Below are positions 1 through 33,463 of a stretch of 33,463 nt of DNA, piece after piece. Under the pieces are notes generated by a model. That model saw only the letters and a list, made by a program, of their open reading frames with translations, had not been told where the DNA came from and searched no databases. Position numbers and translations under genes: made by a program. Location: positions 1-33,463 of the forward strand of contig CACXSS010000005.1 of assembly GCA_902770245.1 (NCBI GenBank). Direction: 5' to 3'. Numbering within the stretch: position 1 is the first letter of the stretch; every line of letters starts with the position of its first letter. This DNA is from an uncultured Planctomycetota bacterium. GTDB taxonomy: Bacteria > Planctomycetota > Planctomycetia > Pirellulales > Thermoguttaceae.

Positions 1-126
1 ACAATCGGTACAACAATAAATTATTTCAAAAATTCTATACGAATGAGCTTTTTTCCCGATTTATATATCAATCGACGTGAGGAAGCGTCGTGAATACAAC
101 ATTCTTTATAGTTAATGGGTATTATC
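1..126 (+). promoter_or_regulatory. Porin 1 upstream control region
   Basis: This is the first of four related porin control regions. An ACAAYCGNTACAAC box lies at 1-14, exactly 126 nt before the start codon. A weak -10-like ATCAAT is at 67-72. An inverted repeat CGACGT/GCGTCG at 73-78 and 85-90 encloses the loop GAGGAA. The sequence GGGTATTATC directly precedes the ATG at 127. No classical Shine-Dalgarno site is visible. The same elements recur in the same order before the other three porin genes, so the architecture is supported by comparison; the role of each element is inference. Confidence 0.55.
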
Positions 127-1551
127 ATGAACCGAAACCAAACTAAACTGTTTTTCGGAATAGCGCTGTCTATTTCCGGTCTGTTTGCAAGTCAAGCTCT
201 TGCAGCCACTGCCCGCACCTCTGCAGCATGCGATCCATCAGCCGCTGCCGCCTGCGATCCAGCTGTCGCCGCCTGCGATCCCGCTCCTGTCGCTTGCGAA
301 CCCGCCTGCTCGCCAGTTTGCGATCCAGCGCCTGTCGATTGCGCCGCGCCAGCCTCGTGCGATCCAGCAGCAGATGTTGCGTGCAATTCCGGTTGCCTTT
401 CGGCAGCTCCGGGCTGCGGAACCTGCTCCGCCTGCGGCAATTTCGGCTGCAGCGGATTTTGCGGACGTCAGGGCTGCGCTGATCCTTTCTTTGGGAAATT
501 GAAGAAATCCATTTGCGAAGGAACTTGCTGGTCTGGATACATGAACGCAGGCTACTTCACCAATTTTGCCGGCGACCGCAGCAATGGATATACTGATTGC
601 TGGAGCGAAACGACCCCGGCTTTCAATGCACTGTATGTATCTGCTACTAAAAAGGCGTTTACCGGCGGATGCGGATACGACGTCGGCTTTGGAGTAGACT
701 TCATGTTCGGCGAAGATTACCGAATCCTTCGCTCCGCTCGCGGTTTAGATCAAAACTGGTATACAGGACACATGTCCGATGGTCGTCCTTCCTACGGATT
801 TGCCATGCCGCAGTTGTATTTGGAAGCGGCAATCAATAACTGGTCGGTTAAAATGGGGCATTTTTATGGACTTATCGGATACGAAGGAGCTACTGCCAAT
901 AATCGCTTCTTCTACACCAAAGGTTTGATCTGCTCGGTTAGTACAGTTGTTCAGACTGGCGTTTTGGCGACCTACAGCGGATTCCAGAACCTCGACGTAA
1001 CCCTCGGTTGGGTCAATGGTTGGGGCAACGGTTTCGACAACAGCGAATACGGCGAAGGCATGGTCGAAGGCGCTTTCACCTATCACATGAACGAACACGC
1101 GTCTATCAAATACGCCTTCCTGGCTGGCACATGCGACATTTCTGCCCCGTTAGGAGCGCTCGGACCGATTGCTCCGGCATCAGCCAAAGGCAACGCGTCC
1201 GTTCACAACGTCGTCCTTGACCTGCAGCTTACAAGATACCTGAAATCAGTTTCTATCCTGTACTACGGCGATTTCGACGGCAACACTGTCCTCGCCTTGG
1301 GAGAACACCTGTATCGAGACATCAACTGCTGCGCCAAAGCTGGCTTCCGAGCTGAATGGATGAAGGCGACAATCAACGGTAAAGAGGCTGAACTGACAAC
1401 CCTCGGAATTGGATTGAACTATCACCCGGCTGGATATCAGAACCTGTACATCAGACCGGAACTGAGATACGACAAATCCACAGACGTGGCTCTGCTCAAT
1501 GGACGCGCTGACCAGTTCACCATCGGATTCGACGTCATGCTGACGTTCTAA
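127..1551 (+). CDS. BBP2-type outer-membrane beta-barrel porin, paralogue 1
   Basis: This encodes a 474-residue secreted protein. A signal peptide (about residues 1-26, ending SQALA) is followed by a Cys/Pro/Ala-rich stretch of about 90 residues with CDPA-type units and at least 16 cysteines. The remainder resembles planctomycete BBP2 (OmpL-like putative porin) barrels, with WSGYMNAGYFTNF, a FMFGEDYRI segment, WSVKMGHFYGLIGYEGA, a GWVNGWGNGFDN segment and a C-terminal strand ending in aromatic Phe (GFDVMLTF). It probably forms a channel in the outer membrane. An in-frame ATG 12 nt upstream (115) exists, but ATG 127 is preferred because it is the only one conserved in all four paralogues and it starts a normal signal peptide. 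It is closest to paralogue 2 (both have YTDCW). The family is confident; the substrate is unknown. Confidence 0.88.
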   Translation: MNRNQTKLFFGIALSISGLFASQALAATARTSAACDPSAAAACDPAVAACDPAPVACEPACSPVCDPAPVDCAAPASCDPAADVACNSGCLSAAPGCGTCSACGNFGCSGFCGRQGCADPFFGKLKKSICEGTCWSGYMNAGYFTNFAGDRSNGYTDCWSETTPAFNALYVSATKKAFTGGCGYDVGFGVDFMFGEDYRILRSARGLDQNWYTGHMSDGRPSYGFAMPQLYLEAAINNWSVKMGHFYGLIGYEGATANNRFFYTKGLICSVSTVVQTGVLATYSGFQNLDVTLGWVNGWGNGFDNSEYGEGMVEGAFTYHMNEHASIKYAFLAGTCDISAPLGALGPIAPASAKGNASVHNVVLDLQLTRYLKSVSILYYGDFDGNTVLALGEHLYRDINCCAKAGFRAEWMKATINGKEAELTTLGIGLNYHPAGYQNLYIRPELRYDKSTDVALLNGRADQFTIGFDVMLTF

Positions 1552-1895
1552 AAAACAAGCAGTATGCACACCGCGAGAAAAAAGAATTAGAATCACTTAA
1601 CGTTCGTGGTCTGTAAACCAAAACTCCTCTGAAGATTCGGATAATCTTCAAATATCAAAACCCCGGAAGAAGCAATTCTCCCGGGGATTTTAATTAGCAG
1701 CAAGCTGCCAGCTATTATTCTTGTTTTGATTCATAATTTATCTATTTTATCTAATCGGAAAATCTGCTACAACCGATACAACCCGAAAAATTCATAAAAA
1801 GATTCATTTTATTACAATTTTTTTCGATTTAATACAGTATGTAACGCAAGAGGCGTCAAACAAAAATTTGTCATTTATGGTCAATGGGTATTATC
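1552..1895 (+). promoter_or_regulatory. Porin 1-porin 2 intergenic region with porin 2 control elements
   Basis: This 344-nt stretch holds no gene. It contains a 7-bp hairpin GAAGATT/AATCTTC (1631-1649), a terminator (1661-1691), then the porin 2 control region. That region has the box ACAACCGATACAAC at 1769-1782 (127 nt before the start codon), a -10-like TACAGT at 1833-1838, a hairpin ACGC/GCGT with loop AAGAG at 1844-1856, and GGGTATTATC before ATG 1896. An ATTTTATCTAATCGG block upstream of the box is shared with paralogues 3 and 4. Function of the blocks is inferred from conservation between the copies. Confidence 0.55.
1661..1691 (+). terminator. Intrinsic terminator after porin 1
   Basis: The stem CCCCGG/CCGGGG at 1661-1666 and 1681-1686 continues, after one mismatch, as AGAA/TTCT closed by a GCAA tetraloop, and is followed by ATTTT. 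It lies about 110 nt after the stop codon and ahead of the next porin control region. Confidence 0.8.
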
Positions 1896-3380
1896 ATGAA
1901 ACGAAAAACATTCTTAACCGGAATAGCGCTGACTATTTTCAGTCTATTTGCGAGTCAAACATTTGCAGCTTCCGGCAGCATCGCCGCAGCCTGCGATCCA
2001 GCCGCAGCGGCGGCAGCTTGCGACCCTGGCGCAGTCGCTGACAATCCTTCATGCACCCCCGCTGCCGTTCCCGCAGCGGATTGCAATTCCGCCAGCCCGA
2101 GCGCTGATGGCGCCACTCCTGCGTCTTGCTCTCCTGCGGCAGCGCTCAGTAATTCAGGCTGCCTTTCATCTGCGCCTGGGTGCAGTTCCTGCTCCGCCTG
2201 CGGCAAAGCTGGTTGCGGTGGTCTTTGCAGTTCCTGCGCTCCTCACGGCTGCGCTGAAGCTTTCTTTGGAAAACTGAAGAAATCGCTCTGCGAAGGCGTT
2301 TGCTGGTCTGGCTATATGAATGCTGGATACTTCACCAACTTTGCCGGCGATAGAAGCAACGGATATACAGACTGCTGGAGCAATACAACGCCAGCGTTTA
2401 ACGCCCTGTACGTTGCAGCAGAGAAAAAAGCGTACACCGGCGGCTGTGGATATGATTTCGGCTTTGGCATTGACTTCATGTTCGGCGAAGACGCTCGCAT
2501 CTTCCGTTCCGCTCGCGGTTGGGATGACTCATGGGTAACTGGACACATGTACGATCCTGGTTCTGAAGCCTACGATATTGATTCCTACGGATTTGCCATG
2601 CCGCAATTGTACATGGAAATGGCTATTAACAACTGGTCAGTTAAATTGGGTCATTTTTATGGAGTAATGGGATACGAAGGAGCTACCGCTAACAGCCGTT
2701 TCTTCTATACCAAGGGTTTGCTTTGCCAAGTTAGTCCGGTAAGTCAGACGGGCGTTTTGGCAACGTACCGCGGTTTTGAAAACCTCGACATAACCCTTGG
2801 CTGGGTCAACGGCTGGAACAACGGCTTTGACAACAGCGAATATGGCGAAGGAATGGTTACTGGCGCGTTTACCTACCGAATGAATAAATATGCATCCATC
2901 AAATATGCATTTCTGGCTGGAACTGCTGAAATTGGAGGCGAACATGGCGGTGTAAGCGGATTTGTTGGACCGTATTGGTTTGCGGACGGAAAAGGCGTAG
3001 GATCAGCACATGACGTCGTATTAGATTTGCAGCTTACAGGACGTTTGGAATCCGTTTCAATTCTGCATTATTCAGACTTCGATCAGTCAGATAATCCTGA
3101 CGTCTGTGTTCGCACGTTAATTCTGGGACAGCATTTATACTATGATCTCAACAGCTGTACAAAAGTCGGTTTTCGTGCGGAATGGTTGAAGCTATCTGGA
3201 TTAAACAACTTTGAAATGACAACCTTCGGCATCGGATTGAACTATCATCCAGCAGGTCTCCAAAACCTGTACATCCGACCTGAACTTCGGTATGATAAAC
3301 TTTCCGATAAAGATATTTATATACTTAACGGACGACCTGACCAGTTCACCATCGGCTTCGACGTTATGCTGACGTTCTAG
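1896..3380 (+). CDS. BBP2-type outer-membrane beta-barrel porin, paralogue 2
   Basis: This encodes 494 residues, the longest of the four paralogues. A signal peptide (ending SQTFA) precedes a Cys/Ala/Pro-rich spacer in which the CDP units are partly replaced by Ser/Ala-rich sequence (SCSP, SGCLSSAPGC, CSSCSACG). The barrel repeats the paralogue 1 landmarks: WSGYMNAGYFTNF, a FGIDFMFGEDARI segment, WSVKLGHFYGVMGYEGA, GWVNGWNNGFDN, and a terminal GFDVMLTF. Extra residues relative to paralogue 1 fall in putative loops, near GSEAYDIDSYG and near GGVSGFVGPYWFADG. Loop length changes between near-identical strands are what is expected of surface-exposed porin loops. It has its own promoter-like region and terminator, so it is probably transcribed separately. 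ATG 1896 is chosen over 1884 by comparison with the other copies. Confidence 0.87.
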   Translation: MKRKTFLTGIALTIFSLFASQTFAASGSIAAACDPAAAAAACDPGAVADNPSCTPAAVPAADCNSASPSADGATPASCSPAAALSNSGCLSSAPGCSSCSACGKAGCGGLCSSCAPHGCAEAFFGKLKKSLCEGVCWSGYMNAGYFTNFAGDRSNGYTDCWSNTTPAFNALYVAAEKKAYTGGCGYDFGFGIDFMFGEDARIFRSARGWDDSWVTGHMYDPGSEAYDIDSYGFAMPQLYMEMAINNWSVKLGHFYGVMGYEGATANSRFFYTKGLLCQVSPVSQTGVLATYRGFENLDITLGWVNGWNNGFDNSEYGEGMVTGAFTYRMNKYASIKYAFLAGTAEIGGEHGGVSGFVGPYWFADGKGVGSAHDVVLDLQLTGRLESVSILHYSDFDQSDNPDVCVRTLILGQHLYYDLNSCTKVGFRAEWLKLSGLNNFEMTTFGIGLNYHPAGLQNLYIRPELRYDKLSDKDIYILNGRPDQFTIGFDVMLTF

Positions 3381-3383
3381 TTG

Positions 3384-3419
3384 AAAGTCAGGAATTAGAA
3401 GTCAGAAGCGAGAAGTGAG
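3384..3419. repeat. Heptanucleotide repeat array after porin 2
   Basis: Five degenerate 7-nt units run in register (AAAGTCA, GGAATTA, GAAGTCA, GAAGCGA, GAAGTGA), starting 3 nt after the porin 2 stop codon. The last units form the 5' arm of the terminator, so the repeat appears to have been used for transcription termination. Confidence 0.7.
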
Positions 3420-3446
3420 ACGTTGGAACTCACTTCTCGTTTTTCT
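3409..3446 (+). terminator. Intrinsic terminator after porin 2
   Basis: An 11-bp perfect stem CGAGAAGTGAG/CTCACTTCTCG (3409-3419 and 3429-3439) encloses a 9-nt loop and is followed by TTTTTCTTTT. Confidence 0.92.
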
Positions 3447-3490
3447 TTTAAATTGATTCTCAACTCTCAATCATTATCGCCATCTTGTTC

Positions 3491-3619
3491 ATTTTATCCA
3501 ATCGAAACAATACACCAAAAGCATTCGGACAATCTTTTTAATTGAACGTTATACCGATTTAATACAATGCGCGACGCTGGAGGCGTTGTGTGTAATATTA
3601 ATGGTAAACGGATATTATC
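3491..3619 (+). promoter_or_regulatory. Porin 3 upstream control region
   Basis: This is the most diverged of the four control regions. The block ATTTTATCCAATCG is at 3491-3504, the distal ACAAYCGNTACAAC box is only partly recognisable, and a -10-like TACAAT is at 3563-3568. Directly after it comes a hairpin CGACGC/GCGTTG (3572-3577 and 3583-3588, one G-T pair) with loop TGGAG. The TATTATC block precedes ATG 3620. The upstream ATG present in the other copies is absent here (AACGG instead of AATGG), which settles the start codon for the whole family. Confidence 0.55.
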
Positions 3620-5011
3620 ATGAAAACAATATCAATCTTAACTGGAATTGCGCTAACGATTTCCGGTCTGTTTACGAGCCTTGCGTTTGCGGATTCCGAT
3701 TCCACTCCAACTGACAGCGTTCCTGAATCCATTGTCGATTCTGCCCCTGAGGCTTCCGTCCCAGCATACGATCCTTGCATAGCATCTTGCGCCGAATGCA
3801 ATTCCGCTTGCCTTTCAGCCGCGCCGGATTGCGGATTCTGCGCCGAATGCGGAAATCCCGACTGCAACGGATGCTGCGATTCCTGCGTTCCTTACGGATT
3901 CTTTAGAAACCTGAAGAAATCTCTCTGCGAAAAAACATGCTGGTCCGGCTACATAAACGCCGGATACGATACCAACTTCTCTGGCGACCGCAGCAACGGT
4001 CTTGTCGACGCCTGGAATAATACAACCCCAACGCTCAACAGCTTATATATTTCCGCCGAAAAAAAGACGTTTACCGGCGGTTACGGCTTTGACGTCGGCT
4101 ATAGAGTTGACTTCATGTTCGGCGAAGACGCTCGAATCTTTCGTTCTGCCCGCGGCTTGGATCAAAACTGGGTTACCGGGCACATGTACAACGCCAATAC
4201 AGGTGAATATAACAGACCTTCATACGGCTTTGCCATGCCGTATTTGTACGTAGAAACCGCTATCAACAACTGGTCTGTCAAAGCGGGACATTTCAGGAGC
4301 ATTGTCGGCTACGAAGGAGCGCCTGCCCCGAAGAGATTCTTCTATACCAAAGGTTTGATCAGTTCCTCATCTCAAACCGGCATTTTAGCAACATACAACG
4401 GATTTGAAAACCTCGACATTACCGTTGGCTGGGTCAACGGCTGGAACAACGGATTCGACAACAGCAGATTTAACGACGGCATGGCGTCCGGTTCGTTCGC
4501 ATACCATATAAACCCGGCTGCGTCCATTAAATACTCGTTCCAGGCTGGAACGGCTGATATAGCAACCTTATTTGCATATTGGGGAGCGAGTAAATGGGGG
4601 CATACGAAAGGCGTTGGAGCCATTCACTGCGCTATTTTGGACGTTCATCTTAACAGCGCACTGGAATCCGTTACAATCGTGAACTATGCAGATTTTGGGC
4701 AGGCGATCGACTCCGACACGGGAACGCGAGCGCTCATTCTCGGAGAACATTTGTATTACACGATCAACTGCTGCTGGAAAGCCGGATTTAGAGCCGAATG
4801 GCTGAAACAGACGGATTATTACGGAACCGTTGACGATACCGAAGTTACATCGTTTACCCTCGGTCTGAACTGGCATCCGGGAGGAAATCAAAACCTCTAC
4901 GTCCGTCCGGAATTGCGATACGACCGCACGACCGGGGTTTGCAGTTACCACCCGCTCAACGGACGCGTTGATCAGCTCACCATCGGCTTTGACGTCATGA
5001 TGACGTTCTAG
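3620..5011 (+). CDS. BBP2-type outer-membrane beta-barrel porin, paralogue 3
   Basis: This encodes 463 residues. The signal peptide (about 1-24, ending SLAFA) is followed by a shorter, more acidic spacer than in paralogues 1 and 2 (Asp/Ser/Pro-rich, then CIASCAECNSACLSAAPDC and later CDSC). The barrel has WSGYINAGYDTNFSGDRSNG, VDAWNNTTPTLN, FMFGEDARIF, WSVKAGHFRSIVGYEGA, GWVNGWNNGFDN and a terminal GFDVMMTF. The DTNF, VDAW and YWGxxxWG signatures pair it with paralogue 4, so the array probably arose by more than one duplication. The spacer has lost the CDPA repeats, which shows that this segment evolves much faster than the barrel. The start at 3620 is the only reasonable one. Confidence 0.88.
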   Translation: MKTISILTGIALTISGLFTSLAFADSDSTPTDSVPESIVDSAPEASVPAYDPCIASCAECNSACLSAAPDCGFCAECGNPDCNGCCDSCVPYGFFRNLKKSLCEKTCWSGYINAGYDTNFSGDRSNGLVDAWNNTTPTLNSLYISAEKKTFTGGYGFDVGYRVDFMFGEDARIFRSARGLDQNWVTGHMYNANTGEYNRPSYGFAMPYLYVETAINNWSVKAGHFRSIVGYEGAPAPKRFFYTKGLISSSSQTGILATYNGFENLDITVGWVNGWNNGFDNSRFNDGMASGSFAYHINPAASIKYSFQAGTADIATLFAYWGASKWGHTKGVGAIHCAILDVHLNSALESVTIVNYADFGQAIDSDTGTRALILGEHLYYTINCCWKAGFRAEWLKQTDYYGTVDDTEVTSFTLGLNWHPGGNQNLYVRPELRYDRTTGVCSYHPLNGRVDQLTIGFDVMMTF

Positions 5012-5042
5012 GCGCCTTGCAGAATAGCGATTATTATAGCAG

Positions 5043-5078
5043 GAAGTGAGGGCGTAAAAAACTCTCACTTCTTTTTTT
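5043..5078 (+). terminator. Intrinsic terminator after porin 3
   Basis: An 8-bp stem GAAGTGAG/CTCACTTC (5043-5050 and 5064-5071) is followed by seven T residues. The stem sequence is nearly the same as in the porin 2 terminator, consistent with duplication of the gene together with its terminator. Confidence 0.9.
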
Positions 5079-5135
5079 GTCTTTTATTATCAGGTTTCTT
5101 ACCACTCATCTGACATCCGCCATTTCTAATTTCAC

Positions 5136-5287
5136 CCATTTTATCCAACCGGAAAAATCGTTACAATCGTTACAACCGGATTAAACGCAAAATTATCTAT
5201 AAAATTGTACCTTTAACCGATTTAAAACAATACGCGATACAAGAGGCGTCGCACATACAATGTTTTTTATGGTAAATGGGTATTATC
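5136..5287 (+). promoter_or_regulatory. Porin 4 upstream control region
   Basis: The ATTTTATCCAACCGG block is followed by the box ACAATCGTTACAAC at 5163-5176, 125 nt before the start codon. A -10-like AACAAT is at 5226-5231. An extended hairpin follows (5234-5240 with 5246-5252, loop AAGAG); its stem differs from the other copies by changes that mostly preserve pairing (one T-G pair and one mismatch). GGGTATTATC precedes ATG 5288. Confidence 0.55.
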
Positions 5288-6688
5288 ATGAGAAAAAGTT
5301 CACTCTTAGCTGGATTAGCAATCATTTCCGCCCTGTTTACGAGTCAGGGATTTGCGGCGTCAGGCTGCGTTTCTGCCGCATGCAACCCGGCTGCCGCTGC
5401 TGCATGCGACCCGGCTGTCGCCGCCGCTACAGCTTGCGAACCTGCTGCCGCTGCCAATGCCTCGCCAGATTCCACTGCAAATTGCAATACTGGTTGTCAG
5501 GATGAGTCTTGCTCAGCAGAGCCTATATGCAATAATCTTTGCCAACCTCAAAGCTGCCTTGAAATCGCTCTGGGCAACCTTAAACAATCCCTATGCGAAA
5601 ACGTTTGCTGGTCTGGCTATATAAACGCCGGATACGATACAAACTTCTCCGGCGACCGCAGCAACGGTATGGTCGACGCGTGGAATAACACCACCCCGAC
5701 GCTCAACGCTGTATATGTTTCCGCCGTTAAAAAGGCGTTTACTGGCGGTTACGGGGTCGATTATGGATTTGGCGTTGACTTCATGTTCGGCGAAGATTCC
5801 CGAATCTTCCGTTCCGCTCGCGGTCTGGATCAAAACTGGTACACCGGACACATGTACAATCCGGCTACGAAAGCTTACGATCGTCCTTCCTACGGGTTTG
5901 CCATGCCGCAGCTGTACATGGAAGCCGCTATTAACAACTGGTGTGTTAAAATCGGTCATTTTTATGGTCTGTTGGGCTACGAAGGCGCAACCGCACCGAG
6001 CAGATTTTTCTATACGAAAGGTTTGACCTGCGCCGCGTCCCCCGTCAGCCAAACCGGCGTTTTGGCTTCCTATAACGGATTCCAAAACCTCGACCTGACC
6101 CTCGGCTGGGTCAACGGCTGGGGCAACGGATTCGACAACAGCAGATTCGGCGAAGGCTTGCTTACCGGTTCGTTCACGTACCACATCAACCCGATGGCGT
6201 CAATCAAATACGCGTTCCTGGCTGGAACGGCTGACATGGCAGGCGTGTTCGGATATTGGGGAGTGTATAACTGGGGACGCATTAAAGGCGTTGGTTCAGC
6301 CCACAGCGTTGTTTTTGACGTTCATCTCAACAATTGTCTGGAATCCGTTACAACCGTGAACTATGTCGACTTCGGACAGGCGGCCTACTCACAAAACGGC
6401 ACTCGAGCGCTCATCATTGGCGAACACCTGTATTACACGCTCAACTGCTGCTGGAAAGCCGGATTCCGAGCGGAATGGATGAAAAATACAGATTACTACG
6501 GAGGCGCTGACGATACCGAAGTTACATCCTACGCCCTTGGTCTGAACTGGCATCCGGCGGGAAATCAGAATCTGTACGTCCGACCGGAACTGCGATACGA
6601 CCGCGCGACCGGCGCTTGGAAGAACCAGCCGCTCAACAAACGACCCGACCAGTTCACCATCGGCTTTGACGTCATGATGACGTTCTAG
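5288..6688 (+). CDS. BBP2-type outer-membrane beta-barrel porin, paralogue 4
   Basis: This encodes 466 residues. A signal peptide (ending SQGFA) precedes a CNPAAAAACDPAVAAATACE-type spacer, then a Cys/Asn/Gln-rich stretch (NCNTGCQDESC, CNNLCQPQSC) and the barrel. Barrel landmarks are WSGYINAGYDTNFSGDRSNG, FMFGEDSRIF, WCVKIGHFYGLLGYEGA, GWVNGWGNGFDN and terminal GFDVMMTF. The WSVK motif of the other copies is WCVK here, adding a cysteine in the barrel. The CDPA-rich spacer resembles paralogues 1 and 2 while the barrel resembles paralogue 3, so recombination between copies is possible. ATG 5288 is chosen by alignment of the four leaders rather than the upstream ATG at 5276. Confidence 0.88.
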   Translation: MRKSSLLAGLAIISALFTSQGFAASGCVSAACNPAAAAACDPAVAAATACEPAAAANASPDSTANCNTGCQDESCSAEPICNNLCQPQSCLEIALGNLKQSLCENVCWSGYINAGYDTNFSGDRSNGMVDAWNNTTPTLNAVYVSAVKKAFTGGYGVDYGFGVDFMFGEDSRIFRSARGLDQNWYTGHMYNPATKAYDRPSYGFAMPQLYMEAAINNWCVKIGHFYGLLGYEGATAPSRFFYTKGLTCAASPVSQTGVLASYNGFQNLDLTLGWVNGWGNGFDNSRFGEGLLTGSFTYHINPMASIKYAFLAGTADMAGVFGYWGVYNWGRIKGVGSAHSVVFDVHLNNCLESVTTVNYVDFGQAAYSQNGTRALIIGEHLYYTLNCCWKAGFRAEWMKNTDYYGGADDTEVTSYALGLNWHPAGNQNLYVRPELRYDRATGAWKNQPLNKRPDQFTIGFDVMMTF

Positions 6689-6718
6689 TCAAAAATCAGA
6701 TTTTAGAAGATTAAAGCG

Positions 6719-6756
6719 AGAAACGAGGGCGTGAAAAGCTCTCGTTTCTTTTTTTC
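6719..6756 (+). terminator. Intrinsic terminator after porin 4
   Basis: An 8-bp stem GAAACGAG/CTCGTTTC (6720-6727 and 6741-6748) is followed by seven T residues. It lies between convergent porin 4 and the UvrA-like gene. It would mainly serve the plus strand. Confidence 0.9.
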
Positions 6757-6765
6757 CCTGAGTTT

Positions 6766-8934
6766 TTATCCCAACCGCAATTCTACGTCGCTTTGCTGAA
6801 TCATCCAGGGATTGTTTTCTATCATGACAACCGTATGGCCGTAGGCGGTCAGACGGCGAAACGTTTCTATGAGTTTGTCCAGTTCAGAATCGTGCAGACC
6901 GGCAGAGGGTTCGTCCAGCAGAAAAAGGGTTTTCTGCTTGTAAATTTTCTGAAGAGCCTTCGCCAAATCCAGCCGGCTTCTCTCTCCGGCAGAAAGCGTC
7001 TTGATCGGCTGTCCCAGTTCCAGACGTTCCAAACCGATGTCAATCAGCGACGTCAAAGGCAACTGAACGCTGCGAATGTTTCGGAAAAACGAAAACGCGT
7101 CTCGAACCGTTAATCGAAGGATTTCCGCCGCATTCAGACCGCGAAATCGAGACTGTAAGTATTCTTTCTGAAAGCGTTCTCCCATACACTCGCTGCAGAC
7201 CATTTCAATTTCCGGCAGATATTCCAGATCAATTGTCAAAACGCCCTCGCCTTTGCATTGCTGGCACCGACCTTTCCCGCTCATCAGACTGAAATCGCCG
7301 GGGGCAAACCCTCTGGCTTGAGATTCCGGCGTCGACGCCAATTCCGCGCGAACGGAATCCCAAATTCCCAGATACGTCGCCACGCAGCCCCGCGGCGGCT
7401 TACGTTCCAGCTTCCGTTCTACGAGAATCACGTCCTCAAACGCGTCCTGACCTGTTACAGTTCGTTTCAAATCATCTGGAACTGGCTTTCCTGCCAGCTG
7501 AGCCAGGAAAACCGATTTGCCAGCCCCAGCGCGTCCTGTAATAGCAGTAATTTTACCAATTATAGGAGCGATATTTAATTCGGAATTAGTAATTCGCAAT
7601 TCGGACGGGCGACTACACTGGGGCGCCTCTACATTACTAATTGCTAATTGCTCATTGCTAATTGCTAATTGAACTACGCAATCCGCCGCTTGAATGAGCG
7701 ACGCGTCGTTGTCGGCAACCACGACTGTATTCCCTCTGTCGCGCAATCGCAGCAACGCGGAAAGCAGCGCAGGGCGATTTTCCGGTGGAACTCCGTCCAT
7801 TGGCTCGTCAAAAACGTAGAGCATATTGACCAAATCGCCTGCAAACATCGCCGCCATCTCCGCCCGGCGAATCTGTCCGCCCGACATCGTTTCCGCCTTG
7901 CGGGACAAAGACATATAGCCAAGACCGGCGGCTTGTAAAGCCCGCGAGATTTTTGAGTTAGGAGTTAGGAGTGAGGAGTGAGGAGTTGATTTTATGAGTT
8001 CCTTCTCGCAACTCTCCAGAATCTGATCTGCTGACAGCTCGTACCATTCCAGCAGATTCTTCCCATCGAGCTGATACGCCAGGATTTTGTCGCGTTCGGA
8101 AGGATCTTTCGGCAATTCCGAAAGATAAAATCGTTCAACCGCGCTGTCGGAAAACTCCTGTCCGCATTGAGGGCACGTTCTGCCCTGCCCTGCGTATCGT
8201 TTAACCGTTCCCTCCGGCGTTTCAATAAACACAACTGCTTTCCCGCCCGATTCCGCAAACGCCAGTTCAAACGACTCCTTCGTTCGGCTGTCGCCGGGCT
8301 TGAACGCCAAACGGTCAGCAAGAACGTACGGAGTTGCGAGTTGCGAGTTGCGAGTTGCGAGTTGAGCTAGCTCGTTCGCGTCGACCATTTCCACTTTAGA
8401 ATCGCGTTCAATCAGCCAGCGGGAGAATCCGCGCTGAGCGTATTCCGATATTGCCGCCGACGGAACAAAAGCAATCTGAGCGCGACAATTCGCATAAAAA
8501 CTTTCGAAGTATTCCGCAGCCGAAGCAGCTCCGCCGGAGGGGACTTCAATACTGCAACGAGGACAAATCGGGACGGCATAGCGGGAAAACGCCAGCGCCA
8601 AGGCGTCGTCCATGCCGCAAAGCTGAGCCAGCGTTTGATTTAAGTCAACTTTTTCTGACGCTGTCGCCGCTGGCGGCAGATTTTCAATCGAGTCCAAATC
8701 CGGACGCTTCCAAAGGCTGAACTTGCCCCGTCGACGCGTTCCGACCGTCTCGATAAATCGCCGCTGACTCTCCGCAAAGAGCGTATTAATAACCAGCGTC
8801 GTCTTCCCCGACCCGGATGGACCGCAGACAACCGTCAGCCCTCCAATCGGAAAATCGACGTCTAAATTATCCAAACAATTCTCCCGAACGCCGCGTAAAC
8901 GTATAAAGGAATCAAAATTTTTACAATTTATCAT
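6766..8934 (-). CDS. Short divergent UvrA-like ABC ATPase
   Basis: This encodes 722 residues, against about 940 in normal UvrA. The UvrA plan is visible in order: Walker A GPSGSGKT (38-45), a zinc-type CPRC (124-127) pairing with CPQC (254-257), signature MSGGQ (about 350), Walker B YVFDEP (about 375), second Walker A GRAGAGKS (467-474), CQQC plus CSEC (557-583), second signature LSAGE (about 647) and LFLLDEPSAGLH. Odd points: the His of the switch motif (IEHN in UvrA) is Asn in the second half (IENN) and missing in the first (VADND), and the protein stops just after the last beta strand. Three low-complexity linkers are heptanucleotide repeats translated in frame. UvrA recognises DNA damage with UvrB; here the shortened N-terminal half may not bind UvrB, so a paralogous role is more likely. 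The start at 8934 has GGAG upstream; an in-frame ATG at 8988 lies above the promoter-like sequence. Confidence 0.82.
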   Translation of the reverse strand: MINCKNFDSFIRLRGVRENCLDNLDVDFPIGGLTVVCGPSGSGKTTLVINTLFAESQRRFIETVGTRRRGKFSLWKRPDLDSIENLPPAATASEKVDLNQTLAQLCGMDDALALAFSRYAVPICPRCSIEVPSGGAASAAEYFESFYANCRAQIAFVPSAAISEYAQRGFSRWLIERDSKVEMVDANELAQLATRNSQLATPYVLADRLAFKPGDSRTKESFELAFAESGGKAVVFIETPEGTVKRYAGQGRTCPQCGQEFSDSAVERFYLSELPKDPSERDKILAYQLDGKNLLEWYELSADQILESCEKELIKSTPHSSLLTPNSKISRALQAAGLGYMSLSRKAETMSGGQIRRAEMAAMFAGDLVNMLYVFDEPMDGVPPENRPALLSALLRLRDRGNTVVVADNDASLIQAADCVVQLAISNEQLAISNVEAPQCSRPSELRITNSELNIAPIIGKITAITGRAGAGKSVFLAQLAGKPVPDDLKRTVTGQDAFEDVILVERKLERKPPRGCVATYLGIWDSVRAELASTPESQARGFAPGDFSLMSGKGRCQQCKGEGVLTIDLEYLPEIEMVCSECMGERFQKEYLQSRFRGLNAAEILRLTVRDAFSFFRNIRSVQLPLTSLIDIGLERLELGQPIKTLSAGERSRLDLAKALQKIYKQKTLFLLDEPSAGLHDSELDKLIETFRRLTAYGHTVVMIENNPWMIQQSDVELRLG
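7575..7671. repeat. Heptanucleotide repeats inside the UvrA-like gene (central linker)
   Basis: Two blocks of 7-nt units lie within the coding sequence: GAATTAG/TAATTCG/CAATTCG (7575-7605) and TTACTAA/TTGCTAA/TTGCTCA/TTGCTAA (7633-7671). Read on the minus strand they give LAISNEQ-LAISN and SELRITNSELN, placed between the first ABC half and the second Walker A. Because 3 x 7 nt equals 21 nt, the protein also repeats every seven residues. Confidence 0.85.
7955..7989. repeat. Heptanucleotide repeats inside the UvrA-like gene (STPHSSLLTPNS linker)
   Basis: Five units (GAGTTAG, GAGTTAG, GAGTGAG, GAGTGAG, GAGTTGA) are translated on the minus strand as STPHSSLLTPNSK, a segment just before the first ABC signature region that has no counterpart in UvrA. 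Confidence 0.85.
8331..8365. repeat. Heptanucleotide repeats inside the UvrA-like gene (LATRNSQLAT linker)
   Basis: Four exact GAGTTGC units and one GAGTTGA are translated on the minus strand as QLATRNSQLAT, within the insertion domain between the two CxxC pairs of the first half. The same unit recurs at 22419-22461 and 9011 in non-coding DNA. Confidence 0.88.
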
Positions 8935-8953
8935 ATTAATTTCTCCAAACTTT

Positions 8954-8981
8954 ATTATATCGAATTCGCGTCCGCTTGCAA
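8954..8981 (-). promoter_or_regulatory. Candidate promoter of the UvrA-like gene
   Basis: On the minus strand, TTGCAA (8981-8976), a 16-nt spacer and TATAAT (8959-8954) lie just upstream of GGAG and ATG 8934. The predicted transcript leader would be only about 10-15 nt. TTGCAA is its own reverse complement and also sits 15 nt from TATAAT (8997-9002) on the plus strand, so it could serve a divergent rhomboid promoter too; that part is speculative. Confidence 0.5.
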
Positions 8982-9010
8982 TCCCCATAATTTTGTTATA
9001 ATATATAATT

Positions 9011-9103
9011 GAGTTGCGAGAAGCGAGTTTCGAGAGAATCGTTTTGCGCTAATTGCTAATTACTAATTGCTAATTACTAATTGCTAATTACTAATTGCTA
9101 ATT
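9011..9103. repeat. Heptanucleotide repeat block upstream of the rhomboid gene
   Basis: GAGTTGC/GAGAAGC/GAGTTTC units (9011-9031) are followed by eight alternating GCTAATT and ACTAATT units (9048-9103). The array ends 3 nt before the rhomboid start codon and occupies the place where a ribosome-binding site would be. Confidence 0.9.
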
Positions 9104-9106
9104 ATT

Positions 9107-10153
9107 ATGGGCTATCAAGACCGAGACTACTACCGAGAATCCTACGCTCCGAAACGGGAGCCAATGAAAATCGTTTACAAGATTATTATCCTGAACGTTG
9201 TTTTATGGCTGGCAAACGCCTTTATTACGCCGCCGAAAACATACGACGTCAGAGATCCTGGCACAAACCGCATTTATCGGGTTCAAGATTCCGGAACGAT
9301 TACAGAAACGCTTACTCTTCACCATTCGGACGTTTATAAACCGTGGCTGTATTGGAAGTTTATTACATGCGGATTCGCTCATTCCTCCGAAAGCGCTTGG
9401 CATTTAATCGGCAACATGCTCGGTTTGTTCTTCCTGGGCAGATTCGTCGAAGATCGATACGGACCTAAGCAATTCCTGGGGTTCTATCTAGCCGCCATTG
9501 TTGTCGGAAACGCGTTTTGGATTTTCTGCTCCTGGATGAATGGGACGCTTTCTCCAGACTCGCCCTACTGTCTGCTGGGCGCGTCCGGCGGCGTTACCGC
9601 GACAGTAATCCTGTTTGCCATTACCTACCCGAAAGTTACGCTCGTACTGTTCCCTATCCCAATTCCGATGCCCGCCTGGGTTTTCGGTTTGCTTTTAGTG
9701 GGGTCTGACATGTACGGAGCCATGCACGGAGAAGGCATCATGGGCAACAACGTTGCATACACCGTTCACCTCAGCGCAGCGGCTTTTGCGGCTCTGTATT
9801 ACTTTTTAAACTGGAATTTTACCCGTTTAGGCGCCTTGTGTCTGGGCGATTTCAATACTGCAATGCACTTCAAAGCGTCTCCCAGAATTCGCTATCATGA
9901 AGATGAGCGATATGACGATGGAGAAGACGCTTTCCTGTACAAGCCTCGCAGTCAAAAAAAAGATTTATACAGCGAAGAAGATTCACGTAACTATGCTGAA
10001 AGAGAAAAGGACGCTCGTCTGGAAGCGGAACTGGCAGACGAGGCTGACCGTATTCTGAGAAAAATTTCTCAGACCGGAAGAGAGAGCCTCACCCGCGCAG
10101 AAGAACGCACTCTTCAAACCTACAGCGAACTTTTACAGAGAAAAAAACGTTAA
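9107..10153 (+). CDS. Rhomboid family intramembrane serine protease
   Basis: This encodes 348 residues. It is an integral membrane protease that cleaves transmembrane substrates. Seen in the sequence: a charged cytosolic N-terminus, a first membrane segment at about 24-41, a lumenal loop, WHLIGNM (His99, Asn103) in TM2, GASG with the catalytic Ser at 160, and a catalytic His at 221 in VHLSAAAFAALY. The Ser/His dyad and the oxyanion Asn are present, so it should be active. A hydrophilic tail of about 100 residues rich in Asp/Glu/Arg/Lys follows. ATG 9107 is chosen; a TTG four codons upstream lies inside the repeat array. There is no Shine-Dalgarno site because the heptamer array runs up to the start codon. 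It is divergent from the UvrA-like gene. Confidence 0.92.
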   Translation: MGYQDRDYYRESYAPKREPMKIVYKIIILNVVLWLANAFITPPKTYDVRDPGTNRIYRVQDSGTITETLTLHHSDVYKPWLYWKFITCGFAHSSESAWHLIGNMLGLFFLGRFVEDRYGPKQFLGFYLAAIVVGNAFWIFCSWMNGTLSPDSPYCLLGASGGVTATVILFAITYPKVTLVLFPIPIPMPAWVFGLLLVGSDMYGAMHGEGIMGNNVAYTVHLSAAAFAALYYFLNWNFTRLGALCLGDFNTAMHFKASPRIRYHEDERYDDGEDAFLYKPRSQKKDLYSEEDSRNYAEREKDARLEAELADEADRILRKISQTGRESLTRAEERTLQTYSELLQRKKR

Positions 10154-10220
10154 ATTTCCTACATTCGTAGTAACTATTCCATAAAAATGCGAGTTTTTTC
10201 AGGAAATCTATAAAAAATGG

Positions 10221-10249
10221 TTGACAGATTATGAAAAAGAGCTTAATAT
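10221..10249 (+). promoter_or_regulatory. Sigma-70-like promoter P1 of the coiled-coil/VWA cluster
   Basis: A consensus TTGACA at 10221-10226, a 17-nt spacer and TAATAT at 10244-10249 are seen. It lies about 115 nt upstream of the ATG at 10366. Confidence 0.75.
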
Positions 10250-10291
10250 ATTATTGGTAAAAAAGTATTTTGAAAAATTCTTGTAAAAGAG

Positions 10292-10320
10292 TTGCATAAA
10301 TACAAATTATCTATTATAAT
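10292..10320 (+). promoter_or_regulatory. Sigma-70-like promoter P2 of the coiled-coil/VWA cluster
   Basis: TTGCAT at 10292-10297, a 17-nt spacer and a consensus TATAAT at 10315-10320 lie about 45 nt before the start codon. Two promoters 71 nt apart suggest strong or dual control of the downstream gene. Confidence 0.75.
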
Positions 10321-10365
10321 GTTAAGATAGATAGTTTTGACCGTTATACCCCTAGGAGAATATCC

Positions 10366-11757
10366 ATGAAGCTTCGCAAGCAAGCAGTTACCATCGGATT
10401 TATTATATTTTTCGTTCTGGCGTCTATCGGTATGGGCGTTGGTATATACCTGATTTATCAACAATGGGACGAAAATCAAGCCAAAATTCCAGAAGCCGTT
10501 AAAAAGCTTACCACCAAAGACGCTGAAATCGCCAGCGTTCAAAAGGATATCAATACGCTTAAAACGTTGGTTGGCTGTCCGGAATCAATGCGGCGAGATT
10601 ATGTTTTCGACATTATTGATAAAGATATAGAAAAGTACGCCGGTCCAACGTCCGGGCTTGAACTGGAAGACGCGGATAAAGTCTACGCTAAGATTATCGC
10701 CAAAATGTTCAGTAAAATTCAGGAACAGAAAGCCACTTTATCTCAGCGTCAGGCGGAACTGGAAAAACTCAAGGTTGTCAACCTGTCCCGTGAACAATCC
10801 AAAGACAAGGAGCTTGTTTCCCTTATAGAATCCTCTAAAAAAGATCAGCAAACGCTCCTCGCCGCTATTGACAGCAGTTCAGCTCAAAGAGATAAAATTA
10901 ATAAAGCCAAGGAAGAGATTTACGCCGAATTGGATAAACTGTTCAAAGATAATGAAGAACAATTTGTCGAAGCCAACAATAAAATCGCTAAAGCTAACGA
11001 AAGCATCAAGGAACTCGATATCATTCGAGAAGATTTGCAGCGAGTCGCAAAAGCCAAAAAGAGCAAATCCATCAGCCGTCCCGACGGTTTGATTTTGTCG
11101 TATAATCCCATGACAAAAGTTGCGGTTATTAACCTCGGATCTGGAAACAACCTTCGAAATCAACAAACTTTCGACATTTATCCTGCTAACGCCACAACCA
11201 GCACAACAAAGCCCAAAGGAACGCTGCAGGTTTTCCAGGTCAACTTTAATCAGGCGCTTTGCTACGCAGATGAGTTTTCCACAAGCGATCCGATTACTAT
11301 GGGAGATAAAATATTCACTAAAGGCTGGACGCCGGGAGATCACGTTCGATACGCCTTGTGTGGAAATCTTGACGTAACGGGCGATGGCAAAAACGATATT
11401 GATCGAGTTTTGACGTACATTCAGCAGCACGGCGACGTTTGCGACGCCTACCTCGACGGAACGACAATGCACGGAAAAATTGTCGCTGAAACGCAGTTTT
11501 ACGTAGTTGGAACGCCTCCTGATCCGGAAAAGAACCCCAAGGAAGCGGCAGCGTTCAAAGAATTTGTTTCCCAGGCAAAACGCTACAGTATTCCTGACAT
11601 TACTCTTCAGGATTTAATGAGCCGTCTGGAAACAAGAGAACTTTCAAAAGTCAAATCGGGCGCACAACCTCAAAATTCCCAGCCTTCGTATGGCGTTACA
11701 CGATCCAAAGACAACACCTTCCGAAGCCGCACTGGAAACAGAGTCATGCCTCGTTAA
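10366..11757 (+). CDS. Membrane-anchored coiled-coil protein with BRCT-like C-terminal region, paralogue A
   Basis: This encodes 463 residues, with no family I can name. A single transmembrane helix (about 8-30) is followed by a long charged helical region (about 40-235) likely to form a coiled coil, then a beta-rich domain beginning RPDGLILSYNP with NLGSGNN and GDKIF motifs. After that comes a segment with a DVTGDGKND acidic turn, a helix, GDVCDAYLDG and ETQFYVVGTPP. The order strand-acidic turn-helix-strand-strand resembles a BRCT-like fold, but that is inference. The topology predicts a short cytoplasmic N-terminus with the bulk in the periplasm. The start is supported by AGGAG 8 nt upstream. 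It is followed 58 nt later by a same-length paralogue, and the C-termini align from the NLGS motif onward. Confidence 0.8.
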   Translation: MKLRKQAVTIGFIIFFVLASIGMGVGIYLIYQQWDENQAKIPEAVKKLTTKDAEIASVQKDINTLKTLVGCPESMRRDYVFDIIDKDIEKYAGPTSGLELEDADKVYAKIIAKMFSKIQEQKATLSQRQAELEKLKVVNLSREQSKDKELVSLIESSKKDQQTLLAAIDSSSAQRDKINKAKEEIYAELDKLFKDNEEQFVEANNKIAKANESIKELDIIREDLQRVAKAKKSKSISRPDGLILSYNPMTKVAVINLGSGNNLRNQQTFDIYPANATTSTTKPKGTLQVFQVNFNQALCYADEFSTSDPITMGDKIFTKGWTPGDHVRYALCGNLDVTGDGKNDIDRVLTYIQQHGDVCDAYLDGTTMHGKIVAETQFYVVGTPPDPEKNPKEAAAFKEFVSQAKRYSIPDITLQDLMSRLETRELSKVKSGAQPQNSQPSYGVTRSKDNTFRSRTGNRVMPR

Positions 11758-11815
11758 GTTTTAACCAATTTCATGAAAAAACATTTTAAATATACGGATT
11801 GAGAGAGAGACCCAA

Positions 11816-13204
11816 ATGTTTAAAGCAGCTTTCTGGTGGAATTTCGCGTTAATCGTATTCTTTTTGATCACGGTTTCGCTCGGCGTTACGCTTTATGTGT
11901 TCTATCAAATGAACGCAGAAACGTTAATGCATCTTCAAGAATTGTCTGACGCTCAGGCTGTCAAAAATGGAGAATTGATGGTCAAGCAGAACGAACTTGA
12001 AGAATTCAAGAAAAAAATTGACGGCGAAGAAACCAAAAAGACGGTTCAGGAACTGGTCGACGATCATGCCGCTGTTATGAAAAAGTATGCGGAAAACTTC
12101 ACTAAAAGCAATCAGTCCTATTCAAGCATTTTGGCTTATCTGTTCAATCAGATGCAGGTTCAAAACTTCACCCTGGATGCCAACCAGCAAGATACGCTCG
12201 ACCTGACGGCGTTTAACGAAAACAGAACAAAGTACAATTCCATTGCCATGGATTCCGTTAAAAAGCACACTGCTATTTTCACGGAAGACAAAAACGTCTA
12301 CGCAAAAGCCTTAGCGGAAATTGAGGCAGACCTCAACAAACAAAAAAACGACCTGGACAAACTCGTCAAAGCAGCTGGAACGTCTACAGATTCAATTATT
12401 AAAAAGCTCAACAACGATTTAACCAAAACGAACGAAGACATAAAAGTTCAGATGGGTAAAAATATTAAAGCGCGTCAGCAACTGGCGAAAAATGACACCC
12501 GAGTTGCTGAAAAGCCTAACGGACAAATCCAGTTCATCTCCGCCGCTCAAGGCAAAGCGACCATTAACCTCGGAAGCGCAGACAACATTCCTTTAAGCGC
12601 ATCTTTTTCAGTTTATTCCCGTTCTGAAACCGACATGAAAAACGGAAAGAAGAAAGGAAGCATTCAAGTTGCTCAAATTACCGGATTGCATTCTGCAGAC
12701 TGTATTGTTACATCTGACAATCCTTCAGACCCAATCCTGCCAGGAGATAAAATTTATTCGCCTGTTATCGGCGACCGTCATTTTGCCATTGCCGGCTTTA
12801 TCGATATGGACAATAACGGCATTAACGACGTTGAGCAGCTTGTAAAGCTTTTGGAAGCCAATGGCGCCGTTGTTGACGGCTATCAAAATGAAGACAAACA
12901 GGTTCGTCGTTTGGAAGAAACGACAGACTTCCTGATTATTGGCAGAAGACCGGACGAAAGCGCTCGTGAAGAAGAACGAATGACTTTTACCAACTTTACC
13001 AAAGCAGCGCATGAATTTAATACGCCTCAGCTCAGCCTTGATCAGCTCCTGCAAGACATGGGCGTCAATCCAGACAGATCATCCGTTATCCAGGGCGGAG
13101 TCGATACGCGTCCAATTCCTTATACCAAAAGCAACTATTCTGGCGGAGACGTCAGCGGCTTGTATAAGGAAGATCGAAACAATTCAAACAATGAAAATGA
13201 GTAG
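11816..13204 (+). CDS. Membrane-anchored coiled-coil protein with BRCT-like C-terminal region, paralogue B
   Basis: This encodes 462 residues with the same plan as the preceding gene: one N-terminal membrane helix (about 7-30), a coiled-coil-prone Lys/Glu/Asn-rich region, then KPNGQIQFISAAQGKATINLGSADN, a GDKIYSPV motif, FIDMDNNGINDVEQL (an acidic Ca-site-like turn followed by a helix), GAVVDGYQ and ETTDFLIIGRRPDE. Sequence identity with paralogue A is low in the coiled coil but clear in the C-terminal domain, as expected when the helix is a spacer and the end domain carries the function. A GAGAGAGA purine run precedes the start. It is probably co-transcribed with paralogue A and possibly with the VWA gene downstream. 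Function unknown. Confidence 0.8.
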   Translation: MFKAAFWWNFALIVFFLITVSLGVTLYVFYQMNAETLMHLQELSDAQAVKNGELMVKQNELEEFKKKIDGEETKKTVQELVDDHAAVMKKYAENFTKSNQSYSSILAYLFNQMQVQNFTLDANQQDTLDLTAFNENRTKYNSIAMDSVKKHTAIFTEDKNVYAKALAEIEADLNKQKNDLDKLVKAAGTSTDSIIKKLNNDLTKTNEDIKVQMGKNIKARQQLAKNDTRVAEKPNGQIQFISAAQGKATINLGSADNIPLSASFSVYSRSETDMKNGKKKGSIQVAQITGLHSADCIVTSDNPSDPILPGDKIYSPVIGDRHFAIAGFIDMDNNGINDVEQLVKLLEANGAVVDGYQNEDKQVRRLEETTDFLIIGRRPDESAREEERMTFTNFTKAAHEFNTPQLSLDQLLQDMGVNPDRSSVIQGGVDTRPIPYTKSNYSGGDVSGLYKEDRNNSNNENE

Positions 13205-13226
13205 TTTTTAGAAAAGCTCATTTTCA
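13192..13226 (+). other. Hairpin spanning the paralogue B stop codon
   Basis: A perfect 10-bp stem TGAAAATGAG/CTCATTTTCA (13192-13201 and 13217-13226) includes the end of the coding sequence. There is no T run after it, so it is not a normal terminator; RNA processing or partial attenuation before the VWA gene is possible. Confidence 0.5.
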
Positions 13227-13345
13227 GAATGAATAACATTCAAAACCTTTGAAAAGATTAACAGATATTAAAAGTATTTCAAATAAATTACCAGGTTCGT
13301 CAATAAGAATTTGACGTTTTCCTACTACCCTTTGGAGTATTACAC

Positions 13346-16300
13346 ATGCTTACTAAACGAATTAACCCAGTTGCGATTCTCGCCGTTTTGGCGTTCGCAT
13401 TAATCGCATCAACGGCGCTGGCGCAAGAACTTATTCTGGACGAACCAGTTTCGACGTCTGCTGAAATGTACACATATAAAGACGCCGCTTCAGGAGAACA
13501 GTACTTCGCGTTGAGCGTCTCTCCTTCTCCCACCGAAATGCCCGCTTCTGGTCGCAACATCGTTATCGTTGCTGACACCTCTGCGTCAATTGCAGCAAAT
13601 TATCGTCAGCAAGAGCTGGATACGATCAAAACGTTTGTCAGCAGTCTCAATCCTGCAACAGACAAAGTTTGTCTTGTTGCCAGCGACGTTGATTCCTCTG
13701 AATTAACCAAAGGGTTTGTATCTCCTGACAGTGAAGAATTCCAAAACGCCTATAAGGCATTGGAAGATCGCGTTCCATTGGGAGCCATGAATATTGAAAC
13801 CGCGATGAAAACCGCTGCCAGCCAGCCTTTTAACGCTGGCAATAATTCGATTATGTTCATTGGTTCCGGAACCAGCCGAGCCAAGACGCTTTCCCCAGCG
13901 CAGTTTGACGCCATTTGCAAAGATCTGGCGTCTAAAAAACTCCCTGTTAACAGCGTTCAAATTGGACCTAATCCAGACGCTCGAGTTCTTTCCTGCCTGG
14001 CAGCAAAAACCGGCGGAATGTCAATTGTTCCATCTGACGATGCAAATCAATCCGTCAGCGACACTGTTGCCGCTATGGACAGCGCAACTGCTGCCAACGT
14101 CGTTTGGCCTGATCAGGCGTCTGTCAAATGGCCGGCATCATTTAAACCGGCAATGGATTTCCCGCCGCTTCGAACCGACCGGGATTCCATGATTGTTGGA
14201 ACGTACACTGGAGACGGCTCGCTCGATTTAACCGCCAATACGTCAGACGGCGCTCAGTCATGGTCTGCCAAACCTGAAAATACCGCTGAAAAATTCGACT
14301 ACATCAAACAGCTGGTTACAATGGCAAACGGTTCCAACGGTCTGGTTCCATTGGTTTCCAAAGAAGATATGTACAAAGCTGAAAACGCCATGTTTGATCG
14401 AGTTAACGAATTGACTCGTCTGGCAAACTCTGCTATCAGTACTGGCGATATTCAGGACGCGCAAAACCTGGTCAACGAACTGAAAAATTTGGATCCTCAA
14501 AATGCCGATGTACAGAATCTGGAAAAGCTGATTGCGGAAAATGGAAATGGTCAGGCAATTGCTCTGGACGACGGTCCGACAGATTTCGACCTGCTGGACA
14601 GCTCTGGTTTGCTGGATTCTGCGGACTCTTCCATGGGAGCTATTACACAGCAGCAGGTTGGCGAAGTTACCCGAACAATCAACGACGCTCGCGCAACTTT
14701 GAGAATCGACCCTGAAGGAGCCATTCAGAACCTGAAAAACATGCGTGAAGCTGTTCGCCGCAATGCTGACATCAAAGCGGCTGACCGCGACGCACTGGTT
14801 CGCAACCTCGAAGCCGCTATCCGCGAAGCTCAGCAGTACGGCGATCAAATGGCTCAGCGCAACGCGGAAGCCGCCAGAAGAATGGCTGAAGCTCAGGACA
14901 GAAAGATTCTCGCCGAGCAAATGATGAGCCAATTGGAAAAAATGAACCAGATGGGAAAGCGATTTGAATCCACCTGCAAGGAAAAGAAGTACGAGCAGGC
15001 GCAGGATCTCATGGTTGACATGGCTAATGAAATGTCTGATTTGGATAACCGCATGCCAACTGCCATTGCCGGCATTCAGTGGACCAGAAACCTGGACAAC
15101 TACGTTAAACAGGTTCAACTTCGCTCGCTCAAGCAGCGCAAAGTCTGTGACACGCTTTATCAAAGCGATAAATCCGCCGTACCGTTCCCGGATGAACCGC
15201 CGATTACCTATCCGGATTCGACCGTTTGGGCGCGTCTGACGGCAAGCCGTCGAGCAAAGTACAGCTCCATGGACTTGGCTCAATCTGGAGAAAAAGAAAA
15301 GCAGATCATGAAGGCTCTTAAAGAACCGACCAACATTGAATTGACAGAAAGTCCTTTGAAAGACGCCATTCAGGAAATTCACGATCAGCATCACATCAAC
15401 GTTCAGATTGACGAAGCCGCATTCAAAGATGAAATGATCTCTCCGGAAGAAGTAACGCTTTCCGTTGATGGAAACGGCATGTCGCTCAAAGCTGCGTTGA
15501 AAATCGCTCTGAGCGCTCAGAACCTGTCCTACGTTATCGAGAACGAATGCCTTTACATTACAACCTTAACCAAGGCGAAAGAAAAGTGCATTACCAAAGT
15601 TTACCCGGTTGCCGACCTTGTCATGCCGCCGCGTATGCCTGATATGAGTAACGTCTTTACCAGCATGGGCAACAATACAACCAGTTTGAGCAATTCTGGT
15701 TCTGGCGGAGGCAACAACAACAACTTCGGCGGCGGTCAGTTCAACATTCCAGCTGAACGACTTCGCCTCAATGCCGCTAAACAGGCGATTCAAAACGATA
15801 ACTTCCAGGCGTTCAACATGAAAGACGATTTGTCCCAATCGGTTCCTGCCGTTAAAACGGAACTCACTCCGGACGGTTCTGTAATCGTCGTTCCAGCGTC
15901 CATCGATAAAAAGGATTTCTGGAAAAACTACTTCCAGCGCAAAGACGTCAATGACAGCCTGGTTCGCAAAACAATGCTTCATTACAAGCATGAGAACAAG
16001 TACAACGACATTATCATAGCTCTTCAGGAGGCAATGCTCGCTGGCAAGGCTCAACCCTGGATGTACGAAGCGCTGGCTCTGGCTCAACTTTGCGCCGGAC
16101 GCCCTCAGTCTGAGTACGAACGTACGCTCATGTCGGCTGTCGAATTCAGCGACGACGCTCAAACGATGATTCTCATCGCCGTCTACATGCAGCGACTTGG
16201 TCTGCACGATCGCGCGCTTCAGGTTCTTCACGAAATCGCAAAGAACAATCCTGAAATGGCTGAACCGTACGAAAAAGCTCTGCCAATCGCTTCGATTACC

Positions 16301-17257
16301 AACAATCGCGAAGCGAAGAAATGGGCGTCTTTGGGAATTCTTTCTTTGGCGTGGCAGGAAGATAAGCAATACTTGTATGACAAAGCCAACGACGTTGCCA
16401 ACAGCGTTGTTGCAGACCTGATTGCTGAAAACAAAAAGCAGGAAGCCAAAGAATTCCAGGAAGAAATCAACAACGCCAAACAGCGCGACTGCATCATTCG
16501 CGTTTCCTGGACTGGTCAGGCGGACATCGACATTGCAGTTGAAGAACCCGGTGGAACGGTTTGCTCAATGAAAAACATCCAGACTCCTGCTGGCGGTTTC
16601 TTCATGGGAGACGCCCACGCCGGTCAGCTTGGCAAAAACAACAAAGCCATGTCTGAAACGTACGTCTGCCCGAAAGGATTCAACGGCGATTATCGTTTGG
16701 CTGTTAAAAAGCTTTGGGGCAACGTCATCGGCGGCAAAGTTAAAGTTGAGTTGTTCACGCACGTCAACGCTGACGATCTCAATTCACTCAAAGGCAAAAA
16801 GCCCATGGTTGGATACATTCAGCTCAAAGACGATGCGGCTGGCATGATGTTCACGCTTCATGACGGACGCCGTACAGCGGCTTCCCAGCAGGTTATTGCC
16901 AACGCTGTCAATAACCAGGTCAACAGAGCGATTTTGGCTCAGCAGCTGGCTCAAGCTTTCGATCCAAATGCAATGGCTAAGCTCGACGGATTTGTCAATG
17001 CCGATCAAGCCGCAGAAGAAGGACGATACTATTATCCTTACTATCGTCAAGGCGCCGTTGGATACCAGCCGCAGATTATCACTCTGCCGACAGGCACCAA
17101 CCTTATGGCTCAGGCGGTTGTTTCCGCTGACCGCCGTTACGTCCGAATTACCAGCGTCCCGATGTTCTCCTACATCGCTAACGTTCGTATTTTCAACTAC
17201 GTTACTGGCGAAGAAACTCAGGGAGACGTCCCGACCGGTTCCGGAACAAGCTACTAA
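13346..17257 (+). CDS. Large secreted VWA / STN-like / DUF2135-like protein
   Basis: This encodes 1303 residues. A signal peptide (1-26, ending STALA) is followed by a von Willebrand factor A domain with MIDAS start DTSAS (77-81). The later MIDAS Asp is not evident (IGSGTS in its place), so metal binding may be weak. A long helical region follows (about 330-640). Residues about 656-752 (NIELTESPLKDAIQEIHDQ to YVIENECLYITT) resemble the secretin/TonB short N-terminal (STN) fold. A Gly/Asn-rich linker (about 778-800), TPR-like helices (about 870-985) and a segment VSWTGQADIDIAVEEPGG (about 1045-1140) similar to the DUF2135/YfaP beta domain come next. The role is unknown; a large extracytoplasmic scaffold is the best guess. 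GGAG lies 9 nt before the ATG. A strong terminator follows. Confidence 0.82.
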   Translation: MLTKRINPVAILAVLAFALIASTALAQELILDEPVSTSAEMYTYKDAASGEQYFALSVSPSPTEMPASGRNIVIVADTSASIAANYRQQELDTIKTFVSSLNPATDKVCLVASDVDSSELTKGFVSPDSEEFQNAYKALEDRVPLGAMNIETAMKTAASQPFNAGNNSIMFIGSGTSRAKTLSPAQFDAICKDLASKKLPVNSVQIGPNPDARVLSCLAAKTGGMSIVPSDDANQSVSDTVAAMDSATAANVVWPDQASVKWPASFKPAMDFPPLRTDRDSMIVGTYTGDGSLDLTANTSDGAQSWSAKPENTAEKFDYIKQLVTMANGSNGLVPLVSKEDMYKAENAMFDRVNELTRLANSAISTGDIQDAQNLVNELKNLDPQNADVQNLEKLIAENGNGQAIALDDGPTDFDLLDSSGLLDSADSSMGAITQQQVGEVTRTINDARATLRIDPEGAIQNLKNMREAVRRNADIKAADRDALVRNLEAAIREAQQYGDQMAQRNAEAARRMAEAQDRKILAEQMMSQLEKMNQMGKRFESTCKEKKYEQAQDLMVDMANEMSDLDNRMPTAIAGIQWTRNLDNYVKQVQLRSLKQRKVCDTLYQSDKSAVPFPDEPPITYPDSTVWARLTASRRAKYSSMDLAQSGEKEKQIMKALKEPTNIELTESPLKDAIQEIHDQHHINVQIDEAAFKDEMISPEEVTLSVDGNGMSLKAALKIALSAQNLSYVIENECLYITTLTKAKEKCITKVYPVADLVMPPRMPDMSNVFTSMGNNTTSLSNSGSGGGNNNNFGGGQFNIPAERLRLNAAKQAIQNDNFQAFNMKDDLSQSVPAVKTELTPDGSVIVVPASIDKKDFWKNYFQRKDVNDSLVRKTMLHYKHENKYNDIIIALQEAMLAGKAQPWMYEALALAQLCAGRPQSEYERTLMSAVEFSDDAQTMILIAVYMQRLGLHDRALQVLHEIAKNNPEMAEPYEKALPIASITNNREAKKWASLGILSLAWQEDKQYLYDKANDVANSVVADLIAENKKQEAKEFQEEINNAKQRDCIIRVSWTGQADIDIAVEEPGGTVCSMKNIQTPAGGFFMGDAHAGQLGKNNKAMSETYVCPKGFNGDYRLAVKKLWGNVIGGKVKVELFTHVNADDLNSLKGKKPMVGYIQLKDDAAGMMFTLHDGRRTAASQQVIANAVNNQVNRAILAQQLAQAFDPNAMAKLDGFVNADQAAEEGRYYYPYYRQGAVGYQPQIITLPTGTNLMAQAVVSADRRYVRITSVPMFSYIANVRIFNYVTGEETQGDVPTGSGTSY

Positions 17258-17289
17258 TTTATACTGTTGACATAACGTCAACATTTGTT

Positions 17290-17361
17290 GTTAGCTGTTA
17301 GCCGCTGACATTCGACACGTTATTCGTTTTGAAAACCAGCCGCTAACAGCTAACCTTTTTT
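17290..17361 (+). terminator. Terminator after the VWA/STN gene, built from opposed heptamer repeats
   Basis: The arms GTTAGCTGTTAGC (17290-17302) and GCTAACAGCTAAC (17342-17354) are a perfect 13-bp match, extending to 18 bp with one mismatch, and are followed by six T residues. Each arm is itself a pair of 7-nt units (GTTAGCT, GTTAGCC). Confidence 0.88.
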
Positions 17362-17387
17362 CATTTCCCCCCTTCCCCTGTTATATT

Positions 17388-18656
17388 ATGTTCCACAACG
17401 AAAAAGAAGAGACTTTATCTCATTCCGAAATAACGGCTCTGCAAAACGAGCGTCTGAAAAAAATTGTCAATTGGGTTTATACGCATAACGACGTCTTCAA
17501 GCAACGCTTTGACGAAGCTAACGTCAACCCGGATACGTTCCGCGGTCTGGACGATCTAACCGCCCTGCCGACGATGAACAAAAAGGAATTCAGAGAATAC
17601 TTCCCGTTGGGCATGTGCTGCGTTCCAAAAGATCAGATTCGAGAAATGCACCAGTCGTCCGGGACGTCCGGCACGCCGGTTGTTATGCCGTACACAAACA
17701 ACGACATTCATCAATGGGGAGAATGCATGGCGCGCTGTTACAAAATGGCTGGCGCTCAGCCGGGCGACGTCTGCCAGATCACCCCAACTTTTGGACTCTT
17801 TAACGGCGGTTTTGGCATGTATCACGGCGCGCGTCAGGCGGAGCTGTTTATCGTTCCAGCCAGTTCCGGTAATACGGAACGCCAAATTCGTCTTGCCAAG
17901 GCGTTCAACACCAAAATTTTGACGGCGGTCGTTTCCTACGGTCCCCGAATTCTGGAAGTTTTGGCGCAAATGAACGAAACGCTTCCCGATTTGAAAATCG
18001 GCATCTTCGGCGCTGAAATGTTCTCCACAAATATGAAAAAGACCATCTCCGAAGGCTTCGGAATCGACGCGTTCGACATCTACGGCATGACGGAAACAGG
18101 CGGCGTCGGCACGCTGGGGCAGGACTGCCCGGATCACTCTGGAATTCACGTTTGGGAAGACCATTACATTGTGGAAATTCTCAAGCCGGGAACAAACGAA
18201 CCGTGCGCAGACGGCGAACAGGGCGAAGTCGTTGTTACGTCTTTGACCAGAGAAGCGCTGCCGGTTATTCGATTCCGCACCGGCGACCTGTCTCGCGTTC
18301 TGAGCAGAGAAAAATGCGTCTGCGGTCGTTCTCATATCCGTATCGCTCCGATTACCGGACGTCTGGACGACATGCTCATTGTCAAGGGCGTTAACTTCTT
18401 CCCGTCTCAGGTAGAACAGGCGCTACTGGAAATCCCGGGCGTTCATCCGCAGTACCAGATTATTATTGAAAACCATCACGGCGTCAAAGACGTTCACATC
18501 AACGTCGAGGCGGAAGAAGGCGTTACCGGCTACATGGTCGAAAAGAAGCTCAAGGAAACGCTGGGATTCTCGCCCAAGGGCGACGTCTTCAAGCCGGGTG
18601 AGCTTCCGCGTCAGGCGGGTAAAGCCCAGCGCGTTTTCTATGAAGAAAAGAACTGA
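17388..18656 (+). CDS. Phenylacetate-CoA ligase family (AMP-forming) enzyme
   Basis: This encodes 422 residues, within the usual 420-440 of the family. It is predicted to activate an aryl or other carboxylic acid to its CoA thioester through an acyl-adenylate in the cytosol. Seen: the P-loop QSSGTSGTPVV (about 89-99), the adenylate motif DIYGMTETGG, FRTGDLSRVL, the hinge region TGRLDDMLIVKGVNFFPSQVE and the C-terminal PaaK-type domain ending with a Lys-rich RQAGKAQRVFY. The enzyme looks intact. No other phenylacetate catabolic genes are nearby, so the substrate is uncertain; homologues in anaerobes also act on indoleacetate or other aryl acids. No Shine-Dalgarno site is visible before ATG 17388. 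It is a single-gene unit between two terminators. Confidence 0.88.
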   Translation: MFHNEKEETLSHSEITALQNERLKKIVNWVYTHNDVFKQRFDEANVNPDTFRGLDDLTALPTMNKKEFREYFPLGMCCVPKDQIREMHQSSGTSGTPVVMPYTNNDIHQWGECMARCYKMAGAQPGDVCQITPTFGLFNGGFGMYHGARQAELFIVPASSGNTERQIRLAKAFNTKILTAVVSYGPRILEVLAQMNETLPDLKIGIFGAEMFSTNMKKTISEGFGIDAFDIYGMTETGGVGTLGQDCPDHSGIHVWEDHYIVEILKPGTNEPCADGEQGEVVVTSLTREALPVIRFRTGDLSRVLSREKCVCGRSHIRIAPITGRLDDMLIVKGVNFFPSQVEQALLEIPGVHPQYQIIIENHHGVKDVHINVEAEEGVTGYMVEKKLKETLGFSPKGDVFKPGELPRQAGKAQRVFYEEKN

Positions 18657-18687
18657 TTCTGTAACAACAGATTTAATTTGACAATCG

Positions 18688-18731
18688 CCTGCGGTCTGAA
18701 AGCTTATTTCCGACTGCAGGTTTTCTTTTTT
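18688..18731 (+). terminator. Intrinsic terminator after the CoA ligase
   Basis: A 9-bp stem CCTGCGGTC/GACTGCAGG (18688-18696 and 18712-18720, one G-T pair) is followed by TTTTCTTTTTT. It lies between convergent genes. Confidence 0.88.
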
Positions 18732-18741
18732 ACTCAGAATT

Positions 18742-19089
18742 TTATTTTCCCAGAAAAATAAACAGAACAGCTCCAACCATACAGGCGCACGCCCCGACGT
18801 AGTTCCACCCCAGGTTTTTATGGAAAACCAGTATGTAAAACGGCGCAAAGACTGCTAACGTAATAACTTCCTGCATAATTTTCAATTGCGGCACGTCTAT
18901 CCCGTTGGAAGCTCCGATTCTGTTTGCCGGGACTTGAACCATATATTCAAACAGAGCAATCCCCCACGAAACCAGAATCGCAATAATATACGACGAGTTA
19001 CCAAGGAATTTCAGGTGTCCGTACCACGCCATTGTCATAAACAGGTTGGATATAATCAGCAGTACTATTACGGTATACAGGGGATTCAT
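18742..19089 (-). CDS. DUF486 / DMT family small membrane protein
   Basis: This encodes 115 residues with four hydrophobic helices. Landmarks of the DUF486 family are clear: LLIISNLFMTMAWYGHLKF, SWGIALFEYMVQVPANRIG, QLKIMQEVITLAVFAPFY and a C-terminal glycine-rich helix. It belongs to the drug/metabolite-transporter-related superfamily; no substrate is known for this family to my knowledge. No Shine-Dalgarno site is present: the region directly upstream (19096 onward) is a GAATAGG heptamer array. It is convergent with the CoA ligase and divergent from the second VWA gene. Confidence 0.88.
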   Translation of the reverse strand: MNPLYTVIVLLIISNLFMTMAWYGHLKFLGNSSYIIAILVSWGIALFEYMVQVPANRIGASNGIDVPQLKIMQEVITLAVFAPFYILVFHKNLGWNYVGACACMVGAVLFIFLGK

Positions 19090-19095
19090 GGTAAT

Positions 19096-19262
19096 CAGGG
19101 AACAGGGAATAGGGAATAGGGAATAGGGAATGGGGAATAGTGTGTAAGTTGCTAGCTATTAGCGACTAGCCATTAGCTTGTGCATTTGTAGTTCCTAGCG
19201 CTAATATTTAAAGCCTGAAACTAAAATAACCAAGCTAGAAACCAGGAGCTAGAAGCTTAATC
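19096..19262. repeat. Long degenerate heptanucleotide block between the DUF486 and VWA genes
   Basis: The 167 nt can be read almost throughout in 7-nt steps: GAACAGG, GAATAGG (three times), GAATGGG, GAATAGT, then TTGCTAG, CTATTAG, CGACTAG, CCATTAG, and near the end AAGCTAG, AAACCAG, GAGCTAG, AAGCTTA. Phase is kept while the unit sequence drifts, which suggests an old array with younger expansions at its left edge. It fills the divergent intergenic region where promoters would be expected. Confidence 0.82.
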
Positions 19263-19352
19263 CAAATTTTCTTGCCCAAAAATTTGCATATCTCCCCTTG
19301 TCAAAGCGTTCTTATAACGCTACAATATCTTATATCGGAAAACAAAGAAAAA

Positions 19353-21077
19353 ATGATAAGCCTTCGCCGAGTTCTCCTGACGACGTTGTTTTTATTTGCA
19401 GTCAGCCCGCTGTTCGGGCAGATGTGCAAGGTGGAATTGTCGTCGCCAACTCAGAGTTTGGGCGTTCAGGGCAAACAGACCGTTTTCGTTGAAGCGGCAT
19501 TCTCGGAAACGTACCAAAAGAAAAAGACTGTTCTCGAGCCCGTTCAGCGTCAACCGCTCAACGTCAGTTTCGTTTTGGACAACTCCGGCTCGATGGAAGG
19601 TCAGCCGCTGGAAGGCGCGAAGAAGGCGATGCTGACGATTCTCAACAACCTCTATCCCGGCGACGTCGTTTCGATAACCGTTTTCAGCGATCAGGCGAAA
19701 ACCGTTTTACCGTTCGCTCAAATCGGCGGCGCCAATTCTGGTTTGCTGCAAAAGGGAATCAACAGCATCATTTCCGAGGGCGGAACCTGTTTATTCTCCG
19801 GCGTCAAAGCGGGGGGAAACGCCCTGATGGCAAACGCCGGAACGAACTACGAAAACTGTCTGATTGTCATCAGCGACGGGGAATCGGAAGAAACGCCTGA
19901 ATTCATGAACAACGTTGGGAAAAAACTCCACGACGCGGACGTTCGGGTTATTTGCATCGGCTTGGATTACGACAATCCTCTGCTGGAATCCTTGGCGAAA
20001 GGCGCTCAAGGGGAATATCATCATATTGGACAGGCGAACGAACTGGCAATGATTCTCATGACGGCGCTGGAAAAGTCCAACGTTGCCGCCTCCGCCGCGT
20101 TCGACAACAAATTCATCCTTTCCCTGCCCCCCAACGTAACGCTGGTCAAATCCACCGCCAGAATTCTCGGTTCCAAAACGCTCCGGGACAAATCAACCGT
20201 ATACTATTTTTATCGTTTCAGCTTGCCCGAAAAGAGCGTCTATTCAGAACTGTTTGAACTGGAGGTTTCCCGACAGCTCAAACCCGGCGTTCCGATCGCT
20301 CAAATTCAGGTTTCGTACATCGACGCTGTCGAAGTTGACCTGAAAAAGAAAGAAGCTCGAGAAAAGCTGGAAAAAGAGAACGACGCAGTAGAAGAAATCA
20401 ACGACGCGCCAAACAACGACGGCGATGAACCTGACGTTGACGCAATGGCAGACAATATTCTCCAAAAGCTGGAAATCAAACAACAGCCGGGCAATAACGA
20501 CGAGTCGGATAATCAAGACAATTTGGAGGAAGATGATTTGGTAGACCAGGAACCGGACGATAACGATTTCCTTCTGGACATGACCCGCATGACGCGCAGT
20601 ACCGACAGCGCCAGCCTTGTCATTCCGTTTACGAAAGATAAAGTTTCGATTATCAATCCTGATTTCTATAACGAATGTCGGCTTCGCTGCGAGGTGGCGG
20701 CATACGACTATTTATACGTCAACGCCTGCCAGGGGTTAACGACCGTTATTAACGAACGGCTCAAACAGCACACAGCTAATCTCAACCGTCAGCTTCTTCA
20801 GCCTGTCGTTCCGGAATCAGAACCGCTGCTCAGGCAATTCAAACAGAATACCGAAGACCTTGTCCCGCTGATTAAAACCATTCCCGCCAAATCGGTTGGC
20901 AAAGCTGCTGGAAAGAAACCTCCACGCCGCCCGGCGGTAAAAAAACAGCCGGAAACCAGCTTGAAAGACACGCCGTTTATAGAAAAGCTCAACGTCTTCC
21001 GCGCCGATTTTCTGGAACAATGGCGCGCCATGAGAGAAACGCGAACCGCCATCAAGACTTCCGAGAAAAAAGAATAA
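19353..21077 (+). CDS. Secreted VWA-domain protein with complete MIDAS motif
   Basis: This encodes 574 residues. A signal peptide (about 1-22, ending SPLFG) is followed by a VWA domain (about 68-250) with MIDAS DNSGS (76-80), a Thr in SEGGTCLFSG and an Asp in ISDGES, so metal-dependent ligand binding is plausible. After a beta-rich part, a very acidic low-complexity stretch (about 350-445, Asp/Glu/Asn-rich) leads to a helical C-terminus with a basic Lys/Arg/Pro segment (GKKPPRRPAVKKQ). The domain order recalls bacterial Ca-activated channel/YfbK-like VWA proteins, without clear membership. ATG 19353 is chosen because it begins a proper signal peptide; a TTG 81 nt upstream would add an implausible leader. 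Unlike the 1303-residue VWA protein, this one keeps all MIDAS residues. Confidence 0.85.
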   Translation: MISLRRVLLTTLFLFAVSPLFGQMCKVELSSPTQSLGVQGKQTVFVEAAFSETYQKKKTVLEPVQRQPLNVSFVLDNSGSMEGQPLEGAKKAMLTILNNLYPGDVVSITVFSDQAKTVLPFAQIGGANSGLLQKGINSIISEGGTCLFSGVKAGGNALMANAGTNYENCLIVISDGESEETPEFMNNVGKKLHDADVRVICIGLDYDNPLLESLAKGAQGEYHHIGQANELAMILMTALEKSNVAASAAFDNKFILSLPPNVTLVKSTARILGSKTLRDKSTVYYFYRFSLPEKSVYSELFELEVSRQLKPGVPIAQIQVSYIDAVEVDLKKKEAREKLEKENDAVEEINDAPNNDGDEPDVDAMADNILQKLEIKQQPGNNDESDNQDNLEEDDLVDQEPDDNDFLLDMTRMTRSTDSASLVIPFTKDKVSIINPDFYNECRLRCEVAAYDYLYVNACQGLTTVINERLKQHTANLNRQLLQPVVPESEPLLRQFKQNTEDLVPLIKTIPAKSVGKAAGKKPPRRPAVKKQPETSLKDTPFIEKLNVFRADFLEQWRAMRETRTAIKTSEKKE

Positions 21078-21100
21078 TTCTGCCAGCGTGCTTTCATAAA

Positions 21101-21172
21101 AATATTCCCGAGCGGTAACATTCTCATAAACTATTCAAGTTTGTCAAGAGGATATTACCGAACGGGAATATT
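21101..21172. repeat. Imperfect 18-bp inverted repeat between convergent VWA and ADH genes
   Basis: The arms AATATTCCCGAGCGGTAA (21101-21118) and TTACCGAACGGGAATATT (21155-21172) pair at 16 of 18 positions around a 36-nt spacer. There is no T tract. It could be a bidirectional terminator, a protein-binding site or a remnant of a small mobile element. Confidence 0.75.
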
Positions 21173-21207
21173 GAGTAATTCAAGCTGATTGACAGCAAAA
21201 CGTCTCT

Positions 21208-22401
21208 TTACAGCGCTTTGGTCAGGATTTCCAGTAGCATGGCTTCTGTTACCGGGGGCTGGCAGTTGAGAACGCCGTCGGCGCAGAAGCTGACCTTTTT
21301 AACCCCTTTGACGATTTCCGGCAGGTCGGATTCTGTAACGCCTTTTTCGGAAAGCCGCGTCGGCATGCCGGACTCGCCGATAAATCGTTTGAACGAGGCG
21401 ATGCCTTCGTCAATAACTTCCGCAATGGTTTTGCCTGCCGGGGAAATTCCCATCACGTTCACAGCAAACTGGAAATAGCGTTCCGGTTTGAACTGCTTCA
21501 TATAGTCCATCCAGCTGGGCATGACCAGACCGAGGGACGAACCGTGGTTGATTTGATGCCGTGACGTAAGCACGTGCCCAACCTGATGCATGGGCGTCCA
21601 GGCGTCTCCCGGCGACGCCCAGCCGTTAAGAGCGCACGTCGCGCACCACATCAGCTCGCAACGAGCATCAGCATCAGTCGGGTTTGCCAGCGCCTTGGGC
21701 AGATTGACGACGATCGTTCTCATCACGCCTTCCTGCCACGCATGAAGCAGGTCGGACTTGGGCTGTCCATTAATATAGATTTCCAAGACGTGAGAAATCG
21801 TATCGACCGCGCCGCACGCCGTTTGGAACGGAGGCAGAGAGTACGTCAGTTCCGGGTCGAGAATCGCCAGTTTCGGGAACAGAAGCGGACTCCAAATATA
21901 GGACTTTTCTCCCAGAGCGCGGTTGCTGACAACGGAACAGTTGTTCATTTCGCTGCCCGTCGCCGGCAAGGTGGGAATCATCACCGTTGGGAGCGTAGAC
22001 GTCGGAGGAATCGCCTGAATGTTGTCATGTCGGCTGTAGACCATGTTCCACAAATCGCCGCCGTTGTACTCTACGCCTGCGGCAATCGCCTTGGCTGTGT
22101 CCATCGCGCTTCCTCCGCCAACGCCGACGACGACGTCAGCGCCGAAACTCTTCGCCAGTTCAACGCCTTGAGCGACCATGGCAATATCCGGGTTGGGCAT
22201 GACCTCGCAAAAGCGCTGTTCTTCCACGCCGGCGGCTTTGAGCAGTTCCGACAGTTTATCCAGCGTCGCGGCGCAGCCTTTATCGGAATAGGAAACGACC
22301 AGCGCCTTTTTCCCGTACTGGGCAATCTTTTGCCCGGCTTGAGAAAAAACGCCAATGCCAAACAGAGCCTTTACAGGATTGCTGTATTCAAACGAATTCA
22401 T
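21208..22401 (-). CDS. Iron-type (YqhD/butanol-dehydrogenase-like) alcohol dehydrogenase
   Basis: This encodes 397 residues, a typical length. It is predicted to be an NAD(P)H-dependent cytosolic enzyme interconverting aldehydes and alcohols. Seen: the dinucleotide motif GVGGGSAMD (93-101), the conserved TLPATGSEMN, and the metal ligands Asp200, His204, His272 and His286, whose spacing matches the YqhD group. The Gly-Gly-Gly-Ser motif with following Asp is compatible with either cofactor. It has one of the few strong ribosome-binding sites of the window (AAAGGAG, 8 nt before the ATG). It follows the nucleoside-hydrolase-like gene on the same strand, but heptamer repeats forming an inverted pair separate them. 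The substrate is unknown; detoxification of short aldehydes is the usual role in this group. Confidence 0.9.
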   Translation of the reverse strand: MNSFEYSNPVKALFGIGVFSQAGQKIAQYGKKALVVSYSDKGCAATLDKLSELLKAAGVEEQRFCEVMPNPDIAMVAQGVELAKSFGADVVVGVGGGSAMDTAKAIAAGVEYNGGDLWNMVYSRHDNIQAIPPTSTLPTVMIPTLPATGSEMNNCSVVSNRALGEKSYIWSPLLFPKLAILDPELTYSLPPFQTACGAVDTISHVLEIYINGQPKSDLLHAWQEGVMRTIVVNLPKALANPTDADARCELMWCATCALNGWASPGDAWTPMHQVGHVLTSRHQINHGSSLGLVMPSWMDYMKQFKPERYFQFAVNVMGISPAGKTIAEVIDEGIASFKRFIGESGMPTRLSEKGVTESDLPEIVKGVKKVSFCADGVLNCQPPVTEAMLLEILTKAL

Positions 22402-22418
22402 TATATTTCTCCTTTTAG

Positions 22419-22530
22419 TTACGAGTTACGAGTTGCGAGTTGCGAGTTGCGAGTTGCGAGTGGTAAGTGGTAAGTTGGACGCTCGCTTGCGTACTTCTCA
22501 CTAACCACTAACTACTTACCACTCCTTCTA
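22419..22530. repeat. Opposed heptanucleotide arrays upstream of the alcohol dehydrogenase
   Basis: The left part has repeated ACGAGTT/GCGAGTT units then GTGGTAA units (22419-22477). The right part has the opposite orientation (ACTAACC, ACTAACT, ACTTACC, ACT; about 22497-22522). The GTGGTAAGT and ACTTACCAC segments can pair, so a hairpin may form between the nucleoside-hydrolase-like gene and the dehydrogenase. Confidence 0.8.
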
Positions 22531-22536
22531 TTACAA

Positions 22537-23460
22537 TTACACCATTCTGATTGTTTCTGCAAAAAACATATTCAGAACGTGTTTGTCAAAGTCTGTAATA
22601 ACTTCAATATTGGGTCTGGACGGGGACTGAATTCTTTGGTCAAAAACAGTCATGCCTGTTGTCAGTTCGCCGGAAATCTCAACGTCAACGTGAAGCTTTT
22701 GTCTGATGAACAAATCCGGATGCAGAATTGACAGCAGCGCAACGGAGCTGTTGACAAATATCTTCTCTCGCCCCAACCACTGGCGATAATTCCTAAACAG
22801 CGCAGATAAACTTTTTCGGAATCCAAACGCCGGATCCGCATCGCTGATCTGATTGATAACGTCCATTCCAATCGAAAACCGTGAAGCAACGTCTATCGGA
22901 ACGAGGGTTTTAGTCAATTTGGACTGAAAAACTTCCTGAGCTGCGCGAGGATCGCAGTACACATTAAACTCGGCGCAGGGCGTGATGTTGCCTTCAGCAG
23001 ACAAGGAGCCTCCAGATACAACCAGATGTCCAATCAAAGACCCGATGCTTGGATCAATCGTTATCGCGCGAGCAATATTCGTCAATGCCCCCAGAGTGAG
23101 AATTGTAACCTCGTTGGGATTGGATTTCACTACGTCAATAATAACTTTGGCAGCGCTTGGACGCTGAAGAAGGTCTACAACCGGAATGCCAACGTCGCCC
23201 AAGCCGTCTTGACCGTTTAACATGGAACCGTCAACGGACAAGCCGCCCAGCGGATCCTCCCCAACGCCAAAGCGAGGACGAGGACTCGGATCAATCAAAT
23301 CCAGAATTGTATGCAGATTCTGCCCGGCGCGGGTTGCGTTCACTTTTCCAGGCGCAGACGTTACCGCCAAAACTTCCAAATTGGGATTTCGCAGAGCCAG
23401 CCAAAGAGCCAGCGTCTCCTCAATTCCCGGCGACAGATCAATTAAAAGTTTTCTTTTCAT
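22537..23460 (-). CDS. Nucleoside hydrolase family protein with altered metal site
   Basis: This encodes 307 residues, normal for inosine-uridine nucleoside hydrolases, which split ribonucleosides into base and ribose using a bound calcium. Family signatures are clear: LNGQDGLGDVGIP, ILTLGALTNIARA, VSGGS, EGNITPCAEFNVYCDPRAAQ and a C-terminal ILHPDLF. However the calcium-binding DxDPGxDD motif reads DLSPGIEE (8-15), so one Asp is Ser and two are Glu, the AGN loop reads PGK, the HG before DGLGD is NG, and the His-Asp pair expected before the last helix is replaced by Asn-Ser-Ser. Either the enzyme uses a different chemistry or it has become a binding protein. ATG 23460 is preferred over an in-frame ATG 39 nt upstream. 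Confidence 0.83.
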   Translation of the reverse strand: MKRKLLIDLSPGIEETLALWLALRNPNLEVLAVTSAPGKVNATRAGQNLHTILDLIDPSPRPRFGVGEDPLGGLSVDGSMLNGQDGLGDVGIPVVDLLQRPSAAKVIIDVVKSNPNEVTILTLGALTNIARAITIDPSIGSLIGHLVVSGGSLSAEGNITPCAEFNVYCDPRAAQEVFQSKLTKTLVPIDVASRFSIGMDVINQISDADPAFGFRKSLSALFRNYRQWLGREKIFVNSSVALLSILHPDLFIRQKLHVDVEISGELTTGMTVFDQRIQSPSRPNIEVITDFDKHVLNMFFAETIRMV

Positions 23461-23610
23461 ATCTATCTGATTTAAATGTATACGCGACCAATATCGCAAT
23501 CTTTTTACAATATATCCGATTCACTAACGAAAATCAAGAATTTTCTAGAAATTTTTTAAAAATTTGAAAAAAAAACGCCTCTTGCCCTGTCAAAATAATA
23601 ATCGATTGTG

Positions 23611-23616
23611 TATAAT
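23611..23616 (+). promoter_or_regulatory. Candidate -10 element upstream of the prepilin-like gene
   Basis: A consensus TATAAT is seen; no convincing -35 hexamer lies 16-18 nt upstream. If it is used, the leader is about 80 nt. Confidence 0.4.
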
Positions 23617-23636
23617 ATCAGATGGGCAAAGATGTA

Positions 23637-23701
23637 TGTAAACGTCTCAATATACTTTCACTATAGTCAGATTATTTTGGAAATATAGCGAGTCGTTTAC
23701 A
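23637..23701 (+). promoter_or_regulatory. Inverted repeat in the prepilin-like gene leader
   Basis: TGTAAACG (23637-23644) and CGTTTACA (23694-23701) are perfectly complementary. The distal arm ends 3 nt before ATG 23705, where no Shine-Dalgarno site is visible, so pairing could hide the translation start. Confidence 0.4.
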
Positions 23702-23704
23702 AAT

Positions 23705-24763
23705 ATGGATTACAAATTTACACATACAGTTACGATGATGTCAGACAAACGACTTGAAATCCGCAGCGGTTTTACGCTTATCGAAGTTCTGTTGGCTGTT
23801 ACGCTTGGTCTGGTTTTGATGTTGGGCGTAGTGCAGATGTTTGCCATGGTCGGCAACTTTGTAACCGGATCGCAGGGATTGATGGAACTGGATCAAAAAG
23901 TCCGTTCAGCACAGATCATGCTCCAAAACGACCTGGTGCGATACACATCCAAAATGACGGTTCCAGCTGAATCCAATTCGGCAGACGGGTACTTCAGAAT
24001 TGATGAAAACAACTCGACCGTTACTACCACAAGTCCGGACGCTCGCTTGTCAGATTTTTACACTAATCTAACAGGGATTGTTGGCGACAACGACGACGTT
24101 TTAACGTTCACCATTCACGACTTGGACTCGCCGTTTATTGGACGTAACGGAACAACGGTAGTCCATTCTCCAGACGCTGAAGTTAAATGGTTTGTTTATA
24201 AAAATGCCAATAACGTCTTTGCGCTTTATCGCTCTATTAATGTGCTTGATCCAACGGGGGCGCCCGCTGCTGCTGTAACTGGCAACATCAAGCATGCGTC
24301 CTTGTCCGATTTGGCATTTACCCCCGGCGCTGGCGGAAGTGGACGAGGACGAGGAGCCGTCGCTAACGAAACCAATTATCGCGTCGGCTCTGATGCCACT
24401 AGTATCGCCAACGCTGAACTCGTTTTAGATAATATTATCATATTTGACGTTAAAGTATGGGATACTGAAAAGCAGGAATACGTCGATTTAGGCAAAGGAA
24501 CAACCTTTAACGCTAATCGAGGAAATACTTTCGATACCGGAAGTAAATTCAAAGTTACCCCTGCCAATTTAACTACTGTTTCAGAAACAGGGGCTGACAC
24601 TAATAAAGTAGTCAACGCTCCCAACACGTCCAATTTCAGTCTTCCCAACGCTAAAATGGCGGGAATAACATTGCAGGGAATTCAGATTCACGTTCGTACA
24701 TTCGACCCGTCTTCGGGAATTCTCAGAGACTTTACCGTCGAGCAGGAGTTTGTAACGCACTAA
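23705..24763 (+). CDS. Type IV prepilin-like protein (GspJ-like pseudopilin)
   Basis: This encodes 352 residues. A prepilin peptidase site is seen in RSGFTLIEVLLAVTLGLVLMLG: Gly before the cleaved bond, Phe at +1 and Glu at +5, followed by a hydrophobic helix of about 20 residues. The helix continues as an amphipathic stretch and then a beta-rich C-terminal domain. The length is larger than a major pilin and fits a minor pseudopilin of a type II secretion or type IV pilus system, most like GspJ. A short Gly/Arg run (GSGRGRGA, about 216-223) looks like a linker. The start is uncertain: ATG 23705 gives a 22-residue leader, while Met codons at 23735 and 23738 would give a more usual short one. 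No other secretion genes are in the window except the adjacent coiled-coil gene. Confidence 0.82.
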   Translation: MDYKFTHTVTMMSDKRLEIRSGFTLIEVLLAVTLGLVLMLGVVQMFAMVGNFVTGSQGLMELDQKVRSAQIMLQNDLVRYTSKMTVPAESNSADGYFRIDENNSTVTTTSPDARLSDFYTNLTGIVGDNDDVLTFTIHDLDSPFIGRNGTTVVHSPDAEVKWFVYKNANNVFALYRSINVLDPTGAPAAAVTGNIKHASLSDLAFTPGAGGSGRGRGAVANETNYRVGSDATSIANAELVLDNIIIFDVKVWDTEKQEYVDLGKGTTFNANRGNTFDTGSKFKVTPANLTTVSETGADTNKVVNAPNTSNFSLPNAKMAGITLQGIQIHVRTFDPSSGILRDFTVEQEFVTH

Positions 24764-24769
24764 AAAACG

Positions 24770-25135
24770 ATGCCGAAAAAGCCGTTTCGTCTTGAATCTG
24801 TTCTGAAATTGCGTCAAATGGAGCTGGATAACTGTCGGTTGGAATTAGCCAATCGACAGCGGCGGTTAGACGAAGTTCAAGCTCAGCTTAACGACAAAGA
24901 ATGTGAACTGACTGTTCAAAACGGAATTTTATCTGACCTGTATTCCGGCGGATCGTTTTCTCCTGACGAGCTGATAAATCAACAGCGCTTTTGTAATCAG
25001 ATTCTCAGAACGATTACAGCGCTAAAAGAAAAATATGTTCAATTGTCAAACGACGTCGCCGCTCAGCAGGACGTCGTTACAGAAGCCTATAAAGAAGTTA
25101 AAAAGCTGGAAAAGTTAAAAGAGAAAGAAAGCTAG
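24770..25135 (+). CDS. FliJ-like small coiled-coil protein
   Basis: This encodes 121 residues, almost entirely helical and highly charged. The N-terminus PFRLESVLKLRQMELDNCR and the C-terminal pattern (VQLSNDVAAQQDVVTEAYKEVKKLEKLKEKE) match the usual layout of FliJ, the flagellar export chaperone-escort and ATPase stalk protein, or its YscO-type relatives. It starts only 6 nt after the prepilin-like gene, so the two are surely co-transcribed. That pairing is unusual because FliJ normally sits with fliI and fliH. Either the flagellar locus is scattered in this genome or a FliJ-like helical hairpin has another role here. Family assignment rests on sequence pattern only, which is weak for coiled coils. 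Confidence 0.65.
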   Translation: MPKKPFRLESVLKLRQMELDNCRLELANRQRRLDEVQAQLNDKECELTVQNGILSDLYSGGSFSPDELINQQRFCNQILRTITALKEKYVQLSNDVAAQQDVVTEAYKEVKKLEKLKEKES

Positions 25136-25168
25136 AAGCCAACGACAATCCACTTCTCGCAACTCGCT

Positions 25169-25235
25169 CCGTGGGTTAAACCCCACGGCTATAAATATTA
25201 AACCGCTACGCGGTTTTTAAGGAACGCTATCGCGT
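25169..25235. repeat. REP-like triple-hairpin element
   Basis: Three consecutive small hairpins are seen: CCGTGGG/CCCACGG (25169-25188), AACCGC/GCGGTT with a 3-nt loop followed by TTT (25201-25218), and ACGC/GCGT (25224-25235). The second may act as terminator for the prepilin/FliJ-like pair. The compact serial hairpins look like an interspersed repeat; its copy number cannot be judged here. A short heptamer remnant in reverse orientation (CTTCTCG, CAACTCG) precedes it. Confidence 0.65.
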
Positions 25236-25258
25236 CTGTTTAAATATCGCAACTTAAT

Positions 25259-26410
25259 ATGTCCTACCTGTTTACCTGCTGTCAAATCGGAGCGGAGAAG
25301 TTCCTCAAGCACGAGCTATCAGAACTGGCTCCGCAAGCGCATTTCGCCTTTTCCCGACCGGGGTTTGTTACATTCAAGTTTCCGGAAGATCGTCCAGCCA
25401 CCGACAGGGTCGGTTCCCAATTTGACGTGGGTAGCGCCAAAACCAACTCTTTCGGAAGCATAACCTCATCCACTCGCCCGTGCGGCTTCGCACCGGAGGA
25501 AGGCGTTCCGAAAAGCATTTTTGCCCGGGCGTCAGGCGTGTCGCTGGAACGTTTGACAGGCGACGAAACTCAGCGGATTGAAAAAATCGTCAAAGAGCTG
25601 GAAGACGGGGACTATCAGGCGTTCCACGTCTGGTCAAGGGACGAAAAGCCCTCTGGTAAAAGCGGGTACGAAGTCGGTCCGACGGAAGAAGACGACCGCG
25701 TTGCCAACCTTGTCCGCTCTGCCCTGCCCTCGTCCGTTAGAAACAGGCTGTTGATTAACGAGCCGGTTGTAAAAGGCGATCGGGTTCTGGACTGCACCAT
25801 TGTAGACCCGGACGTCTGGATGACGGGCTTTCATCGAGCAACGTTTACTGCGACGTGCTATCCCGGAGGAATGATCAACCTCGTCATGCCGCCGGAGGTC
25901 GTCTCGAGAGCGTGGTATAAAATGGAAGAGGCGTTGATTTGGAGCGGCTTGCCCCTGGAACCGGGCGCTCGAGTTGCAGAACTGGGTTCCTCTCCCGGCG
26001 GAGCGACGCAGGCGCTGCTGTCGCGAGGCTGCCAGGTGCTGGGCGTCGACCCGGCGGAAATGGCGCCGATTGTTCTGGCAAATCCCAATTTTCGGCATTT
26101 GCGAGGCAGAACGACCGAACTTCCCAAGAAGGAATTCCGTAAAATCCGTTGGCTGGCGTCCGACATGAACGTTGCGCCCAACTACACGCTCGACGCCGTC
26201 GAGGACATCGTCATGAACAAACAGGTCAGCATCCGCGGTTTGATTCTGACGCTCAAACTGGTCGAATGGGACTTGGCGTGGAACATTCCACAGTATTTAG
26301 AGCGGATACGGTCTTGGGGCTTTAACGTCATAAAAGCCCGACAACTGCAGCATAACCGACAGGAAATTTGCGTCGCCGCGCTGCAAACCCCGTTTAGACG
26401 CAAAAGCTGA
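25259..26410 (+). CDS. RlmM/FtsJ-like SAM-dependent rRNA 2'-O-methyltransferase
   Basis: This encodes 383 residues. The C-terminal half has a Rossmann methyltransferase of the FtsJ/RlmM kind: SRAWYKMEEAL (Lys221), SAM motif VAELGSSPGG (239-248), acidic VDPAEM, Asp302 in WLASDMN, Lys333 in LTLKL and a Glu in EICVAAL. These give the Lys-Asp-Lys-Glu set expected for ribose 2'-O methylation. The N-terminal half resembles the substrate-binding part of RlmM (23S rRNA C2498 in E. coli), with FSRPGFVTFKFPED and FARASGVSL. Between these two motifs about 38 residues (45-83, Ser/Thr/Gly/Pro-rich) interrupt the domain and are encoded by a hairpin-bounded insert. The target in this organism is inferred. 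The start codon lacks a Shine-Dalgarno site. Confidence 0.85.
   Translation: MSYLFTCCQIGAEKFLKHELSELAPQAHFAFSRPGFVTFKFPEDRPATDRVGSQFDVGSAKTNSFGSITSSTRPCGFAPEEGVPKSIFARASGVSLERLTGDETQRIEKIVKELEDGDYQAFHVWSRDEKPSGKSGYEVGPTEEDDRVANLVRSALPSSVRNRLLINEPVVKGDRVLDCTIVDPDVWMTGFHRATFTATCYPGGMINLVMPPEVVSRAWYKMEEALIWSGLPLEPGARVAELGSSPGGATQALLSRGCQVLGVDPAEMAPIVLANPNFRHLRGRTTELPKKEFRKIRWLASDMNVAPNYTLDAVEDIVMNKQVSIRGLILTLKLVEWDLAWNIPQYLERIRSWGFNVIKARQLQHNRQEICVAALQTPFRRKS
25400..25493. repeat. Structured in-frame insert within the methyltransferase gene
   Basis: A hairpin ACCGAC-AGG-GTCGGT (25400-25414) opens and a hairpin GTGCG-GCTT-CGCAC (25480-25493) closes a stretch that encodes residues with no counterpart in RlmM-like proteins. 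The reading frame is kept. It recalls palindromic elements inserted into genes of other bacteria; identity as a repeat cannot be proven from one copy. Confidence 0.5.
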
Positions 26411-26476
26411 CAATATCGTTTTCGGTGATTAGTTAATTGATAAATCAATAATCGTTTGTGATTCATTCGAATTTTA

Positions 26477-26572
26477 AACACGAAAAACACAAAATAAGCG
26501 AAAATCACGAAAAGTTTATGTTTATAAAAATAATCCTTTCGTTTGTTTCGTTCTTTTCGTGTGTTTCGTGTT
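26477..26572. repeat. 96-bp imperfect inverted repeat of CACGAAA-type units
   Basis: The left arm (26477-26513) begins AACACGAAAAACAC and the right arm (26536-26572) ends GTGTGTTTCGTGTT. The reverse complement of the right arm aligns with the left arm along its full 37 nt with a few changes. The loop is AT-rich and about 22 nt. It sits between the methyltransferase and the ABC permease and may end the methyltransferase transcript. Confidence 0.75.
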
Positions 26573-26650
26573 AAAAAATTTTTTGGTCGGACAAAACGCC
26601 TGTTTTTTAGCTCACAGGCGCCAACTTGTCGGATGAACCCACTTTCAGAG

Positions 26651-26663
26651 TATAATAGTATAT
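26651..26663 (+). promoter_or_regulatory. Candidate promoter giving a leaderless permease transcript
   Basis: TATAAT at 26651-26656 ends only 7 nt before ATG 26664, so transcription would start at or next to the start codon. A TTGTCG at 26626-26631 is a possible -35 but the 19-nt spacing is long. No Shine-Dalgarno site could fit. Confidence 0.5.
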
Positions 26664-28328
26664 ATGTTTGGTCCGATATTTACTCGCGAATTGGTCGTAT
26701 CTCCCGAACGGACAAAAATTTACGTTGCCCGGTCGATTTACGCCGCGCTGTTTCTTGCAATCTCGGCAACCGCCTGGCTATTGATAACCGGCTCTCAACA
26801 AATCCGGGACGTCGGCGATTTTGCTCGATTTGGAATTCGTCTGTTTTCCATTCTCGCGCCGCTGTCGCTGACACTTTCGATGTTCCAGTCGGCGTTGCTG
26901 AGCGCGTCGTCCGTTTCTCAGGAAAAAGACCGAAAGACGCTCGACCTGCTGTTGCTGACCAATCTCAGTTCGTACGAATTGACGGTCGGAAAGCTGGCAT
27001 CGTCGCTGTTGCACGCGTTTATTCTGCCCTTTGCGACGCTGCCGGTTTTAATGTCGTGTACGGTTTTCGGCGGAGTGGACGCCCAGCAAACGCTTCGCGT
27101 TTTTGGTGTAACGCTGGCGTCGTCGATTGTCAGCGGCGCCATCGGGTCAGCCCTCGCGTTTCGCTGCGAAAAGACGTTTTTAACCATCAGCTTAACGCTT
27201 TTAACGCTCACCGCCTGGCTTATCGCCGGGGAGACGGCTCCGTACTGGACGTCCGTCCCCGCCTGTAACGTCAGCCCATATTCTGCGGTTTTGGCGGCGG
27301 CGGAACCGATTCAAACTCAGCCGCAGACGAACTTTTATCTGTTCTGCGCTTTGACAGCGATTTTAATTTACACGCCCGTTATTTTACGGGTCAGAATCTG
27401 GAACCCGCCGCGAATCGTCAAAGCGCCGGTTGTAGAATCAACCGCAGAGAATCCCGTCAATATTCATGCGGAAAACCTGATTTCCCGTCCTGTTTGGGAC
27501 AACCCGATTTTATGGCGAGAGGTTCGCACTGCCGCTTACGGCAGACGTTTGTTCCTTTATCGGCTTGGATACCTTGTCATGGCTGGGCTTTGCCTGTACG
27601 CGGTTTTAAGCCAAAGTCAGACGGCGTCCGATTGTTTTTTCTACATCGCTCCGCTGGCGCTGTTGAGCCTCGTTTTGATTAACACTCAAAGCGTAACAGC
27701 CATTTCAACGGAACGTGACGGAAAAGCCCTGGACTTGCTGCTTTCCAGCGATCTTCTGCCGTCAGAATTCGTCTGGGGGAAACTGCTGGGCGCGTTCTGG
27801 AACTCCAAAGAAATGGTTCTGGTTCCGCCGATTTTGGTCGGCGTCGTATGGTTTTTCAAATCGATTTCTGGCGAATACGCCTTGTATTTGATAATCGGAT
27901 ATTTAATTTTAACCCTGTTCAGCGCAACGCTGGGGCTTCACTGCGGCATGATTTACGCCAACAGCCGTCAGTCAATCGGAGTCAGCCTGGGCGTTGTCTT
28001 TTTCCTTTTTGTCGGCGTAGCAGTCTGCCTGAGAATGATGCTCACCTTTAGCGGCTCGTTCCAGGCGCAATTTCAACCCTTTTTAGCTTTGATTGTCGGC
28101 GGCGGCGCTGGGCTTTACGCCGCGTTGGGAATTCGCAACCCGTCGTCAGCCATTGCGCTGGCGTCGTTTGGATGCCCCTGCGCGACGTTTTACGCTCTGG
28201 TGGCGCTGATGATGAATTACTCGCTTGGCGTGTTTTTCGTCGTCTGCGTTGCCTACGGTTTCGCCGTTGCCGCCATGCTCGTTCCCGCAATTTACGAATT
28301 CGATATTGTTTCCAGCAAAGCAGATTAG
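26664..28328 (+). CDS. ABC-2 type transporter permease, two-half membrane protein
   Basis: This encodes 554 residues with about 12 predicted membrane helices in two homologous halves. Each half contains the same cytosolic motif: SQEKDRKTLDLLLLTNLSSY in the first and TERDGKALDLLLSSDLLPSE in the second, each followed by a VGKL or WGKL helix start. This internal duplication is typical of ABC-2 permeases seen in planctomycetes. It should work with a separate ATPase, and none is adjacent; the only ATPase in the window, the UvrA-like protein, is not a transporter type. The kinase gene follows after 11 nt, so the two are probably one operon. The substrate is unknown. The start at 26664 is supported by the N-terminal sequence MFGPIFTREL, common for such permeases. 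Confidence 0.85.
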   Translation: MFGPIFTRELVVSPERTKIYVARSIYAALFLAISATAWLLITGSQQIRDVGDFARFGIRLFSILAPLSLTLSMFQSALLSASSVSQEKDRKTLDLLLLTNLSSYELTVGKLASSLLHAFILPFATLPVLMSCTVFGGVDAQQTLRVFGVTLASSIVSGAIGSALAFRCEKTFLTISLTLLTLTAWLIAGETAPYWTSVPACNVSPYSAVLAAAEPIQTQPQTNFYLFCALTAILIYTPVILRVRIWNPPRIVKAPVVESTAENPVNIHAENLISRPVWDNPILWREVRTAAYGRRLFLYRLGYLVMAGLCLYAVLSQSQTASDCFFYIAPLALLSLVLINTQSVTAISTERDGKALDLLLSSDLLPSEFVWGKLLGAFWNSKEMVLVPPILVGVVWFFKSISGEYALYLIIGYLILTLFSATLGLHCGMIYANSRQSIGVSLGVVFFLFVGVAVCLRMMLTFSGSFQAQFQPFLALIVGGGAGLYAALGIRNPSSAIALASFGCPCATFYALVALMMNYSLGVFFVVCVAYGFAVAAMLVPAIYEFDIVSSKAD

Positions 28329-28339
28329 GCGCATTTACC

Positions 28340-29470
28340 ATGACTGATCCCAACGCAACGCAACTGTTTACTCCTCATCAGCCGCCGTCCGATTTTTTCA
28401 ATCTGTCGGTCGACAGCGGCGATATAGACATGCTCTGCGACGCCTACGACGACATTCTCAATCGCGGAGTTTCAGAAACCTGCGAAATTCTCCGCTTTGG
28501 AAAGAAACTCGGCGCCGGCGGACAGGGCGTCGTCTACCGATCTCAGCGCAACGGGACGGACAACTTCATATTGCCCGTTGCTCTGAAGATATTTTCCCCG
28601 ATTCGTTACAACACGGAAAAGGAATACCTCAACGCCATGAACCTCATGGCAGCTGTTTCTACGCGAATCGCTCTGATCCAGCACGACAACCTGCTCAACG
28701 TTTCCAACTGGTCTCAACAGCAGCAAATCCGTATTATGGAAATGGAGCTGGTTGACGGCAAAGACCTTTCCACAATTATTCATCCTAAAACGCTGCCGTG
28801 GCTGAAAGAGCATTGTTCTGAAAACCGGTTTGAATCGCTCACCAACGTCGTTTTGGATTCCGGAGCCAAAAACCTGAGATTCAAGGCGGGCGCTGCTGTT
28901 ACAATTATCAGCGAATGTCTCAAAGGACTCGGCGCTCTCCATCGGGAAAAAATCGTCCATTCAGACGTCAAGCCATCCAACATCATGATTAAACGCACCG
29001 GCTCCGCCAAGATTATCGACATGGGGTCGGCGTATTTGCTGGACAATCTCCCCAAGCGCCGTTCCTGTACGCCTGCGTACGCTCCGCCGGAAGTGTTGGA
29101 CAACGACGAACCCACCGTTTTGAGCGACATCGCCTCTTTGGGATACGTCTTTCTGGAACTGCTTACCGGGAAATCGCTCTTTTCCAGACAAGGGACGCAT
29201 TTACAGGAAAAGCGGTCGATTTGCTATCACATAGAACAGATTCTCGGCGAGCCGTTGTGTTACAATTCCGTTCTGGTCGAGTTCTGCAAAAAACTGGTCG
29301 CGCCCAACCCGGCGGATCGCTTCCAGTCCGCAGACGAAGCTGTTACATCGGATGCCAACGGCGCCGCAGCCATTCTGCGCCAACTGGTAAAAATGAACCT
29401 CGCCAGCGAGTATTCCAACGACCTGCGCGTTTTGCTGGAAGACCTGTCGGAAATGAACAACGACAATTAG
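28340..29470 (+). CDS. Hanks-type serine/threonine protein kinase
   Basis: This encodes 376 residues, soluble with no membrane helix. Kinase motifs in order: glycine loop GAGGQG (58-63), VALK with Lys83, catalytic HSDVKPSN (207-214; Asp209, with Ser in place of the Arg of HRD), metal-binding DMG (227-229; Met for Phe) and APPE (248-251). The set is complete, so it should be active; lack of the HRD arginine suggests it does not need activation-loop phosphorylation. The N-terminal 50 residues and the segment near 150-180 have no clear match. The ATG at 28340 is chosen, 11 nt after the permease stop. The pairing with an ABC permease suggests regulation of transport, but this is inference. Confidence 0.9.
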   Translation: MTDPNATQLFTPHQPPSDFFNLSVDSGDIDMLCDAYDDILNRGVSETCEILRFGKKLGAGGQGVVYRSQRNGTDNFILPVALKIFSPIRYNTEKEYLNAMNLMAAVSTRIALIQHDNLLNVSNWSQQQQIRIMEMELVDGKDLSTIIHPKTLPWLKEHCSENRFESLTNVVLDSGAKNLRFKAGAAVTIISECLKGLGALHREKIVHSDVKPSNIMIKRTGSAKIIDMGSAYLLDNLPKRRSCTPAYAPPEVLDNDEPTVLSDIASLGYVFLELLTGKSLFSRQGTHLQEKRSICYHIEQILGEPLCYNSVLVEFCKKLVAPNPADRFQSADEAVTSDANGAAAILRQLVKMNLASEYSNDLRVLLEDLSEMNNDN

Positions 29471-29518
29471 CAGCCCTGTTCGCTCGCTGCAAGACAATAT
29501 TACTCAAGGAGAAAACTC

Positions 29519-29743
29519 ATGAATTCATGGAAAGAAGCCGTTGATCAAGCGGCTCAACAGTTTGACCGTCCAGACGTCAACCTCAGCAAAAACCTCAGTT
29601 CCCAACAGCGTCAGGAAGAGTTCGGAATCATCGCAGACCTGTCCGACAGGCAGGTTCGACAACAGGCGATTGAAGACGCCAAAGAACTCCTGTACAAACT
29701 CGGTCCGAGCGACGACGAACGCAATTCTTCAAAGTTCAAATAA
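29519..29743 (+). CDS. Small uncharacterised protein of 74 residues
   Basis: No family is recognised. The product is hydrophilic and mostly helical by appearance, with Gln-rich (AAQQF, SSQQRQ) and charged parts and no cysteine, signal peptide or membrane segment. It has a strong ribosome-binding site (AAGGAG, 9 nt before the ATG), which is rare in this window and argues that the gene is real. It lies 48 nt after the kinase gene and 15 nt before tadA, so it is likely translated from the same message. It could be a kinase substrate or partner, but there is no direct evidence. Confidence 0.75.
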   Translation: MNSWKEAVDQAAQQFDRPDVNLSKNLSSQQRQEEFGIIADLSDRQVRQQAIEDAKELLYKLGPSDDERNSSKFK

Positions 29744-29758
29744 CAACCCTTTTTTCCC

Positions 29759-30292
29759 ATGTCCCGGCGCAAACTAACGCCTGTCGAAAAAGCCCGCAGA
29801 GAAATCTACTCCGTTTCCTGTCTGGATATTCTCAACCATCAAAACTGGATGGCGCTTGCTCTGGAACAGGCACAGCAGGCGGCGCAAGAAGGCGATGTCC
29901 CCGTGGGCGCCGTTATCGTCCGAAACGGAGAGCTTATCGCCGCCGCAGGAAACGCTCGACAACGTCTTCAGCGCCCTACCGCTCACGCTGAAATTTTGGC
30001 AATCGAGCAGGCGTGCGAAAAACTCGGGACGTGGAACCTGTCAGACTGCGCTGTTTATGTAACGCTCGAACCGTGCTGTATGTGCGCCGGGGCGATTCTT
30101 CAAGCCAGAATTCCCTTGGTCGTCTACGGAGCCGACGACCCCAAAGCCGGCGCAGTCAAAACGCTTTTCTCTCTGCTTAACGATTCCAGACTCAACCATC
30201 GCTGCGAAGTCATTTCCGGCATCCTCGATACCGCCTGCGGAAAAGTTCTTACCGATTTCTTTCAGAAAAGAAGAGACGAGAAAAAAGGCTAG
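29759..30292 (+). CDS. tadA: tRNA-specific adenosine deaminase TadA
   Basis: This encodes 177 residues. TadA converts adenosine to inosine at position 34 of tRNA-Arg(ACG), needed to read CGN arginine codons. The zinc deaminase motifs are intact: HAE (76-78, Glu78 as proton shuttle) and PCCMC (105-109; Cys106 and Cys109 as zinc ligands). Typical TadA sequence is seen in NWMALALEQAQQAA, VPVGAVIV, YVTLEPCCMCAGAI and VVYGADDPKAGAV. The protein carries about 28 extra N-terminal residues (basic, SRRKLTPVEKARREI) before the usual start of the fold. No Shine-Dalgarno site precedes ATG 29759, so translation may depend on the short upstream gene 15 nt away, or the true start may be further inside. Confidence 0.92.
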   Translation: MSRRKLTPVEKARREIYSVSCLDILNHQNWMALALEQAQQAAQEGDVPVGAVIVRNGELIAAAGNARQRLQRPTAHAEILAIEQACEKLGTWNLSDCAVYVTLEPCCMCAGAILQARIPLVVYGADDPKAGAVKTLFSLLNDSRLNHRCEVISGILDTACGKVLTDFFQKRRDEKKG

Positions 30293-30347
30293 ATTGTCAA
30301 ACGTGTGTAATCAATTATAGTTAATGATTACCAATACTTTTTATTAT

Positions 30348-30503
30348 GAACGCAGAGACCGCAGACTACTCGCAGAATACGCAGACGGGCTGGGAATGTG
30401 GCGACGACGCCAACTTCGTTGTCTACGCCACGATTCCCGCCCGATATGACACATGGACGCTTGCTTCTGCGCTCTCTGTGAGGAGTCCGCGTACTCTGCG
30501 TTC
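30348..30503. repeat. 156-bp near-palindromic element between tadA and the ComEA-like gene
   Basis: Outer arms of 40 nt (30348-30387 and 30464-30503) begin GAACGCAGAG and end CTCTGCGTTC, pairing at most positions. Inside them a second pair CGGGCTGGGAATGTGGCG (30386-30403) and CGCCACGATTCCCGCCCG (30426-30443) also pairs with small offsets. A 20-nt unpaired stretch (30444-30463) is the only asymmetry. It lies between convergent genes. Confidence 0.75.
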
Positions 30504-30541
30504 TTTCTAACTGTCATACAGAAATAATTAGAGTACACCCG

Positions 30542-31066
30542 CTACCGTTCCGCTCTAGCTGACGCGTCCGGCATCGGAACCAAATACGGTCGCATGACGT
30601 CGAGCGTCTTTGGACCGATTCCTTCCACCTTGAGCAGTTCGTTTTCGTCGGCAAAGGCGCCGCCGAGTTCATTTCTAACCCGGATAATTTCTCGAGCCTT
30701 CTGCTCGCCGATGCCGGGAATGAGCGCAAACTCCGTCCAAGGCGCGGAATTGACGTCAATTTGCAGCGGCGTTTCGACGTACGGCATTCTGTCGATTTCA
30801 ATGACCTGATGAGTTACCAGCTCGTTCCAGTACATGTACCCGCCCAGCGCCAGCATGGCAATCGTACAGCAAACCGCCAGCGTGATCTGATCCCGATAGC
30901 GCAAAATGCCTCGCCATCGGTCTTCGACCTCGTAAATCGGCTCGCGCGCGTGCAGAGTCGGCAGGGTTTCAGAAGCGCGATGAGCAATCGCCGTCTCTGA
31001 TTTCGTGAGTTTTCGGTCAACGCTCGGCGCCGTTTCGACAGAATTTTCTCTTTGTTCACTGTTCAT
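30542..31066 (-). CDS. ComEA-like membrane-anchored helix-hairpin-helix protein
   Basis: This encodes 174 residues. A polar N-terminus of about 58 residues is followed by a membrane helix (about 61-80) and a helix-hairpin-helix domain (about 104-163) with the ComEA pattern: IDVNSAPWTEFALIPGIGEQKAREII and VEGIGPKTLDVMRPYL. ComEA binds incoming DNA in natural transformation, and similar anchored HhH proteins are common in bacteria without proven competence. The extracytoplasmic placement of the DNA-binding part agrees with a DNA uptake role, but no other com genes are in view. A purine-rich GGCGGAAG precedes the start. It is divergent from nadC. Confidence 0.85.
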   Translation of the reverse strand: MNSEQRENSVETAPSVDRKLTKSETAIAHRASETLPTLHAREPIYEVEDRWRGILRYRDQITLAVCCTIAMLALGGYMYWNELVTHQVIEIDRMPYVETPLQIDVNSAPWTEFALIPGIGEQKAREIIRVRNELGGAFADENELLKVEGIGPKTLDVMRPYLVPMPDASARAER

Positions 31067-31101
31067 GGCTTCCGCCCCCTTTATTTTAACTCATTTCCTG
31101 A

Positions 31102-31107
31102 TATAAT
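31102..31107 (+). promoter_or_regulatory. Candidate -10 element of nadC
   Basis: TATAAT lies 40 nt before the nadC ATG at 31147, in the divergent region shared with the ComEA-like gene. No clear -35 is seen. Confidence 0.45.
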
Positions 31108-31146
31108 AAAGGGGTTGTCAAAAGTTTTTTGAGAAAGAATTTACCC

Positions 31147-32094
31147 ATGAACAAACCGGACTTTCATCAAACCCGTTGGGACGCGGAAGTCGAACACGAT
31201 TTTCGCATCCTGCTTGACCTGGCAATCCAGGAAGACGTTCGCGGCAGCGTCGACATCACCACAGACGCAGTCGTTCCGAAAACGGCGCGCGGCAAAGTTG
31301 TGCTGTCTTCTCGAGAAGAAGGCGTTTTAGCCGGCATGGCTTTGGTTCCCATTATTATGGAATACGCGCCGGACGTCAAATGGACGCCTTTCATGAACGA
31401 CTCCGACCCGCTCTACCCCGGCTGTAAAATCGGGTCGCTGGAAGGAAACGCCAGACAGATTCTGCATATCGAACGGCCGCTGCTCAACTTTATGAGCCGT
31501 TTGTGCGGAATCGCTTCTCTGACGCATTTTTACGTCGAATGGGTTGACCTGATCGAAGGGAAAAAGCCGGGCATTTACGACACCCGCAAAACAACCCCCG
31601 GATGGCGTCTGCTGGAAAAGTACGCTATTCAATGCGGCGGCGGAAAGAACCATCGCTGCGGGCTGTACGATGCAATTCTCATTAAAGACAACCACCTCGC
31701 CCTGGCGTGTCCGGAACTCAAGCACGACTTGGACGAAGAGACGCTTTTCAATCCGGCAGAAGCCATCGCGCGAGCGAAAAAGTACATCGCCGACAAGAAC
31801 ATGCCCGACACGCTCATCGAGCTGGAAGTCGATTCTCTGGAACAACTTAAGATCGCGCTGCCGCTCAAGCCGGACATTGTTCTGCTAGACAACATGCCTC
31901 CCGCGATTTTACGTCAAGCGGTTGCCATGCGCGACGAGATGGCTCCGGAAGTCGAACTGGAAGCCTCCGGCGGCGTCAACCTCAAGACGATCGGAAAGAT
32001 TGCCGCGACGGGCGTCGAACGCATCAGCGTCGGCTCACTTACCCACGCCGCCAGCTCGCTCGACATCGGCTTGGACTGGGAACCAATCAATTAG
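31147..32094 (+). CDS. nadC: Nicotinate-nucleotide diphosphorylase (quinolinate phosphoribosyltransferase)
   Basis: This encodes 315 residues. NadC joins quinolinate and PRPP to make nicotinate mononucleotide with CO2 release, in de novo NAD synthesis. Typical landmarks: EDVRGSVDITTDAVVP, ERPLLNFMSRLCGIASLT, YDTRKTTPGWRLLEKYAIQCGGGKNHR (tract of substrate-binding Arg/Lys residues), AILIKDNH, IELEVDSLEQ, IVLLDNMPP and LEASGGVNLKTIGKIAATGVERISVGSLTH. All expected active-site residues appear intact. The usual partners nadA and nadB are not in the window. The start ATG 31147 is chosen over a TTG 18 nt upstream. Its stop codon lies inside a heptamer repeat array. Confidence 0.95.
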   Translation: MNKPDFHQTRWDAEVEHDFRILLDLAIQEDVRGSVDITTDAVVPKTARGKVVLSSREEGVLAGMALVPIIMEYAPDVKWTPFMNDSDPLYPGCKIGSLEGNARQILHIERPLLNFMSRLCGIASLTHFYVEWVDLIEGKKPGIYDTRKTTPGWRLLEKYAIQCGGGKNHRCGLYDAILIKDNHLALACPELKHDLDEETLFNPAEAIARAKKYIADKNMPDTLIELEVDSLEQLKIALPLKPDIVLLDNMPPAILRQAVAMRDEMAPEVELEASGGVNLKTIGKIAATGVERISVGSLTHAASSLDIGLDWEPIN

Positions 32095-32121
32095 CAATTT
32101 GTAATTAGCAATTAGCAATTA
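32091..32121. repeat. Heptanucleotide array overlapping the nadC stop codon
   Basis: The units TTAGCAA, TTTGTAA, TTAGCAA, TTAGCAA, TTAC run in register, and the TAG stop of nadC (32092-32094) is part of the first unit. This shows insertion or growth of the array right at a gene boundary. Confidence 0.85.
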
Positions 32122-32154
32122 CGCTTCGCGCTCCCCAGTGGTTATTCGCAGGTC

Positions 32155-32198
32155 ATCCGTTCACGGATTTTGGCGAGCCGGGGTGCGTAAGCCCCCGG
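32155..32198 (+). terminator. Hairpins downstream of nadC, possible terminator
   Basis: ATCCG-TTCA-CGGAT (32155-32168 region) is followed by TTTT, and then CCGGGG/CCCCGG (32178-32183 and 32193-32198). The first is a weak terminator candidate; the second resembles the GC-rich hairpins of interspersed repeats. Confidence 0.45.
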
Positions 32199-32323
32199 GA
32201 AAATACCGATTTTCACCGATTGGTTAATGGTTTTCCTATTTATATATTCTCCCCTTGCTAAAGTTTTTTAGGAAGGGGAATATTTTTTCCTTTTTCACGT
32301 TACATTCCATGTTCTATAGTCCA

Positions 32324-33412
32324 ATGAAAAAGTCATTTTTTCTTTCGTTTATTATGTCTTTCCTCGTTGTTCTTGCTCAGGCGCAGGACGTTCAGCGGTT
32401 AACGTTTACCGATACCGGCGATGCACTTATCAACCCGAAGATGGGTTGGACGATGCACTTTTATTCCAATCATCCAGAAAATTACGGATCGCAGCTGGAA
32501 CCGTCCGATTCCCTTGATTGGTTTGAGGGCTGTTCGACCGTATACCTTCGGATTCCGTGGGCGTACCTGGAACCGGAAGAAGGACAATTCAACTGGGCTC
32601 TTCTCGACACGCCGGCACAGCGGTGGATTGCCGCCGGGAAGAAAGTCGCTTTGCGGCTGACGGCTTCCGAGAGTTGGCTCGAGTACGCGACGCCCAAATG
32701 GGTTTTTGACGCCGGGGCTAAATACACCCGGTTTTCGTGGAGAACGCACGGACCGGACGAAGATGGAGAACTCGTTGACCCGGTTTTTGACGATCCGGTG
32801 TTCCTGGAAAAGCTCGAGAATTTTCTCATGGCTGCCGGAAAGCGTTACGCTGGAAATCCCAACGTCGCGTTTATCGACGTGGGATCGTTCGGTCTTTGGG
32901 GCGAAGGGCACACCGGCGCCAGTTCGCACCTGTCACAGGAGGAAACCGTCCGAATCACAAAGATTCACATTGATCTGCATGTCAAGGCGTTTCCTGGAAC
33001 GCTGCTGTGCATCAGCGACGATGTGGACGGGGCGGAAAATCAGACCGGCAAATATCCCGCGACGGATTACGCCCGATCGAAAGGCGTTTCCTTGCGCGAC
33101 GACAGCATTATGGTTCAGAACCCGCCCCGGTCGTGGTTCCATGCGGACATGGCAGACCGTTTCTGGCGTGAGCTGCCGGTCATCGTAGAACACGAGCATT
33201 ATGGAAGTTCCAAGGCGAGAGGCGCGTGGGATTCTGATCTGCTCGAAAAGTCCGTCGAGGACTACCACGCCTCCTTTATGTCGATTCACTGGCGTCCGCA
33301 GCAGGAATGGGACGAGTGCAAAGACGCGATTCACCGCATCAATTTGCGGCTCGGGTACCGGATTCGAGGGTGCTATCCATGCTGTCCGGCTGAAACAGAA
33401 ATCCAAAACTAA
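32324..33412 (+). CDS. Secreted TIM-barrel protein, DUF4832/glycoside-hydrolase-like, possibly truncated
   Basis: This encodes 362 residues. A signal peptide (about 1-20, ending LAQA) precedes a barrel-type sequence with INPKMGWTMHFY, TVYLRIPWAYLEPEEGQFNW, KKVALRLTASE, VAFIDVGSFGLWGEGHTG and VIVEHEHYG. This series resembles DUF4832-type proteins and beta-galactosidase-like hydrolases of the GH42/GH5 superfamily, common in planctomycetes; a substrate cannot be assigned. The family normally continues after the conserved RLGYRI with a beta-sandwich of 100 or more residues. Here it ends 18 residues later in an unrelated Cys/Pro-rich tail, so it may be truncated or frameshifted. ATG 32324 is chosen because it starts the signal peptide; a TTG at 32255 is unlikely. 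Confidence 0.6.
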   Translation: MKKSFFLSFIMSFLVVLAQAQDVQRLTFTDTGDALINPKMGWTMHFYSNHPENYGSQLEPSDSLDWFEGCSTVYLRIPWAYLEPEEGQFNWALLDTPAQRWIAAGKKVALRLTASESWLEYATPKWVFDAGAKYTRFSWRTHGPDEDGELVDPVFDDPVFLEKLENFLMAAGKRYAGNPNVAFIDVGSFGLWGEGHTGASSHLSQEETVRITKIHIDLHVKAFPGTLLCISDDVDGAENQTGKYPATDYARSKGVSLRDDSIMVQNPPRSWFHADMADRFWRELPVIVEHEHYGSSKARGAWDSDLLEKSVEDYHASFMSIHWRPQQEWDECKDAIHRINLRLGYRIRGCYPCCPAETEIQN

Positions 33413-33463
33413 ACGCAAAAAGAAAATCGCCACCGCAATCTATGAATATCAAGCAGACTGCGA

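Follow-up and report, generated by a model that had tools for sequence, protein, structure and literature searches.

The stretch of DNA analysed here (the window, 33,463 nucleotides) carries a gene pair, A and B, followed by the gene for a large VWA protein. An earlier note on this DNA had described the three open reading frames, and they were recovered at the same coordinates and lengths, all on the + strand. They run in one direction, with gaps of 58 bp between A and B and 141 bp between B and the VWA gene. The features are as follows.

10221..10249, + strand: sigma-70-like promoter TTGACA-17-TAATAT upstream of A, found by scan (10/12)
10292..10320, + strand: promoter-like pair TTGCAT-17-TATAAT, read by eye and not a scan match
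10366..11757, + strand: gene A, 463 aa, a protein with a TM helix, coiled coil, barrel and BRCT domain
10387..10455, + strand: membrane helix of A, about residues 8-30, N-terminus predicted inside
10672..11064, + strand: coiled coil of A, residues 103-233, an AlphaFold helix with block pLDDT mostly 88-96
11071..11340, + strand: beta-barrel of A, residues 236-325, of FlgT-C / F1-ATPase-N type
11341..11637, + strand: BRCT domain of A, residues 326-424, with an acidic Ca-site-like loop at 336-344
11816..13204, + strand: gene B, 462 aa, a paralogue of A with the same four parts
13298..13316, + strand: terminator- or attenuator-like inverted repeat CGTCAA..TTGACG with TTTT after it, between B and the VWA gene
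13346..17257, + strand: gene for the VWA/secretin-derived protein, 1303 aa, with a signal-like N-terminus
13553..14020, + strand: VWA domain, residues 70-225, with DxSxS kept and the other metal-site residues replaced
14396..15646, + strand: region in common with the planctomycete secretin, residues 351-767, in which the STN/N0-like part lies
16484..16825, + strand: DUF2135-like domain, about residues 1047-1160, matched by profile to a DUF2135 protein encoded in the same genome
17057..17233, + strand: truncated secretin-core segment, about residues 1238-1296, matching inside PF00263 of the secretin of the same genome

The earlier note placed two promoters before A. Both sequence pairs are present, in a region that is highly conserved across three genomes of the genus, and the TTGCAT-17-TATAAT pair is mostly kept in G002 and G003. 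Only one of the two was found by the scan, and the scan total was not above that of shuffled sequences, though it did pick TTGACA-17-TAATAT. The inverted repeat that follows B keeps its stem in three genomes of the genus, while its loop varies. A conserved repeat with a T run at this position makes co-transcription of A/B with the VWA gene uncertain.

A and B are 26% identical (E 2e-32) and are true paralogues, as the earlier note had proposed, with the barrel and the BRCT domain common to both. Each has a single membrane helix at the N-terminus, which was also expected; in A it has a hydropathy of 2.49, with three K/R residues before it and one after it. Full-length A was modelled with AlphaFold from 39 homologues, giving a helix at residues 2-68, the long coiled coil as a confident helix, and a mixed C-terminal module. 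A Foldseek search with full-length A gave mixed barrel and F1 matches, and was of little use compared with the model of residues 236-424 made separately (mean pLDDT 85), which resolves into two domains, a barrel and then a BRCT fold. Matches of the coil to SMC, Rad50, TssM and Borrelia P83 were dismissed as coiled-coil noise.

The barrel of A has the fold of the C-terminal domain of FlgT, from the Vibrio flagellar H/T ring (Z 9.4 to 8z5n; also FlgT 3w1e). The likeness is one of fold, the FlgT family being absent among the Pfam matches listed for A/B. Unlike FlgT, A and B lack the FlgT N and M domains, and the N-terminal barrels of F1-ATPase match the A barrel equally well (F1 chains, Z about 9).

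The end domain had been called BRCT-like, and it is a true BRCT domain. Structure prediction gave a BRCT fold, with model residues 91-188 matching LigA (9a6z_B, Z 9.0, rmsd 1.8 over 72 residues) and RFC1 (7u19_A, Z 8.9, rmsd 1.7). In an hhalign comparison the A/B BRCT profile matched the Pirellulales LigA BRCT with E 3.1e-10 (prob 96.8), against a best E of 0.017 for 40 column-shuffled controls and 0.33 for a reversed profile. The RFC1 BRCT domain appeared in a PDB profile search at E 0.03, and Pfam BRCT was not among the matches listed for A/B. The domain also has the GG turn and the T-x-x-L-V-x-G stretch of LigA. Unlike in LigA, it ends a single-pass membrane coiled-coil protein with no ligase or repair domains, and its first strand and helix are joined by an acidic Ca-site-like loop. 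The corresponding D-x-[DNT]-x-[DN]-G-x-x-D turn, which the earlier note had pointed out in A and B, is indeed present in both window copies and in 51 of the 87 family members in all. The overall plan of A and B resembles that of MreC, in which a short N-terminal stretch on the inside leads into a single membrane helix, a coiled coil and a beta-barrel; unlike MreC, A/B has a barrel with other neighbours in fold searches, and a BRCT domain.

The 1303-residue protein was described as secreted, and reading of the sequence alone agrees, given its signal-like N-terminus. Its VWA domain is clear (PF13768, E 1e-15), and together with the region that follows it matches ITIH4 (E 7e-15), as in VWA / DUF2135 proteins of the inter-alpha-trypsin inhibitor heavy chain type. 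Unlike those proteins, it is fused to secretin-derived segments and its metal site is degenerate in the genus: DTSAS is kept, while the T and D positions are replaced in the three aligned genomes, so that a full MIDAS site (DxSxS, T, D) is missing. The site also varies across the wider family. The DUF2135-like part was borne out by a match of the family profile to a protein of the same genome (L172:2413-4950), covering its PF09906 match. Other parts fared better in the family than in the window protein. TPR is weak here and good family-wide. STN is below the cut-off in the window protein (E 0.12 for the whole, 0.006 for the segment), whereas PF07660 is found in 5 of 20 family members (best E 7e-6); with the homology to the N0 domain of secretin itself, we take an STN/N0 domain to be present.

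When the same genome was searched with the VWA family profile, a second gene came up, and it encodes a secretin (PF00263, E 1.5e-24). This secretin, for which sister genomes have a single ORF of about 1290-1310 aa, resembles PilQ and GspD and is single-copy in planctomycetes. In hhalign the VWA protein aligns with it over 400 columns (prob 100, E 5.8e-75) that take in the helical region and STN/N0, and a piece of about 60 residues near the C-terminus of the VWA protein (..GYQPQIITLPTGTNLMAQAVVSADRRYVRITSVPMFSYI..) falls within the secretin domain of the real secretin. By sequence comparison, the 1303-residue VWA protein is thus a paralogue of the planctomycete PilQ/GspD-like secretin, with which it has about 400 residues (E 6e-75) and about 60 secretin-core residues in common. 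Unlike PilQ/GspD, it is without most of the secretin domain and has VWA, TPR and DUF2135-like parts. The remainder of the secretin domain, including the LLGGI motif of real secretins, is missing, and no PF00263 match, and so no complete channel domain, was reported for the window protein. Having kept only part of the barrel core, it is not expected to form a channel.

The earlier note took the STN domain as a sign of contact with secretin or TonB systems. It does point to secretin, but by descent, because the VWA protein is a secretin paralogue; direct contact with TonB was replaced as an explanation by this common ancestry. The protein is encoded as two adjacent co-directional genes at seven Planctomycetales loci and in two f9 genomes, the first gene running from VWA to STN and the second from TPR to the tail, which argues that the two halves are functionally linked. 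The VWA-specific half was found in 29 of 294 genomes of the phylum, strongly in Planctomycetia and weakly or partially elsewhere. The genes next to the VWA gene (tsaD, S41 protease, CitMHS) did not point to a function.

We suggest that the VWA protein, having kept the helical and STN/N0 region of its secretin ancestor, would be an exported accessory that probably joins or regulates a secretin-type machinery. A more specific proposal is that it co-assembles directly with the secretin ring through STN/N0 and serves the planctomycete type II / type IV pilus machine as its plug, gate or substrate receptor. The large region in common with secretin, STN included, is consistent with this, as are the T2SS/T4P-type ATPases encoded in the genome and the retention of both genes in Pirellulales genomes. 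However, the VWA gene is generally not near the secretin gene, common ancestry does not show contact, and the common helical region could act alone. We consider co-assembly a tentative possibility, on the unlikely side.

Some related genes were seen in passing. The secretin gene of the window's own genome (G000:C30, L259:12358-16221, - strand) is broken by an in-frame TAA, by mutation or assembly error; the ORF is open in the sister genomes G001-G003. Small ORFs at G000:C2:5453-5620 and G000:C146:10067-10303 (about 192 and 307 aa) match different pieces of the secretin domain at 59% and 44% identity, and occur in all four genomes of the genus. Another protein of the same genome (L170:7823-9436) combines a sulfatase-modifying-factor-like domain with FecR-C/STN repeats; STN-like domains are re-used in other contexts.

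The A/B family is much more widespread. A match was found in 74 of 80 relatives (those with names being Thermoguttaceae and other Pirellulales) and in 252 of 294 genomes sampled across the phylum Planctomycetota, usually once per genome. The barrel is present in all 87 members examined and the BRCT domain in 62, being missing from many members of other classes. The commonest setting in the genomes compared is divergent from polA-coaE-rho: polA is present at 24 of 83 A/B loci and is divergent and within about 1.2 kb in 22, often with coaE and rho as well. At the five Planctomycetales loci with both genes, A/B is divergent from polA at 440-610 bp. The neighbours of single-copy A/B genes (polA, coaE, rho, HEAT, TatD-like) gave no functional clue.

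In the window's genus the A/B gene is duplicated and located away from polA. In the tree, A and B fall on long branches inside the Pirellulales single-copy radiation, and they are the product of a duplication within Thermoguttaceae; support for their joining (94/61) is not firm. Head-to-tail A/B-type pairs also occur in genomes of other families (f12, f46/f74, f43 and f30), and form their own a and b clades wherever at least two genomes were available. Pairing has thus arisen several times, which suggests, without proving, that hetero-oligomers of A/B-type proteins are useful.

We propose that A and B would each have a short N-terminus in the cell and one helix in the inner membrane, from which the coil (131 residues) would act as a spacer of about 20 nm, holding the barrel and BRCT domain off the membrane, probably in the periplasm. 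The coils may pair, A with B here and as homodimers where the gene is single-copy, and the proteins may serve as a scaffold or spacer, with the barrel and BRCT domains binding envelope partners. We infer the N-in topology from the charge bias of both window copies and by analogy; the flank charges of single-copy relatives do not settle it. BRCT is normally a fold of cytoplasmic, DNA-repair proteins, which counts against a periplasmic placement. The opposite orientation, with A/B pointing inwards and the membrane-anchored BRCT domain tethering DNA or a repair or replication complex, fits the LigA type of the BRCT domain and would give a meaning to the setting of the gene in many genomes, divergent from polA and close to coaE and rho; the K/R counts of single-copy relatives are compatible with it. 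Against it, the charges of the window copies favour N-in and hence a C-terminus outside, the acidic D-x-D-x-D-G-x-x-D loop looks like an extracellular Ca site, and the barrel resembles that of periplasmic FlgT, though also that of cytoplasmic F1. We regard the inward orientation as unlikely.

The earlier note saw in the three genes a new envelope complex, to be given up if they were not neighbours in related genomes. All four species of the genus share the order and direction A-B-VWA. The VWA gene was found at 3 of 83 A/B loci, all of this genus, with one further sister split between contigs, and outside the genus the genes are not neighbours. They lie far apart in complete or large-contig genomes (4.45 Mb against 0.15 Mb in G026; 5.42 against 2.94 Mb in G053), the exception being G073, from another family, where about 5.7 kb separates them and their strands differ. 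The A/B family is also present in classes without the VWA protein, and its much wider distribution (252 against 29 of 294 genomes) implies that it does not need the VWA protein. A conserved three-gene operon was ruled out by the neighbourhood maps, and adjacency only in this genus, with the uncertain co-transcription, leads us to reject a conserved three-part complex. A complex limited to the genus, in which an inner-membrane A/B heterodimer binds the VWA/STN protein near the outer membrane, is quite improbable: the kept order, the conserved promoter region before A and the proximity in G073 speak for it, and the absence of linkage at every other locus examined, the occurrence of A/B across classes without the VWA protein and the terminator-like repeat after B speak against it.

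Our preferred reading, to which we give an even chance, is that two unrelated envelope families lie side by side in one genus, A/B as a scaffold and the VWA protein as a secretin accessory. The adjacency is most likely a recent local rearrangement, and a genus-level link is possible; the kept order, short gaps and single direction would also be expected from a functional link, and count against this reading. A bolder version, which we find doubtful, is a phylum-wide envelope scaffold with a periplasmic, Ca-stabilised BRCT domain, repeatedly duplicated into heteromeric tandem pairs, alongside a channel-less VWA pseudo-secretin.

A/B and VWA represent two families, neither of them characterised, rather than a proven three-part machine, and literature searches on planctomycete signature proteins, BRCT and VWA-secretin found nothing on either. 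The envelope of Planctomycetota is unusual, and many proteins specific to the phylum have no known role. In Planctopirus limnophila, 108 genes for such proteins are essential (PMC10632474). A T2SS operon of the same species encodes planctomycete-specific proteins with no known role (PMC10632474), so that unknown partners of this machine are to be expected. Conserved and mostly single-copy, the A/B family is a candidate of this kind; its combination of domains was not found in the literature searched, and a BRCT domain bound to the membrane, possibly in the periplasm, would be a surprise. The secretin-derived VWA protein, made by two genes in one order and one gene in another, offers a lead to planctomycete secretion or pilus machinery.

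The window holds several other genes. Four tandem BBP2/OmpL-like porin paralogues (478, 498, 463 and 470 aa) occupy 115-6688, and several copies occur in sister genomes. A UvrA-like ABC protein of 740 aa is encoded at 6766-8988 (- strand), its UvrA match being piecemeal and below the cut-off, and adjoins a rhomboid protease gene (9095-10153). Two kilobases downstream of the 1303-aa VWA gene, at 19272-21077, lies the gene for a second, unrelated VWA-domain protein of 601 aa.

What the first reader, a model, noticed from the sequence alone, without database searches (positions are those of the whole stretch)
30348..30503. 156-bp nested near-palindrome between convergent genes
Two nested pairs of arms (40 nt and 18 nt) can fold nearly the whole element into one hairpin, with a single 20-nt bulge. 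Outer arms of GCAGA-type units and a distinct inner stem differ from the heptamers. It may be a non-autonomous mobile element, a bidirectional terminator or a structured RNA.
Basis: seen in the sequence. Interest (0 to 1): 0.55.

Follow-up and report, generated by a model that had tools for sequence, protein, structure and literature searches.

The report
Gene-less copy of nuclease-bearing hairpin element
This long DNA hairpin is one of at least 44 scattered copies of a small mobile-looking element; two of those copies carry a gene for a little-studied predicted DNA-cutting enzyme, and in most loci tested from many bacterial groups genes of that enzyme family sit between mirrored arrays of short repeats of the same kind.

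Summary
In detail: 30348-30503 is a strong near-palindrome (z -8.4). It is not single copy: at least 44 places in the genome carry it; among 60 relatives only the window's genus has the family. Full copies read outer end, inverted arm of GCAGA units, hairpin 1, spacer, hairpin 2, arm, outer end; the window copy lost the spacer and half of hairpin 2, leaving the '20-nt bulge'. A few copies, not the window's, have 8-bp direct repeats outside the outer ends.

In two copies the arms enclose a GxxExxY gene (TIGR04256/PF13366), a predicted PD-(D/E)XK nuclease. Such arms flank GxxExxY genes in 59 of 75 loci from many phyla (controls 4 of 884) and 79 of 93 loci of relatives (0 of 213). Unit sequence follows protein subclade, also within genomes; arms show no sign of RNA pairing. 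Best reading: a gene-less, MITE-like derivative of a GxxExxY cassette whose arms are DNA sites; that the protein acts on them is inferred. My paper searches found no report of this link.

The parts
30303..30540 (.). whole element as delimited by comparison with other copies (238 bp)
   Evidence: degenerate outer ends beyond the arms align with end consensus of other copies (scores 14 and 13, weak)
30303..30347 (+). left outer end, B-type, degenerate
   Evidence: flank alignment; score 14
30348..30385 (+). left arm: array of four GCAGA-type units (GAACGCAGAGACCGCAGACTACTCGCAGAATACGCAGA)
   Evidence: same arm encloses a GxxExxY ORF in L008 and L020
30386..30443 (+). hairpin 1 (inner stem)
30444..30464 (+). 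deletion junction and remnant of hairpin 2: the '20-nt bulge'
   Evidence: comparison with full copies; analogous deletion seen between orthologous copies L046 and L030
30465..30503 (-). right arm (inverted array of units)
30504..30540 (-). right outer end, A-type (reads GGGTGTACTC from outside), degenerate
   Evidence: (score 13)
29759..30292 (+). neighbour gene: TadA-like deaminase (PF14437, PF00383)
30542..31066 (-). neighbour gene: helix-hairpin-helix protein (PF12836)

Best explanation
The feature is a gene-less, internally deleted, MITE-like copy of a small mobile element. The element's core is a cassette: two inverted arms, each an array of 3-4 short CGCAGA/CACAGAG-type units, which in gene-bearing copies enclose a GxxExxY gene (predicted PD-(D/E)XK nuclease). 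Shown: a multicopy family; gene-bearing copies with the same arms and hairpins; the same cassette plan in many phyla; arm sequence following protein subclade; purifying selection on the protein; arms more conserved than flanks; presence/absence differences between species; 8-bp direct repeats at some copies. Inferred: the protein recognises the unit arrays as double-stranded DNA sites, brings the two ends together or cuts at them, and so spreads (or, through break repair, homogenises) its own cassette and, in trans, gene-less copies like the window's. In this genus the cassette lies inside outer ends with 8-bp direct repeats, so a second, unidentified transposase may do the final insertion. 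The window copy is probably inert.
For: At least 44 places in the genome. GxxExxY ORF between the same arms and hairpins in L008 and L020; dN 0.054, dS 0.778 between them. All 4 GxxExxY genes of this genome lie between inverted unit arms, two with other unit sequences. Cross-phylum: 59 of 75 testable loci pass score 30, controls 4 of 884; relatives: 79 of 93, controls 0 of 213. Arm similarity follows protein identity, 0 of 500 permutations free and 0 of 500 within genomes. E32, Y35, D72, E82, K84, Q99 invariant in 27 aligned proteins; model pLDDT 93.4, best structural match 4ic1_G Z 9.3. Gene-less arms: 24 of 60 genomes, reversed control 0; among the 150 listed, 19 facing neighbour pairs, 4 same-direction, 0 diverging; 23 of these 24 genomes have a GxxExxY gene against 17 of the other 36, p 6e-5. 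Element lacking in G001/G002 at the window site and in G001/G003 at the L020 site. Arms 299/304 identical at four shared insertions, flanks 1784/1913.
Against: No direct evidence that GxxExxY binds, cuts or moves anything. No clear direct-repeat signal just outside the arms of gene-bearing cassettes elsewhere, and no clean target duplication at the gene-bearing L020 copy. The 8-bp repeats lie at the outer ends, which also bound other cargo, so another transposase may be the mover. 16 of 75 cross-phylum loci and 14 of 93 relatives' loci do not pass; of those that pass, L130 and L165 have inverted repeats of another kind and L107 an inverted partial gene copy. G003 has the element but no GxxExxY gene. 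Genomes with several GxxExxY genes mostly hold different subclades, not recent duplicates. Cores of window-like copies stay similar while their outer ends fade, which simple transposition of whole units does not explain.
Confidence: 0.55

Rival explanations
1. An ordinary MITE of an unidentified transposon (outer ends GGGTGCG..., 8-bp target duplication) carries the GCAGA/GxxExxY module only as a passenger; GxxExxY plays no part in its movement.
For: 8-bp direct repeats lie outside the outer ends, not the arms: by eye exact at L015, L027, L036 and 7 of 8 at L033, L065, L069; script: 3 of 23 copies exact and 7 of 23 with at least 7 of 8, against 1% and 5% for re-paired flanks. The same outer ends bound other palindromic cargo.
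Against: No transposase found with these ends (only loci fetched). Does not explain why GxxExxY genes in many phyla, without these outer ends, have the same kind of arms, nor why arms outlast outer ends at shared insertions (299/304 against 350/395). L036 lies beside a heptamer-like array that can give direct repeats by itself.
Confidence: 0.25
2. The arms are protein-binding sites kept for the host: a regulatory or nucleoid-type network in which GxxExxY (or another protein) binds dispersed arrays, so that the element is no longer selfish.
For: Arms at gene-less shared insertions are more conserved than flanks; arms are dispersed up to 46 times per genome.
Against: Element differs in presence between congeners; gene-bearing loci are replaced by unrelated heptamer arrays; homogenisation between copies would give the same conservation.
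Confidence: 0.12
3. The hairpin acts as RNA: a bidirectional terminator or transcript-end stabiliser between the two convergent genes.
For: Very stable fold; the orthologous site carries another long hairpin in G001 and G002.
Against: No Rfam match; terminator-like hits at shuffle level and no T tract. In cassette arms paired units agree no more than unpaired ones (0.586 against 0.532, p 0.22), and transitions keep G.U no more often than they break the pair (78:71 and 67:85).
Confidence: 0.05

Closest known systems
[quoted passage not shown]
   Same: Short, non-coding, multicopy, inverted ends, 8-bp direct repeats at some copies
   Different: Parent is not a recognised transposase gene; inner arms are arrays of a short unit; gene-bearing copies carry a PD-(D/E)XK-type gene
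GxxExxY / PDDEXK_3 genes (TIGR04256, PF13366)
   Same: Two copies of the family contain such a gene between identical arms
   Different: The family entry names only the protein; the flanking unit arrays are described here
REP/REPIN palindromes with RAYT tyrosine transposases (PMC3733652, passages read)
   Same: Dispersed intergenic palindromes thought to be moved in trans
   Different: REPs there are 20-40 bp with a GTAG or CGTC tag; ours is about 156-250 bp with unit arrays; RAYTs are Y1 HUH enzymes (recalled)
23S rRNA intervening sequences with an S23p ORF (PMC4990558, abstract and passages read)
   Same: Selfish-looking hairpin of inverted ends that can enclose one small ORF
   Different: Located inside 23S rRNA and excised by RNase III; ours is intergenic and its arms show no RNA constraint
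Intergenic heptamer repeats (PMC4679880 abstract and passages; PMC4692102 passages)
   Same: Tandem short units between genes; inverted pairs noted in Xanthomonas
   Different: Units are 7 nt; no enclosed gene family is named in what I read; GxxExxY arm units are spaced mostly 8-10 nt

Membership tests
MITE | short, multicopy, no coding capacity | tested here: met
   at least 44 places, mostly 156-330 bp between arm ends; two copies of 715 and 731 bp are coding
MITE | terminal inverted repeats | tested here: met
   outer ends A and B both read GGGTGCG inward, and inverted arms; degenerate at the window copy
MITE | target-site duplication | tested here: inconclusive
   8-bp direct repeats at a minority of copies, above the re-pairing control; none at the window copy
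MITE | a cognate transposase with the same ends | tested here: inconclusive
   none among the loci fetched by their ends
GxxExxY cassette (as described here) | inverted unit arrays with inward-facing units | tested here: met
GxxExxY cassette (as described here) | GxxExxY gene between the arms | tested here: not met
   absent from the window copy; present in L008 and L020 with the same arms, so the window copy is filed as a derivative
REP/REPIN-RAYT | GTAG or CGTC tag at the end of a 20-40 bp palindrome | tested here: not met
   arms end in GAACGCAG and the palindrome is 156 bp
REP/REPIN-RAYT | Y1 transposase in the genome | tested here: inconclusive
   9 Y1_Tnp matches; not shown to be RAYTs or to act on this element
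23S rRNA IVS | insertion inside 23S rRNA with an S23p ORF | tested here: not met
   intergenic between two protein genes, no ORF
intrinsic terminator | G+C-rich stem followed by a T run | tested here: not met
   one weak inner hit, mean 0.7 in shuffles
PD-(D/E)XK nuclease superfamily (GxxExxY protein) | conserved D...ExK site and fold | tested here: met
   PF13366 E 2e-34; D72, E82, K84 invariant in 27 aligned; model Z 9.3 to 4ic1_G; Foldseek alone gave no E <= 0.001
PD-(D/E)XK nuclease superfamily (GxxExxY protein) | nuclease activity | not testable with these tools
   needs an assay

The most novel reading that the evidence does not exclude
GxxExxY genes are the enzymes of an undescribed, phylum-crossing class of minimal mobile elements: one small PD-(D/E)XK nuclease that recognises inverted arrays of its own short unit, with unit code and protein co-evolving, and that spreads gene-less hairpin copies in trans. 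TIGR02436 genes with inverted heptamer arms would be a second, parallel class built on the same principle.
Probability: 0.35. Interest if true: 0.9.

Novelty: new variant of a known kind. Interest (0 to 1): 0.72.

Why it matters
GxxExxY genes occur in 40 of the 60 relative genomes searched and in many phyla, yet the paper library returned two papers with the name. The finding ties this family to a class of dispersed repeats and gives a direct test: does each protein bind its own unit array? The co-variation of protein and unit is a natural recognition code that could be read out. If the protein moves the arms, this is a very small mobile element with built-in variation of recognition. The parallel link between TIGR02436 genes and heptamer arrays would give a starting point for heptamer repeats whose origin papers leave open.

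Tried and rejected
Rejected or not supported: (1) Structured RNA: Rfam negative; no paired-unit covariation or G.U bias in cassette arms. (2) Intrinsic terminator. (3) REP/RAYT or IS200/IS605 type: size, ends and 8-bp repeats at some copies argue against it; Y1_Tnp genes exist in the genome, so it is not excluded for the GTAG-like cargo. (4) An autonomous transposon with the same outer ends: the loci fetched show short cargo or unpaired ends; one 2.4-kb end pair in G003 (L295) has a 388-aa ORF that I did not search against a family library. (5) Plasmid or phage cargo: one GxxExxY query matched 8 of 72,556 plasmid and 0 of 50,697 phage records. (6) Direct repeats next to the arms of gene-bearing cassettes: no clear signal. 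(7) Solved structures by sequence: one insignificant match; Foldseek no match at E <= 0.001.

Cautions on counts. 44 places = 40 (window included) plus L065, L068, L071, L074, all counted by the left half; several stop at contig ends; L066 and L067, contig-end fragments, may be other halves of counted copies. The 93 loci of relatives are not all independent: L254 is the same locus as L106, L114 and L238 are identical, and L107 passes through an inverted partial gene copy; L107 and L254 were left out. In the 75 cross-phylum loci L130 and L165 pass with other repeats; 5 of the 80 fetched were too short. The query holds one subclade and the tool kept the best 80 of 581. In one search three TIGR02436 loci were tested at wrong coordinates; one search corrects this. 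The spacing agreement is favoured by a gap-averse aligner. The shared insertion L053/L064 is identical through most of the stretch compared, flanks included, and was left out of the sums. In one search copy L027 was missed because the script misplaced its boundary; its repeat was read by eye. Presence tables were matched by eye, and the listing was cut by the tool at 150 rows. That TIGR02436 is the four-helix-bundle/23S IVP family, that 4ic1 is a Cas4 protein, and the general account of RAYTs are recalled.

Full report
Observation. The near-palindrome is real and far beyond chance: -82.5 kcal/mol against -48.2 (sd 4.1) for shuffles, z -8.4, and the most stable stretch of its length in a sliding scan of the window. 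The arms are 30348-30385 and 30465-30503, the inner stem 30386-30443, the unpaired part about 20 nt. It lies between a TadA-like deaminase gene and a convergent helix-hairpin-helix gene. Rfam has no match in the window at gathering thresholds.

A dispersed family. One search found 40 places with the left half of the element (window included); four more turned up through their outer ends (L065, L068, L071, L074), so at least 44. At DNA level the family was found in 4 of 4 genomes of the genus (own included) and in 0 of 33 genomes of other genera of the family; two genomes of the order gave short weak hits (29 and 37 nt). Copies read side by side give the plan: outer end, arm, hairpin 1, AT-rich spacer, hairpin 2, arm, outer end. 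The window copy lacks the spacer and the left half of hairpin 2. A deletion of the same kind is seen where one insertion is shared by two species: L046 (G002) is whole and L030 (own) is deleted between the two hairpins.

Outer ends. Beyond the arms many copies have A-type ends (GGGTGCGCTCAAATTTTGGTTGCACG...) or B-type ends (GGGTGCGATAAATTTGGGGTTGCG...). By eye, 8-bp direct repeats flank L015 (GACTAATA), L027 (CATTCCTT) and L036 (CTAACTCC), and repeats with 7 of 8 matches flank L033, L065 and L069. In a scripted test of 36 copies, the 23 with at least one recognisable end gave 3 exact 8-mers and 7 with at least 7 of 8, against 1% and 5% for re-paired flanks; all 36 gave 8% and 25% against 0.5% and 5%. 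The window copy has none. The same ends also bound other palindromic cargo, chiefly in congener G003. No transposase was recognised with them.

Congeners. Between the same two genes G001 and G002 each carry a different palindrome built of heptamer-like arrays and lack the GCAGA element; the G003 contig ends inside the intergenic region and shows other sequence there. At the L020 locus own and G002 carry the gene-bearing element, while G001 and G003 have 63 and 80 nt there, with short heptamer arrays. Presence thus varies between species, and unit-array repeats occupy the same sites in turn.

The gene. Copies L008 and L020 hold intact ORFs of 136 and 139 aa between hairpin 1 and hairpin 2. Both are GxxExxY proteins (TIGR04256, E 5e-37 and 3e-37; PF13366, E about 2e-34). 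They differ by dN 0.054 and dS 0.778, so the protein is under selection. E32, Y35, D72, E82, K84 and Q99 are invariant in 27 aligned proteins (of 34 loci at hand). The AlphaFold2 model of a relative is confident (pLDDT 93.4). Its best match by VIA-align is 4ic1_G (SSO0001) at Z 9.3, rmsd 4.7 A over 104 residues; below come restriction enzymes, Hjc resolvases and LHK exonuclease at Z about 6-8, a range the tool warns about; Foldseek alone has no match at E <= 0.001.

The cassette is general. All four GxxExxY genes of this genome lie between inverted unit arms, two of them with other unit sequences. Of 80 loci from many phyla, 75 were long enough and 59 have an inverted pair of score 30 or more within 300 nt of the gene, against 4 of 884 shifted windows in the same loci. 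A typical arm is TTCACCACAGAGACACAGAGACACAGAG (L115). Records that pass include Pseudomonadota, Chloroflexota, Acidobacteriota, Bacteroidota, Planctomycetota, Verrucomicrobiota, a cyanobacterium (L134) and a Methanosarcinales archaeon (L186); the Methanothrix locus (L126) does not pass. In the window's relatives 79 of 93 loci pass against 0 of 213 shifted windows. Units repeat every 8-10 nt in 67 of 71 high-scoring loci. In several ORFs the predicted start lies in the arm, so the N-terminus reads HRDTETQR or alike.

Unit sequence follows the protein. Subclades have their own units: CACAGAG with GPGLLESAYE-type proteins, CACAGATGAA with GAGFLEKVYENALAHELR, ACAGGATT, CACGAAA, AACAGAAGGAAACGAAG and others (by eye). 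Over 77 loci, arm similarity rises with protein identity between genomes (rho 0.265; 0 of 500 free and 0 of 500 within-genome permutations reach it), and the nearest protein relative has more similar arms than the other loci of its genome in 49 of 59 cases. Shared descent of a compact cassette explains part of this.

DNA rather than RNA. In 68 loci with three clean units per arm, variable unit positions agree no better between paired than unpaired units (0.586 and 0.532, p 0.22), while spacing is mirrored (128 of 136 against 82 of 136, favoured by the aligner). Transitions that keep G.U in the gene-sense transcript are as frequent as those that break the pair (78:71 cross-phylum, 67:85 relatives). 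This fits sites on double-stranded DNA better than a maintained RNA stem.

Gene-less copies elsewhere. One arm pattern (AACC plus three units) occurs in 24 of 60 genomes, up to 46 times in one, and its reversed control in none. Among the 150 arms listed (list cut by the tool), neighbours within 600 nt form 19 facing pairs, 4 same-direction pairs (all in G046) and no diverging pair. Three facing pairs enclose a GxxExxY gene or its remains (G053:C141, G040:C273, G049:C25); the other 16 start 42-351 nt apart and coincide with no TIGR04256 match. 23 of the 24 genomes have a GxxExxY gene, against 17 of the other 36 (p 6e-5). One or few coding copies with many gene-less derivatives is what transposon-MITE pairs look like.

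Conservation. At four insertions shared by two species (L057/L031, L047/L052, L046/L030, L114/L020) the arms agree at 299 of 304 positions, nearby flanks at 1784 of 1913 and outer ends at 350 of 395 (p 1.4e-4 and 1.6e-7). Window-like cores stay similar while their outer ends fade, for instance L002 and L003. Either the arms are selected even without the gene, or they are homogenised between copies, perhaps by nuclease-induced repair; I could not decide.

Mechanism. Shown: multicopy family, coding and gene-less copies, inward unit arrays, co-variation, selection on the protein, species differences in presence, 8-bp repeats at some copies. Inferred: the protein recognises its array, acts at the ends and spreads or homogenises copies in trans. 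Open: whether a separate transposase inserts the units in this genus. I give the reading 0.55, and 0.25 to a plain MITE that carries the module as a passenger.

Novelty. Library searches returned two papers naming GxxExxY (one passage read, the other seen in the listing only), one paper with the Pfam accession (listing), two unrelated papers with an exact arm string (listing) and none with the unit together with inverted repeats, intergenic and bacterial genomes. Papers on intergenic heptamers (PMC4679880, abstract and passages; PMC4692102, passages) name no enclosed gene family in what I read. The library lacks most subscription papers, so this is absence from these searches only.

Noticed in passing
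L255-L284 (relatives' TIGR02436 loci): TIGR02436 genes (recalled as four-helix-bundle/23S IVP family) also lie between inverted arrays, but of heptamers: 27 of 30 loci pass, controls 0 of 216; period 7 in 24 of 26.
   Followed up: partly
window 7632-7671, 7955-7987, 8331-8364, 9048-9114, 19097-19140, 22417-22477, 32088-32121: Tandem heptamer arrays, of the kind that flanks TIGR02436 genes in relatives; by eye 19097-19250 and 22410-22520 continue into palindromes.
   Followed up: partly
window 26476-26569: Inverted 9-nt-spaced CACGAAA-type units, a second gene-less palindrome of the GxxExxY kind (fold -31.3 kcal/mol).
   Followed up: partly
L069, L076, L295-L304: The GGGTGCG outer ends also bound cargo with GTAG-like palindromes (GTAGCCCCCAGATTTATCTGGGGG), abundant in congener G003 and often near contig ends.
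   Followed up: partly
L006, L009, L025: Three copies have extra sequence in the loop of hairpin 2 (GACAGGGTCGGTTCC...GCGCGGCTTCGCGCC or alike); G002's L114 also has about 90 nt more there than L020.
   Followed up: no
L115, L129 and others: Predicted N-termini of GxxExxY ORFs read HRDTETQR where the arm overlaps the chosen start, so annotated starts may be too far upstream.
   Followed up: no
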